From Enterovibrio baiacu (lineage in GTDB: Bacteria > Pseudomonadota > Gammaproteobacteria > Enterobacterales > Vibrionaceae): a stretch of DNA of 64,000 nt. The notes under the pieces are model-generated. The model was not told the DNA's origin, made no database searches, and saw nothing but the letters and a program-made list of their open reading frames with translations. The stretch is taken from assembly GCF_004120195.1 (NCBI RefSeq), contig NZ_SCHN01000007.1:62001-126000 (forward strand). The letters run 5' to 3'. How positions within the stretch are numbered: the stretch's first letter is position 1; each line of letters starts with the position of its first letter. Of the stretch, positions 1 through 64,000 are shown in pieces. Both the position numbers and the translations under genes were made by a program.

Positions 1-371
1 CTGTGAAGTGGTTCAATTTGCATGAGCAGGTTATTGGCGACCACTTTAACGTCAGTGCGAATCTCGCGAACCAATTTGAGTAAGGCTAAGCCATCAAGCG
101 AGCCAATGGGGTGATTGGCGATGATAACAACGCGCCCGTTGGAAGGAATACGTTCGCGTTCTCTGTCACTCGTTGCGTAACTGAATGTGAAGTAATCCAG
201 CACTTGTTCTACAAACTCGAACCCCTTGAGGTAGGGGTATCGCTCGGCAAAATCGACAAAGGCTTGTTGATGCAGAAGGCGTTGAAGTGTGGCACTGACA
301 GGGCGTGCTAACCAGGGCTTGTGCGCCAAGGCAGGGTATTTGTTCTCTAAAAGCGCGTCGATATTAAACAT
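1..371 (-). CDS. Lysophospholipid acyltransferase-like protein (3' end cut by window edge)
   Basis: The visible N-terminal 123 codons start at an ATG (371-369) and run off the left edge. The protein begins MFNIDALLENKYP and carries NHPIGSLDG at about residues 88-96, which is the His/Asp active-site motif of PlsC-type glycerolipid acyltransferases in the variant found in the hemolysin/ornithine-lipid acyltransferase group. It would transfer an acyl chain to a lysolipid or related lipid at the inner membrane. It is 26 bp downstream of the LpxH-like gene on the same strand, so the two may be cotranscribed. The C-terminal part is not visible, so the exact substrate class cannot be judged. Confidence 0.72.
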   Translation of the reverse strand, partial: MFNIDALLENKYPALAHKPWLARPVSATLQRLLHQQAFVDFAERYPYLKGFEFVEQVLDYFTFSYATSDRERERIPSNGRVVIIANHPIGSLDGLALLKLVREIRTDVKVVANNLLMQIEPLH

Positions 372-397
372 AGTGTTCCTTTCACCCATTGTGCGGC

Positions 398-1216
398 TTA
401 CGCGGCTTGGTCTTCCTGAGCGGGTTGTTTGTAGGAGGCTTGTGGCAACAAGGTGTTGTATACCGCAATCAGCTCTGGCTTTTCCGTCCACCGAATCAAT
501 TCAAGCGCGCCGTCGTCTTGCTCTATTAATGCGGTGCAGTTTTCAATCCAATCACCATCGTTAAGGTACAAGGTGTCACCCATGGTTTTCATGTCTGGGT
601 GATGGATGTGTCCACACACGATGGCGTCAGCTTTTTTTCGCTGGGCATATTGAACTGCGGCGCTTTCGAAACGAGAGATTGCCACGTTGGCAGATTGCAC
701 ACGTAGCTTGATATAGGACGCCAGTGACCAGTAGGGAAAGCCCAATTTTTGTCTGATACGCGATGTCCAGCGGTTGAGGAAAAGTAGAAAGTCATAACCC
801 ACATCGCCCGCGATGGCGGTTAATCGACTGTGGCACACCGCGCTGTCAAACTCATCGCCATGCACGGCCAATATCTTTTTCCCTTGCACTGTTTCGTGCA
901 TGTGATGCGCACGCACTTCAACTTTGCCAAAGTCGAACTTCAAGTATTTTCTGACGACATCATCATGGTTGCCCGGAATGTAGATAACGCGTGTGCCTTG
1001 GTGGGCGCGGTCAATCAGGAGTGATATCACTTGGGTGTGACTGTCTGGCCAATGGCGCGAGAATTTCATTGAATAAAAATCAACGATATCTCCGACCAAA
1101 ATGATGGTGTCGGCATGATGTCGTTGAAGGAAGTTAAGCAGGTAATGGGCCTTACAATCTTTGTTGCCTAAATGGAGATCTGATATCCAAATCGTTCGAA
1201 CGTGTATGGGGTTCAT
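398..1216 (-). CDS. Calcineurin-like phosphoesterase, UDP-2,3-diacylglucosamine diphosphatase-like (LpxH family)
   Basis: This 272-residue metallophosphoesterase shows the full motif series of the family: SDLHLG (D13, H15), GDIVD (D43), GNHDD (N83, H84), VHGDE (H119) and GHIHHPD (H203, H205). These residues bind the dinuclear metal centre. The family hydrolyses UDP-2,3-diacylglucosamine to lipid X in lipid A synthesis, but many bacteria have both canonical LpxH and longer COG2908 paralogs, and this is of the longer kind. Hydrolysis of a lipid-linked pyrophosphate is therefore likely but not certain. I took the ATG at 1216; an in-frame TTG at 1243 and ATG at 1222 are alternatives and none has a strong ribosome site. 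It precedes an acyltransferase gene, consistent with envelope lipid work. Confidence 0.78.
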   Translation of the reverse strand: MNPIHVRTIWISDLHLGNKDCKAHYLLNFLQRHHADTIILVGDIVDFYSMKFSRHWPDSHTQVISLLIDRAHQGTRVIYIPGNHDDVVRKYLKFDFGKVEVRAHHMHETVQGKKILAVHGDEFDSAVCHSRLTAIAGDVGYDFLLFLNRWTSRIRQKLGFPYWSLASYIKLRVQSANVAISRFESAAVQYAQRKKADAIVCGHIHHPDMKTMGDTLYLNDGDWIENCTALIEQDDGALELIRWTEKPELIAVYNTLLPQASYKQPAQEDQAA

Positions 1217-1485
1217 AAGCATCCGTTGATGAGTGATTAACAAGTTGATTCACGGTTTTACGCTACTGATCCTTAATGACGTTGTTGTTTCATTGTGGTG
1301 ACAAGCTGATGGCAGGGTGCTTTCAGGCGGATGACCAGCGAGGGTATGGCTCATTAACCTTCTGATTATGCGTGTGAAATGCAGGGGATGTAGGCGTAGC
1401 ACAATGCGTTGGCGTTAAACTCTTGGCGCACCCATGCTATGCTTTGGCCGTTTTCAGTATTTTTCGATAATTCACGGATTCTTTT

Positions 1486-2139
1486 ATGGCATTGAAGTTT
1501 GAAATTGTTCCCGTTACTGGCTTTCAACAAAACTGTTCTATCGTTTGGTGCGATAAAACTAACGAAGCAGCGTTGGTTGATCCAGGCGGTGATGTGGCAA
1601 AGCTCGTCGCGAAGGTGAACGATCTGGGCGTGAATATCACAAAGGTATTACTGACGCATGGTCACTTAGATCACGTCGGTGGTACCGAAGAAGTGCGAGC
1701 GGCCTATTCCGTGCCAGTGATTGGTCCAGAGAAGCAAGATGCATTTTGGCTGCAAGCATTGCCAGCGCAAAGTGACATGTTTGGTTTTGCTCGCACGGAA
1801 CCGTTTGACCCAGACCAGTGGTTGCAAGACGGTGATGAAATCACCTTGGGTGAGAGCACATTGAAAGTGATTCACACGCCAGGGCATACGCCTGGTCACG
1901 TGGTACTTGTGAGCGAAGAAGATCAACTCGCATGGGTGGGTGATGTGCTGTTCAACGGCAGCATTGGCCGTACCGATTTTCCGAAAGGGGACCATGCGAC
2001 GTTGATTAGCTCGATCAAAAACAAGCTGTTCCCACTGGGTAACGACATCACGTTCATTCCGGGACACGGTCCAACGTCGACGTTTGGTAACGAAAGAAAG
2101 AACAATCCGTACGTGGCTGATGAAATGCCAATTTGGTAA
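1486..2139 (+). CDS. ycbL: MBL-fold metallo-hydrolase, YcbL type (glyoxalase II-like)
   Basis: The 217-residue protein has the metallo-beta-lactamase signature THGHLDH at residues 57-63, a second metal His in HTPGHTPGH near 130-138, the bridging Asp in the GSIGRTDF segment, and the last His in FIPGHGP near residue 195. The overall pattern and length fit the YcbL subgroup of type II glyoxalases, which are cytoplasmic thioester hydrolases acting on S-lactoylglutathione-like compounds. It stands alone, divergent from the phosphoesterase gene and convergent with the membrane protein gene downstream. Confidence 0.85.
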   Translation: MALKFEIVPVTGFQQNCSIVWCDKTNEAALVDPGGDVAKLVAKVNDLGVNITKVLLTHGHLDHVGGTEEVRAAYSVPVIGPEKQDAFWLQALPAQSDMFGFARTEPFDPDQWLQDGDEITLGESTLKVIHTPGHTPGHVVLVSEEDQLAWVGDVLFNGSIGRTDFPKGDHATLISSIKNKLFPLGNDITFIPGHGPTSTFGNERKNNPYVADEMPIW

Positions 2140-2181
2140 TTCACTTCGTATGAAAATGACACAGTAGCGCTGACTGCTGTG

Positions 2182-2874
2182 TCATTGCTCAGACGCTGAA
2201 AGCCTGCCAGCCGATGCCAAATATTGGCGTGTTAACCCTACAAAATCTTCCAACGGTCTATCCAACAAATCTTCGCTAACGAAAACATCGTAGCCTAACA
2301 GTTCTCGGTTGTAGGCCATGCGATTTGCCAACATTGCAACCAAACCTTTGTAGGTTTTTCCAGTAGAAGAAACGTACGGCTTATCGTCAAACATCATGTC
2401 TTCTAGGGACGTGGAATTGGGTTCTTCCGCACGTCGATACGCACTCAGTAACAGTCCTCGTTGCTCCATGATGATATGACTTGCTAGGCGAAAGCTGATG
2501 CTGTCCAAGAACGGTTCATAATCTTTCAGACGAATGCCTACCCAAGGTAGAGGGTGGTGCCAACCTTCTTGCGACACACTCGGGATACCGATCTCGCGAA
2601 TGTCTCGCCATTTAACGCTCCAGCCGCCTTTTGGGGTGTGGTGTTGGATGTGCATGTTTGACAGCGAGAAGGTGAGGCGCTGCTCATCGACGACGCGTGA
2701 AATATACAAACCCAAGCCACCCAATAGACATAGTCCTAAAAAGGCAGGCACGGCTTTTATTTGCGGATTTAGCAGAATTAACGACAAGACGATGATGACG
2801 AGCGCGATAACTGCGACCGTAAAGTATTTACCGACATGTTGATTTGGGGGATAAATCAGCAAATTCTTTTTCAC
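2182..2874 (-). CDS. Conserved inner membrane protein, DUF2982-like
   Basis: The 230-residue product has two hydrophobic segments near residues 17-38 and 40-57, then a soluble domain of about 170 residues with a conserved-looking WSVKWRDI strand. This resembles the DUF2982 group of Vibrionaceae proteins of unknown function. The family assignment is from memory and moderate. The gene is monocistronic and convergent with the YcbL-like gene, separated by 42 bp. Confidence 0.55.
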   Translation of the reverse strand: MKKNLLIYPPNQHVGKYFTVAVIALVIIVLSLILLNPQIKAVPAFLGLCLLGGLGLYISRVVDEQRLTFSLSNMHIQHHTPKGGWSVKWRDIREIGIPSVSQEGWHHPLPWVGIRLKDYEPFLDSISFRLASHIIMEQRGLLLSAYRRAEEPNSTSLEDMMFDDKPYVSSTGKTYKGLVAMLANRMAYNRELLGYDVFVSEDLLDRPLEDFVGLTRQYLASAGRLSASEQ

Positions 2875-3117
2875 TTCTGTTTGGGCTTCCTTTTTTATTA
2901 CCTTTGTTAAGCGTAGTCAGATCACTTGCTCAGAGGAATGTGTCTGCGCGATAAATAAACAAAATCACAAGAGGTTTCCGAGACTTGACTCAAGTTTCGC
3001 GTCAGTGCTGCGTTAAAGCTACAAAACGGGTCGGTTTTTTGGTATAAAACGCGCTTTGTTTTTCACCCTGCGGTTTCAGGGGATGCTGAACGTAGTGCAT
3101 CGGAGTAGGACGATTTA

Positions 3118-3495
3118 ATGAAAATCTCTCATAAACGTAAAGTTCAACTTAAGCTTCAAAAACACATCAAAGCAGCAAAATCATTTGCAGCTAAAACTGT
3201 GACGAAAGAAGCACCAGCGAAAGTTGCTGCTGTAGCAAAGCCGGTTGTTGAGCCAAAAGCCGAAACGGCAAAAATTGTTTCAGAAATTTCTCTGACACCT
3301 AAACAACAACAAGTGCTAGACATTGTTCGTCAAAATGCAGAAGGCATCAATCCTAAAGGCATTGGTCTTGCTGCAGGTCAAGAAGAAGCAAAAGCCGCTT
3401 CTTGGGCGACATCAGCATTGAAAAAATTGGCGGAAGAAGGCGTTGTTGAACGCGTTCAATTGGCAGGCAACAAAGTGATGTACAAAGCACTTTAA
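3118..3495 (+). CDS. Small basic protein with C-terminal MarR-like winged helix
   Basis: The 125-residue protein has a Lys/Ala-rich N-terminus (residues 1-55) that looks disordered and nucleic-acid binding. A compact C-terminal domain begins at LTPKQQQVLDIV, about residues 59-125, with the pattern helix, helix-turn-helix and beta-wing typical of MarR-like folds. It may be an abundant DNA-binding protein or regulator; no effector domain is visible. An extended -10 (TGGTATAAA, 3040-3048) lies upstream, AGGA precedes the ATG, and a strong terminator follows at 3533. Confidence 0.6.
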   Translation: MKISHKRKVQLKLQKHIKAAKSFAAKTVTKEAPAKVAAVAKPVVEPKAETAKIVSEISLTPKQQQVLDIVRQNAEGINPKGIGLAAGQEEAKAASWATSALKKLAEEGVVERVQLAGNKVMYKAL

Positions 3496-3532
3496 TCGCA
3501 TTTGCTAACTCGGCAGAGTTTTTCTGTTTTTA

Positions 3533-3557
3533 AGCCAGCCTTAGGGCTGGTTTTTTT
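3533..3557 (+). terminator. Rho-independent terminator after the winged-helix gene
   Basis: A CCAGCC/GGCTGG stem with a TTA-containing loop is followed directly by seven T residues. Confidence 0.85.
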
Positions 3558-3811
3558 GTGTCTATTTTGAGGTGTATATTAAGCGTTTGTTAATGGTAAG
3601 TAGCTGTGTTTTATGTGTTTATAGTTCGAATGAATTTAAACGATGATCAGTGCCAAAGTTTTTATTTTTTGCCAAGATTTTGTAATTTATAAGCTTATAT
3701 TGGTCTTAAGATACAACGTTCTAACGACACGGGTGAAAGGAGCAAATTGTCACCTTCTGACGTGTGTTATTTAAAACTAAAACAAGAAACTGATCACTAA
3801 CGGAGCGCAGG
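3558..3811. other. Non-coding gap before the 138-residue gene
   Basis: This AT-rich stretch has no convincing reading frame. It should hold the promoter of the following gene. I see no recognisable operator. Confidence 0.4.
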
Positions 3812-4228
3812 ATGACGGGCCGTTTCGAACATACTGAAAGCATTATGTCGCATGCTGTAAATTTTGATTACACCCACTTTTTAAGTGAGTCTAGCCGGGA
3901 ACATTGGACGTTTACACAGGCTCTACAAGCACAAATCTCGCGATGGCGTCGTAAAACCATTGAAGAGTATGATGACTTCCCAAGTGAAGCTTTCTTACAT
4001 TCCGTGAGCGGCACGCTATCGGCGCATTACAGCGATGTGTCTAATCTCATTCGCTTGATTGAAGAAGCCAAAAAACAACATATCACCGCACTCAATATCA
4101 CCTTGCCATATGCGCTGGATGACAGTGAACTGGATAAAATTCGTCGGCGTACACATTGCGACATTGTTCAGCACAAGGGCGAGACTGAATGGCTGTGTGT
4201 TGCAATGAAAACGAAAAACGCCACGTGA
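3812..4228 (+). CDS. Hypothetical protein, 138 residues
   Basis: I do not recognise this protein. It is soluble, mixed alpha/beta by composition, has no signal peptide and no metal or nucleotide motif. The ATG at 3812 is preceded by GGAG at a 6-nt spacing, which supports it over the internal ATG at 3845. The segment from about residue 88 (a Leu/Ile-rich helix, then HITALNITLPYAL) suggests a small globular domain. The gene stands alone, and its stop codon lies inside the loop of the terminator at 4213. Confidence 0.6.
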   Translation: MTGRFEHTESIMSHAVNFDYTHFLSESSREHWTFTQALQAQISRWRRKTIEEYDDFPSEAFLHSVSGTLSAHYSDVSNLIRLIEEAKKQHITALNITLPYALDDSELDKIRRRTHCDIVQHKGETEWLCVAMKTKNAT

Positions 4229-4245
4229 TGTGGCGTTTTCTTTTT
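4213..4245. terminator. Bidirectional terminator containing the upstream stop codon
   Basis: A 10-bp perfect stem, AAAACGCCAC/GTGGCGTTTT, has a GTGAT loop. T-runs follow on the plus strand and A-runs precede, so it can serve both the plus-strand gene ending at 4228 and the minus-strand permease. The TGA stop (4226-4228) lies within the loop. Confidence 0.85.
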
Positions 4246-4274
4246 AACTGCGCGCCGATGATCGTGTCGGTGCG

Positions 4275-5687
4275 TTACTGCAGCGTTGCGCCACTGAACA
4301 CCAAATACCCCGCAGCACACCCCGCAATGAGAATGAACGCGAGCAACAAGCGGTTTCGCCCTTCAAAAGCCACTTGATGATTCTCTTGCTTCGCGGCCAT
4401 GTAAAACGCGATGCCCGGTAAATAAAGCAAGGCGGCGAGCAGCAGATGGTGAAGACCGGAAGCAAACAGCAGCCAGCAACCATAAAGCGTTGCGAGTGAG
4501 GCAATGGCGCGAATCCGTGTATTGCGCATTTCGGTGAACGACAACTTGAGTAAGTAACTCGCCACCAACAGATAAGGCACCAAAATCATCTCGGATGCAA
4601 TGGTCAAGAGGTCGTCATACCCACCGCCAATCAGATACATGACAATCAAACAAAATTGCACCACGCAACTGGTGAGCATTAGCGAGTTCTTGGGTGTACC
4701 GTTCTTATTGGTGGTGGCAAAACACTTGGGAAACATGCCATCTTTAGCGGCCGTATAAGGGGTCTCGGTTGCCAGTAACGTCCAGCTTAAAAACGCCCCG
4801 CAAACTGAAATGATTAACCCAACGCCAATGATCACCACGCCGGTTTCACCAATCAAGGCTTCAAGAATTTTTGCCGTTGATGGGTTTTGGTATTTTGCCA
4901 ATTCAGGCGTAGAAACCACACCCATAGAGAGCAAGGTAACGGCGACGTAGAGAAACAAAGACGTGAGAAGGCCTAGAATCGTTGCGCGTCCTACATCTTT
5001 TCTGTTCTCCGCGCGGCTTGATACGACTACTGCACCTTCAACCCCAATAAAAACCCATACAGTGATCAGCATGGTTTCTCTTACCTGATCAAACAGGCTC
5101 TTTCCTCCCGGCATATGCACGCCAGTAAAATCTAAGGTGAAGGTATGCCAGCGAAATGCGATGAGTGCCGCCACGATAAAAACAATGATCGGAATGAGTT
5201 TGGCGATGGTGGTGATGTAATTGATGATCGCCGCGGTTTGTACACCTCGTAACACCAAAAAGTGCATCAACCAAATCAACAGCGAAGACAATACGACAGA
5301 CAGCAGCGTATTGCCGTTACCGAATAACACGGCGGTGTCTGTATCGAAGAATAACCCGAGGGTGCTAAACACAATGACAAGGTAGGAAACGTTCGCCACG
5401 GCAGCACTTAGCCAATAACCCCACGCTGAGAAAAACCCGCACAAATCCCCAAAGCCTGCTTGCGCATACCCGAACACACCGCCAGTAATCTGTGGCTTTT
5501 GCTCTGTGAGATATTGGAAAGACAGTGCAAGGCATATCATGCCGAACCCCGTAATCACCCAGCCAATTGTTACTGCTGCAGGGCTTGCTACCGCTGCCAT
5601 ATTCTGGGGAAGGCTAAATACGCCGGCTCCAATCATCGAGCCAATCACGAGCGCAGTTAGCGCTTTAAGGTCCAATTTATTACTCAA
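4275..5687 (-). CDS. APC-family basic amino acid/polyamine antiporter-like permease
   Basis: The 470-residue protein has about 12 membrane segments. Its N-terminus contains IGSMIGAGVFSLPQNMA, the consensus GxG substrate-binding turn in TM1 of amino acid-polyamine-organocation transporters. The overall pattern fits the ArcD/YdgI/CadB-like exchangers for arginine/ornithine or similar cationic amino acids. No decarboxylase or deiminase gene is adjacent, so the substrate is open. It is monocistronic and ends in the shared terminator at 4213. Confidence 0.75.
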   Translation of the reverse strand: MSNKLDLKALTALVIGSMIGAGVFSLPQNMAAVASPAAVTIGWVITGFGMICLALSFQYLTEQKPQITGGVFGYAQAGFGDLCGFFSAWGYWLSAAVANVSYLVIVFSTLGLFFDTDTAVLFGNGNTLLSVVLSSLLIWLMHFLVLRGVQTAAIINYITTIAKLIPIIVFIVAALIAFRWHTFTLDFTGVHMPGGKSLFDQVRETMLITVWVFIGVEGAVVVSSRAENRKDVGRATILGLLTSLFLYVAVTLLSMGVVSTPELAKYQNPSTAKILEALIGETGVVIIGVGLIISVCGAFLSWTLLATETPYTAAKDGMFPKCFATTNKNGTPKNSLMLTSCVVQFCLIVMYLIGGGYDDLLTIASEMILVPYLLVASYLLKLSFTEMRNTRIRAIASLATLYGCWLLFASGLHHLLLAALLYLPGIAFYMAAKQENHQVAFEGRNRLLLAFILIAGCAAGYLVFSGATLQ

Positions 5688-5837
5688 AACACTGCCTTTA
5701 AATATGCCATTGAAAGTGAAAAAGTATAATGAAAGGTCCTTTCAGGCGTTTTTCAAAGTTGCGATTAGCGTTGTGATTTAAGAAGGCTTTGAAGTGTTTA
5801 AACTTCTCGTGAGGAAAATGAAGCGGAAGGTTACGCC

Positions 5838-5885
5838 TTCGTGGCCTGCTATGTAAAGCATAAATAGCAGGGCAGTGGCCACGAA
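5838..5885. repeat. Imperfect long inverted repeat
   Basis: TTCGTGGCC followed by TGCTAT (5838-5852) pairs with ATAGCA (5864-5869) and GGCCACGAA (5877-5885). A 7-nt bulge sits on the right arm. It lies between the permease and sulA genes with no T-run, so it is more likely a structured RNA or palindromic element than a terminator. Confidence 0.45.
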
Positions 5886-5935
5886 AGCGGTGTCAGAAAT
5901 GCAAACAGAGATTGCGCATTCTAAATGTTAAGAAA

Positions 5936-6439
5936 TCAATGCAAGCGGCTCGGTAATCCGTTAATCACGAAGCAGGGTGTTGCGTTGCTTTCATCGTCAT
6001 GGGTCGCGGTGAAGTTCTCGATGTCACCAAAAGCGATAATCGCCGCAGAGGTGTCTGACTGAATCGCTTTTTTCATCAAGGCTTCTGGATTGTGCGTTGA
6101 TGTTGCGCGAGCAATACGGATTTGTTGTGGGCTGATGCCTGCCTGCGTAAACAGCGAAAGACAAAATGAGGATGGCGGTGCAATCAGCGTGATCCAACGG
6201 TGGGTTTGGCTCAAGGTTTTTAGCATTCTTAGCAGGTAAGCCAATTCGCTCATGTTGTTTTGGTAAACATTGACAGAGACAAGGTTGCCAAACGACTGAC
6301 CGCGCTGTGAAGCGGCGGTACGTGATACGCGTTGATAGTGACGAGAGCCTGCTGCTAGGCGCGCATAATGTTCACGCACAGCTAGAGAAGTCGCTTGTGT
6401 GTGTTGTGCTGAATGAGAGATCGCAAACGTGTTTTTCAT
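5936..6439 (-). CDS. sulA: SulA-like SOS cell division inhibitor
   Basis: The 167-residue product contains MSELAYLLRMLKTLS followed by RWITLIAPP, matching the central strand-helix-strand of SulA, the FtsZ polymerisation inhibitor related to the RecA fold. The C-terminal half (residues 125-167) is more divergent. The identification rests on this motif plus an excellent LexA operator 26 bp upstream of the ATG. It should be made after DNA damage and stop septation. It is not next to lexA, unlike in some Pseudomonads. Confidence 0.78.
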   Translation of the reverse strand: MKNTFAISHSAQHTQATSLAVREHYARLAAGSRHYQRVSRTAASQRGQSFGNLVSVNVYQNNMSELAYLLRMLKTLSQTHRWITLIAPPSSFCLSLFTQAGISPQQIRIARATSTHNPEALMKKAIQSDTSAAIIAFGDIENFTATHDDESNATPCFVINGLPSRLH

Positions 6440-6464
6440 CTGTCTGTCCTGCTTATATATCCAG

Positions 6465-6484
6465 TACTGTATGTGTATACAGTA
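6465..6484 (-). promoter_or_regulatory. LexA (SOS) box upstream of sulA
   Basis: The sequence TACTGTATGTGTATACAGTA contains CTGT-N8-ACAG with an alternating TA core, almost the ideal gammaproteobacterial LexA operator. It lies 26 bp upstream of the sulA start. Confidence 0.92.
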
Positions 6485-6669
6485 GTTATATTTTTATCAG
6501 ATCACAATAGGAAATAAGAAAACAACGTGAATTAGATCGACTTTTTTCTTTATCAATAGCGAATTAGTGTGCGCTCTATCAGTATTGATAATTGTTCGTT
6601 GCTATGTAGATTCTCAGTAACGGTTGTTATCATGCAGGTATTACGGGTTTATACAGAAAGAGTTACGTC

Positions 6670-7311
6670 ATGGATCAAGAGTTTTGGCACGGCCGTTGGG
6701 CGGAGAATCGAATTGGATTTCACTTAACCGATACCAATCCGCTATTAGTGAAATACTGGCATGCGTTGTCACCAACACGTGAGCAGTCAGTGTTGGTGCC
6801 GATGTGTGGCAAATCGGTTGATCTGTCTTGGTTAGCCTCGAAGCACGATAATGTGGTTGGCGTTGAACTGAGTGATATTGCGGTGAGAGCCTTCTTTGCC
6901 GAACATTTGTATACGCCGCTTGTTACACAAATCAGTGGGTCACATAAGCTGTATGAGTTTGATGAGTTGCGGGTATACAGTGGCGACTTCTTTACTGCGC
7001 CGCTTTCAACGTACCCGCTTATTTACGATCGTGCTGCACTGATTGCGATGCCTGAATCGTTGAGAGAACACTATGTTTCTCATCTCCTATCGCTGCTTGC
7101 GCCTGGTGGAAAGATCCTGCTTATTACGTTGGACTACCCTCAAGATGAAATGTCGGGTCCGCCGTTCAGTGTGAATGCGGACATGGTAGCGGCATTGTTC
7201 GAGGGATGTAACGTGACGTTTTTGCATCGTGATGATGACGCGTCGCGTCCACCCTCGGGCAAAGGGGCGAGCTACTTCGCAGAAGAAGTCTGGTTGATTG
7301 AAAAGCCATAA
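6670..7311 (+). CDS. tpm: Thiopurine S-methyltransferase
   Basis: The 213-residue protein starts [18 protein letters not shown], the family hallmark, and has the SAM-binding segment [16 protein letters not shown] near residues 40-56. Bacterial Tpm methylates thiopurines and, in some species, selenite or tellurite derivatives. It is a soluble cytoplasmic enzyme. The length equals the usual 210-220. It is divergent from sulA with about 230 bp between. Confidence 0.93.
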
Positions 7312-7383
7312 TCGGCTTTCCCTTCATCTGTCTCGTTTGTCCGTATGATCGCTTGTTGAGAATCGAGATAAATGAGAAGCGTG

Positions 7384-7421
7384 ATAAAAAAGCGCCTGCG
7401 TGTTTACCACTCAGGCGCTTT
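7384..7421 (-). terminator. Terminator after purT
   Basis: The 10-bp stem AAAGCGCCTG/CAGGCGCTTT, read on the minus strand, is followed by TTTTTATC. It may also weakly stop tpm transcripts from the other side. Confidence 0.8.
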
Positions 7422-7464
7422 CGTTTATCTGGCACTGCCCAAACGATTTGGTTTGGACTGAAGG

Positions 7465-8655
7465 TTATTTATTGAAGTGAATGGAGACTGCGCCAGCGGC
7501 GGTAACCGCTTTCGTGATTGCGCTGTCTACAGCATCGCAGCGTGTGAGTGCGACACCTAATCGACGGCGACCGTCGATGTCTGGCTTACCGAACAAACGT
7601 ACTTGTGTGTCTGGTAACGCAAGTGCATCGCTCAGACCACTAAACGAAATGTTGGTCGATGTGCCTTCGCCCAGAATCACGGCGGATGCAGAAGGGCCAT
7701 AAAGGCGGATTGCACCCACCGGCAAGCCAAGGAATGCGCGAACGTGAAGGGCGAATTCTGACACGTCTTGCGAAATCAGGGTCACCATGCCGGTATCGTG
7801 CGGGCGAGGGGAGACTTCGCTAAAGAGTACATCATCACCTTTGATGAATAGCTCAACACCGAACAAACCGTGTCCACCCAATGCCGTCACCACTTTGCGT
7901 GCAACGTCTTCCGCCGCTTGACGTGCTTTGTCGCTCATTGCTTGTGGCTGCCATGATTCGCGGTAATCGCCGTCTTCTTGGCGGTGACCAATCGGCGCAC
8001 AGAAATGAATGCCATCAACCGCGCTGACCGTCAGCAAGGTGATTTCATAATCGAACTCAACAAAGCCTTCAACGATCACGCGACCAGCGCCTGCGCGGCC
8101 ACCTTCTTGCGCATAGCTCCATGCGGAATCAATGTCTGATTGTGATTTCACCACGCTTTGCCCTTTGCCTGAAGAGCTCATGACGGGCTTCACCACACAC
8201 GGTGTACCAACGCGCTCAATGGCCGTAACGAACGCCTCTTTTGTATCCGCGAATTCATAGGGGGAGGTGGGTACGTTAAGTTCTTCTGCGGCGAGGCGGC
8301 GAATGCCTTCACGGTTCATCGTTAATTGGGTAGCACGCGCGGCAGGGACAACGTTGACGCCTTGCTTTTCTAGCGCAACCAATCGATCTGTCGCGATGGC
8401 TTCGATTTCAGGCACAACGTAATCTGGCTTTTCTTTTGCAATGATGTCGGCGAGTGCATCACCATCCAACATATCAACAACGTGGCTGCGGTGAGCAACT
8501 TGCATAGCAGGCGCGTTGGCGTAGCGGTCACAAGCAATAACTTCAATGCCTAAACGCTGGCACTCAATGGCGACTTCTTTACCCAATTCACCAGAACCGA
8601 GAAGTAAAACGCGGGTCGCGTCGGGACGTGTGGCAGTTCCAAACATGATATTCAT
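7465..8655 (-). CDS. purT: Formate-dependent phosphoribosylglycinamide formyltransferase
   Basis: The 396-residue ATP-grasp enzyme converts GAR, formate and ATP to formyl-GAR in purine synthesis. It shows [13 protein letters not shown] near the N-terminus, the EIEAIATD segment, the glycine-rich ATP loop SSSGKGQS and the metal-binding [12 protein letters not shown] and GVELFI segments. The length matches E. coli PurT (392). The start at 8655 fits the family; an in-frame ATG at 8646 is an alternative. Two overlapping PurR-like operators lie upstream. Confidence 0.95.
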
Positions 8656-8690
8656 CCATCAAAGCGAAATTCTGGCAGTGATTTTACCTT

Positions 8691-8718
8691 AAGCAATCGT
8701 TTGCGCAAGCGTTTGCTA
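8691..8718 (-). promoter_or_regulatory. Two overlapping PurR-like operators upstream of purT
   Basis: The 16-mers at 8691-8706 and 8703-8718 match the PurR consensus ACGCAAACGTTTGCGT at 13 and 12 of 16 positions, both with CGTTTGC cores. They lie 36-63 bp upstream of purT, where PurR repression by hypoxanthine or guanine would act. Confidence 0.75.
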
Positions 8719-8823
8719 TTGTGACTTGTGTTAGCCAATGTGCAGTTATGCTTCTGATTTGATTAAAAAGAAAGCAATGGGCGGATGAATTCATCAAGGA
8801 TGAAAGTGAAGCGAAAAGGGGAA

Positions 8824-8848
8824 GAAAAAGCCGCCATGAAGGCGGCTT
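8824..8848 (-). terminator. Terminator after the EamA transporter gene
   Basis: The stem AAGCCGCC/GGCGGCTT with a short loop is followed on the minus strand by a T-rich run. Confidence 0.8.
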
Positions 8849-8853
8849 GATGA

Positions 8854-9741
8854 TCATTGTGCGTTTTTAGGTTTTCGCGTTTCCCAGTGAGTGATGAAGA
8901 ACACTGCACCAATAATGATGGCGGCACCTAACCAGAGTCGCCCTGGTGGTACCCAGCCAAACACAAGGAAACCAAAGAGTACGTTCAATGGCAGTTTGGC
9001 GTGGTCAAAAGGCTGCACGAAGGAAGCGTCTGCAACCGCATAGGCTTTAGCGATTGCCCACTGAGCCAATGCCGTGAAAAGCCCTGCTCCAATCAGCATG
9101 CCCCATACGAGGTTGCCTGTTGGCATTGTCCAGTCAGGGACGGCAAGCAGTATGTTGAAAGGGGTGATCAGTAGCAGAAGGTAAACCACCATGGTGGTTG
9201 GGCTGTCGTGATGGGACAGCTTCTTCACCATCAATGAGTAGGTCGCCCAAAAGAATGCCGCACCAACTGGCAACAAGGTCGCCCAGCTAAAGTTATCCCC
9301 CCAAGGTTCCAAAATGATCATGGCCCCAACAAAACCACTGATGGTCGCAAACCATCGCGCAGGCCCGACACGCTCACCGAGGAACAATCCTGAACCAATG
9401 GTGGCGAATAAAGGGGAAGTCATAAGCAGGGCTATGCCTTGCCAAATTGGAACGGGGTAGGCAAGCGCCCAAAGCCAAAGCTGAATGCCAATCACGGAGA
9501 AAAACACACGTAAGCAGTGCATGCCTAAGTGTTCTGTATTCAACGCGTTTCGGATGCCCATGCTTCTCAGCCATGGCACCATGACCACCAATGCGATGAA
9601 ATATTGGATAAAGGCAACCGTCGTTGAAGGAAGCTGCATTTTGAAGCTGACGTACTGTGCAATGCTGTTCACCATGGCAAAGCAGATACCAGCGGTTAGC
9701 ATCCAAGTCGCGCCGAGAATGGGGTTATGTGGTTGGCTCAT
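8854..9741 (-). CDS. EamA/DMT-family inner membrane transporter
   Basis: The 295-residue protein has ten hydrophobic segments in two repeated halves of five, the layout of the drug/metabolite transporter superfamily. Typical features are the GATWMLTAGICFAMVN start and the second-repeat segment beginning AAFFWATYSLMVKKL. Members export small metabolites such as amino acids or nucleobases. The substrate cannot be told. It is monocistronic, between purT and cdd, and has its own terminator. Confidence 0.8.
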   Translation of the reverse strand: MSQPHNPILGATWMLTAGICFAMVNSIAQYVSFKMQLPSTTVAFIQYFIALVVMVPWLRSMGIRNALNTEHLGMHCLRVFFSVIGIQLWLWALAYPVPIWQGIALLMTSPLFATIGSGLFLGERVGPARWFATISGFVGAMIILEPWGDNFSWATLLPVGAAFFWATYSLMVKKLSHHDSPTTMVVYLLLLITPFNILLAVPDWTMPTGNLVWGMLIGAGLFTALAQWAIAKAYAVADASFVQPFDHAKLPLNVLFGFLVFGWVPPGRLWLGAAIIIGAVFFITHWETRKPKNAQ

Positions 9742-9812
9742 GCGTATGTCTAAATTTGGATAAGTGACGGTGATAGTAGCGAATATTTTGCGAAGGGAAA
9801 GTGTTAATAACG

Positions 9813-9838
9813 AAAACGCCGGAGATCTCCGGCGTTTT
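9813..9838 (-). terminator. Palindromic terminator after cdd
   Basis: A perfect 26-nt palindrome, AAAACGCCGGAGA followed by its reverse complement, lies 37 bp beyond the cdd stop and is flanked by T-rich sequence on the minus strand. Confidence 0.8.
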
Positions 9839-9874
9839 GCTGCAATCTTGATGCTTATTCCATCAAGCTATGGA

Positions 9875-10762
9875 CTAGATGGCTAAATAACTCAGAGGAA
9901 TATCTGGGTTTAGCGCTTCTATCATGCCTTGCGTGTCTTGCAGGTAACTGATGCTGCTGTTTGCATTCTCAACCAGCATCACTTCTTCGATCTCTTTTTG
10001 TGCCACATCCGCAAGGTTCATGGCAATCAATGCCACTTGAAGCGGCGGCAAACTCGGGTTGAATGCAGCATTCTCTGCGTACATGCCTGAGAAGACTTGG
10101 CCGCTTTTATCACGGATGGCAACACCACAGAAGTTATTGGTGTAAGGCGCATGGCTCATGTTTGCGGCAAGGATCGCCGCATTGGTCATTGGGCAGGTGT
10201 CATCCGCAGAAAGGCCATGGCTTTTCGTTGCAAGCAGTGGTTCATTGATACCTAAATCTGACGGGCCGAAAGGCTCTGGCAAATAGCTGTGAAGTGATTG
10301 TGCTTCACGTTGTGGCAATTGCACTTCGAGATGTTCAGCGCCATTCAGTTCATTCATAAACTGACGACAGTGACCGCATGGGCTGTAGTTAATGGTGATG
10401 TCTTTGAGGGACGTTTCACCCTTAATCCACGCATGGCTGATCGCTGATTGTTCCGCGTGTACAGATTGGTTGAGTTGAACGCCTTCAAACTCCATGTTGG
10501 CACCAAAGTACAAACGACCAGAATTGCCACGCGCAATGGCACCGACGTAGAACTTTGAAATAGGTGCAATGGAATAGGCGGCAGCAATGGGTAACAAGGC
10601 AACGCGCAGATCCGCATCGGATAAACCGCTTAGGCTTTTCAGAGAATCAAACGCATCAGCACTGATGGTCGCATCAAATTGCGGGGCATTGGCAATTTCT
10701 AACATCGCCTCGTTAAGAGGTGCAGGCAAAGCATGAATTGCTTCTAAAACACTGGCTCGCAT
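9875..10762 (-). CDS. cdd: Cytidine deaminase
   Basis: This is the 295-residue two-domain form found in enterics, deaminating cytidine and deoxycytidine to uridine forms. The N-terminal catalytic domain carries the HAEQ motif (catalytic Glu, zinc His) and SPCGHCRQ with the two zinc cysteines. The C-terminal domain is the non-catalytic duplicate. I chose the ATG at 10762, preceded by GGAG at a good spacing; a longer frame reaches 10885 but the extra residues do not match the family and run into the regulatory site. yohK and yohJ lie just upstream on the same strand, as in E. coli. Confidence 0.95.
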   Translation of the reverse strand: MRASVLEAIHALPAPLNEAMLEIANAPQFDATISADAFDSLKSLSGLSDADLRVALLPIAAAYSIAPISKFYVGAIARGNSGRLYFGANMEFEGVQLNQSVHAEQSAISHAWIKGETSLKDITINYSPCGHCRQFMNELNGAEHLEVQLPQREAQSLHSYLPEPFGPSDLGINEPLLATKSHGLSADDTCPMTNAAILAANMSHAPYTNNFCGVAIRDKSGQVFSGMYAENAAFNPSLPPLQVALIAMNLADVAQKEIEEVMLVENANSSISYLQDTQGMIEALNPDIPLSYLAI

Positions 10763-10821
10763 GTCGGCTCCGTGTGTTGTCTTATGGGCGACTATTGTAG
10801 TAGACAATTGCAGAATGTTAA

Positions 10822-10837
10822 TGTGATCAGTGTCACT
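10822..10837 (-). promoter_or_regulatory. CRP-like site upstream of cdd
   Basis: TGTGATCAGTGTCACT matches TGTGA-N6-TCACA at nine of ten defined bases. It lies 60 bp upstream of the cdd start. In E. coli cdd is controlled by CRP with CytR, so this site is well placed. Confidence 0.7.
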
Positions 10838-10912
10838 TAAATATTGCAACGCATGTTGTAATTGCACTGATTGGAGTGACATCACATGTTCACGATTGCA
10901 TTTGATCTGGCA

Positions 10913-11602
10913 CTACTTCGTGATGAAATCCAATGCAATCATCATGAGGTGGAAAACCAAAGGTGCCAGTAATGCCGTGAAAATGCCGCAGATCACCAAG
11001 GCTAACGAGCTAATCGCGCCTTCTTGGTAATTCGATTCCGCGGCTTTTGCTGTACCAATAGCGTGAGATACCGCGCCAATGGATAACCCGCGTGCCAACG
11101 GTGATTTGATCTTCAGCACATTCAACAACGGATAGCCGATGAGTGCACCAAATAACCCTGCCACAACAACCAAAGCTGCCGAAACAGCAGGTATGCCGCC
11201 AATTTGCTCTGCTGTGCTTAAAGCGAAAGGGGTCGAAATGGATTTTGGCAGAACCGACGCTGCGATTTGCGCATTCCCTCCGACAAGCAACGCAAACGTG
11301 GTGCCGATGATCATGGAAGCGATACTGGCGCAGGCACACGCCATCAAAATGATGCGCCAATGGCGTCTGATCAAATGTAACTGCTCATACAGTGGATAAG
11401 CCAGCGCGATAACCGCAGGCCCCAGCATCAGATGAATAGGTTGGTTTTCGGCAAAGTAGGTGTGGTAAGTATTGCCCGTGTAAAACACAGCAGGCATGAG
11501 CACCATCAAGCTGAGTAGCAACGGATTGCAAAGAGGGTGGTTCACTTTCAGGGCAATCTTACGTGCGATGAGATAGACCACGATGGTCGCGATAAACCAC
11601 AT
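10913..11602 (-). CDS. yohK: LrgB/CidB-family membrane protein (YohK)
   Basis: The 229-residue polytopic protein has about seven hydrophobic segments and typical family stretches PKSISTPFALS and GAVSHAIGTAKA. It pairs with the LrgA/YohJ gene upstream through a TAATG overlap at 11602. LrgA/LrgB systems were first described as antiholin-like. In several bacteria they act in uptake or release of small metabolites such as pyruvate or glycolate, and in E. coli the YohJK pair has been linked to cytidine. The neighbouring cdd fits the nucleoside link. Confidence 0.88.
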   Translation of the reverse strand: MWFIATIVVYLIARKIALKVNHPLCNPLLLSLMVLMPAVFYTGNTYHTYFAENQPIHLMLGPAVIALAYPLYEQLHLIRRHWRIILMACACASIASMIIGTTFALLVGGNAQIAASVLPKSISTPFALSTAEQIGGIPAVSAALVVVAGLFGALIGYPLLNVLKIKSPLARGLSIGAVSHAIGTAKAAESNYQEGAISSLALVICGIFTALLAPLVFHLMMIALDFITK

Positions 11603-11949
11603 TACTTGCTCTCCCCTTGGTGTTTATCGATCACTTTCGCCATCACGATCAAGACGATAAGGGAACTGACGAGGGTTGAGCCAAGTAAAGGCAAAGACTG
11701 GGAGAACAAAAGATCAAAGTGATCCATCAGCCCCATACTGGCTGGAATAAAGAAAAGCGGCATGAAGGTGATGAGCAAGGTACAGGCATCTTTCACCCAT
11801 CTTGCAGGCACTATCCCCGTGGTGAGGCTAAGAAACAGCAATAGCATGCTGATGATGCTGCTGGGTATCGGGAGTGGAATAAGTTGGGCAAGAAAGTTAC
11901 CAAGGAAGTAAAAAAACGCGATAAGCGCAAAACCCAAAACATATTTCAC
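11602..11949 (-). CDS. yohJ: LrgA/CidA-family membrane protein (YohJ)
   Basis: The 115-residue protein has four hydrophobic segments and the family core beginning GNFLAQLIPLPIPSSIISM. It starts at GTG (11949) and its TAA stop overlaps the yohK start codon by one base, indicating translational coupling. Its partner is YohK, and the pair precedes cdd in the same order as in enterics. Confidence 0.88.
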   Translation of the reverse strand: MKYVLGFALIAFFYFLGNFLAQLIPLPIPSSIISMLLLFLSLTTGIVPARWVKDACTLLITFMPLFFIPASMGLMDHFDLLFSQSLPLLGSTLVSSLIVLIVMAKVIDKHQGESK

Positions 11950-12109
11950 GACGAAGACCTAACGGTGACAAGAACCCCACCATTTTAAGCCAAATGGACG
12001 ACATCAACCAGAAAACCTTTAAAGGTTGGTCTTCGTAAAAATGAAAACACTGCTTCCGTTAAAGTAACGAGAAACAGCGTTCGCGTGGTATGACGTAGAG
12101 ATCGTTGTA

Positions 12110-12622
12110 CTAGATCATGTACAGATAAGCACCAATCGATAGCGTGAGTGCAGCGATGGCGCTTACCACTATTCTTGGCATGTAGGATGCTTTTGCAGGC
12201 TGTTCGAGCATGGGTTCGTCGATATAAATATCAAGCACATCGGGCGTCGAGGGGTCTGGCACAGGTTCGGCTTCGCGCTGATACGTTTTCTGAGGCAATG
12301 AGATGCGATAACCATGATCACCGACCACATCAAGGGGCAACACTTTATGGCCTTGGTGGTAGGACTTTGAGAGCAATGAGCACAAGGTATTTTGATGCTG
12401 AGAGAACGATGAGTCGGGAAGGGACGTCGCCGTGTACAAAACACGTGCAGAGATCACCTCGCCGGCATGGTAGCACAGCATTTCAAGCAGACGGCATTCT
12501 TCGTATGTCAGCGTTGTTACCGCGCTATCTCTCCAATATAACGAGCGACTCTCTGGCTCGAAATCAACCTCTGGGAACCGATAGCATCGGCTGTTTACCT
12601 TTGTGACCATTTCTTCATCCAT
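12110..12622 (-). CDS. ToxR/CadC-like winged-helix protein with a C-terminal membrane anchor
   Basis: The 170-residue product has an N-terminal OmpR-type winged helix (residues about 8-110, with LTYEECRLLEMLCYHAGEVIS and a VVGDHGYRIS wing) and an acidic Pro-rich linker. One membrane helix (about residues 147-169) ends the protein almost immediately. It therefore resembles ToxR but lacks a periplasmic sensor domain. It may act as a membrane-held regulator that depends on a partner or on lipid or pH cues. No target is evident. It could also start at the ATG at 12610. Confidence 0.72.
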   Translation of the reverse strand: MDEEMVTKVNSRCYRFPEVDFEPESRSLYWRDSAVTTLTYEECRLLEMLCYHAGEVISARVLYTATSLPDSSFSQHQNTLCSLLSKSYHQGHKVLPLDVVGDHGYRISLPQKTYQREAEPVPDPSTPDVLDIYIDEPMLEQPAKASYMPRIVVSAIAALTLSIGAYLYMI

Positions 12623-12745
12623 ACTGCAATTGCCTTATACAAAAGTGTGGACGCAATTCACGAAATATCAAATGTAACACAGCCGATTTTACACGGTTTT
12701 TTAAAGGTACGTCGGACGGTAACTCGTCGTTTTTAAAGAAAAATG

Positions 12746-14182
12746 CTAGGACACAAGGGATTCGACGTAATGATAGACCGACTTGAGTATCGTCATTTTT
12801 TTCGCATCATTTTGATGCTCTTCTGCCAACGCTTCGAGGTTAGCCATGTAACCCGGTAAATGGGTTTCGAAAAAATCACGACGATGCAAATGCCACTGTT
12901 TCTGTTCTGCATCCGTCAATGTGTTTGGATAGTGACGGGCACGGTAACGGAACAGCAAGGGTTTAATGCGCGCATCTGCCACTTGGATATCCAGCCCCGC
13001 CAAGTTTTCAGGTTTGGTTTGGCGAATAATGTCCATGGTTGAGCGATCGGAGGGTGAGAAGAAGCCGTCGTAAAGTGCAGTATCAACATTGCGTGCGCGC
13101 TCGTACTCGGGTTTGTCCGCATAAAGTGCAATCAGTTTCTCGCGCACATCAGGCCTTGCTTGTAACTTCTTCAAGTTTTCCAAACATTGCTGCCTATCAA
13201 TGCCTAAGCGCTCTGCATCTTCAGGGCGAAGGGTTTTGGCTTCCGCAAGGACAGGGCACTTATTTATGTGGATCAGTTTGATTGGCGCGGGCAGTTCGTC
13301 CGGTGCAAGATCAGCATGGCGCGTGTACAAACGCTCTCTAAGGGCGTCTGTATCGAGATCAAACAGCGGCGATGGGTCACGACCCAAATCCACAGCGATA
13401 ACCGCATTCTTGTTATCTGGGTGCCATGCAATAGGCACAATCCAGCTGGTGTTTCCGCGTTCCGTCCCAAACATGCCTGAAACATGCACAAGCGGCTTCA
13501 TCGACACAACGTCTATCAGCGGCGTGAGTTTGTTCTTGTTACGGTAGGTATACAGGTAATCAAACAGCCTTGGTTGCGCGGATTTGAGCTTCTTCGCCAT
13601 TTCGATGGTGGCGATCACGTCAGCCATTGCATCGTGCGCATTGGCGTGTTCAATGCCGTTCGCGACAGACAAATGTTCCAGCTTAAAGCTGGTGAAGCCC
13701 TCATCATTCTCAGGCCATTCAATCCCATCAGGGCGAAGGGCATAGCAAGCGCGCATTGCATCCAGCAAATCCCAGCGTGAGTTGCCGTTTTGCCAACTCC
13801 AGCCATACGGGTCGAAGAAGTTGCGGTACAAGGTGTAGCGTGAGACTTCATCATCAAAACGGATGTTGTTGTAACCCACTGCACAGGTGCCTGGCATGGC
13901 CAATTGCTCGTGGATCTTCGCAATAAATTCAGGCTCTGGCAGGCCACGGCTCACTGCTGTTTGTGGCGTGATGCCAGTAATTAAGCAGGCTTCGGGATTT
14001 GGCAAATAATCATTGGGTGGCTGACAATAGATAACCAAAGGTTCGCCAATGATATTGAAATCTTGGTCGGTTCTTACGCCTGCAAACTGACAAGGTCTGT
14101 CGAGAGCAGGGCTAACGCCAAAGGTTTCATAGTCGAAGAAGAAAAATGTAGATTCGCTGCCGTTTGCCACTGTGTTATCCAA
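12746..14182 (-). CDS. sbcB: Exodeoxyribonuclease I
   Basis: The 478-residue enzyme degrades single-stranded DNA from 3' to 5' in recombination and mismatch repair. Its N-terminal DnaQ-type exonuclease domain has the motif I acids in FFDYETFG (residues 16-23) and later Exo motifs YNNIRFDDE and HDAMADV, followed by the SH3-like and C-terminal domains of ExoI. The length is as in E. coli (475). It is monocistronic and divergent from the lipoprotein gene. Confidence 0.95.
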   Translation of the reverse strand: MDNTVANGSESTFFFFDYETFGVSPALDRPCQFAGVRTDQDFNIIGEPLVIYCQPPNDYLPNPEACLITGITPQTAVSRGLPEPEFIAKIHEQLAMPGTCAVGYNNIRFDDEVSRYTLYRNFFDPYGWSWQNGNSRWDLLDAMRACYALRPDGIEWPENDEGFTSFKLEHLSVANGIEHANAHDAMADVIATIEMAKKLKSAQPRLFDYLYTYRNKNKLTPLIDVVSMKPLVHVSGMFGTERGNTSWIVPIAWHPDNKNAVIAVDLGRDPSPLFDLDTDALRERLYTRHADLAPDELPAPIKLIHINKCPVLAEAKTLRPEDAERLGIDRQQCLENLKKLQARPDVREKLIALYADKPEYERARNVDTALYDGFFSPSDRSTMDIIRQTKPENLAGLDIQVADARIKPLLFRYRARHYPNTLTDAEQKQWHLHRRDFFETHLPGYMANLEALAEEHQNDAKKMTILKSVYHYVESLVS

Positions 14183-14390
14183 GGGATTGATAGACAGAAG
14201 GATGTTACCGCAAATTGCGTGACAAATCTCGGCTAAAACAGGATGAAAATAGCGGGTACAGAAGCATGAGCCCGTGTTGAAAGTAAGACAATGAAACCCG
14301 TGGATTTTCTTATTCTTAATGAAACCCTTTCGTTCTCATTCTGTAGTTGTCATGCGCCGTCACTTTTTCGCGTGTGTAGAAGGACTGATT

Positions 14391-15374
14391 ATGTACCGAC
14401 AGATCGTATTGCTCCCCGTCGCGGTGTTTACTCTCTTTGGCTGTTCAAGCGCGCCATCGCTCGATGCGTATTCTTCATTTGCCACCACAACAGAAAGCGT
14501 CTCTTCCGACATGACGGCCTATTTCTCCGAGTTTTCGACCGTGTCCGTTGAGCATCAATTGCATTCTGTGGCTGCAACCTACCAAGGCGCTCAGGCCGCT
14601 AAGTTGGAACCTGAAACCATCACTTTGATCTCTTCACCGTTTGAAGACAGAAAGCGTGCCAATGCCCTCACGCTTTACAAGTCGGCAGACGCGCTACGCA
14701 AGTATGCCGCTTCGCTCAACAGCCTTGCGAACGCAGTGAATGAAGACGATATAAAGCTCGCGTCCTCGCAAATGCTTTGGTCAATAAAGGGCATGTCAGA
14801 GCAATACAGCGAATACACAGGCAAATCGCTGGGCGATTATGAAAAGTACGGCTCGGAGGTGACGGCATTCATTTCCACACTGGGTACGTCTTATCTCAAT
14901 CGGGAAAAAGACAAAGCGCTACGTGAAATCATTATTCAAGCGGATGAGAGCGTGTCTTTGTTGATCGGCGAAATGGTGTCCGCATTGGAAAACGGCGGTG
15001 TCGTCGTGCTTTATCGCATTGCCAATGAAAGTGAGATTAATGACATGGTGTTGAATTATCGGAAGGTTGCGAAAGACCCTGATACGTCTTACCAAATGCG
15101 CCGAGATCTCGTGACATCTATCTATCAAAAATCGAAAGAAATGGATGCCTTTGAAGCGCGATCTCTGGTGACCATCAACGCACTGAAAGAAATAAAATCA
15201 ACGCACAACACCATGGCAACGGCGTTCGCGGAAGATGACATCAACAAGGACACCATCATGAACGCAGTGGGGCAGTTGAAGTATGCGCATGGCAGTTACC
15301 GTTCGCTGAATAAGCTGATTGAGAAGTGCACGGATGGTGTGACGCGCGTTGATAACGTGTTGACGTGTAAATAA
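14391..15374 (+). CDS. Predicted lipoprotein of unknown function
   Basis: The 327-residue protein starts MYRQIVLLPVAVFTLFGCSS, with a lipobox LFGC giving a lipidated Cys18. Residues SS after the Cys suggest outer membrane sorting. The mature part is helical and rich in Ala/Glu/Ser with heptad-like stretches and no recognised domain. I took the ATG at 14391 because AAGGA lies at a good distance; the reading frame is open further upstream but that extension buries the signal. It is followed after 20 bp by a small coiled-coil protein gene, likely in one operon ending at 15775. Confidence 0.72.
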   Translation: MYRQIVLLPVAVFTLFGCSSAPSLDAYSSFATTTESVSSDMTAYFSEFSTVSVEHQLHSVAATYQGAQAAKLEPETITLISSPFEDRKRANALTLYKSADALRKYAASLNSLANAVNEDDIKLASSQMLWSIKGMSEQYSEYTGKSLGDYEKYGSEVTAFISTLGTSYLNREKDKALREIIIQADESVSLLIGEMVSALENGGVVVLYRIANESEINDMVLNYRKVAKDPDTSYQMRRDLVTSIYQKSKEMDAFEARSLVTINALKEIKSTHNTMATAFAEDDINKDTIMNAVGQLKYAHGSYRSLNKLIEKCTDGVTRVDNVLTCK

Positions 15375-15394
15375 CCCGAAGTTGAGGAGCGACA

Positions 15395-15715
15395 ATGGCG
15401 ACGATTCGTGAAAACTTAGTCAATGCAATTAATGACCTCAACAAGTTATTGCTGATTGCGGAGACCGACGCGCAGCGTGCGCAAATTCGAATAGACAGGC
15501 TGGCGCTGTATCGGCAGCTAGAAGACGTGATTTTTGCCGAACTTAATCACCAAGACGAAGACGTAAAAGCGGCGCTTGAGGAAGTCGAATCGTTAGCGGG
15601 TTTGGCTGATGAGGCGAAGCGAGATATTCAGAAAATTGAAAAGCTGTTTAAGAAGGTGGCGAAAGCGGTGAAAGCCATTGAGAAAGCCGTTAAAGCCGCG
15701 GGAAAGGTCCTCTAG
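15395..15715 (+). CDS. Small helical coiled-coil protein with Lys/Ala amphipathic tail
   Basis: The 106-residue protein is almost entirely helical by composition. Residues 1-85 form an acidic coiled coil, and the tail from residue 84 is a repeated Lys-Ala-Val amphipathic helix, which could bind membranes or nucleic acid. It has no signal peptide. GAGGAG lies just upstream of the ATG. It is the second gene of a two-gene unit with the lipoprotein, and I do not recognise the family. Confidence 0.65.
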   Translation: MATIRENLVNAINDLNKLLLIAETDAQRAQIRIDRLALYRQLEDVIFAELNHQDEDVKAALEEVESLAGLADEAKRDIQKIEKLFKKVAKAVKAIEKAVKAAGKVL

Positions 15716-15745
15716 GGTCTTCTTCAACACAATCACGAGTGTCAG

Positions 15746-15775
15746 AACCCATGCTTTTGTCGGCATGGGTTTTTT
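15746..15775 (+). terminator. Terminator of the lipoprotein/coiled-coil operon
   Basis: The 9-bp stem AACCCATGC/GCATGGGTT is followed by TTTTTT on the plus strand. Confidence 0.88.
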
Positions 15776-15786
15776 ATCCGTTGCGC

Positions 15787-17079
15787 TTATTGATCCGCCA
15801 TCGTTGAGCGGTTGCGGCCACGACGTTTAGATTCGTACAGCGCTTTATCTGCACTTTTGTATGCCTTAGCAAAGGTGGTATCACGCACAAATACGCCACC
15901 GATTGATAACGTAATTGCCAGACCGGCAATGGATTCTTGCGCGACAGCTTTTCGAATGGTCTCGGCTTTCACACCCAGTTGGCAATGCGTCATGTTATTA
16001 AACAAGATAAAGAATTCATCGCCACCCCATCGAATCGCAATGTCTTCAGTGCGTATTTGCGTCAGGATGCGTTTGGCGCACTCTGAAATGATTTCATCGC
16101 CTTTATTGTGACCGTGCGTGTCGTTGATCTCTTTGAAGTGATCGATATCGACAATGAGCATGGCAAAGCGTGTCATTTTCTTCAGGCGTGGTTCGTAATA
16201 ATCACGTCGGAAAAAATTCGTCATTTCATCTTTTCTGATCGAACGCGTACGGCGGCGAAGCAGGCCGATGCTGAACTGATACAGAAACGCGATGATCAAA
16301 GAAGGCGCGACTGACGCTTCAAGCACTTTTAGGTAGTTCACGCCAATGTGCACCGGGTCTTTTTCAGAACAGATGAACAGAGCCTTTTTGGTGTACAAAC
16401 TGTATTCGGGGGTGCTTGTCAGACTGGTGTATTTGCTGTCGTTGTATCGCGCAATGCGTTTATCAATGTAAGACTCTTTGATATCAACAGCGACCAGTGC
16501 ACTTAATGATTGTTTGTTGTGGATCGGGAAATAAATGGTGCGCAGATGCTCTTGCGTGCCTTCTTCCACGTAGGAATCGGTCATGCGAATGTTACACCCA
16601 TAGAACTCTTGATAGGTGTTATCCAGCTTCTCGCGCTTGACGATGTTTTCGAGCACGTCATTTTCGTCGTATTGGCTGAAGGCTTGCTCATAACCCGTTC
16701 GCAATGGGTCAAAGAACGCATAGGTGTTTGGATTTTCAAAGACAGCAATCGTCCAAACGCTTTCAGGCGCACATGTTTGTAAACGTTTTCTTAAGCGTCG
16801 AATGCCTTCGGCGAGATCTTTGGTTTCAGCCTCATCACTGTGAACATACGTACTCACCGAGTCATCAACATAAATACCTTTTCGTAGCGTTGTTGAAGGT
16901 GCATTGTTGTAAAACGAACCAAAACGACGAATCGAGGTATACATTCGACCGTAGCTAGCGTTTAGGTCTTCGATCAGTTGTTGAACGTGTAATGCGTTGT
17001 AGGCACTGTAACCCGTCGACACAATTGCGAGCGAAAGTAGGCTAGCTTTTAGCAATGATAAGATCTTAATTTCTTTCAT
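15787..17079 (-). CDS. Membrane-bound diguanylate cyclase (GGDEF)
   Basis: The 430-residue enzyme has a first membrane helix near residues 8-28, a periplasmic sensor region to about 250, a second helix near 252-275, and a cytoplasmic GGDEF domain. The active motif GGDEF is intact at 352-356, with DIDHFKEINDTHGH before it. An RTED sequence at 343-346, five residues before GGDEF, is a product-inhibition I-site. It should make cyclic di-GMP from GTP under feedback control. The periplasmic domain is not of a type I can name. It is monocistronic. Confidence 0.92.
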   Translation of the reverse strand: MKEIKILSLLKASLLSLAIVSTGYSAYNALHVQQLIEDLNASYGRMYTSIRRFGSFYNNAPSTTLRKGIYVDDSVSTYVHSDEAETKDLAEGIRRLRKRLQTCAPESVWTIAVFENPNTYAFFDPLRTGYEQAFSQYDENDVLENIVKREKLDNTYQEFYGCNIRMTDSYVEEGTQEHLRTIYFPIHNKQSLSALVAVDIKESYIDKRIARYNDSKYTSLTSTPEYSLYTKKALFICSEKDPVHIGVNYLKVLEASVAPSLIIAFLYQFSIGLLRRRTRSIRKDEMTNFFRRDYYEPRLKKMTRFAMLIVDIDHFKEINDTHGHNKGDEIISECAKRILTQIRTEDIAIRWGGDEFFILFNNMTHCQLGVKAETIRKAVAQESIAGLAITLSIGGVFVRDTTFAKAYKSADKALYESKRRGRNRSTMADQ

Positions 17080-17391
17080 TTTCTCACGCAGATTGAGTCA
17101 ATTTAATTCTGATATGCAGATGCAACGTCAGTAACACGTGGCAATGGTGCTGCATACAGAGAGGGCGGATGAGTTTAACCCTTCTGCAATTGCCTTCAAC
17201 GAAAGGTTTTTATTGTGACGATGAAAATATCTTATTGTTGTCGTTGCTTCATACTTAACGTCAGTGTTTCATGTCGTGTAATTCATGCTGTCGCTGCAAT
17301 CGAATTGGCAAAGAAAAGGTCTATAACCCAACTATCTCATTATGCTCGATGATGAAGCGCATCAGCACATTCCACGTTTCAGGGAAGAAAT
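17080..17391. other. Divergent intergenic region
   Basis: This stretch separates the diguanylate cyclase and dioxygenase genes and must contain both promoters. I see no confident operator or RNA in it. Confidence 0.35.
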
Positions 17392-18237
17392 ATGCACGTT
17401 ACCCCGTTATCACAACACATCGGCGCGTTAATTGAAGGGATCGATCTTAACCAGTGCGACGAAAAAGAGTTCGCTTTTATATACCGCGCGTTTCTAGAAC
17501 ACAAAGTTATTTTCTTTCGTGACCAGTTCTTATCACCCAAGGCACAGCTCGCGTTAGCGGCGCGTTTCGGTGAGTTAGAAGCCCCGCATCCTTTTTTTCC
17601 TCATGCCGAGGGTTTTCCTCAAGTCAGCCTGATTGAAACAACCCGTGGGAATCCACCAGGTAAAAGTTTTTGGCATACCGACATGACGTGGCAAGACGCG
17701 CCACCGAAATGCTCTGTGCTGTCAGCACAACATTTGCCTGATAAAGGCGGGGATACCATCTGGGCCTCGATGGAAGCGGCGTATGATGCATTACCACGTC
17801 ATACGAAAGCCGCCATCACTCACGCGACAGCAACGCACGCGGTTCATGGTTTTTCTGGCAGCCGGTTTGACAGTGAAGATGACAGCGGCAATAGCCGTGT
17901 TGAAGGCATCACGAAAAACATCAACGCCGTGCATCACCCGCTGGTGGTTAAGCACCCCGAAACAGGAAAGCCTGCGCTTTACGTGAATGAGCAGTTTACC
18001 CGATTCATTGATAAGCATGATGAAGGCGACGCGTTGCCCGAACTGTCGGCGCTGTTTGAACACAGTCGCGGTGAAGCGTTTCAGGTACGTTTCCAATGGG
18101 AAGTAGGCAGCGTTGCGATTTGGGATAACCGTTGCACGCAGCATTTTGCGGTAACAGATTATGGAGATACCCCACGAAAGTTGCATCGTGTTGTCGTAAA
18201 AGGATCGATACCTGCAAGTTATGACGTTTTGGGCTAG
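17392..18237 (+). CDS. TauD/TfdA-family Fe(II)/2-oxoglutarate dioxygenase
   Basis: The 281-residue enzyme has the 2-His-1-carboxylate facial triad as WHTDMTW (H95, D97) and a distal His near 251 in CTQHFAVTDY, with the 2-oxoglutarate-binding Arg in RKLHRVV (262-266). Family members hydroxylate small acids such as taurine, alkylsulfates or 2,4-D and release sulfite or similar. The substrate is not shown by context; a peptide ABC importer follows but is not clearly cotranscribed. Confidence 0.88.
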   Translation: MHVTPLSQHIGALIEGIDLNQCDEKEFAFIYRAFLEHKVIFFRDQFLSPKAQLALAARFGELEAPHPFFPHAEGFPQVSLIETTRGNPPGKSFWHTDMTWQDAPPKCSVLSAQHLPDKGGDTIWASMEAAYDALPRHTKAAITHATATHAVHGFSGSRFDSEDDSGNSRVEGITKNINAVHHPLVVKHPETGKPALYVNEQFTRFIDKHDEGDALPELSALFEHSRGEAFQVRFQWEVGSVAIWDNRCTQHFAVTDYGDTPRKLHRVVVKGSIPASYDVLG

Positions 18238-18379
18238 CGACATTTTTCTAACAGTCAGAAAAATCGAAAGAAAGTGCACTACATTGAAAGGTATGCCTTT
18301 ATGTTTGAGGTATGCCTTTTTTGATGCTTTGTGAATAACACAATAAGTGACGCGGTCACTGAATAGAGAGGACGTTAAC

Positions 18380-20044
18380 ATGACACATCTTTTTACCCGG
18401 TGCGCCGCTTTAGCAGTCCTCTTGTCTGTTGCCTCATTTGCATCGCTCGCCACCGAGCCAGAAAAGCCCCTCAAAATTGGCATTAGCCAATACCCGACCA
18501 GTTTGCATCCTTTGCTTGGGTCGTCTGTTGCAGGTAGCTACGTGTTGTCGACAGTTTGGCGGCCCATGATGATCTATGGCAAAGAGTGGCAACCCCTCTG
18601 TCATCTGTGTCAAACCGTGCCGACATTTGAAAATGGACTCGCTGAGAAAATCGTGTTGGACGATGGCAGGGAAGGCATTCGATTATCTGTTACGCTCAAA
18701 GATCATCTTTTTTGGGGGGATGGGGTGCCCGTAACCACCAAGGATGTCGTTCTTGGTTACCAAATTTCGACGGATAAACGTGTGAAAGGGAACCCTGGTT
18801 ATGAGGAGGACCAAACCCTCGAGCGTATCGAGGTCGTTGATGAAAAGCGCTTTGACGTGATTTTGAATAAACGTATTTTCAACTATCGCACTGCTGTGCC
18901 GTCTGCCATGCCGGAACACCTCGAAGGTGAGATATATCGCCGCGACCCTGAGAACTATGACAAGACCTCGTTATATACCACATCACCGTTAACGGCGGGT
19001 TTATATAATGGCCCGTATCTTATCGACAGAATGTCGTCAGGCAGCTTTGTGTCAGTGGTGCCAAATCCACACTGGAAAGGCAACGCGGTGTTTTTCGATA
19101 ATCTGGTGTTCAAATCCGTCGAGAATACGGCAGCACTTGAAGCGCATTTGCTTTCCAAGTCCGTGGACATGATTGCAGGCGAATCCGGGTTAACGCTTGA
19201 CCAAGTGTTGCGCCTAGAACAACGTCAGAAAGGGAAGTACCAATATCACTATGAGCCGGGTTTGCTCTACGAGCACCTTGACGTCAACTTGGAGAATCCG
19301 CACCTCGCCAAGAAAGCCTTTCGCCAAGGGTTATTGCTCAGCATCAATCGCCAACAACTGGTCAATCAACTGTTTGAGGGCAAGCAAATCGTCGCACATA
19401 CTGACACCAGTCCTCGCGACATCGGCTATTCAGACGATGTGACCCAATATGAATACGCCCCTGAAAAGGCCAAAGCACTGTTCCAGCAAGCGGGTTACCG
19501 TTGGCAAGGAAAAGACATGGTGGATGCCGACGGAAAGCCCGTTCAGATTGAACTCATGACCACCGCAGGCAACAAAACCCGAGAGTTAGTACAGCAAGTA
19601 CTGCAATCCCAATGGAAGAAAATGGGGATCACCATCCGCATCAATAACCAGCCAGCACGGGTTTTCTTTGGTCAAACACTCAAAGAACGCAACCACAAAG
19701 GGTTAGCTTTGTTTGCGTGGTATTCCGCGCCTGAAAGCCCCCCAGAAACCACCTTGCACTCAGAAAACATTCCAACAGAAGCGAACAACTGGGGTGGTCA
19801 AAATTATGCGGGTTATAAAAACGCAGACATGGACGCCTTATTGGATGAAATAGAAACGGAACTTGATGCGGATAAACGCGAGGCGTTGTTTGCCAATATT
19901 CAGCGTATTTATGCAGAAGATCTTCCCGCACTCCCTCTGTACTTTCGCGCCGACAGCTTTGTGTTGCCGCTGTGGTTAAAGGGTGTCACGCCAACTGGAC
20001 ATATGTTCCCGTCTACACATTGGGTTGAAGAGTGGCATAGATAG
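18380..20044 (+). CDS. Peptide ABC transporter substrate-binding protein (SBP family 5), copy 1
   Basis: The 554-residue periplasmic protein has a Sec signal peptide (residues 1-23 or so, ending near SLATEP) and then LKIGISQYPTSLHPLL, typical of OppA/DppA-like cluster C binding proteins. The start at 18380 is preceded by AGAGGA; the frame extends upstream without a plausible site. It is clearly paralogous to the next gene, sharing segments such as ENGLAE, LLYEHLD and FRADSFV. It probably captures oligopeptides for the importer encoded downstream, perhaps with different specificity from copy 2. Confidence 0.88.
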   Translation: MTHLFTRCAALAVLLSVASFASLATEPEKPLKIGISQYPTSLHPLLGSSVAGSYVLSTVWRPMMIYGKEWQPLCHLCQTVPTFENGLAEKIVLDDGREGIRLSVTLKDHLFWGDGVPVTTKDVVLGYQISTDKRVKGNPGYEEDQTLERIEVVDEKRFDVILNKRIFNYRTAVPSAMPEHLEGEIYRRDPENYDKTSLYTTSPLTAGLYNGPYLIDRMSSGSFVSVVPNPHWKGNAVFFDNLVFKSVENTAALEAHLLSKSVDMIAGESGLTLDQVLRLEQRQKGKYQYHYEPGLLYEHLDVNLENPHLAKKAFRQGLLLSINRQQLVNQLFEGKQIVAHTDTSPRDIGYSDDVTQYEYAPEKAKALFQQAGYRWQGKDMVDADGKPVQIELMTTAGNKTRELVQQVLQSQWKKMGITIRINNQPARVFFGQTLKERNHKGLALFAWYSAPESPPETTLHSENIPTEANNWGGQNYAGYKNADMDALLDEIETELDADKREALFANIQRIYAEDLPALPLYFRADSFVLPLWLKGVTPTGHMFPSTHWVEEWHR

Positions 20045-20384
20045 TCTTTTTCGTCGGTTTTTCATTCAAAGATTTGAATGTTTAGTGCTGTAACATAATG
20101 ATTCGTAACTAAATATTTTATCTGTTTTGATGAAATGCGACTGAGGCAGGGCTTTTCAGCGACAGTGCTTCCTGTTTGATTGAATTGTATACATTGCTGG
20201 CTCGACAATGATTGAAACATATGTTTAACATTGGTCTGTTGCGTGCAATTTTTCACTGCATTTGTTTGGTGAGCTAAAGAATTCTCCTTTGCACGCACAG
20301 TATCTTAGCAACTGAGCGATCAGTTGATGGGATATCCAATGGGGTGACGGATTTGCCCTCAGCTTTGACAAAGGACATGACTGT
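20045..20384. other. Gap between the two binding-protein genes
   Basis: No gene is supported in this 340-bp stretch. Its length suggests the second binding protein has its own promoter, so the two copies may be differently regulated. Confidence 0.4.
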
Positions 20385-22040
20385 ATGAAAAAAACGCTTC
20401 TCGCATTGGCCATGACAGCGCCAGTTGCCTTCTCTTCCGTTTCTGCAAATGCTGACACACTTAAAATTGGTATGTCTCAATACCCCGAAGGCCTTCATCC
20501 TACTTTGGTGTCGAATGTTGCTGCGTCTTATGTACTGAATACCGCTTACCGTAAAACCGTGATTTACGGAAAAGACTGGCAACCGCAATGCAATGTGTGT
20601 GTAGAGATCCCGACGTTCGAAAATGGATTGGCAGAGCGTGTAACCCGTGACGATGGCTCAGAAGGCATCAAGCTAACCGTGACGGTGCGTGATGATTTGT
20701 TCTGGGGAGATGGCACGCCACTGACCACGAAAGACATTCAGTTAGGCTATGAGATCCAAAAAGACGAACGCGTGGGTAATCCGGGTCTCCAAGAAGCAAA
20801 AACCATGGAGAAACTGGTTTTGCTTGATGACAAAACCTTTGAGGTGTACCTGAACAAAGTCAGCTTCAAATACCGCACCGATTATTTTCCTGATCCGCTT
20901 CCAGAACACGTTGAAGGTGCGCTGTACCGCGACGACCCAACGAACTACAGCAAAACCACCAAATACGCCACTGACCCGACCAACGCCGGCTTGTATTACG
21001 GCCCTTACGTGCTGAACAAAGTCAGTCCGGGTAGCTTCATCACAGCGCAACGTAACCCGCATTGGAAAGGTAAATCCCCTGCCTTTGATGAACTGGTCTT
21101 TAAAACCGTAGAAAACACGTCAGCGCTAGAAGCACATTTGCTTTCAGGCTCGGTGGATTACTTGCCGGGTGAAATTGGTTTGTCTCTCGACCAAGTGCTG
21201 CAAATCGAAAAGCGCCACGGCAAGAAGTTCAATGTGCACTACGAGCCTGGCCTGCTTTATGAGCACCTAGACACCACGATGAACAACCCGCACTTGGCAA
21301 AGAAAGAAGTGCGCCAAGCCTTACTGTACGGTGCGAACCGCGAACAGCTTGTCGATAAGTTGTTTTCGGGAAAACAGCCTGTTGCTGATACCAATACCAG
21401 CCCGCGGGATCTTGGCTTTTACCCAGACGTAAAACGTTATGAGTACAACCCGAAGAAAGCCAAAGCGCTGCTGACACAGGCAGGTTATACCGAGAAAAAC
21501 GGTGTGATGGTGGATGCCGATGGCAATGAACTGCACATTGAATTGGCGACCACGGCAGGCAATAAAACGCGTGAACTAGTGCAGCAAGTCTTGCAGTCAC
21601 AATGGAAAAAGATTGGCGTGAAAGTGTCGATAAACAATCAGCCTGCGCGTGTGTATTTCGGCGATACCTTGACTCAACGTAAGCACAAAGGCTTGGCCAT
21701 GTTCGCGTGGTATTCAGCCCCTGAAAACCCACCGCGCACCATCTTGCACTCAAAGAGCATTCCAACTGAAGACAACGGCTGGTCAGGACAAAACTACATT
21801 GGCTATCAAAACCCAGAAATGGATGCGCTGCTAGAACGTGTTGAAGCCGAACTGGACGACGAAAAACGCAAGGCGATCTTCTTTGAAATTCAGAAGATCT
21901 ATGCTGAAGACTTGCCTGCCTTGCCGCTGTACTTCCGAGCCGACAGTTTTGTGATGCCGAAATGGTTGGAAGGCGTCACCCCAACAGGGCACATGTTTGC
22001 ATCAACCAACTGGGTTGAAGAGTGGACGACCACCAAATAG
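20385..22040 (+). CDS. Peptide ABC transporter substrate-binding protein (SBP family 5), copy 2
   Basis: The 551-residue protein has a signal peptide MKKTLLALAMTAPVAFSSVS ending around ANA-DT, then LKIGMSQYPEGLHPTL. It is a close paralog of the protein encoded at 18380 across its whole length. It is the first gene of a tight operon with two ATPases and two permeases, so it is the main binding subunit of this peptide importer. Confidence 0.9.
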   Translation: MKKTLLALAMTAPVAFSSVSANADTLKIGMSQYPEGLHPTLVSNVAASYVLNTAYRKTVIYGKDWQPQCNVCVEIPTFENGLAERVTRDDGSEGIKLTVTVRDDLFWGDGTPLTTKDIQLGYEIQKDERVGNPGLQEAKTMEKLVLLDDKTFEVYLNKVSFKYRTDYFPDPLPEHVEGALYRDDPTNYSKTTKYATDPTNAGLYYGPYVLNKVSPGSFITAQRNPHWKGKSPAFDELVFKTVENTSALEAHLLSGSVDYLPGEIGLSLDQVLQIEKRHGKKFNVHYEPGLLYEHLDTTMNNPHLAKKEVRQALLYGANREQLVDKLFSGKQPVADTNTSPRDLGFYPDVKRYEYNPKKAKALLTQAGYTEKNGVMVDADGNELHIELATTAGNKTRELVQQVLQSQWKKIGVKVSINNQPARVYFGDTLTQRKHKGLAMFAWYSAPENPPRTILHSKSIPTEDNGWSGQNYIGYQNPEMDALLERVEAELDDEKRKAIFFEIQKIYAEDLPALPLYFRADSFVMPKWLEGVTPTGHMFASTNWVEEWTTTK

Positions 22041-22049
22041 GAGCCGTAA

Positions 22050-22997
22050 ATGGATCAGACGATATTAGATGTGCGTCGTCTGCGGGTAGCCTACAAAGGC
22101 TACCCTGCGGTTAACGATGTCAGCTTTCATATTGATAAAGGCGAAATTCTTGGCGTCGTGGGTGAATCAGGTTGTGGAAAAAGCCTTGCTGCGCTGACGC
22201 TGATGGGGCTTCAGCCGAATGTCATGAAAGCCACTGGCGAGGTGGTGTTTCGTGGCAAGAACCTGCTAGAAAACGGCGATGCTGATTGGATGAAAGTCCG
22301 CGGTGAAGGCATCGCGATGATCTTTCAAGAGCCCATGACGGCGCTCAATCCTGTTGTCACTGTGGGCGATCAAATCGCAGAAATGTTCGAGCTTCACCGC
22401 GGCAGCAACAAAGCTGAAGCGGCAGAACGTGCCGTTGAAATGCTTGAGCGGGTACATATTCCCGATCCCGTGCGCCGTGCTAAAGCATTCCCGCATGAGT
22501 TATCTGGCGGCATGCGCCAGCGTGTGATGATTGCCATGGCGCTGGCCTGTGAACCTGAACTCATCATTGCAGATGAACCAACCACTGCGTTGGACGTAAC
22601 GGTTCAAGCCCAAGTGCTCGATCTGCTAGAAGAACTTCGTGATAGCACTGGCACCGCCGTGCAGTTTATTAGCCACAACTTAGGCGTTGTTTCTCAACTC
22701 GCTGAACGTGTCATTGTGATGTATGCGGGGCGAGTGGTGGAACAAGCCACGTCTGAAGAGCTGTTTGCGAACCCTCAACACCCATACACCCAAGGCTTAC
22801 TGGCGACCTTGCCACGCATCGGCGGCGCGCGGGATGTGCTTCCCGCCATTCCCGGTGCAGTACCGCCGCTCGACCAGCGCGGCAGTGGTTGCCCGTTTGC
22901 TGACCGCTGTAGCAAGGCCTCGCCAACCTGTGTGGCGATGATGCCTGAGACCGTCGCGTTGAATGACATTCACGCTGTGGCTTGTCATCACCTATAA
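22050..22997 (+). CDS. Peptide ABC transporter ATP-binding protein, DppD/OppD type
   Basis: The 315-residue ATPase has Walker A GESGCGKS near residue 39, signature LSGGMRQR, Walker B LIIADEPT and the C-terminal Cys-containing oligopeptide/dipeptide domain (GCPFADRC). It energises the importer with its partner encoded next. It follows the binding protein by 9 bp. Confidence 0.93.
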
Positions 22998-23006
22998 GGA
23001 GCGCCC

Positions 23007-24023
23007 ATGACACTATTAACACTGAATAAGGTTTGTCAGCGCTATCCTGTCGGTCAAAAAGGGTGGTTTGGTAAACCTGCACAAGAACTGAAAGCGGTGA
23101 ACGATATTTCGTTAACCTTAGAAGAAGGCGAAACCGTTGCCATTGTTGGCGAATCAGGGTGTGGAAAATCGACCCTTGGGCGCATGGTGGCGCTGTTGGA
23201 ATCGCCAATTGAAGGCGACGTAGAACTCGCGGGTATCGCGACAGCAGGGCTAAAAGGGCAAGCACTGAAAGATCTTCGTCGTAAACTCGGCCTGGTGTTT
23301 CAAGACCCTTATTCTGCGCTCAATCCTAGGCTGCCGATTTCTGAACTCGTTGGTGAGCCATTAGATGTTTATGGCATCGGCGATAAAGCATCGCGTCGTG
23401 CGAAAGTGCTTGAGACGTTGGAATCGGTCGGGCTAAGCGAAGACGCACTGGATCGTTATCCGCATGAATTTTCTGGCGGGCAGCGACAGCGTATTTGTAT
23501 CGCCCGCGCTTTGGTGCTCGATCCAGCACTGATTGTGGCGGATGAGCCCTTGTCTGCACTGGATGTGTCTGTGCAAAGTCAGGTGCTGAATCTGTTTGCC
23601 GAACTTAAACGAGAGCGCAATTTATCGTTTTTCTTTATCAGCCATGACTTAGCGGTGGTTGACTATCTGGCGGATACCATCGTCGTGATGTACCTCGGCC
23701 AAATCGTCGAACAAGCGCCGCGCGATGCGTTCTTTGCTAACCCTGCACACCCGTATAGCCGTGCCTTGTTGGCCGCCGTACCCGAAGTGGGGAAGGGCAA
23801 GCGTCAACGAGGGCTCGCGTTACAGGGTGACGTTCCGAGTCCAATCAACCCGCCGAGTGGCTGTGCATTTCATCCACGTTGTGCCAACGCCACCGAGACC
23901 TGCAAAACCATCGCACCATCGCCTCAAACGTTTGATGGCGACGATAAACACATTGTGGCCTGTCATTACCCAGGAGCGGTGATTGACCTAAAAAAGCCCC
24001 ATAGCAAGGAAGCCATGGTATGA
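23007..24023 (+). CDS. Peptide ABC transporter ATP-binding protein, DppF/OppF type
   Basis: The 338-residue ATPase has Walker [10 protein letters not shown], signature FSGGQRQR and Walker B LIVADEPLSALD, and ends in the oligopeptide-transporter Cys domain (GCAFHPRC). It pairs with the preceding ATPase. The stop overlaps the next gene's ATG by four bases (ATGA). Confidence 0.93.
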   Translation: MTLLTLNKVCQRYPVGQKGWFGKPAQELKAVNDISLTLEEGETVAIVGESGCGKSTLGRMVALLESPIEGDVELAGIATAGLKGQALKDLRRKLGLVFQDPYSALNPRLPISELVGEPLDVYGIGDKASRRAKVLETLESVGLSEDALDRYPHEFSGGQRQRICIARALVLDPALIVADEPLSALDVSVQSQVLNLFAELKRERNLSFFFISHDLAVVDYLADTIVVMYLGQIVEQAPRDAFFANPAHPYSRALLAAVPEVGKGKRQRGLALQGDVPSPINPPSGCAFHPRCANATETCKTIAPSPQTFDGDDKHIVACHYPGAVIDLKKPHSKEAMV

Positions 24024-24988
24024 CGCAGTATGTATTGAGTCGGGTGTTCCAGAGCCTGTTGGTTCTGTTCTTTGTGTCTTTTGTCTCTTATGCCTTGATT
24101 GGTCTTATGCCCGGAGACCCCATCGATCTGATGCTGACATCGGATCCCAACATGACAGCGGAAGACGTGGCGCGTTTGAAAGCGCTGCAAGGGTTAGATA
24201 AGCCGCTGGTTGAGCGTTATTGGCATTGGTTGTTGGGCGCACTTCAAGGTGATTTCGGCTATTCTCGTTTGTATTTGCAACCTGCTGAAGATGTGTTGAT
24301 TCCTGCGGTATGGAACACCGTGAAACTGGTGGGCATTGCCACTGTATTGTCACTGCTTATCGCGATTCCTGTGGGTGTGTTTGCGGCGCTTAAACACCGC
24401 ACATGGGTGGATTACATCATCAGTTTCACGGCGTTTGTTGGTTTTTCTACCCCAGCGTTCTGGTTGGCCTTGATGTTGATTCTGGTGTTCTCCGTGACCT
24501 TAGGTTGGTTACCTGCGGGTGGCACAGGGGAAGCGGAAGGTGGCGGTTTTTGGGTGCAAGCAAAACATTTGGTGTTGCCGGTCATCTCTCTGACAGTGTT
24601 GAACGTTGCCAGCCATTCTCGGTATGTGCGAGGCACCATGCTGGAAGTGATGCGCCAAGATTACATTCGCACAGCCATCGCAAAAGGGGCGTCTAAAACC
24701 CGCGTAATTTTCGCCCATGCGTTGCGAAATGCCATGATCCCGCTGGTCACGATCATTGCACTGGATATTGGCTTCATGCTTTCCGGCGCGTTAATCACTG
24801 AAACCATCTTTGCATGGCCGGGCATGGGTAAGCTGATATTCGATGCCATCATGGGCAATGATTACAACTTGGCCTTGCTGGGCTTGATGGTTATCACGTT
24901 CACTGCATTACTCGGAAACTTGTTGACAGACATTGCATACGCCAAGCTCGATCCGCGCATTAGCCTGACAAAAGGAGCATCCGCATGA
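24020..24988 (+). CDS. Peptide ABC transporter permease, DppB/OppB type
   Basis: The 322-residue permease has six membrane segments and the cytoplasmic EAA-like loop containing YIRTAIAKGASKTRVIFAHA, which contacts the ATPases. It is translationally coupled to both neighbours by ATGA overlaps. It forms the membrane pore with the following DppC-type permease. Confidence 0.93.
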   Translation: MTQYVLSRVFQSLLVLFFVSFVSYALIGLMPGDPIDLMLTSDPNMTAEDVARLKALQGLDKPLVERYWHWLLGALQGDFGYSRLYLQPAEDVLIPAVWNTVKLVGIATVLSLLIAIPVGVFAALKHRTWVDYIISFTAFVGFSTPAFWLALMLILVFSVTLGWLPAGGTGEAEGGGFWVQAKHLVLPVISLTVLNVASHSRYVRGTMLEVMRQDYIRTAIAKGASKTRVIFAHALRNAMIPLVTIIALDIGFMLSGALITETIFAWPGMGKLIFDAIMGNDYNLALLGLMVITFTALLGNLLTDIAYAKLDPRISLTKGASA

Positions 24989-25929
24989 CACAACCTATGA
25001 TGGATGCTGCACCGAATGCGGCAATCAAACGAAAAGCTTCATCGCCGTGGATGCTGGTTTGGCATCGCTTCTGCCAACACAAAGCCGGTTTGATCTCAGC
25101 GGTGTTTGTTTTTCTGCTTACGTTACTGTGCTTCAGTGCGCCCTTGTTAGCGGACTGGTTCGGACATGATCCGTTCGAAGTGGATTTCATGACGCGTTTT
25201 GAACCTGTCAGCGGTACACATTGGTTAGGGGCGGATGAACTTGGCCGTGATGTGTTCTTGCGATTGCTCTATGGGGGGCAGGTTTCACTGGCGGTTGGCG
25301 CGGTTGCGGCGCTGGCGACGGCGGTTCTGGGCACGCTGGTGGGCGTGTTTGCAGGATATTTTGGCGGTAAGTTAGATGCGGTACTCATGCGTATTGCTGA
25401 TTTCACGCTGTCGCTGCCGACCTTGCCTTTGATGATCGTGCTGGCAGCGGTGGATCTCAGCAAGCTGGGATTACCTGAAAGCTGGGCACAGGGTGAAAAT
25501 GCCAGCTTCATTCGTATTATCGTGATTGTTGCGTTATTCGGCTGGCCAACCACGGCGCGCTTGGTGCGCTCAGGGACCTTGTCAGTGCGTGAACGTGATT
25601 ACGTGAAAGCCGCGATTGGCTATGGCGCATCACCGTGGCGCATTATTCGCCGACATGTATTGCCGAATGTATTGTCTCCCGTGATCATCGCGACCACCAT
25701 GGCGTTGGGTGGCGTGATACTGCTAGAAAGCGCATTGTCCTTCCTCGGTCTTGGCATTCAACCGCCCATGCCGTCATGGGGAAACATGCTGCAAAATGCA
25801 CAAGAGGTGATTTGGCAGTCTCCAGGGCTGGCGATATACCCGGGCGTGGCGATTCTACTTACCGTGATGGCATTTAACTTCTTGGGTGATGCACTACAAG
25901 ATGCGCTGGATCCGAAAGCAGGCCAGTAG
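24985..25929 (+). CDS. Peptide ABC transporter permease, DppC/OppC type
   Basis: The 314-residue permease has an N-terminal OppC-type segment (a membrane helix near 35-55), the GTHWLGADELGRDVFLRLLYG motif region and the EAA loop near DYVKAAIGYGAS. It is the last gene of the importer operon and is followed by a strong terminator. Confidence 0.93.
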   Translation: MTQPMMDAAPNAAIKRKASSPWMLVWHRFCQHKAGLISAVFVFLLTLLCFSAPLLADWFGHDPFEVDFMTRFEPVSGTHWLGADELGRDVFLRLLYGGQVSLAVGAVAALATAVLGTLVGVFAGYFGGKLDAVLMRIADFTLSLPTLPLMIVLAAVDLSKLGLPESWAQGENASFIRIIVIVALFGWPTTARLVRSGTLSVRERDYVKAAIGYGASPWRIIRRHVLPNVLSPVIIATTMALGGVILLESALSFLGLGIQPPMPSWGNMLQNAQEVIWQSPGLAIYPGVAILLTVMAFNFLGDALQDALDPKAGQ

Positions 25930-25955
25930 GCCATCACGAGATTCTCGCTAACCCC

Positions 25956-25990
25956 AAAGAGAAGCTGGTACATCCAGCTTCTCTTTTTTC
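25956..25990 (+). terminator. Terminator of the peptide importer operon
   Basis: The stem AAAGAGAAGCTGG/CCAGCTTCTCTTT is followed by a T-run on the plus strand. Confidence 0.9.
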
Positions 25991-26043
25991 TATCTCTTTG
26001 CACTCTCTTCTCGTTGCTTGTGTCTCTTTTGCGCTTATGCTTT

Positions 26044-26127
<84 letters not shown>

Positions 26128-26155
26128 ATATGAAATCAGTACTACCTTTTCTTTA

Positions 26156-26178
26156 AACATGTAACTATAATGCATCTT
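26156..26178 (+). promoter_or_regulatory. Putative NsrR operator overlapping the nnrS -10 element
   Basis: AACATGTAACT-A-TAATGCATCTT has an 11-1-11 architecture. Its right half, reversed, is AAGATGCATTA, matching the NsrR half-site AAGATGCATTT at 10 of 11 positions. The left half is weaker. A TATAAT hexamer (26166-26171) lies inside. NsrR is a nitric-oxide sensing repressor known to control nnrS in Vibrio relatives. Confidence 0.65.
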
Positions 26179-26207
26179 ATGAAATCCAAACCTCAGCAGG
26201 CGTCAAG

Positions 26208-27395
26208 ATGATTAACATTGTCGATAAAGCAAAAGAAGATCGTATTCCCCCCATCCTTCGCTTGGGGTTCAGACCTTTCTTCTTTCTGGCCGCGAGCTAT
26301 GCGGTATTTACCGTGAGTGTTTGGGTGTGGTTGTTCACGTCAGGGCAGGCGTCGCCGCTGAACGTTCCGCCGATTTGGTGGCATGCGCATGAAATGCTGT
26401 TTGGGGTCGCGATGGCCGTGGTCGCGGGATTCTTGCTGACTGCCGTACAAACGTGGACAGGGGTTAAAGGGACGAGTGGTTTCCGCCTTGCGGTTATTGT
26501 TGGGCTGTGGTTATTAGCACGAGTGCTATTTTGGACAAACACACCGCTGTCAGTGATTGCCATTGTTGATGCGGCTTTTCTTCTCGTGTCGGGGTGGGAA
26601 GTGGGTTATCGCGTTGTGATCACCAAGAAATGGCGAAACCTGTTTTTCATTCCTATGTTACTGGTTGCTGTCATCGCGAACTTGGCGAGTTATGCAACCG
26701 TCAAAGGCATGCCCCCGTTTCCAGCCAGTGTGCTTTGGCAGGCGATGATTTGGTGGTTCATGATGCTGATATCCATCATGGGTGGTCGCGTTATTCCCTT
26801 CTTTACTGCAAAACGTTTTCAGCTAGATCCGCCCACGCCCATTTGGTGGTTGGATATCTGTGCCATCTTCCCTCTGCTGTTGCTGGCGATCATCAGTTTC
26901 TTTCCCATGGTGTCTGATGCCCTTGAAATGGCCCTATTGCTTGTCGCGGGTAGCGCTCAACTTGTGCGTTTGTATCGCTGGCAGGGATTGAAAACGTTCT
27001 CTGAGCCTTTGGTGTGGTCACTGCATGTGTTCTATCTGGCTTTGCCAGTGGGATTGATCGCCAAAGCATTCCTGTTAGGTAACACCTGGGCATCACATAC
27101 AATGCTGCATATGTTTGCCATGGGCACCTTGGCAGGCGTGGTACTGGCAATGATTGCGCGTGTCACCATGGGACACACGGGACGAGAAATCTACAAAGGC
27201 CCTTCATTTCACTTGGCTTACATTTCGCTGATTGCTGCGACGCTGGTGCGCGTTATCGGCCCGATTATGTGGCCTCAGCACCTGATTTTGTCTGTAAGCA
27301 TTGCGGCAATAGGCTGGGGAATTGCGTTTACCTTGTTTGTCATAATCTTTGGTCCCATGCTTTGGAAGCCGCGATTAGACGGTCATCCCGGCTAA
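26208..27395 (+). CDS. nnrS: NnrS-family membrane protein (nitric oxide response)
   Basis: The 395-residue protein has about twelve membrane segments and the family N-terminus RLGFRPFFFLAA, followed by WWHAHEMLFG whose His and Met residues resemble heme/copper ligands. NnrS proteins protect against nitrosative stress and bind heme and copper. It is monocistronic, with a probable NsrR site over its promoter. Confidence 0.93.
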   Translation: MINIVDKAKEDRIPPILRLGFRPFFFLAASYAVFTVSVWVWLFTSGQASPLNVPPIWWHAHEMLFGVAMAVVAGFLLTAVQTWTGVKGTSGFRLAVIVGLWLLARVLFWTNTPLSVIAIVDAAFLLVSGWEVGYRVVITKKWRNLFFIPMLLVAVIANLASYATVKGMPPFPASVLWQAMIWWFMMLISIMGGRVIPFFTAKRFQLDPPTPIWWLDICAIFPLLLLAIISFFPMVSDALEMALLLVAGSAQLVRLYRWQGLKTFSEPLVWSLHVFYLALPVGLIAKAFLLGNTWASHTMLHMFAMGTLAGVVLAMIARVTMGHTGREIYKGPSFHLAYISLIAATLVRVIGPIMWPQHLILSVSIAAIGWGIAFTLFVIIFGPMLWKPRLDGHPG

Positions 27396-27490
27396 CACAA
27401 TGAAAATATTACGCCTTCTTTGGTCAGTAGCACGGCAATTACCGAAAGTTACGTCATACTGATAGTACGGTAGTTAAAGAGGGCAAAGGA

Positions 27491-28264
27491 ATGTGCAGAT
27501 GGTTGGCGTATCAGGGAACGCCGTGTTTTTTAGATGAAATGTTGCTTCAACCTGCTCATTCATTGGTTATGCAAAGTATGGAAGCGACCAAAGCGGTGAC
27601 GGCGGTGAATGCGGACGGTTTTGGACTAGCATGGTATGGGTTATTGCCGACGCCTGCTGTGTATCACGAGGTGATGCCTGCATGGTCTGATGGCAACTTG
27701 AAATCCATCGCGGAGCATACGTTATCTCATCGATTCATGGCGCACGTAAGGGCTTCCACAGGGACAAACACCTCGCGCGAGAATTGCCATCCTTTCAATG
27801 TTGATAATTGGCTGTTTATGCACAACGGCCAAATTCCCGAGTTTGAATCTCTTCGCTATAACATGGAGCGTCAGCTTGATGAATCATTCTACCTCAAGCG
27901 TCGAGGCTCGACGGACAGCGAACTGATTTTCCTTCTCCTGCTTCAAAAAGGGCTTCTCGATTCTCCGCGCGATGCACTTTGCAGCGTGATTGATGACATT
28001 GAAGCTGAAATGCGTGCGCGAAACATCAAAGAGCCGTTTAAGGCATCACTGTGCCTCAGTGATGGTAAGCAATTCTGGGGGCTTCGTTACGCAACCTCAG
28101 GGAAGCCGCCGACATTGTTCTACAAAGAAACGGAAGGGGGCGTTGTGCTTGCTTCAGAGCCGTTTGATGAGAAACGCGAAGGATGGACAACAGTGCCTCC
28201 GCAGTCGTTTGTAGATATTCAAGGGAAGGAAGTGTTGATCACGCCCTTTCGGTGTGATGCCTAA
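27491..28264 (+). CDS. Class II glutamine amidotransferase, YafJ-like
   Basis: The 257-residue protein starts MCRWLAYQG, exposing the N-terminal nucleophile Cys2 of the Ntn-hydrolase glutamine amidotransferases. It also has ADGFGLAWYG, RASTGTNTSREN and HNGQI, which form the glutamine site. YafJ-type proteins are single-domain and their ammonia acceptor is unknown. An EgtC-like role in ergothioneine synthesis is a distant possibility, but no other egt gene is near. Confidence 0.85.
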   Translation: MCRWLAYQGTPCFLDEMLLQPAHSLVMQSMEATKAVTAVNADGFGLAWYGLLPTPAVYHEVMPAWSDGNLKSIAEHTLSHRFMAHVRASTGTNTSRENCHPFNVDNWLFMHNGQIPEFESLRYNMERQLDESFYLKRRGSTDSELIFLLLLQKGLLDSPRDALCSVIDDIEAEMRARNIKEPFKASLCLSDGKQFWGLRYATSGKPPTLFYKETEGGVVLASEPFDEKREGWTTVPPQSFVDIQGKEVLITPFRCDA

Positions 28265-28308
28265 CACGCGCATTTGATCGGCGACACGATTCACATTGCA
28301 ACCGAACT

Positions 28309-28342
28309 AAAAAGGGCGGCTTTTCAATAAGCTGCCCTTTTA
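28309..28342. terminator. Bidirectional terminator between convergent genes
   Basis: AAAAGGGCGGCTT pairs with AAGCTGCCCTTTT (one mismatch), with T-rich sequence following on both strands. It serves the amidotransferase gene (plus) and the RelA/SpoT-domain gene (minus). Confidence 0.85.
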
Positions 28343-28383
28343 TTTGGGGTTGAATTTTCCTGTTACCGTCATTACTGACGCAA

Positions 28384-29154
28384 TTACACGGCCACGCTCA
28401 GTGGTTGGTATGTCTGCCATGCTTGGTCATACAAGGCACGAGAGCTTTGACGCAAGCGATTGATTTTCGCAAATTCATGCTCACTCAGTTCGCGTTTCTC
28501 AAGGGTTGCTGTGCGTTCTATCTTTTGGATTTCGCGATAAATTTCATGTTCCTGCCCGTTCTTGATGTCCGCGATTTTCTTCAAATGCAGCTGAACTTCG
28601 GCAACCATGTGTGTTTCTGGTAGTGCAACAAGCACTTTCAAATCGCGGTAGCCAGAAGGGCGAGGTGTATGGAAACGGTTAATCACTTCTTTGGTTTGTG
28701 TTGATGCTGCCAGTTCGGCATATGCCGCGGTCAATGCATCGACTGAGTTAACCTCGACAGTGACACGAACGATATCGGTAAGCTGAGAGGCATCACCGCC
28801 TAATTCGCCTTCTACCTTTTGCTTCGCGCGGGCTTCGCCTTTGATGCCTGCGGAGTAAACGGTGCCATCCACATGGTCAGCAATTTGATTGGCCAGGTCT
28901 TCCAATTCTTGCTGTGCGCTTGGGGCTACATCGTAAAGTGATTCTAGGGATTGGTGTGGCTGACGTACGTCAACCGCACGGAATGATGGAATGGAATACA
29001 AGTCGGAAAGGGTGTCGGTTTTCGTTGTTACGGGCTGTTGGTATGAAATGCACTCGCTAGATTTACATTCTTGAAAATCAATACCTTCTGCGTGAGCCGG
29101 AACGCGAATCACAAGGATTGGTACGATGATCAACGCCTTAAACATTCTTCCCAT
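28384..29154 (-). CDS. Exported RelA/SpoT synthetase-domain protein
   Basis: The 256-residue protein has a Sec signal peptide (residues 1-22, cleavage after AHA). A domain like the (p)ppGpp synthetase fold of RelA/SpoT follows: a basic stretch at K105-K113, DIVRVTV with D127 at the position of the metal-binding Asp, SGYRDLKV at 167-174, and EVQLHLKKIADIKNG with E186 at the catalytic Glu position. Family knowledge says this fold pyrophosphorylates nucleotides or binds nucleic acid. Export means it would meet no ATP in the periplasm, so its target is unclear. AGAGGA precedes the ATG. It is monocistronic. Confidence 0.75.
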   Translation of the reverse strand: MGRMFKALIIVPILVIRVPAHAEGIDFQECKSSECISYQQPVTTKTDTLSDLYSIPSFRAVDVRQPHQSLESLYDVAPSAQQELEDLANQIADHVDGTVYSAGIKGEARAKQKVEGELGGDASQLTDIVRVTVEVNSVDALTAAYAELAASTQTKEVINRFHTPRPSGYRDLKVLVALPETHMVAEVQLHLKKIADIKNGQEHEIYREIQKIERTATLEKRELSEHEFAKINRLRQSSRALYDQAWQTYQPLSVAV

Positions 29155-29478
29155 TAAAGTTCCTCTTATCTGGCTTGGAGAGCGTCCACAACTCTATCCT
29201 AGCGTTGGAAATTGAATGTTAGCTGAACAGATTCCCGATGAAAGCGCGCTACCTCTCAAAGTGATTTGGTGTATTTGGTGAACTTCAAATTATTTGAAAC
29301 AAGACACTGCTGAGGCGCTCTGTTGTGGAATATATGTTCAAATATTAACCTTTGGGTGATTAATATGACTTTACAGGTTTGGCAAATTTGTTGCCTTGGT
29401 TTTAACTGAATGTAAGGGTTGTCATCGGTGTCGATTTACCAAATCGAACCGATTCACGGAAATGATGGAGGACGTAAC
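29155..29478. other. Divergent intergenic region
   Basis: This 324-bp AT-rich region holds the promoters of the exported RelA/SpoT-domain gene and the dioxygenase gene. I could not identify a specific operator. Confidence 0.35.
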
Positions 29479-30114
29479 ATGTATCATCCAGATTACCTCA
29501 TGCAGCTATGTCATATCAGCGACCATGCTGTTAGGGAATTAGAACCAAGTTTTGCCGCTCTGCCTACTACCCCTTATGCAGATGGGCAATACCGACTCAG
29601 ACGCTACTCGGTTGTGCGCTGCCAAGATGGCGACGTACATCAAATGCAACACCATACCTTTATGCAATCCCAAGACATCAATCATCATCAAGGTGGTGTG
29701 GTACGCAACTTCGAAGAGCTGACCTCAGACGTGATTCATTCCCAGGGCTTGTTTGAGCTGTGTCAATTGTTCAAAGACAACAATGAGCTGGATGATGAAC
29801 AAGACATTGAGATTCACCAGATGCGGGTGATCACTCTTGATGACATCACGCCAGTGTCGCCTGAAGGGATCCACCAAGATGGCTTTGATCATATCGCCAT
29901 TGCGGCAATCCACAGGGAGAACGTGCAGGGCGGCGAGATTCTTGTCTACAAAGACAAAACGGAGCGCCCGTTTTTCTCACTCGCGATGAACGATGGCGAT
30001 GTGGCTTTGCTTGATGATCACGCCGTGTGGCATAACGCAAACCCGATTCGGCCGCTTAATCCTCGCCACCAAGGCCATGTCGATCTCTTCGTGCTCACGG
30101 CAAGAGAGCACTAG
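29479..30114 (+). CDS. 2OG-Fe dioxygenase family protein (PF10014-like)
   Basis: The 211-residue protein has YRLRRYS near residue 38, then GIHQDGFDHI giving the metal ligands H132 and D134, and DDHAVWHNANPI giving the distal His (181 or 185). This is the layout of the small 2OG-Fe family that includes free L-isoleucine 4-hydroxylase. It may hydroxylate a free amino acid. GGAGG at a good distance supports the ATG at 29479 over an upstream TTG. It is monocistronic. Confidence 0.78.
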   Translation: MYHPDYLMQLCHISDHAVRELEPSFAALPTTPYADGQYRLRRYSVVRCQDGDVHQMQHHTFMQSQDINHHQGGVVRNFEELTSDVIHSQGLFELCQLFKDNNELDDEQDIEIHQMRVITLDDITPVSPEGIHQDGFDHIAIAAIHRENVQGGEILVYKDKTERPFFSLAMNDGDVALLDDHAVWHNANPIRPLNPRHQGHVDLFVLTAREH

Positions 30115-30382
30115 GATTCGCAAGTCGTGTCGATGCTTTGACTGAGGAGAGAAAGGGGTGCAGTCGCTACCGTAAGTCTGTGCCTTTCTCTCTGCTCGTT
30201 TCTCTTTGAGCCTGCCACGCGGGCACATAGCCTGCGCTGGTGGGCGAGCGCCAAGCAGGGAGCGTGGCGCAATGGATCTTATCCTCCGTTCTAAGCCGCT
30301 GTATTCATGCCTTTTTCCGCTGAAAAATCTCAAGGTTCGCGTACACTATATCGATGTCACTTTCATCAATGCAGACAATGTC

Positions 30383-31768
30383 ATGGTTTTACGCAACATC
30401 CTTACGCTTCCTTCTTTCGTCGCGAGTGCCGCTATTTTTACCAGTATGGGGGCGTTTGCTGCGTCTGAACCTTTACCCCAAGACGCTATCGTTACTGAAG
30501 ACGCACATGCCGATGTAGAAACCTTGCGTTCAAAACGCAGTGAAAACTGGGGGATTGCCGCCACCATGCGAAGCGCTGGCATCCCTTACAAAGACACTGG
30601 CAGCGATTATGTGTCGAGTTTTGTGCCCATGATGTTTTATCAAGATGAGGCGTTCTTCATCAATGGCACGGAAGGGGGGATTCGTCTTTGGGAGAAAGAC
30701 GAGTGGCGACTCAATGCCATTCTGCGCATGCGCTTTATCGACTTGCCACGTGATGTGCAAAACGACATCGGCGGCGACACGGGGGATTACGGCTTTCAAC
30801 TCAAGCGTGATTTTGGCGATGGCTGGTATTCCGACCTCGAGTTTCTTTCCGATAAAAGTGAGCGTTTTCATGGTATCGCGACCCTGGGGAAAACGTTTGA
30901 AAGCGATGACTACTTCTTGGATGCCACGGCGTCAGTTCGCTATAAAGATGCCAACTTCAACAGTTACTACTATGGGCTGTCGGAATTCAGTGATCGCGGT
31001 GAACGCTTGGGTGCAGGCGCAGACATCAAAGTCGGTGTAAGAGGGCGCTACCACGTTTATTCCAACCTTTATCTCGTTGGGGCTACTTACGCGACGTACT
31101 TTGACAGCAATGTTCGCAATGCGTCGTCTATCGATGCGGATTGGCAAGGCGAAGTCTTTGCAGGCTTTGGATTCTTCAATGATAACCGCCGACACGGCGA
31201 GCGAGAGCTTTCAACGCGTCCATACTGGCGCTTGGCGCACGGATGGGCAACGCCATCAAACATCGGTGACATCATCGCGGGTGATAGCGAGAAAGATCCG
31301 TTCAACAACCAGCTCACTTCGTTGTTCTACGGTCATCCGCTTACAGATTCTTTGTTCGGTGTCCCGCTTGATATTTACCTGACGCCGGGCGTGGTGTGGC
31401 ATTGGAACTCTGAGGTTCAAGCATCTTCCTCTGAGTTCGTTATGGCGATTAAAGCTTTCTATGAAGTGGATTGGCCGATGAAATGGCGCATCGGTGTTGC
31501 GGAAGGCTTGTCTTATGTGAACAACATTACCTACATCGAACAAACCGAGTTGGACGAAAAGGGGTATGAGCCAAGCAATCTCTTGAATTACATCGACCTG
31601 TCGTTAGACGTCAATCTGGGTGATCTCTTTAATGTTCGTGCGCTCGACCGCGCGTGGTTTGGCTACTCGATTCATCACCGTTCCGCCATCTTCGAAAAAG
31701 CGAGTCAGTTTGGACGGATAAAAGGTGGGAGTAACTACAACACCTTGTATGTTCAGGTTGAGTTTTGA
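30383..31768 (+). CDS. MipA/OmpV-like outer membrane protein
   Basis: The 461-residue product has a signal peptide (residues 1-26, cleavage near AFA-AS) and a beta-rich body with alternating aromatic residues. It ends in VQVEF, with the terminal Phe typical of outer membrane beta-barrels recognised by BAM. The region NWGIAATMRSAGIPY and later strands resemble MipA/OmpV scaffolding proteins, but it is longer than the usual 250-280 residues. The start codon is uncertain because no clear ribosome site precedes it and the frame is open upstream. Confidence 0.65.
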   Translation: MVLRNILTLPSFVASAAIFTSMGAFAASEPLPQDAIVTEDAHADVETLRSKRSENWGIAATMRSAGIPYKDTGSDYVSSFVPMMFYQDEAFFINGTEGGIRLWEKDEWRLNAILRMRFIDLPRDVQNDIGGDTGDYGFQLKRDFGDGWYSDLEFLSDKSERFHGIATLGKTFESDDYFLDATASVRYKDANFNSYYYGLSEFSDRGERLGAGADIKVGVRGRYHVYSNLYLVGATYATYFDSNVRNASSIDADWQGEVFAGFGFFNDNRRHGERELSTRPYWRLAHGWATPSNIGDIIAGDSEKDPFNNQLTSLFYGHPLTDSLFGVPLDIYLTPGVVWHWNSEVQASSSEFVMAIKAFYEVDWPMKWRIGVAEGLSYVNNITYIEQTELDEKGYEPSNLLNYIDLSLDVNLGDLFNVRALDRAWFGYSIHHRSAIFEKASQFGRIKGGSNYNTLYVQVEF

Positions 31769-31804
31769 GGGCGAAGACCCGAGATAACAAAACGTGAATT
31801 GCTA

Positions 31805-31875
31805 GAGATGAGATTGCGAGATTCGAGAGATGAGATTGCTAGAAACGAGAATACGAGAATACGAGAAACGAGAAA
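31805..31875. repeat. Degenerate CGAG-rich tandem repeats
   Basis: GAGATGAGATTGC occurs twice at 31805 and 31827. Then two copies of ACGAGAAT and two of ACGAGAA follow. On the minus strand these read CTCGTATT and CTCGTTT, variants of the repeats at 26045 and 36315. Confidence 0.7.
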
Positions 31876-31933
31876 GGTGCCGAGAAGAAGGTAACAGGTC
31901 TTGAATGACGTATGTCATCACATAGCATACTGC

Positions 31934-32024
31934 CGAACCTCGAACCTCGAACCTCGAACCTCGAACCTCGAACCTCGAACCTCGAACCTCGAACCTCGAA
32001 CCTCGAACCTCGAACCTCGAACCT
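31934..32024. repeat. Tandem heptamer repeat CGAACCT, 13 copies
   Basis: Thirteen perfect head-to-tail copies of CGAACCT (equivalently CTCGAAC) occupy 91 bp between the convergent MipA-like and azoR genes. Coding frames through it are artefacts. Confidence 0.97.
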
Positions 32025-32032
32025 AGAAGAAT

Positions 32033-32053
32033 AAAAAAAGGCTCCGAAGAGCC
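32033..32053 (-). terminator. UUCG-loop terminator after azoR
   Basis: On the minus strand GGCTC-TTCG-GAGCC is followed by TTTTTTT, a textbook intrinsic terminator 67 bp beyond the azoR stop. Confidence 0.92.
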
Positions 32054-32120
32054 AAACGCAAAAGCCCACAGCGCGCGAGATCACTCCCGTACGCTGTGGG
32101 TGTTGGCAACTTTCCCTTGT

Positions 32121-32708
32121 CTAAACCAAGGACAATAGGGTGCGACGTGCACTTTCCATTGATGTTTCTGCAGTCTCAGCTCCCATGGCGAGGCCTTCGC
32201 AATAAACAAATTCGACATCCGAAATTCCAATAAAACCTAACACTGTCTTCATGTAACCCACGATGTGGTCATTTGGCGTGTCTTTATGAATGCCACCACG
32301 GGTGGTGACAACAATGGCTTTTTTATCGGTGAGTAAACCTTTAGGACCTTGCTCTGTGTAGGCGAAAGTCACACCTGCACGCGCAATAAGGTCGATCCAA
32401 TTCTTTAATTGAGTGGGCACACTGAAGTTATACATAGGTGCTGCAATAACAAGGGTATTGCTGGCTTGAATCTCTGTGATCAATTGGTCGGAAAATGCCA
32501 AAGCGAGTTTTTGGCCTTCATTGAGATCCTCTGAACCACGCAAGCCCATCATGATGTCATGATCGAGCACAGGCACTGGATGTGCCGCTAAATCGCGTTC
32601 AATGATCGAGGTTGTATTACTCAGATTATTCACTAACTCATCAATCAGTGCTGAAGAGGAAGAGTTGTCGCCAAGGATGCTTGATTTAAGAACCAGTAAA
32701 CTTGCCAT
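32121..32708 (-). CDS. azoR: FMN-dependent NADH:quinone oxidoreductase / azoreductase
   Basis: The 195-residue flavodoxin-like enzyme starts MASLLVLKSSILGDNSSSS, containing the FMN phosphate loop, and has PMYNFSVPTQLKNWID around residues 92-107 and the TTRGG loop near 140. It reduces quinones and azo dyes with NADH and forms dimers. The ATG at 32708 is preceded by GGAGC; a GTG four codons upstream is less likely. It is monocistronic. Confidence 0.93.
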   Translation of the reverse strand: MASLLVLKSSILGDNSSSSALIDELVNNLSNTTSIIERDLAAHPVPVLDHDIMMGLRGSEDLNEGQKLALAFSDQLITEIQASNTLVIAAPMYNFSVPTQLKNWIDLIARAGVTFAYTEQGPKGLLTDKKAIVVTTRGGIHKDTPNDHIVGYMKTVLGFIGISDVEFVYCEGLAMGAETAETSMESARRTLLSLV

Positions 32709-32837
32709 GTGTTGCTCCACAAAAAAATGAACGATTTGTCCATCAGTGCAGCAAAATATAAAGGGTTGGCAGAGTAAGAAAAAGCGGAAAAATCTGGGGG
32801 TATCGTTCTAAAATTTTGAACAATAAAGAAAACCTAG

Positions 32838-32866
32838 AAAAAAGGACTTCCTAGGAAGCCCTTTTT
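32838..32866 (-). terminator. Terminator after nrdJb
   Basis: The stem AAAAAGG-CTTCC/GGAAG-CCTTTTT with one internal mismatch lies just beyond the stop of the minus-strand nrdJb gene and is followed by a T-rich run. Confidence 0.75.
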
Positions 32867-32886
32867 CAGCGTGTATTAATTGCGCA

Positions 32887-33585
32887 TTAACCGCACTTTG
32901 AATCACCGCAGTTTAGACATGTTTGGCAACCGTCTTTAACGATCACTGCCTTGTTGTGGCACTTGTAGCAAAGGGTTGCGCTTGGTGGGAAACCCGTGTT
33001 TACAGGCTCTTCTTCCTTCACGTCTTCTTTCGCTGCGTTTTCTGCACGCTTTGCTTCAAGAAAGGCTTTCTGATGCTCATCCATTTCTGGGTTTTTCAGC
33101 ATGCCGATTTCCATCAGGTGTTGTTCAATCACGTTGCCGATTTCAGCAATCAATGAAGGCACGTATTTCCCTTTATTCCAGTAGCCGCCTTTCGGATCGA
33201 ACACGGAACGAAGCTCTTCCACCAAGAATGTGCAATCGCCGCCTTTGCGGAACACCGCAGAGATGATACGGGTCAGCGCAACGATCCACTGGTAGTGCTC
33301 AAGGCTCTTGCTGTTGATGAAGATTTCAAATGGGCGACGCAGCTCGTGGTCAGTGCCTTCATTCAATACAACATCATTGATGGTAATGAACAGAGAGTGC
33401 TCTGAAACGTGCTCAGGCGTTTTGAGTTTGTATGTCGTGCCAAGCAGTTTCTCTGGGCGCGGCATTTCTTCATGCATGGTTTCAAGCTTCGGTGCTTCTG
33501 GAACAGCCTGCACAGGCGCTTCTTGAATCGCATCTTTGCTTTTTACTTTATACGCGACAATTTTGCTTTCGATTTTACGTGTCAT
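32887..33585 (-). CDS. nrdJb: NrdJb-like protein: TSCPD domain plus C-terminal zinc ribbon
   Basis: The 232-residue protein carries a TSCPD-type domain (residues about 60-170), which is normally the C-terminal part of class II ribonucleotide reductase. A zinc-ribbon tail, CYKCHNK then CQTCLNCGDSKCG, ends the protein. In Pseudomonas aeruginosa the same enzyme is split into NrdJa and NrdJb encoded together. The tail cysteines probably pass electrons from thioredoxin to the NrdJa active site. It follows nrdJa by 65 bp on the same strand. Confidence 0.85.
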   Translation of the reverse strand: MTRKIESKIVAYKVKSKDAIQEAPVQAVPEAPKLETMHEEMPRPEKLLGTTYKLKTPEHVSEHSLFITINDVVLNEGTDHELRRPFEIFINSKSLEHYQWIVALTRIISAVFRKGGDCTFLVEELRSVFDPKGGYWNKGKYVPSLIAEIGNVIEQHLMEIGMLKNPEMDEHQKAFLEAKRAENAAKEDVKEEEPVNTGFPPSATLCYKCHNKAVIVKDGCQTCLNCGDSKCG

Positions 33586-33650
33586 GATGAACTACTTCTT
33601 TCTGACGAGAGCAGCACCTCTGCTGCTCCCATTTTACTGAATAGATGCGA

Positions 33651-35807
33651 TTAGAACTTACCGTAGTAACCTTCTTTCAGCGCATCGTAAAGGTTAGCGG
33701 CAGAGTGCAGCTCACCGTCATATTCAATTTTCTCGTTACCTTTGGCTTCGAAGGTCGAACCGTCTTCCAGCGTAAATACGTAGGTGGTGTTCTCGAGATC
33801 TTCTTCTTTCACCAATACACCTTGGAACACTTCTGGGTTGAAGCGGAAGGTGGTGCAGCCTTTGAGGCCTTTGTCATACGCATCCATGTAGATGTCTTTG
33901 AAATCTTCAAACGGGAAGTCGGTAGGGACGTTAGCCGTTTTAGAAATCGACGAGTCAATCCAGCGCTGAGCTGCGGCTTGAACTTCTACGTGCTGGCTAG
34001 GCGTAATGTCATCAGCGGTAATGAAGTACTCAGGCAATTGCTCGTCTTCTTTGGTGCTGTATGGCATTGCTTTTTGGTTGATAAGCTCGCGGTAAGCCAA
34101 CAATTCAAAGCTGAATACATCAACGCTTTCTTTCGATTTCTTGCCTGATTTGATCACGTTGCGCGTGTAGTGGTGCGCAAAGCTTGGCTCAATGCCGTTA
34201 CTTGCATTGTTTGCTAGCGACAAAGAAATCGTGCCCGTTGGTGCAATTGAACTGTGGTGCGTGAAACGGCCACCATTCGCTGCCAGTTTCTCAATAAGGT
34301 CTGGACGCACTTCGCCAATCAGCTGCATGTAGCGGCTGTATTTCGCGTGAAGGACTTTACCTGCAACTTTGTCGCCTAGCTTGATGCCGTCTTTCGCCAT
34401 TTCAGGGCGTTGACGAAGCATCTTCGCGGTAACAACGAATTCTTGATCCATCACAGGCGCTACGCCTTTTTCTGCCGCGAGTTCAACAGCTTGTTCCCAA
34501 CCTGTGATCGCCATTTCTTGTGCCACTTGTTCCGTGAAGGCAATAGAGGCTGCGCTGCCGTATTTGTGACGAAGCATGGTCAGGGTAGAGCCCAAACCGA
34601 GGAATCCCATACCGTGACGGCGTTTGGTTTGAATTTCTTCACGTTGTTTTTCAAGTGGCAATTGGTTGATTTCAACCACGTTGTCCAGCATACGTGTGAA
34701 GGTTGCAACCACCTTGCGGTACATTTCCCAATCGAACTGTGCATTGTCAGTAAACGGGTCACGAACGAACTTAGTGAGGTTTACAGAGCCAAGAAGACAC
34801 GCACCGTAAGGTGGAAGAGGCTGCTCACCACATGGGTTCGTTGCGCGGATCTCTTCACAGAACCAGTTGTTGTTCATCTGGTTAACTTTGTCGATCAGAA
34901 TGAAGCCTGGTTCCGCGTAGTCGTAGGTCGACGACATGATCACGTTCCACAGGTTACGCGCAGGCATGGTGCGGTAAACTTTACAGGCAACTCGGCCTTT
35001 TTCATCTTCCACCAAGTCGTCGCTGTTCGGCCAGTCTGCCCACACCACACTTTCGTCTGTGTTGAGATCTAGCTTGTCTTGGCGAGCTTCTTTGGCAGTG
35101 ATAGGGAAGATAAGCTTCCACTCGCCGTCGTTCTTAACCGCTTCGATGAATTCTTCAGTGATCAGCAGCGATAAGTTGAATTGGCGTAAACGGCCATCTT
35201 CACGTTTCGCGCGAATGAATTCGGTCACGTCTGGGTGACGGATGTCCATGGTGCCCATTTGCGCACCACGACGGCCACCTGCAGAAGACACGGTAAAGCA
35301 CATCTTGTCGTAGATATCCATGAACGACAGTGGGCCTGAAGTGTACGCACCTGCGCCTGATACAAAGGCACCACGTGGGCGAAGTGTTGAGAAATCGTAA
35401 CCGATACCGCAACCTGCTTTCAGGGTGAGGCCTGCTTCGTGCACTTTACCCAGAATATCGTCCATTGAATCTTGAATGGTGCCGCTAACGGTACAGTTGA
35501 TGGTAGACGTTGCAGGCTTGTGCTCAAACGCACCCGCGTTAGACGTAATACGTCCCGCAGGGATTGCACCGTGACGAAGTGCCCACAAAAATTCCTTGTA
35601 CCATTTTTCTTGAACTGACTTTTCTTCAAGATCCGCAAGTGCACGCGCTACACGTTTGAATGTGTCATCTAGCGTGACATCGATAGCATCGCCGTGCTTG
35701 CTTTTAAGACGGTATTTGCTGTCCCAAATTTCCATTGACGTGTCTTGGTAAGGAACAGAAAGTACGCCTGTGGTTTCGATATCAGAAGCTGACTTGGTTT
35801 TAGCCAT
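33651..35807 (-). CDS. nrdJa: Adenosylcobalamin-dependent (class II) ribonucleotide reductase, catalytic part
   Basis: The 718-residue enzyme reduces ribonucleotides to deoxyribonucleotides using adenosylcobalamin and can work with or without oxygen. It shows STINCTVSGTI near residue 101, the active-site NPCGEQPLPPYGACLLGSVNL at 324-344 (loop Asn, radical Cys, Glu) and the SIAPTGTISL stretch in the C-terminal half. The TSCPD/zinc-ribbon module is encoded separately downstream. The ATG at 35807 has GAGGTG upstream; a GTG at 35819 is unlikely. Two NrdR boxes lie over the promoter. Confidence 0.95.
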   Translation of the reverse strand: MAKTKSASDIETTGVLSVPYQDTSMEIWDSKYRLKSKHGDAIDVTLDDTFKRVARALADLEEKSVQEKWYKEFLWALRHGAIPAGRITSNAGAFEHKPATSTINCTVSGTIQDSMDDILGKVHEAGLTLKAGCGIGYDFSTLRPRGAFVSGAGAYTSGPLSFMDIYDKMCFTVSSAGGRRGAQMGTMDIRHPDVTEFIRAKREDGRLRQFNLSLLITEEFIEAVKNDGEWKLIFPITAKEARQDKLDLNTDESVVWADWPNSDDLVEDEKGRVACKVYRTMPARNLWNVIMSSTYDYAEPGFILIDKVNQMNNNWFCEEIRATNPCGEQPLPPYGACLLGSVNLTKFVRDPFTDNAQFDWEMYRKVVATFTRMLDNVVEINQLPLEKQREEIQTKRRHGMGFLGLGSTLTMLRHKYGSAASIAFTEQVAQEMAITGWEQAVELAAEKGVAPVMDQEFVVTAKMLRQRPEMAKDGIKLGDKVAGKVLHAKYSRYMQLIGEVRPDLIEKLAANGGRFTHHSSIAPTGTISLSLANNASNGIEPSFAHHYTRNVIKSGKKSKESVDVFSFELLAYRELINQKAMPYSTKEDEQLPEYFITADDITPSQHVEVQAAAQRWIDSSISKTANVPTDFPFEDFKDIYMDAYDKGLKGCTTFRFNPEVFQGVLVKEEDLENTTYVFTLEDGSTFEAKGNEKIEYDGELHSAANLYDALKEGYYGKF

Positions 35808-35860
35808 TATGAATTGCACCTCGGAAGTAATGCGGTCGTGTTGAGCGTTTATTATTCAAA

Positions 35861-35876
35861 GACGCTATATTGTGTC
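35861..35876 (-). promoter_or_regulatory. NrdR box, proximal
   Basis: GACGCTATATTGTGTC matches the NrdR consensus ACACTATATATAGTGT in its CTATAT-GTGT core. It lies 41 bp, about four helical turns, from the distal box, measured start to start. Confidence 0.8.
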
Positions 35877-35901
35877 TCTGATTGGCAAGGGCGCAGATCA
35901 A

Positions 35902-35917
35902 ACCACTATATCGTGTG
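35902..35917 (-). promoter_or_regulatory. NrdR box, distal, overlapping the -10 element
   Basis: ACCACTATATCGTGTG matches the NrdR box and covers the probable -10 (GATATA on the minus strand, 35912-35907). NrdR represses ribonucleotide reductase genes when dATP is high. Confidence 0.8.
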
Positions 35918-35935
35918 ATCTTCAAGTCTTGACAA
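35907..35935 (-). promoter_or_regulatory. Probable sigma70 promoter of nrdJa
   Basis: On the minus strand TTGTCA (35935-35930) and GATATA (35912-35907) are separated by 17 bp. The -10 lies inside an NrdR box. Confidence 0.65.
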
Positions 35936-36090
35936 GCACTCTTTCTGCATCAATTTTTCATGCGGGATTCACTGCAAAGAATAGCGTATAAAAAGCGCTC
36001 TCAGGATGTCACTAATTTGAAAGAGAAAGCACGAAGAATCGCCAATATGCGCAATTGAGAAACACTTGATTGGAAAGTTTCAAAAAAGCG

Positions 36091-36118
36091 TTGCGTCCGC
36101 GTTTTTGCTCCCTATAAT
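36091..36118 (+). promoter_or_regulatory. Promoter of tRNA-Cys
   Basis: TTGCGT and TATAAT are separated by 16 bp. The region after the -10 begins GCCGCCCC, a GC-rich discriminator typical of stable-RNA promoters under stringent control. Confidence 0.85.
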
Positions 36119-36179
36119 GCCGCCCCGTAGCCAGAGAACATTCTCTGAATTGCTTGAAATTTCATTTCAGCAACACGTT

Positions 36180-36253
36180 GGCGCGTTGGCAGAGTGGCTA
36201 TGCAGCGGATTGCAAATCCGTGGACCTCGGTTCGACTCCGGGACGCGCCTCCA
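36180..36253 (+). tRNA. tRNA-Cys (anticodon GCA)
   Basis: The 74-nt gene folds as a standard cloverleaf. The acceptor arm GGCGCGT pairs with ACGCGCC, and the anticodon stem GCGGA/TCCGT encloses the TTGCAAA loop with GCA at 36212-36214. The T-arm contains GGTTCGACTCC, and the CCA end is encoded. It decodes UGC and UGU. Confidence 0.97.
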
Positions 36254-36314
36254 TCTTTCCTCTTCCCGTCTTTCTTTTTTTTCTTTACCCAAGCTCGTCG
36301 CACTGTCATCTTTT

Positions 36315-36401
36315 CTCGCTATCTCGCTATCTCGCTATCTCGCTATCTCGCTATCTCGCTATCTCGCTATCTCGCTATCTCGCTATCTCGCTATCTCGCT
36401 A
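36315..36401. repeat. Tandem octamer repeat CTCGCTAT, about 10.9 copies
   Basis: Ten perfect head-to-tail copies of CTCGCTAT and a 7-nt partial unit begin 61 bp after the tRNA-Cys gene. The unit is one base longer than those at 26045 and 31934. Confidence 0.97.
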
Positions 36402-36461
36402 CGTCGTGATCTAATCACCTAACCTCTGCGTAACCACAGAAAACACACAAAGGGGAAGATC

Positions 36462-36737
36462 ATGTCTAATGCCGTTCGCCAAACAGAGAAAGCCGTTATT
36501 GTGAGTTGTATTGATACCAGCAAATACCTTGTCGGTATTGAAGCAGGGAAGGGAACCATCACTTATCAACGAAGCCCACAGGGCGAGCTGATGTTCTATG
36601 GTTGCTTAAACCTCGCCAAGGCGTCCTTGGTTGAGCAAGGATTTGAAGTTGCCACCTTGGTAATGGACAGTCCCTATGACGAAATGATTGGCGAGGAAGG
36701 GCACGAGAGTGCATCCCACGAAATTCCGCTTGTGTAA
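36462..36737 (+). CDS. Small conserved protein, DUF6482-like
   Basis: The 91-residue protein is soluble, with a predicted alpha/beta fold (VSCIDTSKYLVGIEAG then LAKASLVEQGFEVATLVMDSPYDEMIG). It resembles the DUF6482 group of marine gammaproteobacteria, recalled with moderate certainty and without known function. AGGGGAAG upstream of the ATG is a strong ribosome site. It is monocistronic. Confidence 0.65.
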   Translation: MSNAVRQTEKAVIVSCIDTSKYLVGIEAGKGTITYQRSPQGELMFYGCLNLAKASLVEQGFEVATLVMDSPYDEMIGEEGHESASHEIPLV

Positions 36738-36814
36738 ACCCAAGCGACCTGAATCCTGCATTGAAACTGTTTGGGTTTAATCGACCCAGACCTCACAAAT
36801 TTTGAATAAATACA

Positions 36815-36838
36815 GGCCGCTGTTCACTGCGGCCATTT
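36815..36838 (+). terminator. Probable terminator after the DUF6482-like gene
   Basis: The stem GGCCGC/GCGGCC with an eight-base loop is followed by a short, interrupted T-run. Confidence 0.55.
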
Positions 36839-37018
36839 CTTCGTCACAAAAAATCACTACACTGTGCGCCAGCTTTAATGTGCGTCTACTATCTCTAGAA
36901 TGTTGCCAAGTGTGCATTGATGTAAATTTGATGTTATTTGTAGGCGCCGTAGAGGGCGCTGCGCAGTGTCAAATCAGCCTTGAGAACTGTGTGATTTTAA
37001 GATTTGAGGAATGGCGCG

Positions 37019-37699
37019 ATGTATTTGTTTATGCTGGATGTCGATGGAACGCTCATCGACAGTTATGACTTTGATTCGGAATGTTTTCGATCTGCGATTG
37101 AAGAAGTCATGGGAATCCAACTTACCGACGAGTTGGGTGCGTTTTTGAACGTGACGGACATCGGTATTCTAGAAGAGCTTATTGAGCAACAAGGTATGCG
37201 CGAGAATCGCATGAAGATCCTCCGCGATGTTAAGAGTGTGTTCCTCACCAAACTTCGTGCGTATATCGCATCCAACAGCCACGAACTCCAAGCCTCACCG
37301 GGTGCGATTCAATTTGTTAATGACATGAAAATGCACCCTAACGTCGTGCTTGCTATTGCAACGGGCGGTTGGGAGGAGTCCGCGCGAATGAAACTTCGCG
37401 CAGCCGGGTTTGATATCAGCCACGTAAGCTTCGCTTCTTGCTCTGATGCCATGACACGTAGCGAGATCATGGCGTTAGCGGCGTTTCGTGCAAAACAAGA
37501 CACGGGCGCACTGTTTACCCGCCGTGTGTATTTTGGCGATGGTGAGTGGGACAAAATGGCCACAAATACGCTCGGTTATGAGTTCGTTGCGGTAGGAAAC
37601 AAAGTTCAGCACCACACGCGTATACCTAACTTCGCCCATTACGACGCGATTTTCGGCAAGTTGGGATTGAGCGATATGCTGAAGGTAAAAACTGCATAA
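37019..37699 (+). CDS. HAD-family hydrolase
   Basis: The 226-residue phosphatase-like enzyme has motif I DVDGTLID (Asp7 and Asp9), a helical cap of the C1 type, motif II in AIATGG near residue 113 and motif IV YFGDGEWD near 174. It is likely a small-molecule phosphatase such as a phosphoglycolate-phosphatase relative. GAGGAA precedes the ATG at 37019 at an ideal distance; a TTG five codons earlier is unlikely. A strong shared terminator follows. Confidence 0.85.
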   Translation: MYLFMLDVDGTLIDSYDFDSECFRSAIEEVMGIQLTDELGAFLNVTDIGILEELIEQQGMRENRMKILRDVKSVFLTKLRAYIASNSHELQASPGAIQFVNDMKMHPNVVLAIATGGWEESARMKLRAAGFDISHVSFASCSDAMTRSEIMALAAFRAKQDTGALFTRRVYFGDGEWDKMATNTLGYEFVAVGNKVQHHTRIPNFAHYDAIFGKLGLSDMLKVKTA

Positions 37700-37746
37700 G
37701 CTTAGTTCATAGAAGAATACTCATAAAAGAAACCGCAACGCATACA

Positions 37747-37774
37747 AAAACAGCGCCTATATAGGCGCTGTTTT
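37747..37774. terminator. Bidirectional palindromic terminator
   Basis: The perfect 28-nt palindrome with stem AAAACAGCGCCTAT and its complement has T-runs both ways. It serves the HAD gene (plus) and the AGCS gene (minus). Confidence 0.9.
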
Positions 37775-37833
37775 GCTTTCTGATTCAACGATAAACAAGC
37801 CGTCAGTGCGACAGGGCTGCCACTGCGAAATGA

Positions 37834-39225
37834 TTACGCGTTCGCTTGGTTTGACGCTGCGCGCCTCTCTTTCACTTTTTGCTTCAACTGATCAAAGTAA
37901 AGCGAGGTTTCTTGTGCCACCACGTGACGGAGAATGATCAAGCCAATCAGGTTTGGTACGGCCATTAATCCGTTTACGATATCCGCAATGAGCCAAATCA
38001 TATCCAATTTGATAAATGCGCCCGACAATACCAAAGCAACAAAGATGATTTTGTAAGGTAACACAGCACGTTGGCCAAACAGATAAATCGCACATCGCTC
38101 ACCGTAGTAGTTCCAACCCAAAATGGTGGTGAACGCAAAGAACATCAAACCGATCGCAACCACGATGGGGCCATACTCTTGGTTCAGTCCGATAGAGAAT
38201 GCTTCTGTCGTCATTTGTGCGCCAGCGATATCCATCGACCACACGCCGGTCAATACCAATGCAAGGCCCGTCATGGTGCAGATCACAATGGTGTCCAAGA
38301 AGGTGCCGACCATGGAAATCAAACCTTGGCGAACACACGAGTTCGTTTGTGCAGAGGCTGCGGCCATTGGCGCACTGCCTAAGCCTGATTCATTCGAAAA
38401 TACACCGCGAGCAACACCCGATTGAATAGCAAGCATAATGCTCGCCCCCACAAAACCGCCTGTCGCCGCTGTTTGTGTGAAAGCAGATTCAATGATCACA
38501 CCAATAGCAGAAGGGATTGCGTCCGCATGGTTGAACAATATGGCTGCACATGCCGTTACGTAAACCACCGTCATGGTAGGAATCACTTTGCTGGCAATGC
38601 CTGCAATGGATTTAATACCACCAATGGTGACGGCTGCAACCAAGGTCGTGAGTACAATCGCGGTGATTTCATGTGGAATGTTGAAGGCAATATGGCTTGC
38701 ATCAACAATGGCATTCACCTGTGGGAACGTACCAATACCGAAGCAGGCAACACCAATGGTAAAGAAGGCGAAGAGGCGTGCTAGCCATTTCTGACCTGCG
38801 CCTTTCTCAAGGTAGAGCATTGGGCCGCCAAGCATATTGCCAGATGCGTCTTTTTCGCGGTATTTCACTGCCAGTAAGCATTCTGCATATTTGGTCGCCA
38901 TGCCGAACAGGGCAGCCATCCACATCCAAAAGAGTGCGCCTGGACCACCAAGCTTAATGGCCGTTGCAACACCCACAATGTTACCTGTACCAATGGTGGC
39001 AGATAGCGCAGTACACAGTGCAGCAAAGCTGGAAACATCACCTTTGCCTTTGACCCCTTTTTCTTTTTTAAAGATGTAGGTCAGTGCAAGTGGCAGTTTG
39101 AAGATCTGAATCGCGCCGAGGCGAAACGTAAAATAGACACCTGTGCCAACAAGTAGCAGAAGTAGGGGTGGACCCCACACAAGGTTATCGATGGTTTGTA
39201 GCAAGTTATACAGTGAATGGTTCAT
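37834..39225 (-). CDS. AGCS-family sodium:alanine/glycine symporter
   Basis: The 463-residue inner membrane protein has about 11 membrane segments and the family signatures TIGTGNIVGVATAI near residue 75 and NESGLGSAPMAAA near 280. AGCS proteins co-transport alanine or glycine with sodium. A tandem glycine riboswitch lies directly upstream on the same strand, which points to glycine as a relevant substrate. AAAGGGGG precedes the ATG. Confidence 0.93.
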   Translation of the reverse strand: MNHSLYNLLQTIDNLVWGPPLLLLLVGTGVYFTFRLGAIQIFKLPLALTYIFKKEKGVKGKGDVSSFAALCTALSATIGTGNIVGVATAIKLGGPGALFWMWMAALFGMATKYAECLLAVKYREKDASGNMLGGPMLYLEKGAGQKWLARLFAFFTIGVACFGIGTFPQVNAIVDASHIAFNIPHEITAIVLTTLVAAVTIGGIKSIAGIASKVIPTMTVVYVTACAAILFNHADAIPSAIGVIIESAFTQTAATGGFVGASIMLAIQSGVARGVFSNESGLGSAPMAAASAQTNSCVRQGLISMVGTFLDTIVICTMTGLALVLTGVWSMDIAGAQMTTEAFSIGLNQEYGPIVVAIGLMFFAFTTILGWNYYGERCAIYLFGQRAVLPYKIIFVALVLSGAFIKLDMIWLIADIVNGLMAVPNLIGLIILRHVVAQETSLYFDQLKQKVKERRAASNQANA

Positions 39226-39250
39226 TTATCCCCCTTTAGATTCAAAGGAG

Positions 39251-39300
39251 GAGAGTAGCCGCAAAAAGTAGCAGCAAAGTGGGTACTTTGTTGCGGTTAT
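39251..39300 (-). promoter_or_regulatory. Expression-platform hairpins of the glycine riboswitch
   Basis: On the minus strand CCGCAA and TTGCGG enclose CAAAGT-ACCC-ACTTTG, giving a nested hairpin between the second aptamer and the ribosome site of the symporter gene. There is no clear terminator T-run, so control may be at translation or by partner-strand exchange. Confidence 0.5.
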
Positions 39301-39505
39301 CTCCTCTGTCCTTTTGCCTGAGAGTTTCACTCGCAACCACTCAACATACATTGAGTAAGCAAGCTTGCTCCTTCGGCGTCCGATTTAACGGATCTCTCCA
39401 GAGGCTCCTCCAACAACAGTCCATACCTGAACGCAAATGGCGTTCTCAGGTGCCTGAAAGATTTACTTCTTCGGCGGATGGCGAAAGCCATCTCTCTCCT
39501 GCTGT
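39301..39505 (-). ncRNA. Tandem glycine riboswitch
   Basis: Read on the minus strand, two aptamers in tandem are visible. The first begins CAGCAGGAGAGA and contains CGCCGAAGAAG and TCAGGCACCTGAGA. The second begins GGAGGAGCCTCTGGAGAGA and contains CGCCGAAGGAGC, then CTCTCAGGCAAAAGGACAGAGG. The linker is short. This arrangement binds glycine and is established upstream of sodium:alanine/glycine symporters in Vibrionaceae. Confidence 0.95.
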
Positions 39506-39838
39506 CTTCATCGGAACATCAAATTTTCGCAAGTATCATAGATCACAAAATTACGATTGCAATGAAAACTAGGGGCTTTGATTGAAATGATGGGTTAAGT
39601 GGGTAAAAAATACATAATTGTGTTAATGAAACGTTTCGGTGATGAAAAATAAAAGGAGATATACAGCAAAGCATCGGTTTTTTACGGCGCAGAACATACG
39701 GGGAATGGCTATCTTATATATGAGACGCGACGGCATTCGAAATATGGCTTCAATTTTCTCCTTGAAACTTCCCGCGCTCTCTCAAGGAACTGTTATCTCG
39801 GCCGATATATTATCATCTTAGCTGGCTTGTTAGTGTAA
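39506..39838. other. Gap between riboswitch and J-domain gene
   Basis: This region holds the riboswitch promoter (minus) and the upstream region of the J-domain gene (plus). A 60-codon frame at 39639 lacks support and I did not annotate it. Confidence 0.4.
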
Positions 39839-40984
39839 ATGACTACGTTTAACGATTTACTCGGAACCTCTCCAAATACCCCCGCTGCCACTGTAAAGCA
39901 GCGTTACAAGCTATTATCTGCCCGTGTGCATCCAGATAAAGGCGGATCACCGGCGCTCATGCACCTTGTGCGTCATGCCTATGAGAACGTGGCGAAAGGG
40001 AAAGGACAAAATCTGCTGACCATTCCTGCGTCAGCCTCTGTGCGGGAAGGCGGCACATTCGAAAGCGAGCTGAATAAACTTAGAAAAGAAAAAGAAGAGC
40101 TCTCTGCGTTAAATCAATTGTTAAAAGGTCAGCTAGCGCAGGCCAAGAAGGGCACAACGTCGCGAGAAGGACCGATAAAGAACACGGAGCTATTGAGAAA
40201 AATCTCACTACTTGAAGGCGAAATCGTGCTGCTCAAAGATGAGCGAAGCCGTTTGATGCCTCAGAAAGACGCAGCAATCGCTGAGCAGCAAAAGCTTGCA
40301 GCAGAATTGCGCCGTGTGCTTTCTGAAAACGAAATGCTTGAAACCGAACTTGATAGAACGCGCGGTGTAAAAAGCCCTGGCTTAATGCCTTGGGCAAGCA
40401 AGTTTTGGTTACCGGCTGTGATCGTTTCTCTGTGTATCGCCGTTTTCATCATTGGCGCAAAGCAAGTCAATTGGCCTGCTTATACCCTGTGGTTTGACGA
40501 CGTGCCCAGCGAGCCAAAAGCGCCCACGGTCAGGGTGATTTACGCGAATGATGAGACGAATGACCAACAGGAGGCAGTGCTCGAACCTGTCGATGCACAA
40601 CAAAAAGCATTGAGCAATGAACCGCTGCCTTTCTTGCAGCTAACAAACAAACCCGGTGTGTGGTCGCTTTCCAGCTTTACGGTGTCTGAAGAGCCTTACA
40701 TTGCTATACGGAGCGACAGAGGCTCTTACGTTGTCTCGGATTGTTCTGGTGGTTTTAATTTGTACTTAAACAAACCATACAAACCATTGCGCGTGCCAGC
40801 CAATTTAATTTATTTGCATCAAAATCAGCACTTTCATGTGTATGACATACCTTATGGCCAAGGGTCGTCATCAGAAAGCTGGATGCAAAGCCGTAAACTA
40901 CAAATCAATGATGAATATTTTACGAGTAATGAATTCAAAACCAGCGTGATGGCACTTTTAGAAAAATGCAGTAAAGGTTCGTGA
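39839..40984 (+). CDS. Membrane-anchored J-domain protein with coiled coil and periplasmic domain
   Basis: The 381-residue protein starts with a short J-domain (residues 1-60) bearing the HPD motif at 31-33 in the form HPDKGG. This tripeptide stimulates Hsp70/DnaK ATPase. Residues about 74-175 form a coiled coil rich in Glu/Lys/Leu, one membrane helix spans about 189-207, and the C-terminal 170 residues are periplasmic with only two cysteines (C302, C377). By design it would recruit DnaK to the membrane. I do not recognise the C-terminal domain or this exact architecture. It is monocistronic. Confidence 0.75.
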   Translation: MTTFNDLLGTSPNTPAATVKQRYKLLSARVHPDKGGSPALMHLVRHAYENVAKGKGQNLLTIPASASVREGGTFESELNKLRKEKEELSALNQLLKGQLAQAKKGTTSREGPIKNTELLRKISLLEGEIVLLKDERSRLMPQKDAAIAEQQKLAAELRRVLSENEMLETELDRTRGVKSPGLMPWASKFWLPAVIVSLCIAVFIIGAKQVNWPAYTLWFDDVPSEPKAPTVRVIYANDETNDQQEAVLEPVDAQQKALSNEPLPFLQLTNKPGVWSLSSFTVSEEPYIAIRSDRGSYVVSDCSGGFNLYLNKPYKPLRVPANLIYLHQNQHFHVYDIPYGQGSSSESWMQSRKLQINDEYFTSNEFKTSVMALLEKCSKGS

Positions 40985-41094
40985 ACTGAGAGCAAGGCAA
41001 AAGATTGACCAACTTTTAATGTCATGCATACGCAAAAAGTGAAAACCCGTAATAAGCTTATGAATAGCTAGAGATATTTGGAGTACCTCCACAC

Positions 41095-42252
41095 ATGTCA
41101 CAAGACAGTTACTTGTTGCATAAGTTTAAACCAGAGCGTCAAGACGTGGCGAAGGGGATCCTCGCTCGTCAACGCTTGGTGGTGAGTGACTGTGTGGGAG
41201 TGAAAGGCTATGTCACGGGGATTGGTATACCGGCTTGGTCAGACGACAATGAACCTTCAAAATTTGATGCACAAGTGGTGCAGACCATCATGCAATCAGG
41301 TTGCCGACTCATTGGTAAAGCGCAGGTTGATGATTTTGGCACGAGCATCAGCGGTACAAACCCTTTCCTTGCCAGACTGGCCAACCCTTTCTCTTCTGAG
41401 CGTCGTTTAGGCGGTTCGTCTTCTGGGGCGGCGTTAGCCATCAATAAGGGAGCGGCCACACTCGCGATTGGCAATGATTGCTGTGGTGGTGTGATCATTC
41501 CTGCTGCTTACAATGGGCTTTATGCTTATCGAGCGTCGCCCGAGTTATTAGACATGCGCGGCATCGCCACGGTGTCGCCATCTTTTGATGCTGTGGGGAT
41601 CATGTCTAAGCAGCTGCCGCCTTTGCATCAAATCGCAGAGAAATGCTGGACGAAACCGCTTCGCCCCGTAAAGTTCAAGAACGTGAAGTATGCATCTAGC
41701 CTGTTCCAAGATTTGTTGCCGATCGAAGCAATGTTGGAATGGGAAGTTTTCTTTTCCACCTTAAAGATTCCGAGAGAAGATGTTGCAACTTTTAGCAAGT
41801 TGATGCTGACGCAGGCGCAGAACATTCATTCGGTGATCCTAGGAAGAGAAATCGATTTCGAATACGGCCAATGGCTCGATCACTACAAGCCTAAAATTTC
41901 TGAAGAAACGGCAGAGTATATAAAGCGCATTCGTGGTAAGAGTTTTAAAGAGTTTGTTGAGACGAAGAAGAAGCGCGAATTTTTTACCAATACCTTTCAA
42001 GGTTTGTTGAGCAGCGGTGAGTTGTTAATGATCCCGACATCACCTGGACCCGCCGCAGAGCATGACGCTTTTGATCTCGATACCTTCCTCATTAACCAGC
42101 GTCGGCTTTACGCCATTGCAGAAGTCGCAGGTTTACCGCAACTCACGCTCCCGTTACTGACCGTTGATGGCATGCCGATGGGTATTTCATTGATTGCACT
42201 TCCTGGAGAAGACCGCCTGTTATTTGACACTGCTGAGCGTTGGTTTATCTGA
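41095..42252 (+). CDS. Amidase-signature family protein lacking the catalytic Lys and nucleophile Ser
   Basis: The 385-residue protein aligns with the amidase signature fold: LVVSDCVGVKG, GKAQVDDFG, GGSSSGAALAI and GNDCCGGVIIPAA are recognisable. Active enzymes use a Lys-cisSer-Ser triad. Here the Lys position is S31, the cis-Ser is kept as S108, and the nucleophile position, 24 residues further as expected, is G132. Two of three catalytic residues are therefore lost. It is likely a pseudoenzyme, perhaps binding an amide ligand or a partner protein. The length is below the usual 450-500. It is monocistronic. Confidence 0.8.
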   Translation: MSQDSYLLHKFKPERQDVAKGILARQRLVVSDCVGVKGYVTGIGIPAWSDDNEPSKFDAQVVQTIMQSGCRLIGKAQVDDFGTSISGTNPFLARLANPFSSERRLGGSSSGAALAINKGAATLAIGNDCCGGVIIPAAYNGLYAYRASPELLDMRGIATVSPSFDAVGIMSKQLPPLHQIAEKCWTKPLRPVKFKNVKYASSLFQDLLPIEAMLEWEVFFSTLKIPREDVATFSKLMLTQAQNIHSVILGREIDFEYGQWLDHYKPKISEETAEYIKRIRGKSFKEFVETKKKREFFTNTFQGLLSSGELLMIPTSPGPAAEHDAFDLDTFLINQRRLYAIAEVAGLPQLTLPLLTVDGMPMGISLIALPGEDRLLFDTAERWFI

Positions 42253-42959
42253 AATAACACCGTGATACGCAACAGGTTTATCTTCCCAGATCTCGGTGCT
42301 CGTAGCCCATAAATCCCCCCTTTTAGTGACGAGCTATTTCATCAACAGGTCAAGAAAAATTTATTTTTTTGACAAAAACCCACTAACTAACTGTATATAA
42401 AGAAAATATTAGTGGTTGGCCTACTACTGACCTATCAACAGAATCTGTGGATAACTAGGTGAATTAGTGGATGTTATTATGTATTAAGTCATTGTTTTAT
42501 ATTGATATTAATTGGCTTTAAGGGTGGTTTTGTATCAGGTTTTCTCCTGTGAATGGTCTCTCTTTCGATAAAATGAACAAAGTGGCATGTTTTTGTATCA
42601 AATATCTTACGTTGTGGGTCTGGTTGAAGAACAACATTTTGTCACAGTGTTGTCTAAATGAGATCAATAAAACCCGCCTAACCGGGCGTTGGAGTCCACC
42701 GTCAAATGTTCCACGCTTTTGCCACTTTTTCACGATCAATTTCGCTGAATCTTGCGCTTTCAGATCGTTGGGGTATAGATTCGAAGAAAAGGCCTGATTT
42801 ACTGTGGTTTTTTTCGATGGGACGCTAAGACGGTAGACGGTGCGAACCTTTTCATTCGAAACCTGAGGTTTCTCAGCCTTTTCCGCGTTTTCTCTCGAAG
42901 AGAGTCAGTGGCCGATGTAAACTCCAACCCAGATTGAACTTCAAACACTGAGGCAAGAA
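42253..42959. other. Large intergenic region before recQ
   Basis: This 707-bp stretch is AT-rich at 42350-42530 and more mixed later. A frame at 42549 (82 codons) lacks a ribosome site and recognisable protein features. No terminator, repeat or known RNA is clear to me. A small RNA is possible but unproven. Confidence 0.4.
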
Positions 42960-44924
42960 ATGCAAGTGAACGCGGCTTATGTAAAAACACTTCAAGACGT
43001 ATTCGGTTTTGATGGATTGCGCGGTGGTCAGCAGCACGTTGTTGAAAATGTGCTCGCGGGACGCTCTTCGGCCGCGATATTTCCGACAGGCTCAGGCAAA
43101 TCACTTTGTTATCAACTTCCTGCTTTGCACCTTCCTCACCTTACGTTGGTTATTTCCCCTTTGCTTGCATTGATGAAAGATCAATTGGATTTCCTACGTG
43201 GAAAAGGTATTGCGGCGGCATCGATAGATTCTTCACTGACCTATGATGAATCGCGCGAGGTGATGCGTTCAGTAAAAGCGGGCGAAACAAAGATCCTGAT
43301 GATTTCGGTGGAACGTCTGAAAAATGAACGCTTTCGTCAGTTCATTTCTTCTGTTCCGATTTCCTTGCTTGTGGTTGATGAGGCGCACTGTATTTCGGAA
43401 TGGGGACATAACTTCCGACCAGACTATTTAAAATTGCCCGCTTACCGAGCGCAATTAAACATCCCACAAGTGTTGTTGTTAACCGCGACAGCGACACCGC
43501 AAGTCATAGACGATATGCAGAACAAGTTTGGTATTGCGCAGGAAGATGTGGTGGTGACGGGCTTTTATCGACAAAACCTCGATCTGAATGTCTTTCCGTG
43601 TAAAGAAGACGAGAAGTCGGCGGCGTTGCTGCACCTGATCCAGACCGCTCCAGCCCATCAGCCGACCATTGTTTATGTCACTCTGCAGCAAACTGCGGAG
43701 AATGTGGCGGCAATATTGAGTGCAACTGGCATCGCTGCCAGGGCTTACCATGCGGGTATGGCGAGTGAAGATCGCCAACGCATTCAAAACGGTTTTATGC
43801 GTGGAGAGATCAACTGCATCGTTGCAACCATTGCATTTGGCATGGGTGTGGACAAAGCCGATATTCGCTCGGTGATTCACTACGACTTGCCAAAGTCGAT
43901 TGAAAACTACAGCCAAGAAATCGGACGGGCAGGGCGCGATGGGCAAGCATCAGTGTGTTCAGTCCTCGCTAACCGAGAATCAGTCAGTGTTTTAGAAAAC
44001 TTTGTGTACGGCGATACGCCAGATCTCAATGCTATTCGTGCCGTGATTGACGAGATTGGTGCGACGCCAAACGGTAACACATGGGAAGTAATGCTGAATA
44101 GGCTCTCGAGAGAATCCAACGTTCGTCAGCTGCCGCTTAAAACCTTACTGGTTTATCTTGAGCTCGCGGGCATTATCGAACCTCAATTTAGTTACTTCGC
44201 CGATTATCGCTTCAAGATGTCTGTTTCTGTCGATCATGTATTGAGCCAATTTGAAGGCGAAAGAAGGCAGTTTGTGGATGCTGTTTTCCGCGCATCGCCA
44301 AAATCACGGACGTGGCACACGGTGGATTTCGAGGCGTTGTGGCAAGGCTATCATGCTGAAAGACAGCGCGCTGTGACAGCGTTAGATTACTTTGCCGATA
44401 AAGGCTGGATAGAACTAGAAAGTAAGCAAATGACCGATGTTTTCCGAGTGCTTGCACTTGATGCGTGTCAGGGTAACAACGCGGTTCAGCTCAGCCAAGA
44501 AATCCATAAGTTGTTCTTGTCTAAAGAAGAAACGGAAATTAATCGTGTTCATGCCATGTTGTCTTTATTCGAAACCAACGTATGTCTAAGTCATCGGTTA
44601 GCGAGTTACTTTGCGGATGAATATGCACCGACACAATGCGGACATTGTTCAGTGTGTCGAGGTAATGTGGCTGTATTGCCTAGCGCCAATCACCTTGGTG
44701 ATATAGACATGGGGTTGCTAGAGCGCATGACTCAGCCTTTTCTTGATGCTGCAACCAAAGAGGGACTGAATGTGTCGCCTGAAGCGTTGACTCGGTTTCT
44801 TTGTGGCATTACCACTCCTCTTTCTGGACGACTACGTGCCGGAAAAATGGAGGGGTTTGGTCGGTTCTCACAGTACCCATTTTCAACAATAAAAACGGAG
44901 GTAGAACAGGCATTCTACCCTTAA
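42960..44924 (+). CDS. RecQ-family ATP-dependent DNA helicase
   Basis: The 654-residue superfamily 2 helicase has Walker A GSGKS at 44-48, DEAH at 140-143 within VVDEAHCISEWGHNFR, and motif VI QEIGRAGRDG near 320. A winged-helix region follows, then a zinc-binding cluster with CGHCSVC near residue 560. There is no HRDC domain. It unwinds DNA 3' to 5'. The C-terminus differs from E. coli RecQ, so it is probably a paralog of the RecQ-like group rather than the main RecQ. Confidence 0.9.
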   Translation: MQVNAAYVKTLQDVFGFDGLRGGQQHVVENVLAGRSSAAIFPTGSGKSLCYQLPALHLPHLTLVISPLLALMKDQLDFLRGKGIAAASIDSSLTYDESREVMRSVKAGETKILMISVERLKNERFRQFISSVPISLLVVDEAHCISEWGHNFRPDYLKLPAYRAQLNIPQVLLLTATATPQVIDDMQNKFGIAQEDVVVTGFYRQNLDLNVFPCKEDEKSAALLHLIQTAPAHQPTIVYVTLQQTAENVAAILSATGIAARAYHAGMASEDRQRIQNGFMRGEINCIVATIAFGMGVDKADIRSVIHYDLPKSIENYSQEIGRAGRDGQASVCSVLANRESVSVLENFVYGDTPDLNAIRAVIDEIGATPNGNTWEVMLNRLSRESNVRQLPLKTLLVYLELAGIIEPQFSYFADYRFKMSVSVDHVLSQFEGERRQFVDAVFRASPKSRTWHTVDFEALWQGYHAERQRAVTALDYFADKGWIELESKQMTDVFRVLALDACQGNNAVQLSQEIHKLFLSKEETEINRVHAMLSLFETNVCLSHRLASYFADEYAPTQCGHCSVCRGNVAVLPSANHLGDIDMGLLERMTQPFLDAATKEGLNVSPEALTRFLCGITTPLSGRLRAGKMEGFGRFSQYPFSTIKTEVEQAFYP

Positions 44925-44970
44925 CTTTATTTAACTGATGTCAGTAATCGAACGCTATTAGTGCATACCT

Positions 44971-45369
44971 TTAATGCAGGCATAAGAGCGCGATGCTCTC
45001 TACGTTTTTAGGATCAGGGTACCGATATCCTAGAGTACATAAGTCATCCAGCGCAAAATACTGTTGATAAAAGACGCGTGGCTCGTCGGAAATTGTTCTT
45101 GTAAAAGCACTGTTTTGATCTATCGATTCGAATGAAAAATCGAACTCTTCGGTATGATGATCTTCTTTGTTTGTATTTCGAGAGTAATGGGTCACGAGGA
45201 TATTTAAGTTATCCTTGAACTGCTTGATATGGGTTGAACGAATTGTGTGTGGTCCCGTGACATTTCCCGTCCACTCAGAAGTTTGGTGAGTTGTAGCAAC
45301 CGCGATTGCTACATTCAACACTGCGAGTAAAACAATCGCTATCCAAAACTTACGAACAGTCAAGTTCAT
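44971..45369 (-). CDS. TcpH/ToxS-like membrane partner protein
   Basis: The 132-residue protein has one N-terminal membrane helix (residues 8-25) and a periplasmic domain with two cysteines, C111 and C130. Its size, single anchor and Cys pair recall TcpH of Vibrio cholerae (136 residues, C114 and C132), which protects TcpP from proteolysis. It overlaps the preceding TcpP-like gene by 20 bp, strongly implying coupled synthesis and a complex. The ATG at 45369 is preferred over a longer frame. Confidence 0.65.
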   Translation of the reverse strand: MNLTVRKFWIAIVLLAVLNVAIAVATTHQTSEWTGNVTGPHTIRSTHIKQFKDNLNILVTHYSRNTNKEDHHTEEFDFSFESIDQNSAFTRTISDEPRVFYQQYFALDDLCTLGYRYPDPKNVESIALLCLH

Positions 45370-46066
45370 GGCTCTCTCTCTCATAGAAGCACACTAGGTT
45401 GTTAATCGTTACTTTCTTTTTGCTCTCGTTCGCTGTGTCTTCTATGCCAGAGAACTGGACGGAAAATCGCGTCGTGATGTAATCGTGTTTCAAGGTGTAG
45501 GCTTGGTAGAAACTCAAAATATTGATGACGGTGAAACATAGCAATGCGGTAATAGCAGTTAGACGGAGCTTATGTGCATTCTCTAGCCACCACGCTGGAG
45601 AGGTTGTTTCGGCTAGAGGCTCATGGCTTTCTTGGACCTCTACCGCAGGTGTATTTACGTCTTCTTCCGTTTTTTCTACTTCTATTGCTTCTGCTGTCTC
45701 TGAAGAGCTTATCGATCGCAGGTTTTCCGCCTTAGACGCCGTCAAGGCATAGCCCACACCAGGGATATTAACGATGATGGATTTGTTTTTATCGTTAAGC
45801 GCGGCGCGCGTGCGATTGATGAGCTGAGGCAAACTCTCGGCAGAGATAAACTCGTTGCCCCATACATTCATCACGATGTCTTGTTTAGAAGCAGCATTTG
45901 GATAAGCATCGGTCAGACAGCAGAGCAAATCTTGTTGTTTTCTCGTCAGCCTTTTAATGCCCGAAGATGTCCCATCCGAGTTGGCGCTATCTGACAAAGG
46001 CACCAGTGCATGCGTGTTTCTTTCCCAACGAAACTTCCCAAGGATGAGTGAATCGAGCTGTTTCAT
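45350..46066 (-). CDS. TcpP/ToxR-like transmembrane transcriptional regulator
   Basis: The 238-residue protein has an N-terminal OmpR-type winged helix (residues about 10-110), an acidic linker, one membrane helix (168-188) and a 50-residue periplasmic tail. The tail contains C226 and C237, 11 residues apart. TcpP of V. cholerae has C207 and C218 with the same spacing. It should bind DNA while in the membrane and respond to periplasmic or redox signals with its overlapping partner. The ATG at 46066 begins MKQLDSLIL. It lies upstream of, and divergent from, the ACP cluster, a possible target. Confidence 0.8.
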   Translation of the reverse strand: MKQLDSLILGKFRWERNTHALVPLSDSANSDGTSSGIKRLTRKQQDLLCCLTDAYPNAASKQDIVMNVWGNEFISAESLPQLINRTRAALNDKNKSIIVNIPGVGYALTASKAENLRSISSSETAEAIEVEKTEEDVNTPAVEVQESHEPLAETTSPAWWLENAHKLRLTAITALLCFTVINILSFYQAYTLKHDYITTRFSVQFSGIEDTANESKKKVTINNLVCFYERESHELDCS

Positions 46067-47032
46067 ACTGATCTCGTGATTAAATATGTCTAACAAAAAC
46101 GGCAGGGGATTATAGGCTACACGCCAAGTAAATCAACGATCCTGTATTCAACAGAAAGCGTTATTTACTTTGCAGTGTTAATTTATTTTCATATTATTCA
46201 ATCAATTGAATTAAATATGCACTAATGTTGCAAATCTCAAGTTGGTTGTGTTGTCTTACTGTTAAGTCAGGGTTGGCTGTTAAATTTACACCGTTACGTA
46301 ACAATTAAGGTGAATATTATCTGAATAGCCGCACGACATGTTTGTGACGAACGACAAGTCTTGCACTCACGGTTTACGCTTGTTTGCCGTGTTCGATTTT
46401 TGGCACATAAAACTTGGATGCTCACTGTGTGATTTGAGCTTTTGAGGGAGAATTTTTTCTTAGCCAAGATCATGCTTCAGGGTTTAATCTACTAAGATGC
46501 TATCTCAAAATTAACGGTGGAGACTTTTATCAATTGTAGTAGTGCGTACCAATCTCACCTTTATTTATTAGAATGTAACTAAGTATATTTGGTTAAATTA
46601 GCATGAGAGCCTTAAATAATCCAAAAGAAATCAAAACTACACACTTATCTCATTTGAATAAAACCAGTACTTGGATTGTATTTTTGTTTCATGAGTGAGA
46701 TGTCGTGATGATTTTATAAAAGAATTATTGAAAGAATTTTGGAACCTATCAATGAGAAGGTACGCATTAAAATCATTGAACGCCTATGACATAAATGTAA
46801 TGTAAAACATGACATTAAGTGCTTTCTTGCTGTGTTTTTATGCTTAATCTACGTGAAGCTATTTAGCCTTGGTAGTGCATTGATTTTGAATTCTGACGCG
46901 ATTTAAAACAGCGTATATGTCTTTATCCTGTTTGACGCTGATAAAAGCCCTTGATAACATTTTGCCAAAGAAGAATATACTCACAATGCACTATTATTTG
47001 TGTAATAAATTCATTGGCTTAAAGGTGGTAAT
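46067..47032. other. Long AT-rich non-coding region between TcpP-like gene and ACP operon
   Basis: About 965 bp hold no supported gene. It is visibly richer in A and T than the flanks, with many stop codons. Two tiny frames (46603, 31 codons; 46752, 17 codons) lack ribosome sites. It contains a possible promoter, TTGACG-N17-TAACAT (46932-46960), before the ACP gene. AAAGGTGG precedes the ACP ATG. Confidence 0.5.
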
Positions 47033-47320
47033 ATGGGTCAAAATATAAAAAGTTCGCAATATTTAACGGAGTCTCAAATATCTGAAATATTAAGTCGTTT
47101 AGAGTCGGAGTCAGAAACTGCGATTGCAGCGAAAGATATTTTACCTACGATGTCGTTGCGTGAAGATCTAGGAATGGATTCCATGCAAGCTGTTTCTCTT
47201 ACACTCGACTTAGAAGATTCTCTGTCTATATCTATAGATGATGAAGATTTAGTTAAGCTCGATACCGTGAATGACCTTTTTGAAATCATTGAATCTAAGC
47301 TAAGTCAAAACAATGGATAG
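47033..47320 (+). CDS. Stand-alone acyl carrier protein
   Basis: The 95-residue acidic protein has the phosphopantetheine attachment motif LGMDSM with Ser50, followed by LTLDLEDSLSISI, the helix II recognition region. It is separate from the housekeeping fab cluster and overlaps the ketosynthase gene by 8 bp, so it is a dedicated carrier for the pathway here. It needs a phosphopantetheinyl transferase, which is not encoded nearby. Confidence 0.93.
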   Translation: MGQNIKSSQYLTESQISEILSRLESESETAIAAKDILPTMSLREDLGMDSMQAVSLTLDLEDSLSISIDDEDLVKLDTVNDLFEIIESKLSQNNG

Positions 47321-48563
47321 TCGCAGACGTGTTGTTGTAACCGGTGTTGGTGTCGTTTCATCAATAGGCAATGACTTTGACACACTGACGGAATCCTTAA
47401 AGCTTGGTCGCAGTGGTATTCGTGCGGTCGAATCGTGGTCTGAGTATGGGTTAACGAGCCGTGTTGCGGGTTTAATTGATCTTGACGAGGCTAAAATACA
47501 GTCCGCGAACATTCCCCTGAAACTCCGCAGAGCGATGCCTACCTCAACGCTTTATTGCAGTGTTGCCGCTAGTGATGCTATTTCGTCTTCTCGTTTGACC
47601 CCTGAAGAGCTTGCTGATCCCCGAACTGCTTGCCTTGTTGGCAGCGGTGTGGCTGATGTCGGTGTGATACACAGAGAGGGGGCAAGGTGTTACGAAGGGA
47701 ATGTTCGCAGAACAGAGCCCTATACCGTACTCAAATCCATGAGCAGCACGGCGAGTGCAATCCTCACGAAACTCTTTGGTATCACTGGGCGCAGCTATTC
47801 GATCTCGTCTGCGTGTGCGACGGGCGCGCACAACATTGGCCATGCTTACGAACTGATCCGTGACGGGGTGATTGACCGCGCCGTAACGGGTGGCTGTGAG
47901 GAAGTGAATGAGTTGATCGTTGCTTCTTTTCAAGCATTGAGAATGGCCCTTTCTACAGGGTTTAACGACACACCTGAAAGTGCATCACGTCCCTATGATA
48001 CTGATAGAGATGGGTTTGTGATTAGTGGTGGTGCTGGTGTGCTTGTCGTAGAGTCGCTTGATTCAGCGTTAGCGCGTAACGCTCCCATTTATGCAGAAAT
48101 CATGGGTTACGCGGCGAACTCAGACCCTTACGATCTCGTCCTGCCTCAAGCAGACGGCGGTACATTTGTTGATTGTATTGCCAGTTCATTAGACGACGCG
48201 GGCATTTCCTCTGTCGATATTGATGCCATTAACACGCATGGAACAGGGACTGTCGCGGGCGATGTGGCCGAAGTGAATGGTCTACGCAGGGCGTTTGGTA
48301 ACAATGTTCCAAGGTTCTCGTCGACAAAATCAATGACAGGGCATGCGATCGGTGCAGTCGGGGCCATTGAGTTGATCGCTTGCATTGCGATGCTGAAAGA
48401 GGGCTTTATCGCCCCTTCTATCAATATCGATAATCTCGATCCTCTTTTTGCTGATGCCCCTATCGTTCGAGAAACCACAGAGGCTGATTTGAAGACAATG
48501 CTGTCTTTGAACTTTGGTTTCGGTGGAACGAATGCAGCGACGGTCCTGAGAAAAATGGACTGA
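47313..48563 (+). CDS. Beta-ketoacyl-ACP synthase, FabB/FabF-like
   Basis: The 416-residue condensing enzyme has the intact triad: C168 in SSACATGAHN, H309 in NTHGTGT and H344 in MTGHAIGA. It condenses malonyl-ACP with an acyl-ACP. It is one of three acyl-chain enzymes in the locus; no ketoreductase or enoyl reductase is present, so those steps would be borrowed from housekeeping FabG/FabI or omitted. Its gene overlaps the ACP gene. Confidence 0.93.
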   Translation: MDSRRRVVVTGVGVVSSIGNDFDTLTESLKLGRSGIRAVESWSEYGLTSRVAGLIDLDEAKIQSANIPLKLRRAMPTSTLYCSVAASDAISSSRLTPEELADPRTACLVGSGVADVGVIHREGARCYEGNVRRTEPYTVLKSMSSTASAILTKLFGITGRSYSISSACATGAHNIGHAYELIRDGVIDRAVTGGCEEVNELIVASFQALRMALSTGFNDTPESASRPYDTDRDGFVISGGAGVLVVESLDSALARNAPIYAEIMGYAANSDPYDLVLPQADGGTFVDCIASSLDDAGISSVDIDAINTHGTGTVAGDVAEVNGLRRAFGNNVPRFSSTKSMTGHAIGAVGAIELIACIAMLKEGFIAPSINIDNLDPLFADAPIVRETTEADLKTMLSLNFGFGGTNAATVLRKMD

Positions 48564-48586
48564 CACTTTGGTATCTGTGACTCGCG

Positions 48587-49099
48587 ATGATGAATAGACG
48601 TTTTATTGATGGGTTGAGGGGGCCGCAAGGCCACCTAGAAAAAGAGGCTATTCGCGCGATCTTATCCTACGGCGATGCCTTTTTGTTTGTGGACTCCGTG
48701 AGCCATTTGACTGATTCGGATATCGTCGCGCAATACCACATCCCCGAATCATCTGAACTGATTGATGCACACTTCAAACATGCCCGCATGATGCCGGGTG
48801 TTCTAATGGGCGAAGCATTAGCACAAGCCGGTATTGTGTTAGTGCATTACCGAAGTGAGTTTGAAGAAGAGACAGATGTGATTGCGAGTACCGTCAACCA
48901 AATGCGGTTTAAGTCTCCCGCATTGCCCGGAGATACCTTAGAAGCACGCGTCAGCATAAAGGCGATCAATCGTCTTGGTGCGAGGCTCATCGGGCATTCC
49001 TACGTCAATGATCGCGAGGTGTTGTCTGCCACGTTTGATCTCACGTTTATAAAGCGAGAGAACCTTATTGAACATCTCTCTCAACACGTCACGCGTTGA
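48587..49099 (+). CDS. FabZ-like hotdog-fold dehydratase
   Basis: The 170-residue protein has DAHFKHARMMPGVLMGEALAQAG, corresponding to the FabZ active helix with His62 and Glu76. It probably dehydrates 3-hydroxyacyl-ACP made with the adjacent ketosynthase and ACP. A thioesterase role is a weaker alternative because the His/Glu pair favours dehydration. It begins 23 bp after the ketosynthase gene. ATG codons at 48587 and 48590 are both possible. Confidence 0.87.
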   Translation: MMNRRFIDGLRGPQGHLEKEAIRAILSYGDAFLFVDSVSHLTDSDIVAQYHIPESSELIDAHFKHARMMPGVLMGEALAQAGIVLVHYRSEFEEETDVIASTVNQMRFKSPALPGDTLEARVSIKAINRLGARLIGHSYVNDREVLSATFDLTFIKRENLIEHLSQHVTR

Positions 49100-49262
49100 G
49101 AGCAGGCGTATCCTATTTTTTCGCCCAATCATCAAATTGCTGCATGCCTATACAAGGTGAATTCGAGTACATGGAAGTCGTTTGGGTAAACTTCAACTGC
49201 CGTGTGATAGACATTTTGGACGTTGTTTCATCATGCGTTAAACAATATGAGTGGGGATTTTA

Positions 49263-49712
49263 GTGTCCTTTAGACTAGCAACGGTAAATGACTTTATTGA
49301 TGTAACGCCATCGCGTTTTAGGTGCTCGAGTTATAAAAATTCAGCATATCCTCTTGGGTGTTCAATGTCAGAACTTGATTCAGCGTTGGGAGAGGGAGAT
49401 TTTGCTGTTTTTGATGACACGACCAACGTGGGATTTATCAGAATAAAAGCCATGTTTCATGGCATCGCCTATCTTGATTTCCATTTGCTCAGTGGTGTGG
49501 CTGACAAAGAAGTGCAGTCTGTGTTGAGCTGGTTATCTGAACACTACGATATCGGAAAATATTACCTGCAGTTACTTCCCCATGAACAGCTGGAGCTAGA
49601 TTGTTTAACGCGTTTAGGTTTCACCGAAGAAGCGCGTTTAAGAGAGCAGTTGTTTGTTGAAGGGACATATTGCGACTTAATCATGATGGGAAGTGAGGAT
49701 AAACGTGTTTGA
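49263..49712 (+). CDS. GNAT-family acyltransferase, first of two
   Basis: The 149-residue protein ends with LGFTEEARLREQLFVEGTY, the beta5-helix4-beta6 pattern of RimJ/RimL-like N-acetyltransferases, and has a shorter, divergent N-terminus. It would transfer an acetyl or longer acyl group from CoA or ACP to an amine. I chose the GTG at 49263 because GGGGA lies five bases upstream; a GTG at 49251 is the alternative. It overlaps the next gene by 8 bp. In this cluster it is a candidate for joining the ACP-bound chain to an amine. Confidence 0.7.
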   Translation: MSFRLATVNDFIDVTPSRFRCSSYKNSAYPLGCSMSELDSALGEGDFAVFDDTTNVGFIRIKAMFHGIAYLDFHLLSGVADKEVQSVLSWLSEHYDIGKYYLQLLPHEQLELDCLTRLGFTEEARLREQLFVEGTYCDLIMMGSEDKRV

Positions 49713-50307
49713 CAGTGTTCGTGGAATCTATTGCGCTATACGTCGCCCCAATCTCGAAGACCTGGATACCATTACTCGCTGGCTGGATGATCCTTACCTG
49801 AATTCGACCGTTTTTGACAGTTCAACCTTTGTTAACGGCGCTCAGGAACAAGCGATGACGTGGCTAGAACAGAACGCGACTGTTTATGGTGCAGACAACC
49901 TCTTGGGGTTGGTCTGTTCTGTGAAAAGTGGCAAGCCAATCGGGATGGTCTGGTTCAACAACATTGACTGGAAAAGCCGCACTGCAGACCTTCGCTATTT
50001 GGTCGGGGAAGCCGAGTATCGTACCAGTGTGTTCGGGCCTGAAATCGCGCTGCTCAGCCTTCAAATGGCTTTTAATGTGATGAATTTACATAAGATTTTT
50101 GGTTATGTTTTGTCGGGGAATGAGAATTCAATTAGCCTGGCAGAATTTGGAGGCATTAAAGAAGGTGTGCTAAAAAACTACGTGCGAGTAGGCGATGGAT
50201 GGAACGACTACCATCTCTATGCCATGTTCTCAGATGACTTCCGGGCATTTTTACAAAAACACAAAGATGGGGTGTTACGCCGCCACTTTAAGAAAGGCCT
50301 ATTCTAA
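49705..50307 (+). CDS. GNAT-family acyltransferase, second of two
   Basis: The 200-residue protein is a RimJ/RimL-type GNAT: IRRPNLEDLDTITRWLDDPYLN at the start, GKPIGMVWFNN, LRYLVGEAEYR, and NLHKIFGYVLSGNENSISLAE near residue 135. It is longer than its neighbour and has the more complete fold. GAGGA supports the GTG start at 49705, inside the previous gene's end. It may acylate the peptide or another amine made here, or be an immunity enzyme. Confidence 0.82.
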   Translation: MFDSVRGIYCAIRRPNLEDLDTITRWLDDPYLNSTVFDSSTFVNGAQEQAMTWLEQNATVYGADNLLGLVCSVKSGKPIGMVWFNNIDWKSRTADLRYLVGEAEYRTSVFGPEIALLSLQMAFNVMNLHKIFGYVLSGNENSISLAEFGGIKEGVLKNYVRVGDGWNDYHLYAMFSDDFRAFLQKHKDGVLRRHFKKGLF

Positions 50308-50309
50308 AC

Positions 50310-50915
50310 GTGGGCCTACTTGCTTTACTGCTTACGTTTGTTGTTTGCGTCTCTTTTTTATACCCGCGAGTCATCGGTGATCGCCTTGGCTTCATGTTCA
50401 TGCTCCCCGTGCTTGCCTACACCGTGATTTTCTATGTGGACTGGCAGTTTGCGTCTCTGATTCAACTTTTTACGATGATTGTCGGTGGGGCATGTGTCGG
50501 TATCGGTTTGCTGTTCGCGGGGTTACCCTTGAGTTCACCTCAACCAAAAGCATTCATGGTAAACAGCATGCGCGGGTTGAGCAGCCTTAAAGAAAACAGG
50601 CCTTATCTCTTATTTCAAGTTGGGATAACGTGTTACGAAGAGCTGATTTGGCGAGTATTTCTGATCAGCACATTGTTGTTAGTGCTGCCTGCTTGGGCAG
50701 CAATCTTCCTTTCTTCTGTCCTTTTCTGGACCGTTCACGGGGAAAACAGACCGTTAGGGTGGCACTCATTAGAGTTTTTTATCTTCTCAATGGTGCTTGC
50801 TGTTGCTTACAACCTGTTTGAATCCGTGCTCTTTGTCTGGGTTATTCACCTCACCAGAAATGTCCTTATTCTTTCAGCCTCGGACTATGAGCAACGTCAG
50901 GCTAGCCCGAGCTAA
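50310..50915 (+). CDS. CPBP-family intramembrane metalloprotease
   Basis: The 201-residue polytopic protein has all three motifs of the CAAX protease/bacteriocin-processing (Abi) family: EExxxR at 110-115 (EELIWR), FxxxH at 139-143 (FWTVH) and HxxxN at 180-184. The family includes eukaryotic Rce1 and bacterial proteases tied to peptide maturation or self-immunity. It starts at GTG two bases after the GNAT gene and ends 9 bp before the convergent MacB-like gene. It is the best candidate for leader removal or immunity here. Confidence 0.9.
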   Translation: MGLLALLLTFVVCVSFLYPRVIGDRLGFMFMLPVLAYTVIFYVDWQFASLIQLFTMIVGGACVGIGLLFAGLPLSSPQPKAFMVNSMRGLSSLKENRPYLLFQVGITCYEELIWRVFLISTLLLVLPAWAAIFLSSVLFWTVHGENRPLGWHSLEFFIFSMVLAVAYNLFESVLFVWVIHLTRNVLILSASDYEQRQASPS

Positions 50916-50924
50916 AAGGCTTGT

Positions 50925-52169
50925 TTACGCATCCCTGAGCGCATCTACTGGCTTCATTTGAGCCGCTCTTCGCGCAGGCACATACCCCGCAACCAATCCA
51001 ACCAAAATTGACACAAAAAGGGCAATACTGATGCCTAACATTCCCGGAAATAATGGGAAGCCGGTAAAAATGTCTAAAACAACCCCAATGAGCATCCCCA
51101 CGGCCAAACCCGCAAGGCCACCAATCAAACAAATGAGCACTGATTCGACAATAAATTGCACCATGATATGGCTGCGATGCGCGCCAATGGCCGCACGAAT
51201 ACCGATTTCCCGTGTCCGTTCAGCAACCGCTGTGCTCATGATACCGGCAACACCTATTGCCCCAACGATCAACGCGCTAGAGGCGGCAATAATGCCAATA
51301 ATGGTGACACCGCCAAGAATGTTATCTGTGGTTTTGATGTATGACGCGAGGGTTTCACTTTGATATTCAAACACGCCTTGATAGCGTCGCGACAGCACCC
51401 CTTTTAGCTGAGCGGCGGCGGCTTCAGCGGCTTCGACCGACGTGGCTTCAACTTGTAGGTAGTTAACATCGCTATTTCCATTCAGTGTTTGAATAAGCGG
51501 GTAGCTCACTAAAATGCGATTATTCACATCTCCGCCTGCAGAGCCGATGCTAGCGAGCAAATCTCGACTTTTAGATCGCAGAACACCAACAACCTGATAT
51601 TCACGACCTGAGATTCTGAGTGTGCGACCTAAGGGATTGGGCATTCCAGGAAACAGGTCAGATGCCACGGTTTCGCCGATAACGGCGACAGGTCTACGAT
51701 TTCTGATTTCTACTTCTCGAAGGCCTCTTCCGATACGTAACTGGTCATTGTTGATGGCGAGGTAATCGACGTTGACGCCGATGACTTGCGCGTTGTTGTA
51801 ACGATTGCCCGCTTGAACGACAGGGGCGGGACCTCTCGGGTTTACAACAGGACTGATGAGACTGACTGAAGGACAACAATCACCTTGAAGGGCGATTAAA
51901 TCGCTGTTGTTGATGCCTGTTCCTGCGCGTATACGTCTGTGCGGGTCTTTGCTGCTATGCGCCCGATATACCCAAACAGATTTCAGGCCGAACGTTTCTA
52001 GTTCCTGCATGACGAATGCTTTGCCACCGGTGCTGACGGTATCAACCGTCATCACGGCGGCGATACCGACCGCAATGCCAATCATACTCAGCATGGATCT
52101 GCCCCAATTAGCGAGCATGGCCAGTCGTGCTTCTTTAAACAAGTCGGGCAGGATGCGGAGTGTTTTCAT
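50925..52169 (-). CDS. ABC transporter permease, MacB/FtsX type
   Basis: The 414-residue protein has one N-terminal membrane helix (about 25-45), a large periplasmic MacB core domain, and three C-terminal helices with the segment MSTAVAERTREIGIRAAIGA. MacB-type systems use mechanotransmission to push substrates from periplasm to outside through TolC. Here the ATPase is a separate gene whose stop codon abuts this start. It forms a unit with the ATPase and the HlyD-like adaptor. Confidence 0.9.
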   Translation of the reverse strand: MKTLRILPDLFKEARLAMLANWGRSMLSMIGIAVGIAAVMTVDTVSTGGKAFVMQELETFGLKSVWVYRAHSSKDPHRRIRAGTGINNSDLIALQGDCCPSVSLISPVVNPRGPAPVVQAGNRYNNAQVIGVNVDYLAINNDQLRIGRGLREVEIRNRRPVAVIGETVASDLFPGMPNPLGRTLRISGREYQVVGVLRSKSRDLLASIGSAGGDVNNRILVSYPLIQTLNGNSDVNYLQVEATSVEAAEAAAAQLKGVLSRRYQGVFEYQSETLASYIKTTDNILGGVTIIGIIAASSALIVGAIGVAGIMSTAVAERTREIGIRAAIGAHRSHIMVQFIVESVLICLIGGLAGLAVGMLIGVVLDIFTGFPLFPGMLGISIALFVSILVGLVAGYVPARRAAQMKPVDALRDA

Positions 52170-52828
52170 ATCACTATCCTGCCGTCTCGCATGTGTACCA
52201 CTCTGTCAGCCGCTTCGGCCAAATGTGCATCGTGAGTGACCATAACAATGGTATGCCCGTCAGCATGTAATGCTTTGAACAAATCCATTACCTGCTGCCC
52301 AGTTTGGCTGTCTAATGCGCCAGTTGGCTCATCTGCGATCAGTAATTTTGGCTTGTTCACCAACGCTCGAGCAATCGCCACACGTTGTTGCTGTCCACCG
52401 GAGAGTTGATTCGGGAAATGCGTTGCGCGATCGGCGAGGCCCACGCGTTCGAGTGCAGATAAAGCCAAGTCTTTGCGCTGGGAGGACGGGGTGCCTTGAT
52501 AGACTAAAGGAAGCATGACATTCGCCAACGCATCACGGCGTGATAGCAAATTAAACGATTGAAAGATGAATCCAATTAACGATGAACGAAGCGTTGCGAG
52601 CCCATCATCACCGGTTAGATGAACAGCGGTGCCGTCCAAATGGTAGGTGCCTTTGTCGGCGTTGTCTAAGCAGCCAATAATGTTGAGAAGGGTGCTTTTT
52701 CCTGAACCAGAGGCACCCATAATCGTCACGAATTCTCCCTGCTTAATGCTCAGATCAACCCCTTGTATGATGGGTAAGGGCGCGTCTCCGCTGAAGTAGG
52801 ATTTATGCAGGGATTCAATCTTGATCAT
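52166..52828 (-). CDS. ABC transporter ATP-binding protein, MacB/LolD type
   Basis: The 220-residue ATPase starts [15 protein letters not shown] and has Walker [10 protein letters not shown], signature LSGGQQQR and Walker [13 protein letters not shown]. It matches the short ATPases that pair with FtsX/MacB permeases. Its ATG lies 14 bp inside the adaptor gene, implying coupled translation; a longer frame to 52927 overlaps the adaptor and is unlikely. Confidence 0.92.
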
Positions 52829-53936
52829 GCTTCGCTGCAAACCTTGCTGTACGGCCATTTTCAAGATAGCCGCTATCAAACAGGGCGACCTGTTGCCCTT
52901 CCTGAACGCCGCTGAGGATTTCAACATGTGTGTCCGTTTCTAACCCTGATTCGACAGGCTGCAACCGAATGACGCCTTGTTCTACCAATGCAACTTCAAA
53001 GTGCCCAGGCTCGCGTTCACGCAGGGCGCTGTAGGGCAGCCTAAGCACATCGCCTCGTTCTTCTATCACGATTTCAATATCCAGTTGTTGCCCGAGCAGA
53101 AGTTTAGGGGCATCGGCGCCTAACCCCATGCGTACTGGAAACGTATTTAAGTGGCGTGCTGATGTACGCTCGATAGCGGGGCCAATCCAATGAATTTGCG
53201 TTTGCCAGCGCTGGTTGGGAAACGCATCTGATGAAACGTTAACCAGCTGGCCAACGTGAATTCTTCCTGAATCAACGGCATCCAGATTCGCTTCTATTTC
53301 CCATCCCTCAATCGCCACGAGTTGGAAAAGATCCGTACCGGCTTCAACCCATTGTCCAGACTCAGTCCACTTATCCACGATAACGGCGTCGAAAGGGGCG
53401 TTTAGCTTTTGCCAATCTTGTTCAAGTACACGCATTTGGGCGTCAGCTTGGGCAATCGCAACGGCGGATTTTGCTTTCTCCAATTCATACTGCGCTTGGT
53501 CTAACGCTTCAACTGACACCAGTTTTCTGTCAGATAATTCGGATAATCTGTTGTAACGCTGTTGTTGCTCTCTTAAATGCACAGTTTCTTGCTGAACGAC
53601 GGCTTTAGCGCGTTTTAGTCGGGTGATTGAGGCGCGGTTATCCATGGCGGCCAAGGTGTCATCTTTGTTGACCAAATCACCATGAGCAACAAAGACCTGT
53701 TCGACGCGACCGTTCACTAAGGCCGTCAAAGTAACGGTGCGATCATTGATCACTTCTCCCGTTACTCGAATGATGTAGGCCATCTCATTGCGTTGTACGT
53801 GCACGCCTGACACTTCCAGAGGGGGCGTTTGATAGAAAAAGTAGCCTGTGGCAGCAGCAGAAACCAGAATAAGGATAGCGAAAGTGCTCTTGAAGTAGCC
53901 TCTCACGGATTGCCTACTAGACTGCTTCAATTTCAT
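52815..53936 (-). CDS. Periplasmic adaptor subunit, HlyD/MacA type
   Basis: The 373-residue protein has an N-terminal membrane anchor (about residues 17-37), a lipoyl-like half (GRVEQVFVAHGDLVNKDD), a coiled-coil hairpin of about 75 residues rich in Gln/Arg/Glu, and the matching lipoyl and beta-barrel segments. It would link the MacB-type permease to an outer membrane channel such as TolC, which is not encoded here. The start may instead be ATG 53972. It heads the three-gene exporter unit. Confidence 0.88.
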   Translation of the reverse strand: MKLKQSSRQSVRGYFKSTFAILILVSAAATGYFFYQTPPLEVSGVHVQRNEMAYIIRVTGEVINDRTVTLTALVNGRVEQVFVAHGDLVNKDDTLAAMDNRASITRLKRAKAVVQQETVHLREQQQRYNRLSELSDRKLVSVEALDQAQYELEKAKSAVAIAQADAQMRVLEQDWQKLNAPFDAVIVDKWTESGQWVEAGTDLFQLVAIEGWEIEANLDAVDSGRIHVGQLVNVSSDAFPNQRWQTQIHWIGPAIERTSARHLNTFPVRMGLGADAPKLLLGQQLDIEIVIEERGDVLRLPYSALREREPGHFEVALVEQGVIRLQPVESGLETDTHVEILSGVQEGQQVALFDSGYLENGRTARFAAKHDQD

Positions 53937-54128
53937 AAGAGGTGCTCTCAATTCTCTATCCCTACTGCTCATCAATTACGAGGACGTTAGCGCTTTTCAC
54001 TCTTATATCGTTAAGAGGCCATTTGGGGAGTATATCGCTTCGTGTGTCGAACATAAGTCTCAGTTTCGCTTAAACATTCAGTCTTTGTCAGCGAGTGAGA
54101 ACGGATGACGTTTCTTGGTTAAACGAAC

Positions 54129-55865
54129 CTACGCTTGGTTAACCTTTTTTAGCGCAGTTTCAGTCACGCGAGTGGCGTTACTTAAGCTGTCATTCTCCAG
54201 ATAGACGATGCGATCAACCGCTTCAAATAGGCGATCATCATGGCTGACAATCACCACAATTTTTGACTGTTTTAGGTCGCGTATAACATCAATCAGCAGG
54301 GTTACCGCTTCACTGTCTAAGTTATTCGTCGGCTCGTCCATTAGCAAAATCGGTGTATCGCGCAGTAATGCACGCGCGAGGCCTAGTTTTTGGACTTGGC
54401 CTCCTGATAGCTCTGAATGCGCATTTTTAATGACATGATCAATGCCTTGGTCGAGGCGCTCAACCCACTTATCGAGCCCCACCAAAGAGAGGGCGGCTTG
54501 AATCTTTTCTTGCTCAACGTCCATGCCAAACGTCACGTTGTTACGAATGGAGTCAGAAATGATGTGGATCTTTTGTGGCACCATTGAAATCCACTGAGAC
54601 CGGCTTGGTAGGGAATTGAGGCGTATAGTGTCGAGTGCAATGTGCCCTGATTGCGGTTTGAGCTCTCCGCTTAGAATGGTGAGTAGCGTTGATTTTCCAG
54701 CCCCGTTACCGCCGTTAATCAAATGTGCTTGGCCTTTATTGAAAGCCAAGTCTAGCTCGGTGAATAAAGGGTAGTCGTGCTGGTAGGAAAAACTCATCCC
54801 CTCTATACGCATCGACGCAATGGTGGTTGATGGGTCGATGTCGACACTCACGCGATCAACCGAATCTTGCTGAGATTGCGCTTGCGCTAAATCATCCAGT
54901 TCTTTTACGCGCATTAATGCCGTCAATTCGTTAGGCATACTTGAAGCAAACTCAATGATCCTAATCAGTGAAGGCACCATCAAGTTGAGTGTCGCTGTAT
55001 AGGTGATGATCAAGCCCACGGTCAACTGTTCTTCAATGACCATCGCACCGCCAAGATACCAAATGATAACCACGGCTAGCATGGGGATCCCCATAATAAT
55101 CATGCTCACTTTGGTATCATATAACTGACGGGTGAAGCGCTTTCGCTCCAAATCTTCAACGGCTTTTCGGCAATATTTCGAAAAGAAATTGCCAGCATCA
55201 TATATTTTTATTTCTGCATCAGCTTCTATGGTTTCTTGTACGACAGTGAATTTTGTTGCGGAGGCATCCGTTTCATCTTTAGACGATGACCACAGAGCAC
55301 TGTCAAATCGCATGTAAACAAGGATAGCTGCGGGTAACAAGACAAGAAGAATGGCACTTAATTGCCAATTCATGAAAAAAACGATCACTAATAAAACGAG
55401 CGATAAGACGAGATGGTGGATAGCGCTTGATAGCCCATAAGGCATGATGACTTCAAACTGGTCTATATCCCTTGTGACGCGCGAGAGCAGGTCACCGTTG
55501 TTGATTCTTAGTCGTTGATTAAAATTCAAACCCAGAATGCTTTTAATTACATCCTGATTAAAATCAATCATTATATCTTCGCGCACTTTTAGACGAAATC
55601 GCGCGTTAACATAACTGGTCACCAAATAACCGCTGTAAAGAATGGCGAGCAATGAAACGGTCTTTAGCAGTAAATCTGAATCTGCGCTAGGTAGCACTTG
55701 GTCAATGAGATGACCTGATAAGTAGGGCAGTGGTGCTTGAAATGCTGTTAGCAATAAAGCTAACAGTAGAAAAGATAAAGAATGATACTTTCTTTTTTTA
55801 TAGATGAGCTTATATAAGTAAGAAATTCGGGTCACAGTCCGATCCGGGTTTAGAGGAAAAACCAT
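54129..55865 (-). CDS. One-polypeptide ABC exporter (TMD-NBD)
   Basis: The 578-residue protein has a six-helix type-1 exporter membrane domain (about residues 30-310) followed by an ATPase with Walker A GGNGAGKST (385-393), LSGGQ (486-490) and Walker B ILLMDEPT (506-513). There is no N-terminal C39 peptidase, so any leader must be cut by another protease. It lies 79 bp downstream of the 40-residue peptide gene on the same strand and is its most likely exporter. Confidence 0.92.
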   Translation of the reverse strand: MVFPLNPDRTVTRISYLYKLIYKKRKYHSLSFLLLALLLTAFQAPLPYLSGHLIDQVLPSADSDLLLKTVSLLAILYSGYLVTSYVNARFRLKVREDIMIDFNQDVIKSILGLNFNQRLRINNGDLLSRVTRDIDQFEVIMPYGLSSAIHHLVLSLVLLVIVFFMNWQLSAILLVLLPAAILVYMRFDSALWSSSKDETDASATKFTVVQETIEADAEIKIYDAGNFFSKYCRKAVEDLERKRFTRQLYDTKVSMIIMGIPMLAVVIIWYLGGAMVIEEQLTVGLIITYTATLNLMVPSLIRIIEFASSMPNELTALMRVKELDDLAQAQSQQDSVDRVSVDIDPSTTIASMRIEGMSFSYQHDYPLFTELDLAFNKGQAHLINGGNGAGKSTLLTILSGELKPQSGHIALDTIRLNSLPSRSQWISMVPQKIHIISDSIRNNVTFGMDVEQEKIQAALSLVGLDKWVERLDQGIDHVIKNAHSELSGGQVQKLGLARALLRDTPILLMDEPTNNLDSEAVTLLIDVIRDLKQSKIVVIVSHDDRLFEAVDRIVYLENDSLSNATRVTETALKKVNQA

Positions 55866-55886
55866 TTCCCCAGAAAATATGTAAAG

Positions 55887-55908
55887 TGGGGATTTAACAT
55901 CATCCCCA
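55887..55908 (-). terminator. Possible attenuator between peptide and exporter genes
   Basis: TGGGGAT and ATCCCCA form a 7-bp stem with an eight-base loop in the minus-strand transcript, followed by a T-rich but interrupted run. It could lower read-through so the peptide is made in excess of its exporter. Confidence 0.45.
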
Positions 55909-55944
55909 TTTTATTATTAATACCTAATATAGCGTTAGCGTATA

Positions 55945-56067
55945 TTAAGGTGTACCACAACAAGGGCCTGGATTAGGAGGCGTAGGAGGCGTAGGCGGAT
56001 GAGTAGGCTTTTTATGCTTCGTAGCCAGTACAGGTCCTTTTTTTGCAGCAAAGCTTATTTTTTTCAT
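55945..56067 (-). CDS. 40-residue Pro/Lys-rich candidate precursor peptide
   Basis: The peptide begins MKKISFAAKKGPVLATKHKK (basic half) and ends with a Pro-rich half in which PPT repeats are followed by NPGPCCGTP. AAGGA lies at an ideal distance from the ATG at 56067, which favours this short product although the frame stays open to 56262. It has no hydrophobic signal peptide. Beside an exporter and opposite an operon with GNAT and protease genes, it looks like the precursor of a ribosomal, post-translationally modified peptide. Lysines (six) or cysteines (two) would be the modification sites. I know no described family with this sequence. Confidence 0.6.
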   Translation of the reverse strand: MKKISFAAKKGPVLATKHKKPTHPPTPPTPPNPGPCCGTP

Positions 56068-56532
56068 AATCTTTCCTTTTTTAATGAAGCCAATTAATGA
56101 CGTAATTACTGTGTGTATTTGATTTATCGAATAAATAAATACCATGGCATTGTTGTGGTGATTCTTTTGGAAGTCAACTTTTAAGAAGTGACGAACTGAG
56201 CCTATATATATTAAATCGTTAAAATGATGAGAATGTCGTTTATTTGAGAATGCATAAGGCAATACTTTGCCATTAATTTCTCATTAATGCTTTACCCGTC
56301 ACTCATTAATTTTTCATCCTCACCCCATCCATTTCCCATTTATTTTTATGGTGTTTTACTTATGGTTAAAGTTTGAACGCCATTGGTTTGGAGAGGATAG
56401 GACGAAATGGTGGGGAATCCGTGAAGCAAGATCACTGCGACATCAAAAACGATGTTTCTGTTTCGATGTCACAGTGAATGGAAATACTTCTCATCTCCGC
56501 CGTCGCCTTCTCATTCAACGCAATCGTTGGGC
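56068..56532. other. Upstream region of the peptide gene and 3' region of the TRAP operon
   Basis: On the minus strand TTGACT lies about 100 bp before the peptide ATG with a possible AACAAT -10 17 bp on. A long inverted repeat, TCACTGCGACATC with GATGTCACAGTGA (56432-56477), could end the TRAP operon transcript but has no T-run. No gene is supported in between. Confidence 0.45.
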
Positions 56533-57831
56533 CTACTTATATCCAAGAAAGTACGCCGGCAAAAACAGAGATATTTGCGGAATAAAAGTGATAAGAAGAA
56601 GCGCGCCGATCATGGTGACAACCCAAGGTAGTATCCGTTTCGCGATGTTTTCAAAGGGGATCTCTCCCACTTGTGCGGCCATAAAGAGGTTTGCACCAAG
56701 AGGCGGAGTGACAAATCCAATGGCGAGCGCAACGATCATCACAATGCCAAAATGCACCAAATCCACACCGAGTTTGGTGAGCACGGGCAGCAACACTGGC
56801 GTCAGGATGACAATCGAGGCAAGCGTTTCCAAGAAGGTACCGATGATCAGGAGCAACACGAGTATCGCAATGAGGACGAGATATTTGTTTTCCGTGCTTG
56901 ATAAAACAAACTGCGCCAACTCGGTGGGAATTTTCTCAAGTGCGATGATGCGACCAAACGCCACGGATGCCCCGATGATCACCAGCACGGCAGAGACTAG
57001 CATGGCCGACTCCAGCATGATTTTTGGTAGTTGTTTCATGGGAAGTTCACGGTACACCAAGCAAGAAACAATCAAGGCATACACCACGGCGACGGCAGAA
57101 GACTCCGTTGGAGTAACAACCCCGCCATAGATGCCGCCGAGAATAACGATGGGCATGATGAGCGCGAGTTTGGCTTCATTGAGCACATGGAAGATTTCTT
57201 TACAGGTGGCGGGCTCTCGAATGTGTCCCATGTGCGCATGACGGTTCTGTCTGCGGTGAAAGTAGTTATACGTTATTAAGGTGATAGCAATCACAAGACC
57301 CGGCAGAATCCCTGCCATAAATAAGGCGGTGACGGAAACACCCGCCGCAACGGCATACACAATCATGACCACTGACGGTGGGATCATCACACCTAATCCG
57401 CCAGCACTCGCTACCATAGCGCCAGCATAAGCGCGGTCATATCCTCGCTGAACAAGCGCGGGGATCATCGCCAAACCCACCGCTGCGACAGTGGCTGAGC
57501 CTGTACCTGATATGGCTGCGAAGAACAGACAAGCCATGATAGTGACGGTGCCCAAATCGCCTGGAGCGCGCCCAAATAAGGTATCCGCAACGGCGATCAA
57601 ACGTTTGGAAATCCCGCCTTTGCTCATGATATTGCCTGCAAGGGTGAACAACACAACAGCAATCAAGGTGAAGCTGTTGATGCCACTGACGAGCCCAAGC
57701 GCATACAAATCGGGCTTGAGAAAAGGGATGTACATAATGGCGAGAAGCGATGCAGAGCCAAGGGCGATACCAATTGGCACACCGATGAGCAACATGCCAA
57801 AGAAACCTGCGAAGAGGATCAGTGAAGTCAT
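56533..57831 (-). CDS. dctM: TRAP transporter large permease (DctM)
   Basis: The 432-residue protein has about 12 membrane segments and typical DctM stretches MLLIGVPIGIALG, SGTGSATVAAVG and GFVTPPLGANLFMA. With the small permease and the DctP protein it imports carboxylates or related anions with sodium. Its ATG overlaps the end of dctQ. It is the last gene of the minus-strand catabolic operon. Confidence 0.93.
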   Translation of the reverse strand: MTSLILFAGFFGMLLIGVPIGIALGSASLLAIMYIPFLKPDLYALGLVSGINSFTLIAVVLFTLAGNIMSKGGISKRLIAVADTLFGRAPGDLGTVTIMACLFFAAISGTGSATVAAVGLAMIPALVQRGYDRAYAGAMVASAGGLGVMIPPSVVMIVYAVAAGVSVTALFMAGILPGLVIAITLITYNYFHRRQNRHAHMGHIREPATCKEIFHVLNEAKLALIMPIVILGGIYGGVVTPTESSAVAVVYALIVSCLVYRELPMKQLPKIMLESAMLVSAVLVIIGASVAFGRIIALEKIPTELAQFVLSSTENKYLVLIAILVLLLIIGTFLETLASIVILTPVLLPVLTKLGVDLVHFGIVMIVALAIGFVTPPLGANLFMAAQVGEIPFENIAKRILPWVVTMIGALLLITFIPQISLFLPAYFLGYK

Positions 57832-58328
57832 GATGGCGTCTCCTCGCTGTTATATACGCTCAAATCACCGCGCACACCAATTTGGTACAGCGAGTAGAGA
57901 AGTCGCAGGCTACAGAGCAATCCTGAAAAAATGATGGCAGCGTAAAGCACAGAGGTTGACCATTGCGTGGCAGATAAGGTTTTCCCTCGCTCTATGGCTT
58001 GCTGTGTAATTTGTACGCCTAGGTAGCAAACCGTGACTGAGTAGATGAGGAAGATGGATTCGCTGATAAACATCACAACACGTTTTTTCTTCGTCGAGAA
58101 TTTGTCGACAAAGTAAGTGACGCGCATGTGGCGATGTTCTCGGATGGCGTAACTAATACCAAAGTAAATGAGGTAGACGAAGCACAGCCTTGCGATTTCA
58201 TTGGCGATAACGATAGAGGTTGAGAACGCAAAGCGTGCTATGACATCTGCAAACACCAGCACGATGATCGCGAAGAGGCTGATGACGATAATGGTAGGTT
58301 CGAAGTACTTTTCGATTATCCGAAACAT
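57828..58328 (-). CDS. dctQ: TRAP transporter small permease (DctQ)
   Basis: The 166-residue protein has four membrane segments, with the MFRIIEKYFEP start and RFAFSTSIVIANEIARL segment common in DctQ proteins. It overlaps dctM by four bases (ATGA). The ATG at 58328 is favoured over a longer frame to 58379. Confidence 0.9.
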   Translation of the reverse strand: MFRIIEKYFEPTIIVISLFAIIVLVFADVIARFAFSTSIVIANEIARLCFVYLIYFGISYAIREHRHMRVTYFVDKFSTKKKRVVMFISESIFLIYSVTVCYLGVQITQQAIERGKTLSATQWSTSVLYAAIIFSGLLCSLRLLYSLYQIGVRGDLSVYNSEETPS

Positions 58329-58419
58329 GGTGGGTGATTCTCCATGACAACCAGTTTGAGAACGTTGAACTCTCGTCAAACACAGGGCTTCTCAATCGAT
58401 GAAAAGCCCTGTATCGCCA

Positions 58420-59403
58420 CTAAGGTTGAAGGTTCGACATAAACTGGTCGTAAAAATCACTGCCCACTTTTTTACGGATGTCGGCTTCTATCGCGGTGTT
58501 CATGGTTTTACCCAAACGCTCGCGGTCTTCTAACGGTAGGCTGTTGACCTCGAGTCCTTTTTCTTTGAGTGCTGCTAATGTTTCGTTGTTTGTCTTCAAG
58601 GTTAAGTCGCGTTGAAGCAAAATGGTCTCTCTTGCGACTTCATCAATCAATTTGCGGTCTTTGTCATCGAGATCGTTGTACCACTCGAGATTCGCCATCC
58701 AGAGTTCAGGCCAGTAAATGTGATTGGTGAGCGATACGTATTTCTGTACTTCAAAGAAACGCTCAACAAGCATGGAGGAGAGGGCACTTTCTTGACCAAA
58801 AATCAGGTTCTGCTGGAGCGAAGAATAGATTTCTCCCCATGCCAGTGGGATGGGCACGGCATCAACAGATCGCCATGCACTGATGGCGATAGGGTTGTCT
58901 GCCGATCGCATACGCAGCCCCGCAAATGCGTCATAACTATCAAGCGGTGCGCGGTTGTTGGTGAAGCTTCTAAAGCCTAACTCCATAAAGCCCATTGACT
59001 TCAAACCGCGTTTTTCCATGGCTGCGCCCAATGATTTGCCTGCTTCGCCATCAAGCACATTTCGTGCAGTGTCTTCATCGGCAAACAGCAAGAATTGGTC
59101 AAGTACAGCCAACTCATTCACCGTGGAAGACAGGTGGACGGACGCGCCCGTTGCCATGGTGATGTTGCCGGACTGAACAAGTTCGGTCATTTCCCTTACG
59201 CTACCGAGTTGGCCGCCAGGGTAGATTTCAACATCGATGTCTCCGTTAGAGCGTTTCTCCAATTCTTCCTCGAAATAAAGAAGCGATTGATGAATGGGAG
59301 AAACTTCTGGTGTGGCGTGGCCAATCCGTATGGTGGTATCAGCATAAGATGCACTGGTGGAAAGTAATCCGGCTATGACGGTCATCATCAATGAAAATTT
59401 CAT
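58420..59403 (-). CDS. dctP: TRAP transporter substrate-binding protein (DctP)
   Basis: The 327-residue protein has a signal peptide (residues 1-21, cleavage near SYA-DT), then IRIGHATPEVSPIHQ and GGQLGSVREMTELVQSG, the DctP family pattern. The conserved Arg in the GLRMRSADNP region binds the substrate carboxylate. It should deliver the substrate degraded by the enzymes upstream in the operon. About 130 bp separate it from the RraA-like gene. Confidence 0.93.
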   Translation of the reverse strand: MKFSLMMTVIAGLLSTSASYADTTIRIGHATPEVSPIHQSLLYFEEELEKRSNGDIDVEIYPGGQLGSVREMTELVQSGNITMATGASVHLSSTVNELAVLDQFLLFADEDTARNVLDGEAGKSLGAAMEKRGLKSMGFMELGFRSFTNNRAPLDSYDAFAGLRMRSADNPIAISAWRSVDAVPIPLAWGEIYSSLQQNLIFGQESALSSMLVERFFEVQKYVSLTNHIYWPELWMANLEWYNDLDDKDRKLIDEVARETILLQRDLTLKTNNETLAALKEKGLEVNSLPLEDRERLGKTMNTAIEADIRKKVGSDFYDQFMSNLQP

Positions 59404-59534
59404 GGTGTACTCCTTTTTTGAGCCGTAAATGCCTGCACCGCTCAGTATGAGCAGCGTGGTGGTGTTTCTGTGTTCATGAGTCTTGCGTTGGTGTTGTCTC
59501 AGCGCATCGAGATCACGCGAGACGATGAAAAACG

Positions 59535-60230
59535 CTAAGTTCGCACACGCTCGAATTCAGCCCATGCTTGTTCGAATCGGTCAAAGTTGAAGCCTTCTTC
59601 TCTTGCGGCTTTCAAAATGATTTGTTCGTTACTGAGTAAGGTGTCAATCGCATCAGCGAGCACAGGAACAATGTCTGTAGGGATCACCACCGCGCCATGT
59701 CGATCGGCGTGAATGAGGTCTCCATGCGACACGCGTAAACCAAAAACTTCGACAGGCTCGCCAATGCTCTCGATATGAACGAAACCATGGCTAGGGCCCA
59801 CCGACCCTGCGAGAACGAGGAACTCCTCAGGTAAGTCGCCAAGATCGCGCATCACACCGTTGGTTAACACACCACTCAACCCCAAGCCCTTGTGGACATT
59901 GGTATTGATCTCCCCCCAAAACGCACCAATAGCATCAGGAAAATCCAAATCTTCGATTACCGCAACGGACGGGAAAGGGGTCTCTGACATGTATCGGTAA
60001 TAGTCCATACGCAGCTTTTTTACCTCGTCAGCGGGCAAGTTAGACGGTTCAAGTGCCGCTATTTGTGCGGTTTTTGCATAACCCACGATTGCGGGACTTT
60101 CCGGCGCTGATGCTTGCAACGTTCCTCGCGTGAAATCGTTGAAACCGCGTTTTCCTTGTGCGATTTCTATGGCGTTACACACCGTTGGCGTGTCCACACT
60201 GATCAGTAATTCGTAGAGCGCTTTATCCAT
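59535..60230 (-). CDS. RraA/HMG aldolase-like protein
   Basis: The 231-residue protein shows GVLTNGVMRDLGDL with the conserved Arg-Asp pair at 128-129 and DLIHADRHGAVVIP. This is the fold shared by RraA and 4-hydroxy-4-methyl-2-oxoglutarate/oxaloacetate aldolases. In a catabolic operon an aldolase or oxaloacetate decarboxylase role is far more likely than RNase E inhibition. The ATG at 60230 overlaps the hydrolase TAA stop (TAATG), so the GTG upstream is rejected. Confidence 0.85.
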   Translation of the reverse strand: MDKALYELLISVDTPTVCNAIEIAQGKRGFNDFTRGTLQASAPESPAIVGYAKTAQIAALEPSNLPADEVKKLRMDYYRYMSETPFPSVAVIEDLDFPDAIGAFWGEINTNVHKGLGLSGVLTNGVMRDLGDLPEEFLVLAGSVGPSHGFVHIESIGEPVEVFGLRVSHGDLIHADRHGAVVIPTDIVPVLADAIDTLLSNEQIILKAAREEGFNFDRFEQAWAEFERVRT

Positions 60231-60937
60231 TAACTGTTCAACCACGTAGCGAGCGCGCGCGTGGTTGCCTCCGGTTGTTCGAGAGTGGGAAGATGGCCTG
60301 CTTTTTTGATGACCACATAATCTGCATGAGGGATCAGTGCTTTGATCGCATCATGTCTGTCTTTTGGGCACAACTGATCGTCTTCACCCATTAAAATCAA
60401 GGTGGGAACATCAACATGCTTCAGCGTGTCTTGTTGATCGGGCCTGTCTCTGAGCGCCAGCGATTGATTGACGAATGCCATGTCGCCGAGGCTTTTCGCC
60501 ATGTGAAGACAGAGCGCTTCGATATAGGGGTTGGGGTGTTCGCGATGAAGGTATTTGGGAATCATCATCTCTTGCATGACACTCAGAAGCTCCCCGTTGG
60601 CGATGCGATCAAGTTGAGCTTGTCGTCCTGCTTTTACCTCGTCGATTTCTGCACGCGGGTTGGTATCCATGAGTGCTAATTTGCTGATGCGATGAGGTGC
60701 TTGCCGATAGACTTCCATCGCCAATATGCCGCCCATTGACAGCCCCGCAAGCGCGAAACGCTCAGGGGTATTTTTGAGCACTTTTTCGGCGAGGGATGCC
60801 ATCGATTGTTCAGAAGAAATATCCATCACGATGACGTTTCGATCCGCTTGGAATGCGGCTATTTGTGGCGCAAACAGGCGCTCATCACACATCATGCCGG
60901 GAAGAAACACCAAAGGTTCAAGAGAGGCGCGGTTCAT
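60230..60937 (-). CDS. Alpha/beta hydrolase
   Basis: The 235-residue enzyme begins PLVFLPGMMCDERLFAPQ and has the nucleophile elbow GLSMGG (Ser67), the acid in GEDDQLCP near 180 and the His in KAGHLPTLEQP near 214. It resembles 3-oxoadipate enol-lactonase and C-C bond hydrolases. It is linked by TAATG overlaps to the genes on both sides, so it probably cleaves an intermediate of the same pathway. Confidence 0.88.
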   Translation of the reverse strand: MNRASLEPLVFLPGMMCDERLFAPQIAAFQADRNVIVMDISSEQSMASLAEKVLKNTPERFALAGLSMGGILAMEVYRQAPHRISKLALMDTNPRAEIDEVKAGRQAQLDRIANGELLSVMQEMMIPKYLHREHPNPYIEALCLHMAKSLGDMAFVNQSLALRDRPDQQDTLKHVDVPTLILMGEDDQLCPKDRHDAIKALIPHADYVVIKKAGHLPTLEQPEATTRALATWLNS

Positions 60938-61896
60938 TACGATGCACCCATCCAGGTTAATCCTGCCGTATCTTGAGTGCGTGTCACGCGGAAAAGACTC
61001 GCCTCACCCGACACGTTCACGTCAAGGTTGTAATCTGTTCCTTCAGGCAGCCAAACCGTGTCACCAGGGTTAAGCGTCAGTGTGTCGTTTTCCCATGTGA
61101 GCGCCCAATGCCCGCGCATCACCATCAATACGACGTCTCTTTCTGCATGTTGTGGTTGCTGTTGAACAGAGGTGCGGGTAAGAAAATCAACGTTAAATCC
61201 AGGTTTATCTTTGAGTAATCCCTTTTCACCGATAACAAGCACCGGTTGTTTCGCAGCCATGGCGACCATGTCCCAGTAGCGCGCAACGTAATGTTTCACC
61301 ACGGTTGCGGCATCGGGGCGAAGCAGGCTGTTTAGCCATTCCTGCTCGGGCAACGGCATTTCGTTCTCACCGTTCGGCAAGGTTTCATTTTTCTCTGTGT
61401 CGTATAAACGGCCGCTTTCGCCTAATACCAATCCGTGGGCGTCGGCAGCTTCTCGAACATGGGGTGCCCAGATGACACCGCCGCCAGCGTCATCACCCCC
61501 TAAAATCGACATGATCATGCCGTAGTCGCTACCGATGTTTTCAAAGCCACGAAACATACGAGTGGGTATATTGAAAATATCGCCTTCTTCCAGCACCACT
61601 TCGCCGTCTTCTCCGGTTTCTCCCCAAAAGAAGCGCCAACGGCCTTTGAGCACAAAAAACACTTCTGCTGTGTTGTGTGAGTGAAGTGAATTGAAACAAC
61701 GTGGCGGCTGGCCGGCTGCGCCAATATTGAAGCCCGGTGTGGCTTGAATATGAACATGTTGGTCGGGGCTTTCAGATACACCACCACCGATAATGGTAAA
61801 GTTTTCTTTCTGATCAGAACCCGGTGTGTGTGCGTCGATAAATGCGGTTCGACACGGTATAAGTTCACCAAACCTTACCCATTGCGGCTGTTTCAT
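60937..61896 (-). CDS. Bicupin protein, possibly a ring-cleavage dioxygenase
   Basis: The 319-residue protein has two cupin domains. The first carries LHSHNTAEVFFVLKG with metal ligands H72, H74 and E78. The second, beginning near residue 230, has MVMRGHWALTW and a PGDTVWLPEG strand but fewer metal ligands. The layout recalls gentisate 1,2-dioxygenase-like bicupins and would fit oxidation of an aromatic ring. The substrate is inferred only. AAGGA precedes the ATG at 61896. Confidence 0.72.
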   Translation of the reverse strand: MKQPQWVRFGELIPCRTAFIDAHTPGSDQKENFTIIGGGVSESPDQHVHIQATPGFNIGAAGQPPRCFNSLHSHNTAEVFFVLKGRWRFFWGETGEDGEVVLEEGDIFNIPTRMFRGFENIGSDYGMIMSILGGDDAGGGVIWAPHVREAADAHGLVLGESGRLYDTEKNETLPNGENEMPLPEQEWLNSLLRPDAATVVKHYVARYWDMVAMAAKQPVLVIGEKGLLKDKPGFNVDFLTRTSVQQQPQHAERDVVLMVMRGHWALTWENDTLTLNPGDTVWLPEGTDYNLDVNVSGEASLFRVTRTQDTAGLTWMGAS

Positions 61897-61918
61897 TGAA
61901 CATTCCTTGTTGTGGCGG

Positions 61919-62887
61919 CTAACCCGTATGCAGGGCGATTTGTTTCCAAATGGCCGTTTCGTCAAAAACGACAAACTCACGTCGAATGCCGTGCGGCCCA
62001 AATTCAACATGGGCTGCACCCATGACGTAGACATTCGCGCCCGTCGGTTGGCCAAAACGTCCCCATCCGTCATGTTTTCCGTGAAGGGAAAAACGAATGG
62101 CAGCGCGAGGAGGCATTAACGGATCTTCTCGCCCAATTTGGTGCTCAATGGTGAAATCAGCGTTGGGGAAGCCGGCACGTAACCCCAACCAAAACGCTTC
62201 TACTGCAGACCAGGAATAACCTGATTCACCGCTTGGGTGTATGACGTGACAGGCGCGATCGTAATCTTCAGGAATACACGAGTATTCTGCGCTCATCATG
62301 CGTTTGAGGGTTTCAACATAGGCTTCGCCCCAAATGTTGTCGTTACCTTTGCCAAGATAGGGGCCTAGGGTGTCTTGGTCTGGCGTAAAAGGTCGGTTGC
62401 AGTTGCCTGCGCCGCCTTCGGCATGAATTTGATCGATGGCAAACTGTTTGGGGTCATGCCCAAGTTGCTTAACGATCGATCCTTGGTCTCGAATCAACCA
62501 TTCATCATTAATTTGGTTATTAATGGCATGGCAATCGGCGATCACTTGGTAACACAGCGTTTTGCCGGTGGCTTTGCCAAATTGCCCATCACGGCTGTGT
62601 GTGGCTTGTGACAAAATGCGGTGGGATGACAGCATGCCTTCTTCTGGTGTCCCTGACCAAATGACGTCTTCTCCCAGTAGTACCCGATCGGGTAATTCGT
62701 TGAGCACGGAGCTGGTCTGGGCGATAACATCTTTGTTGCCGATAGAAATGCCTGCGGGTGTTCTCACCACAATGTCTGACGAGTAATAGTCGTGCAGTGA
62801 GTGGATGTTTCTTCCTTCCCAGATCTCTTCCGTGATAGACAAAATGTAATCGGGGAAGTCAGTAAACTTACTATCAAAGCCTTTCAT
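61919..62887 (-). CDS. SnoaL-like (NTF2-fold) protein with two repeats
   Basis: The 322-residue protein shows two SnoaL/polyketide-cyclase-like halves. The first begins FPDYILSITEEIWEGRNIHSL and the second begins near residue 160. It ends in an ester-cyclase-like segment with GPHGIRREFVVFDE. These NTF2-fold proteins isomerise, hydrate or cyclise small carbonyl compounds. Its ATG overlaps the LacI gene's TGA (ATGA). It is 22 bp before the bicupin gene. Confidence 0.75.
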   Translation of the reverse strand: MKGFDSKFTDFPDYILSITEEIWEGRNIHSLHDYYSSDIVVRTPAGISIGNKDVIAQTSSVLNELPDRVLLGEDVIWSGTPEEGMLSSHRILSQATHSRDGQFGKATGKTLCYQVIADCHAINNQINDEWLIRDQGSIVKQLGHDPKQFAIDQIHAEGGAGNCNRPFTPDQDTLGPYLGKGNDNIWGEAYVETLKRMMSAEYSCIPEDYDRACHVIHPSGESGYSWSAVEAFWLGLRAGFPNADFTIEHQIGREDPLMPPRAAIRFSLHGKHDGWGRFGQPTGANVYVMGAAHVEFGPHGIRREFVVFDETAIWKQIALHTG

Positions 62888-63903
62888 GATTTCCAACCTT
62901 CCGGGATTTTTGCTGAGGTGCGTACAACCAGTGGAGAACCGATAGCAACTTTCTGTGGGGTATCGTTCTCATGACTGATTTGTTGCAAAAGGATGCGCAC
63001 CGTTTCGTTGACCATGATGTCGGCATGCTGGGCGAGGGTGGTGAGGCCGTAGCTTGGCCAACTTGCTGCGGGTACATCGTCATAGCCAACCACGGAAACG
63101 TCTTCCGGCACACGAAGGCCTAACTCAAACCGAAGGGTGTCCATGACAGCAAGCGCCATGTGGTCGTTGGCGACAAAAAGGGCATCGGGCGGATCTTCTT
63201 TAAACATGGCTTTGGTTGCCGCACTGGCTTGTGCCATATCGAACATGCCTTCGCCGCGTGAGTGCAGTTCTAATCCCGCTTGCTGCAAACCAGCTCTGAA
63301 CCCAATTTCTCGATCCCGCTGGGTTGATGTGCACTCAAGGCCGGCGATGTAGCTGATCTTCTTATGCCCACCCGCCACAAGAAACTCTGCCGCGGCCATG
63401 CCGCCACTAAAATTGTCAGAGGTCACGGAAGAGAATTCTCCCCCTTGTTGCGCGCGGTTAAAAAGCACAATAGGAACCCCAACAGAACGGCATCTCACTG
63501 CCAATTCTGAAGAAAGCTCTACGGATGCGGCAATGATCCCATCGACTTGGTAATCCAGAATCTCTTCAATGACTTCATCAACCACGCTGTCGACATTGTT
63601 CGCCATAAAGATCAGGACGTGATAACCCTCTTCTTGAAGCAAATTGGAGAGCTTTTCTAATGCGTCGGGGTAAAACTGATTGTTAAGGTAGGCAACAACA
63701 AGCCCAATCACGCGGCTTTTTCCTGACACCATCGCGCGAGCAAGTACATTTGGGCGATACCCTAATTCTTCTGCGGCCTTTTTGACTTTTTCGATGGTTT
63801 TCTTTGACGCTGAACCGCCGGGCGTAAATACACGGCTAACCGCGGATTGGCTTACGCCAGCGTGTTTTGCTACATCGGTTGACGTGATCTTATCGTTTGC
63901 CAT
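62884..63903 (-). CDS. LacI/GalR-family transcriptional regulator
   Basis: The 339-residue protein has an N-terminal HTH (STDVAKHAGVSQSAVSRVF, residues 7-25), the hinge helix ending LGYRPNVLARAM, and the periplasmic-binding-like effector domain. It probably represses its own operon and is released by the substrate or an intermediate. It is itself inside the operon, its ATG overlapping the SDR stop (TAATG). A TTG at 63918 is rejected. Confidence 0.92.
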   Translation of the reverse strand: MANDKITSTDVAKHAGVSQSAVSRVFTPGGSASKKTIEKVKKAAEELGYRPNVLARAMVSGKSRVIGLVVAYLNNQFYPDALEKLSNLLQEEGYHVLIFMANNVDSVVDEVIEEILDYQVDGIIAASVELSSELAVRCRSVGVPIVLFNRAQQGGEFSSVTSDNFSGGMAAAEFLVAGGHKKISYIAGLECTSTQRDREIGFRAGLQQAGLELHSRGEGMFDMAQASAATKAMFKEDPPDALFVANDHMALAVMDTLRFELGLRVPEDVSVVGYDDVPAASWPSYGLTTLAQHADIMVNETVRILLQQISHENDTPQKVAIGSPLVVRTSAKIPEGWKS

Positions 63904-64000
63904 TATTCTGCTGTCCAACCTCCGTCTACTTTCAATGACGATCCCGTCACCATCCCCGATGCGCTGGAAGCGAGGTAAAGCACTGCGCCCATTAAATCTT
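63903..64000 (-). CDS. SDR-family oxidoreductase (5' part outside window)
   Basis: Only the last 31 codons are visible. They end YLASSASGMVTGSSLKVDGG followed by WTAE and the stop, the typical C-terminus of short-chain dehydrogenases/reductases. The stop overlaps the LacI start codon. It should oxidise an alcohol intermediate with NAD or NADP. Confidence 0.8.
   Translation of the reverse strand, partial: DLMGAVLYLASSASGMVTGSSLKVDGGWTAE

Follow-up and report, generated by a model that had tools for sequence, protein, structure and literature searches.

The DNA analyzed here (the window) is a 64,000-nucleotide stretch from Enterovibrio baiacu, in which a set of eleven genes raises the question of what they could make together: enzymes of the fatty acid type, two GNAT-like proteins, a membrane protease, and two export systems are encoded alongside a peptide of 40 residues. 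RiPPs lipidated by GNATs have been described (PMC9505594; PMC13060382), and lipidation of ribosomal peptides is reported to be rare (PMC9505594). Two features of such a system are present at this locus: an encoded precursor (its translation being suggested by selection) and a GNAT-family enzyme beside it. We estimate a probability of about 0.5 that the product of this cassette is a lipidated RiPP, an acylated peptide of ribosomal origin that is then secreted. The same product was proposed in an initial annotation of the window, and that proposal stands in part: the enzymes are encoded and the peptide cosegregates with the second GNAT (GNAT2), while the first (GNAT1) is weakly supported and a reductase is missing; we infer the acylation, its site, and any cleavage.

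Eleven open reading frames were confirmed between positions 47033 and 56067, each at the place and on the strand listed below. The forward-strand block encodes an acyl carrier protein (ACP), a FabB-like ketosynthase (KS), a FabZ-like dehydratase (DH), two GNAT-type proteins, and a CPBP protease; facing it, the reverse-strand block encodes a MacB-type permease, an ATPase, an adaptor, a type-1 ABC exporter, and the 40-aa peptide. Pfam backs the ACP, the KS, the DH (FabA/FabZ-type), GNAT2, the CPBP protease, the permease (MacB_PCD/FtsX), the ABC ATPase, the adaptor (HlyD-type), and the type-1 ABC exporter, and the gene set named in the initial annotation (enzymes, protease, MacAB-like and type-1 exporters, and peptide) is confirmed, with all 11 frames present and GNAT1 as the weak member. 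The features are:

46932..46960, + strand: promoter-like site of the forward block, TTGACG-17-TAACAT (window scan and 8/9 loci)
47033..47320, + strand: acyl carrier protein, 95 aa, LGMDS motif (PP-binding, E 1.5e-9)
47313..48563, + strand: FabB-like ketosynthase, 416 aa (Pfam; scores 421 bits with the NCBIfam FabB model, short of the 630 needed)
48587..49099, + strand: FabZ-like dehydratase, 170 aa (FabA-like domain, E 6.5e-14; scores 73 bits with the FabZ model, short of the 113 needed)
49251..49712, + strand: GNAT1, very divergent GNAT-like protein, 153 aa (Acetyltransf_4 in 4/9 orthologues; GNAT structures)
49693..50307, + strand: GNAT2, RimJ/spermidine-acetyltransferase-like acyltransferase, 204 aa (Acetyltransf_3, E 1.9e-12)
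50310..50915, + strand: CPBP protease (PF02517, E 2.8e-10; three motifs in 9/9)
50925..52169, - strand: MacB-type permease (MacB_PCD and FtsX), 414 aa (Pfam)
52166..52828, - strand: ABC ATPase that pairs with the permease, 220 aa if counted from the likely start (Pfam; the ORF opens at 52927)
52815..53975, - strand: periplasmic adaptor (membrane fusion protein), 386-aa ORF (HlyD_3, E 1.2e-16; RND_mfp TIGR01730 above cut-off)
54129..55865, - strand: type-1 ABC exporter, 578 aa (ABC_membrane and ABC_tran)
55888..55907, - strand: terminator-like hairpin between the peptide and exporter genes, GGGGAT...ATCCCC (9/9 loci)
55945..56067, - strand: precursor-like peptide, 40 aa (nine orthologues; selection)
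56149..56177, - strand: promoter-like site of the peptide operon, TTGACT-17-AACAAT (window scan and 9/9 loci)

The start region of the ABC ATPase is shared by its orthologues, and the true start of the adaptor probably lies a few codons inside its 386-aa ORF. Pfam reported no peptidase C39 domain in the type-1 ABC exporter.

The cassette is common to the marine genera Enterovibrio and Grimontia, and its eleven genes keep an identical order at all nine loci (nine genomes). Across 329 genomes of the family, GNAT2 and the peptide are found in the same nine and neither occurs in the other 320; likewise, the DH (forward block) and the ABC exporter (reverse block) share the same nine of the 18 genus genomes, with neither strand block found without the other by these two markers. 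Two of the three outcomes that the initial annotation named as refuting its proposal, a peptide gene not kept together with its neighbors and strand blocks that occur independently, were thus not seen. The flanking genes are different at most loci and the cassette is whole throughout; in the E. coralii copy, the KS, permease, and ABC exporter are each split between frames. All 11 genes are under purifying selection, with median dN/dS values of 0.04–0.14 (the adaptor and exporter values rest on 8/9 rows, and the KS, permease, and exporter of E. coralii were included as fragments). Distances in the forward block correlate with those of the permease and ATPase (r = 0.70; 33 of 5000 permutations gave a value at least as high) over 8 loci, with E. 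coralii omitted and the adaptor, exporter, and peptide excluded. A recent transfer is disfavored: the GC content of the cassette is close to that of its flanks, and in four further genomes the recQ gene shares the contig at a distance of 22–84 kb. More probably, the cassette was inherited within the genus and was at times lost or moved. Megablast returned no match for the whole cassette against plasmids or for GNAT1-GNAT2 against phages; GNAT2 has one plasmid match (29%), and the DH matches five plasmid records at <33% identity, FabZ-like where annotated. Identity as a defense system was rejected, as PADLOC gave no match for six of the seven proteins given and the exporter returned generic ATPase matches only.

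The peptide is more than a chance reading frame, because eight orthologues occupy the same position in other genomes and synonymous differences far exceed nonsynonymous ones (pS 0.57 vs. pN 0.10; dN/dS 0.11). Over the first 17 codons, the values are pS 0.66 and pN 0.06. The nine peptides (29–40 aa) align with 22 invariant columns and share a layout in which a constant N-terminus, including invariant lysines at positions 2, 3, 9, 10, and 17, is followed by a variable proline-rich spacer and a constant C-terminus, PGPCC(G)TP. A cysteine is fourth from the C-terminus in 9/9, the ends being CCTP in five and CCGTP in four. No Pfam family was found in any of the nine, even at E 1, and NCBIfam gave no significant family, the one weak match (E 0.19, in 1/9) being unrelated. 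NHLP and Nif11 leaders were absent from the nine peptides in both databases, and a leader of either type is ruled out since a peptide of this length is too short to hold one. In 369 genomes of the class, the peptide profile retrieved its own genome and, over the proline-rich end, two further matches that were weak and partial.

Putative expression signals recur with the genes. A promoter-like site, TTGACN-17-TA(A/G)NNT, is present 70–72 nt before the ACP start in 8/9 loci (it is missing in the Grimontia indica copy), and another, TTGACN-17-AACAAT, lies 79–85 nt before the ATG of the peptide in all nine; a promoter scan of the window alone gave 14 sites against 17.9 expected, not above chance, so that support for these sites comes solely from the comparison across species. 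The ribosome site of the peptide gene also recurs in 9/9 loci, and, together with selection, these conserved signals give indirect support to translation from 56067, the third point on which the initial annotation could be refuted. The hairpin GGGGAT...ATCCCC begins 37–97 nt past the peptide stop in 9/9 loci (-11.1 to -13.2 kcal/mol), and Rfam had no match in the interval 46000–56700.

Active residues were said in the initial annotation to be intact in the ACP, KS, DH, and protease, and the comparison of all copies agrees: the DS motif of the ACP, the HF(x6)PG...E (His-Glu) motif of the DH, and the CPBP motifs EExxxR, FxxxH, and HxxxN are found in 9/9 copies, and the C-H-H residues of the KS in 8/8 full-length copies (the ninth, from E. 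coralii, is a fragment with the Cys part only). From these motifs, we predict a type II fatty acid or polyketide elongation set with active KS, DH, and ACP. The nearest other KS of the genome shares 47% identity with the cassette KS, which forms a separate clade beside it, in a tree that carries a long-branch warning. Neither a ketoreductase nor a loading enzyme was detected among the eleven genes with Pfam or NCBIfam.

Of the two amine acyltransferases initially annotated, GNAT2 is clear from its Acetyltransf_3 domain, while GNAT1 is weakly a GNAT: the window copy has no Pfam match even at E 1, Acetyltransf_4 is reached in 4/9 orthologues (best E 7e-4), and a profile compared with GNAT structures gave a best E of 1e-4, with the top match covering the C-terminal part only. 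The start of GNAT2 overlaps the end of GNAT1, and NpuN is described as a tandem GNAT (PMC13060382). The idea drawn from these two points, that GNAT1 and GNAT2 are a split tandem GNAT, was rejected on a profile-profile probability of 1%; unlike NpuN, the cassette has two separate genes without detectable mutual homology. At its P-loop position, GNAT2 has R-(T/N)-S-V-F-G in 9/9 copies; this change is weak evidence for an ACP donor, because the first Gly is also missing from an aminoglycoside acetyltransferase of known structure when aligned at this position.

A plausible sequence of events can be outlined from these parts. The holo-ACP, KS, and DH, together with housekeeping loading and ketoreductase enzymes (the initial annotation proposed FabG/FabI), would build a particular, perhaps unsaturated, acyl-ACP, from which GNAT2, possibly with GNAT1, would transfer the acyl group to an amine of the peptide (at its start or at invariant lysine 2, 3, 9, 10, or 17). 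The conserved N-terminus may serve as the recognition part, the proline-rich stretch as a spacer, and PGPCC(G)TP as a conserved functional end. The type-1 ABC exporter would carry the peptide over the inner membrane, where the CPBP protease may process it, and the adaptor-ATPase-permease pump would pass the product out. A point against this outline is that an ACP is not required for the lipidation chemistry, because the GNAT NpuN is described as using acyl-CoA in vitro (PMC13060382).

The enzymes could instead make a small acyl-amine (such as an acyl-polyamine or N-acyl amino acid) in which the peptide has no part, the latter being a separate secreted peptide or a helper that uses the same exporters. 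The nearest solved relatives of GNAT2 are small-molecule and protein acetyltransferases (aminoglycoside, spermidine, and RimJ-like), which speaks for this explanation. Samples of the class (369 genomes, GNAT2 profile) and the phylum (398 genomes, distant cousin added to the profile) gave two distant and six matches, respectively, and wider distribution is possible. Among eight distant GNAT neighborhoods, a KS is present in one only (L049 in genome G693), the other seven having no KS, ACP, DH, CPBP, or exporter match at the limits used; the sole distant locus with a similar GNAT pair, KS, and ACP has polyamine-synthesis genes (SpeD and two SpeE-like) and no recognizable peptide. Its KS, however, falls outside the cassette KS group in the KS tree, so the resemblance may be independent; the Enterovibrio cassette has no amine-synthesis gene, and the peptide keeps company with GNAT2 in the same 9/329 genomes. 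We regard a small acyl-amine as unlikely. Less probable still is that the acyl group is a temporary mask, with the peptide acylated in the cell and the acylated part stripped by the CPBP protease at export, leaving an unlipidated mature product. The intact CPBP motifs of all nine cassettes suit this idea, as does the CAAX-protease-like DidK, reported to strip an N-acyl-polyglutamine part from didemnin precursors; in that case, however, the bond cleaved is an ester and an NRPS makes the acylated part (PMC10811503).

The cysteine fourth from the end of every peptide and the adjacent CaaX-type protease, with its three motifs in 9/9 copies, suggest a bacterial CaaX-like box, Cys-(Cys/Gly)-Thr-Pro, in which a fatty acyl group from the dedicated ACP, KS, and DH would replace the prenyl group. 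The C-terminal cysteine or cysteines would be acylated by the GNAT-like proteins or by a different enzyme, and the CPBP protease would trim the last residues. No prenyltransferase was found among the cassette genes with Pfam or NCBIfam. We hold this lipid tag to be highly improbable; if it were real, acyl-ACP would be driving a CaaX-like pathway whose target is a secreted ribosomal peptide. The least credence goes to the peptide acting solely as a regulatory leader (arrest or attenuation) of the exporter operon. It is short, first in the operon, ends in Pro-stop, and precedes a terminator-like hairpin at all nine loci, but its two ends are conserved around a spacer that varies, N-terminal amino acids are kept while synonymous sites change, and neither this spacer nor the shifting hairpin distance sits well with a ribosome that stalls at a set spacing. 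The fixed spacing of sensing part, stall point, and hairpin that marks an attenuation leader was not found, as both distances vary.

Returning to the acylated ribosomal peptide, the cassette ties a short peptide family in nine genomes to single-protein fatty acid enzymes, two GNAT-like proteins, and a CPBP protease, and the fatty-acyl peptide that it probably makes is of a kind for which we found no description. If this proposal is true, the pathway would be compact (about 9 kb) and useful for engineering. Substrates of bacterial CPBP proteases are poorly understood, and the locus would then also offer a setting for testing them directly.

To our knowledge, the known lipidated ribosomal peptides all use lanthionine or proteusin machinery, and lipolanthines and goadvionins are made with a large polyketide synthase. 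In contrast, the cassette has single ACP, KS, and DH proteins and a peptide without a significant family match; no lanthionine synthetase was seen in the cassette or in eight flanking genes, and Pfam and NCBIfam showed no further RiPP maturase of a known type among the cassette proteins. The cassette resembles the goadvionin- and selidamide-like pathways named in the initial annotation in having a GNAT encoded with a precursor and differs from them in its other enzymes. As in the product proposed here, lipolanthines and goadvionins combine a ribosomal peptide with an acyl chain of polyketide type, and the title of a work cited there on goadvionin speaks of an acyltransferase condensing the two portions (PMC9505594). 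In selidamides and nostolysamides, a GNAT reportedly attaches fatty acyl groups to the ribosomal peptide through the side chain of a Lys or (hydroxy)ornithine (PMC9505594; PMC13060382); as described, these use acyl groups from primary metabolism, NHLP- or Nif11-type leaders, and mostly lanthionine enzymes, whereas the cassette has a dedicated ACP, KS, and DH and a very short precursor. DidK, like the cassette protease, is a CPBP-family membrane hydrolase that matures an acylated peptide natural product (in didemnin export), although that peptide is nonribosomal and an ester is cleaved (PMC10811503). In the myxosortase/MYXO-CTERM system, too, a CPBP protease has a target that bears essential cysteines in a C-terminal tag, and the TraA tag contains CCGT, as do 4/9 cassette peptides, a likeness that may be chance; in MYXO-CTERM the Cys motif is followed by a membrane helix and an end rich in Arg, whereas the cassette peptides stop at CC(G)TP (PMC11980579). 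The proposed transfer step resembles that of SbzC, SbzI, and, as cited in the same source, FeeM, GNAT-family enzymes whose acyl groups come from carrier proteins and are passed to amines, with small molecules as their acceptors (PMC6331615).

All eleven reading frames named in the initial annotation were found at window 47033 to 56067, in two facing blocks:

within window 47033..56067, + strand: ACP, ketosynthase (KS), dehydratase (DH), GNAT1, GNAT2 and CPBP; reading frames with Pfam matches, except GNAT1 (window copy)
within window 47033..56067, - strand: MacB-type permease, its ATPase, adaptor, type-1 ABC exporter and 40-aa peptide; facing the + genes

Pfam families were assigned to nine of the ten larger proteins, and a ribosome site precedes the peptide frame (- strand). 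The KS is FabB-like and the DH FabZ-like, and each falls well short of the cut-off set for its housekeeping model in NCBIfam. Four other KS are encoded in the genome, and the closest of them shares 47% identity. A 13-row tree, which carries a long-branch warning, groups the eight cassette KS in a single clade (100/99), with the 47%-identical KS beside it (97/95). Two adjoining KS-like genes elsewhere in this genome (G000:C10:27506-31081; sharing 36% and 29% identity with the KS of the cassette) are possibly another biosynthetic locus.

Strong GNAT1 orthologues (E 2e-67 or better) occur in nine of 100 relatives, all among the 18 genomes of the genus, and nine more relatives have weak matches only. 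All eleven queries match in each of the eight other cassette copies, with identical gene order. A scan of named genomes gave eight loci, exclusively from Enterovibrio or Grimontia (E. norvegicus DSM 15893 and FF-33, E. calviensis, E. coralii, two Enterovibrio sp., G. indica, and G. celer). GNAT2 and the peptide occur in an identical nine of 329 family genomes, and the ABC exporter (limit, E 1e-100) and the DH (E 1e-8) in an identical nine of the 18 genus genomes. The initial annotation named lack of conservation of the peptide alongside the other genes, and independent occurrence of the + and - blocks, as outcomes that would refute it; neither was found in the genomes searched. The ten larger genes have median dN/dS of 0.04-0.14.

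The window shares its flanks with one of the eight other loci, and the two Grimontia loci share flanks with each other. In two fetched loci, oriented for comparison, proteins that begin almost identically (MIRD.TLVP; L022 3163-3729 and L023 14077-14643) adjoin the cassette, on its ACP side in one locus and on its peptide side in the other, as though it had flipped within a common region. In L023, the E. coralii copy, the KS, permease, and ABC exporter are broken across frames, by either decay or sequencing error, and the peptide, GNAT2, and other genes are open. Beside the cassette in the window (44971-46096) lie a Trans_reg_C winged-helix protein that has a hydrophobic stretch towards its C-terminus and, after it, a 137-aa protein that matches no Pfam family, together resembling a ToxR/TcpP-type pair; neither turned up in any of the eight fetched loci. 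A TRAP transporter (DctP, DctQ, DctM), an RraA-like protein, and an alpha/beta hydrolase adjoin the cassette on its other side (56533-60937) and also in E. norvegicus DSM 15893; the set is absent from the other seven fetched loci, save a 30% hydrolase match in L024.

The nine peptide orthologues (29-40 aa, 22 invariant columns) share a MKK..F.AKKGPVLATK start, a proline-rich spacer of varying length, and a PGPCC(G)TP end. Across 36 non-independent pairs, pS is 0.57 and pN 0.10 (0.66 and 0.06 in the first 17 codons). None of the nine matched a Pfam family at E 1; in NCBIfam, one matched TIGR04101 (CCGSCS motif protein) at a non-significant E of 0.19, a family whose name likewise implies paired cysteines. 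Because TTGACN-17-AACAAT recurs 79-85 nt upstream of the peptide ATG (9/9 loci) and TTGACN-17-TA(A/G)NNT 70-72 nt upstream of the ACP (8/9), these sites suggest that both strand blocks are driven alike. A GGGGAT...ATCCCC hairpin lies 3' of the peptide gene in all nine loci, with a G-C/A-T exchange at the seventh pair in E. coralii.

GNAT2 matches Acetyltransf_3 (E 1.9e-12) and, among solved structures, aminoglycoside, spermidine, and RimJ-like acetyltransferases (best E 3e-6). At the position of the GNAT motif, given as Q/R-x-x-G-x-G/A in PMC13060382, all nine copies have R-(T/N)-S-V-F-G, an alteration that may point away from CoA, although one solved relative aligned at the motif likewise lacks the first Gly. 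Evidence that GNAT1 is a GNAT is weak: four of nine orthologues match Acetyltransf_4 (best E 7e-4), and its profile matches GNAT structures (best E 1e-4). In addition, at L064, in an unrelated genome, the end of GNAT1 matches the very gene that GNAT2 matches.

Beyond the observed gene set, linkage, selection, and intact motifs, we propose, at roughly even odds (0.5), that the cassette makes an acylated ribosomal peptide: the ACP, KS, and DH, with housekeeping help, would supply an acyl-ACP, GNAT2, with or without GNAT1, would transfer the acyl group to the peptide, the ABC exporter would export it, the CPBP would process it, and the adaptor-ATPase-permease pump would expel the product. Distant GNAT2 matches number two in 369 class genomes and six in 398 phylum genomes, and one of these eight lies in a comparable locus:

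L049 (G693:C1:211500-231000, gammaproteobacterial), 6894..18640: comparable locus

It encodes S-adenosylmethionine decarboxylase, spermidine synthase, adjoining GNAT1-like and GNAT2-like proteins, an ABC exporter, a second spermidine-synthase-like protein, a KS outside the cassette clade, an ACP (called by eye from LDSLD), an outer-membrane efflux protein, a MacB-like permease, an ATPase, and an adaptor; a peptide, CPBP, and DH were not recognized there. Such a locus, found in one of six genomes of its family, is possibly an acyl-polyamine pathway. It supports amine acylation by GNATs of this type, and equally favors an acyl-amine without a peptide as the cassette product, which we consider unlikely. 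Because Cys is fourth from the end in 9/9 peptides (CCTP in five, CCGTP in four) and a CPBP is present, motif and neighborhood also suggest a bolder CaaX-like reading, a long shot, in which this Cys would be acylated before the CPBP trims the last residues.

In the open-access library searched, from which subscription journals are mostly missing, we found no description of this gene combination and precursor; passages of PMC9860996 list antiSMASH RiPP and RiPP-like clusters in one Grimontia and one Enterovibrio, which may include this cassette. Chemistry of this kind is already known. In excerpts of the respective papers, carrier proteins serve as the acyl donors of SbzC and SbzI, with FeeM cited as another such GNAT (PMC6331615); NpuN attaches an acyl group to Lys1 of its ribosomal peptide substrate, though from acyl-CoA in vitro (PMC13060382); myxosortase, a CPBP, requires cysteines in its target's C-terminal tag, CCGT in TraA (PMC11980579); and acylated didemnins are matured by DidK, a CAAX-protease-like protein (PMC10811503).
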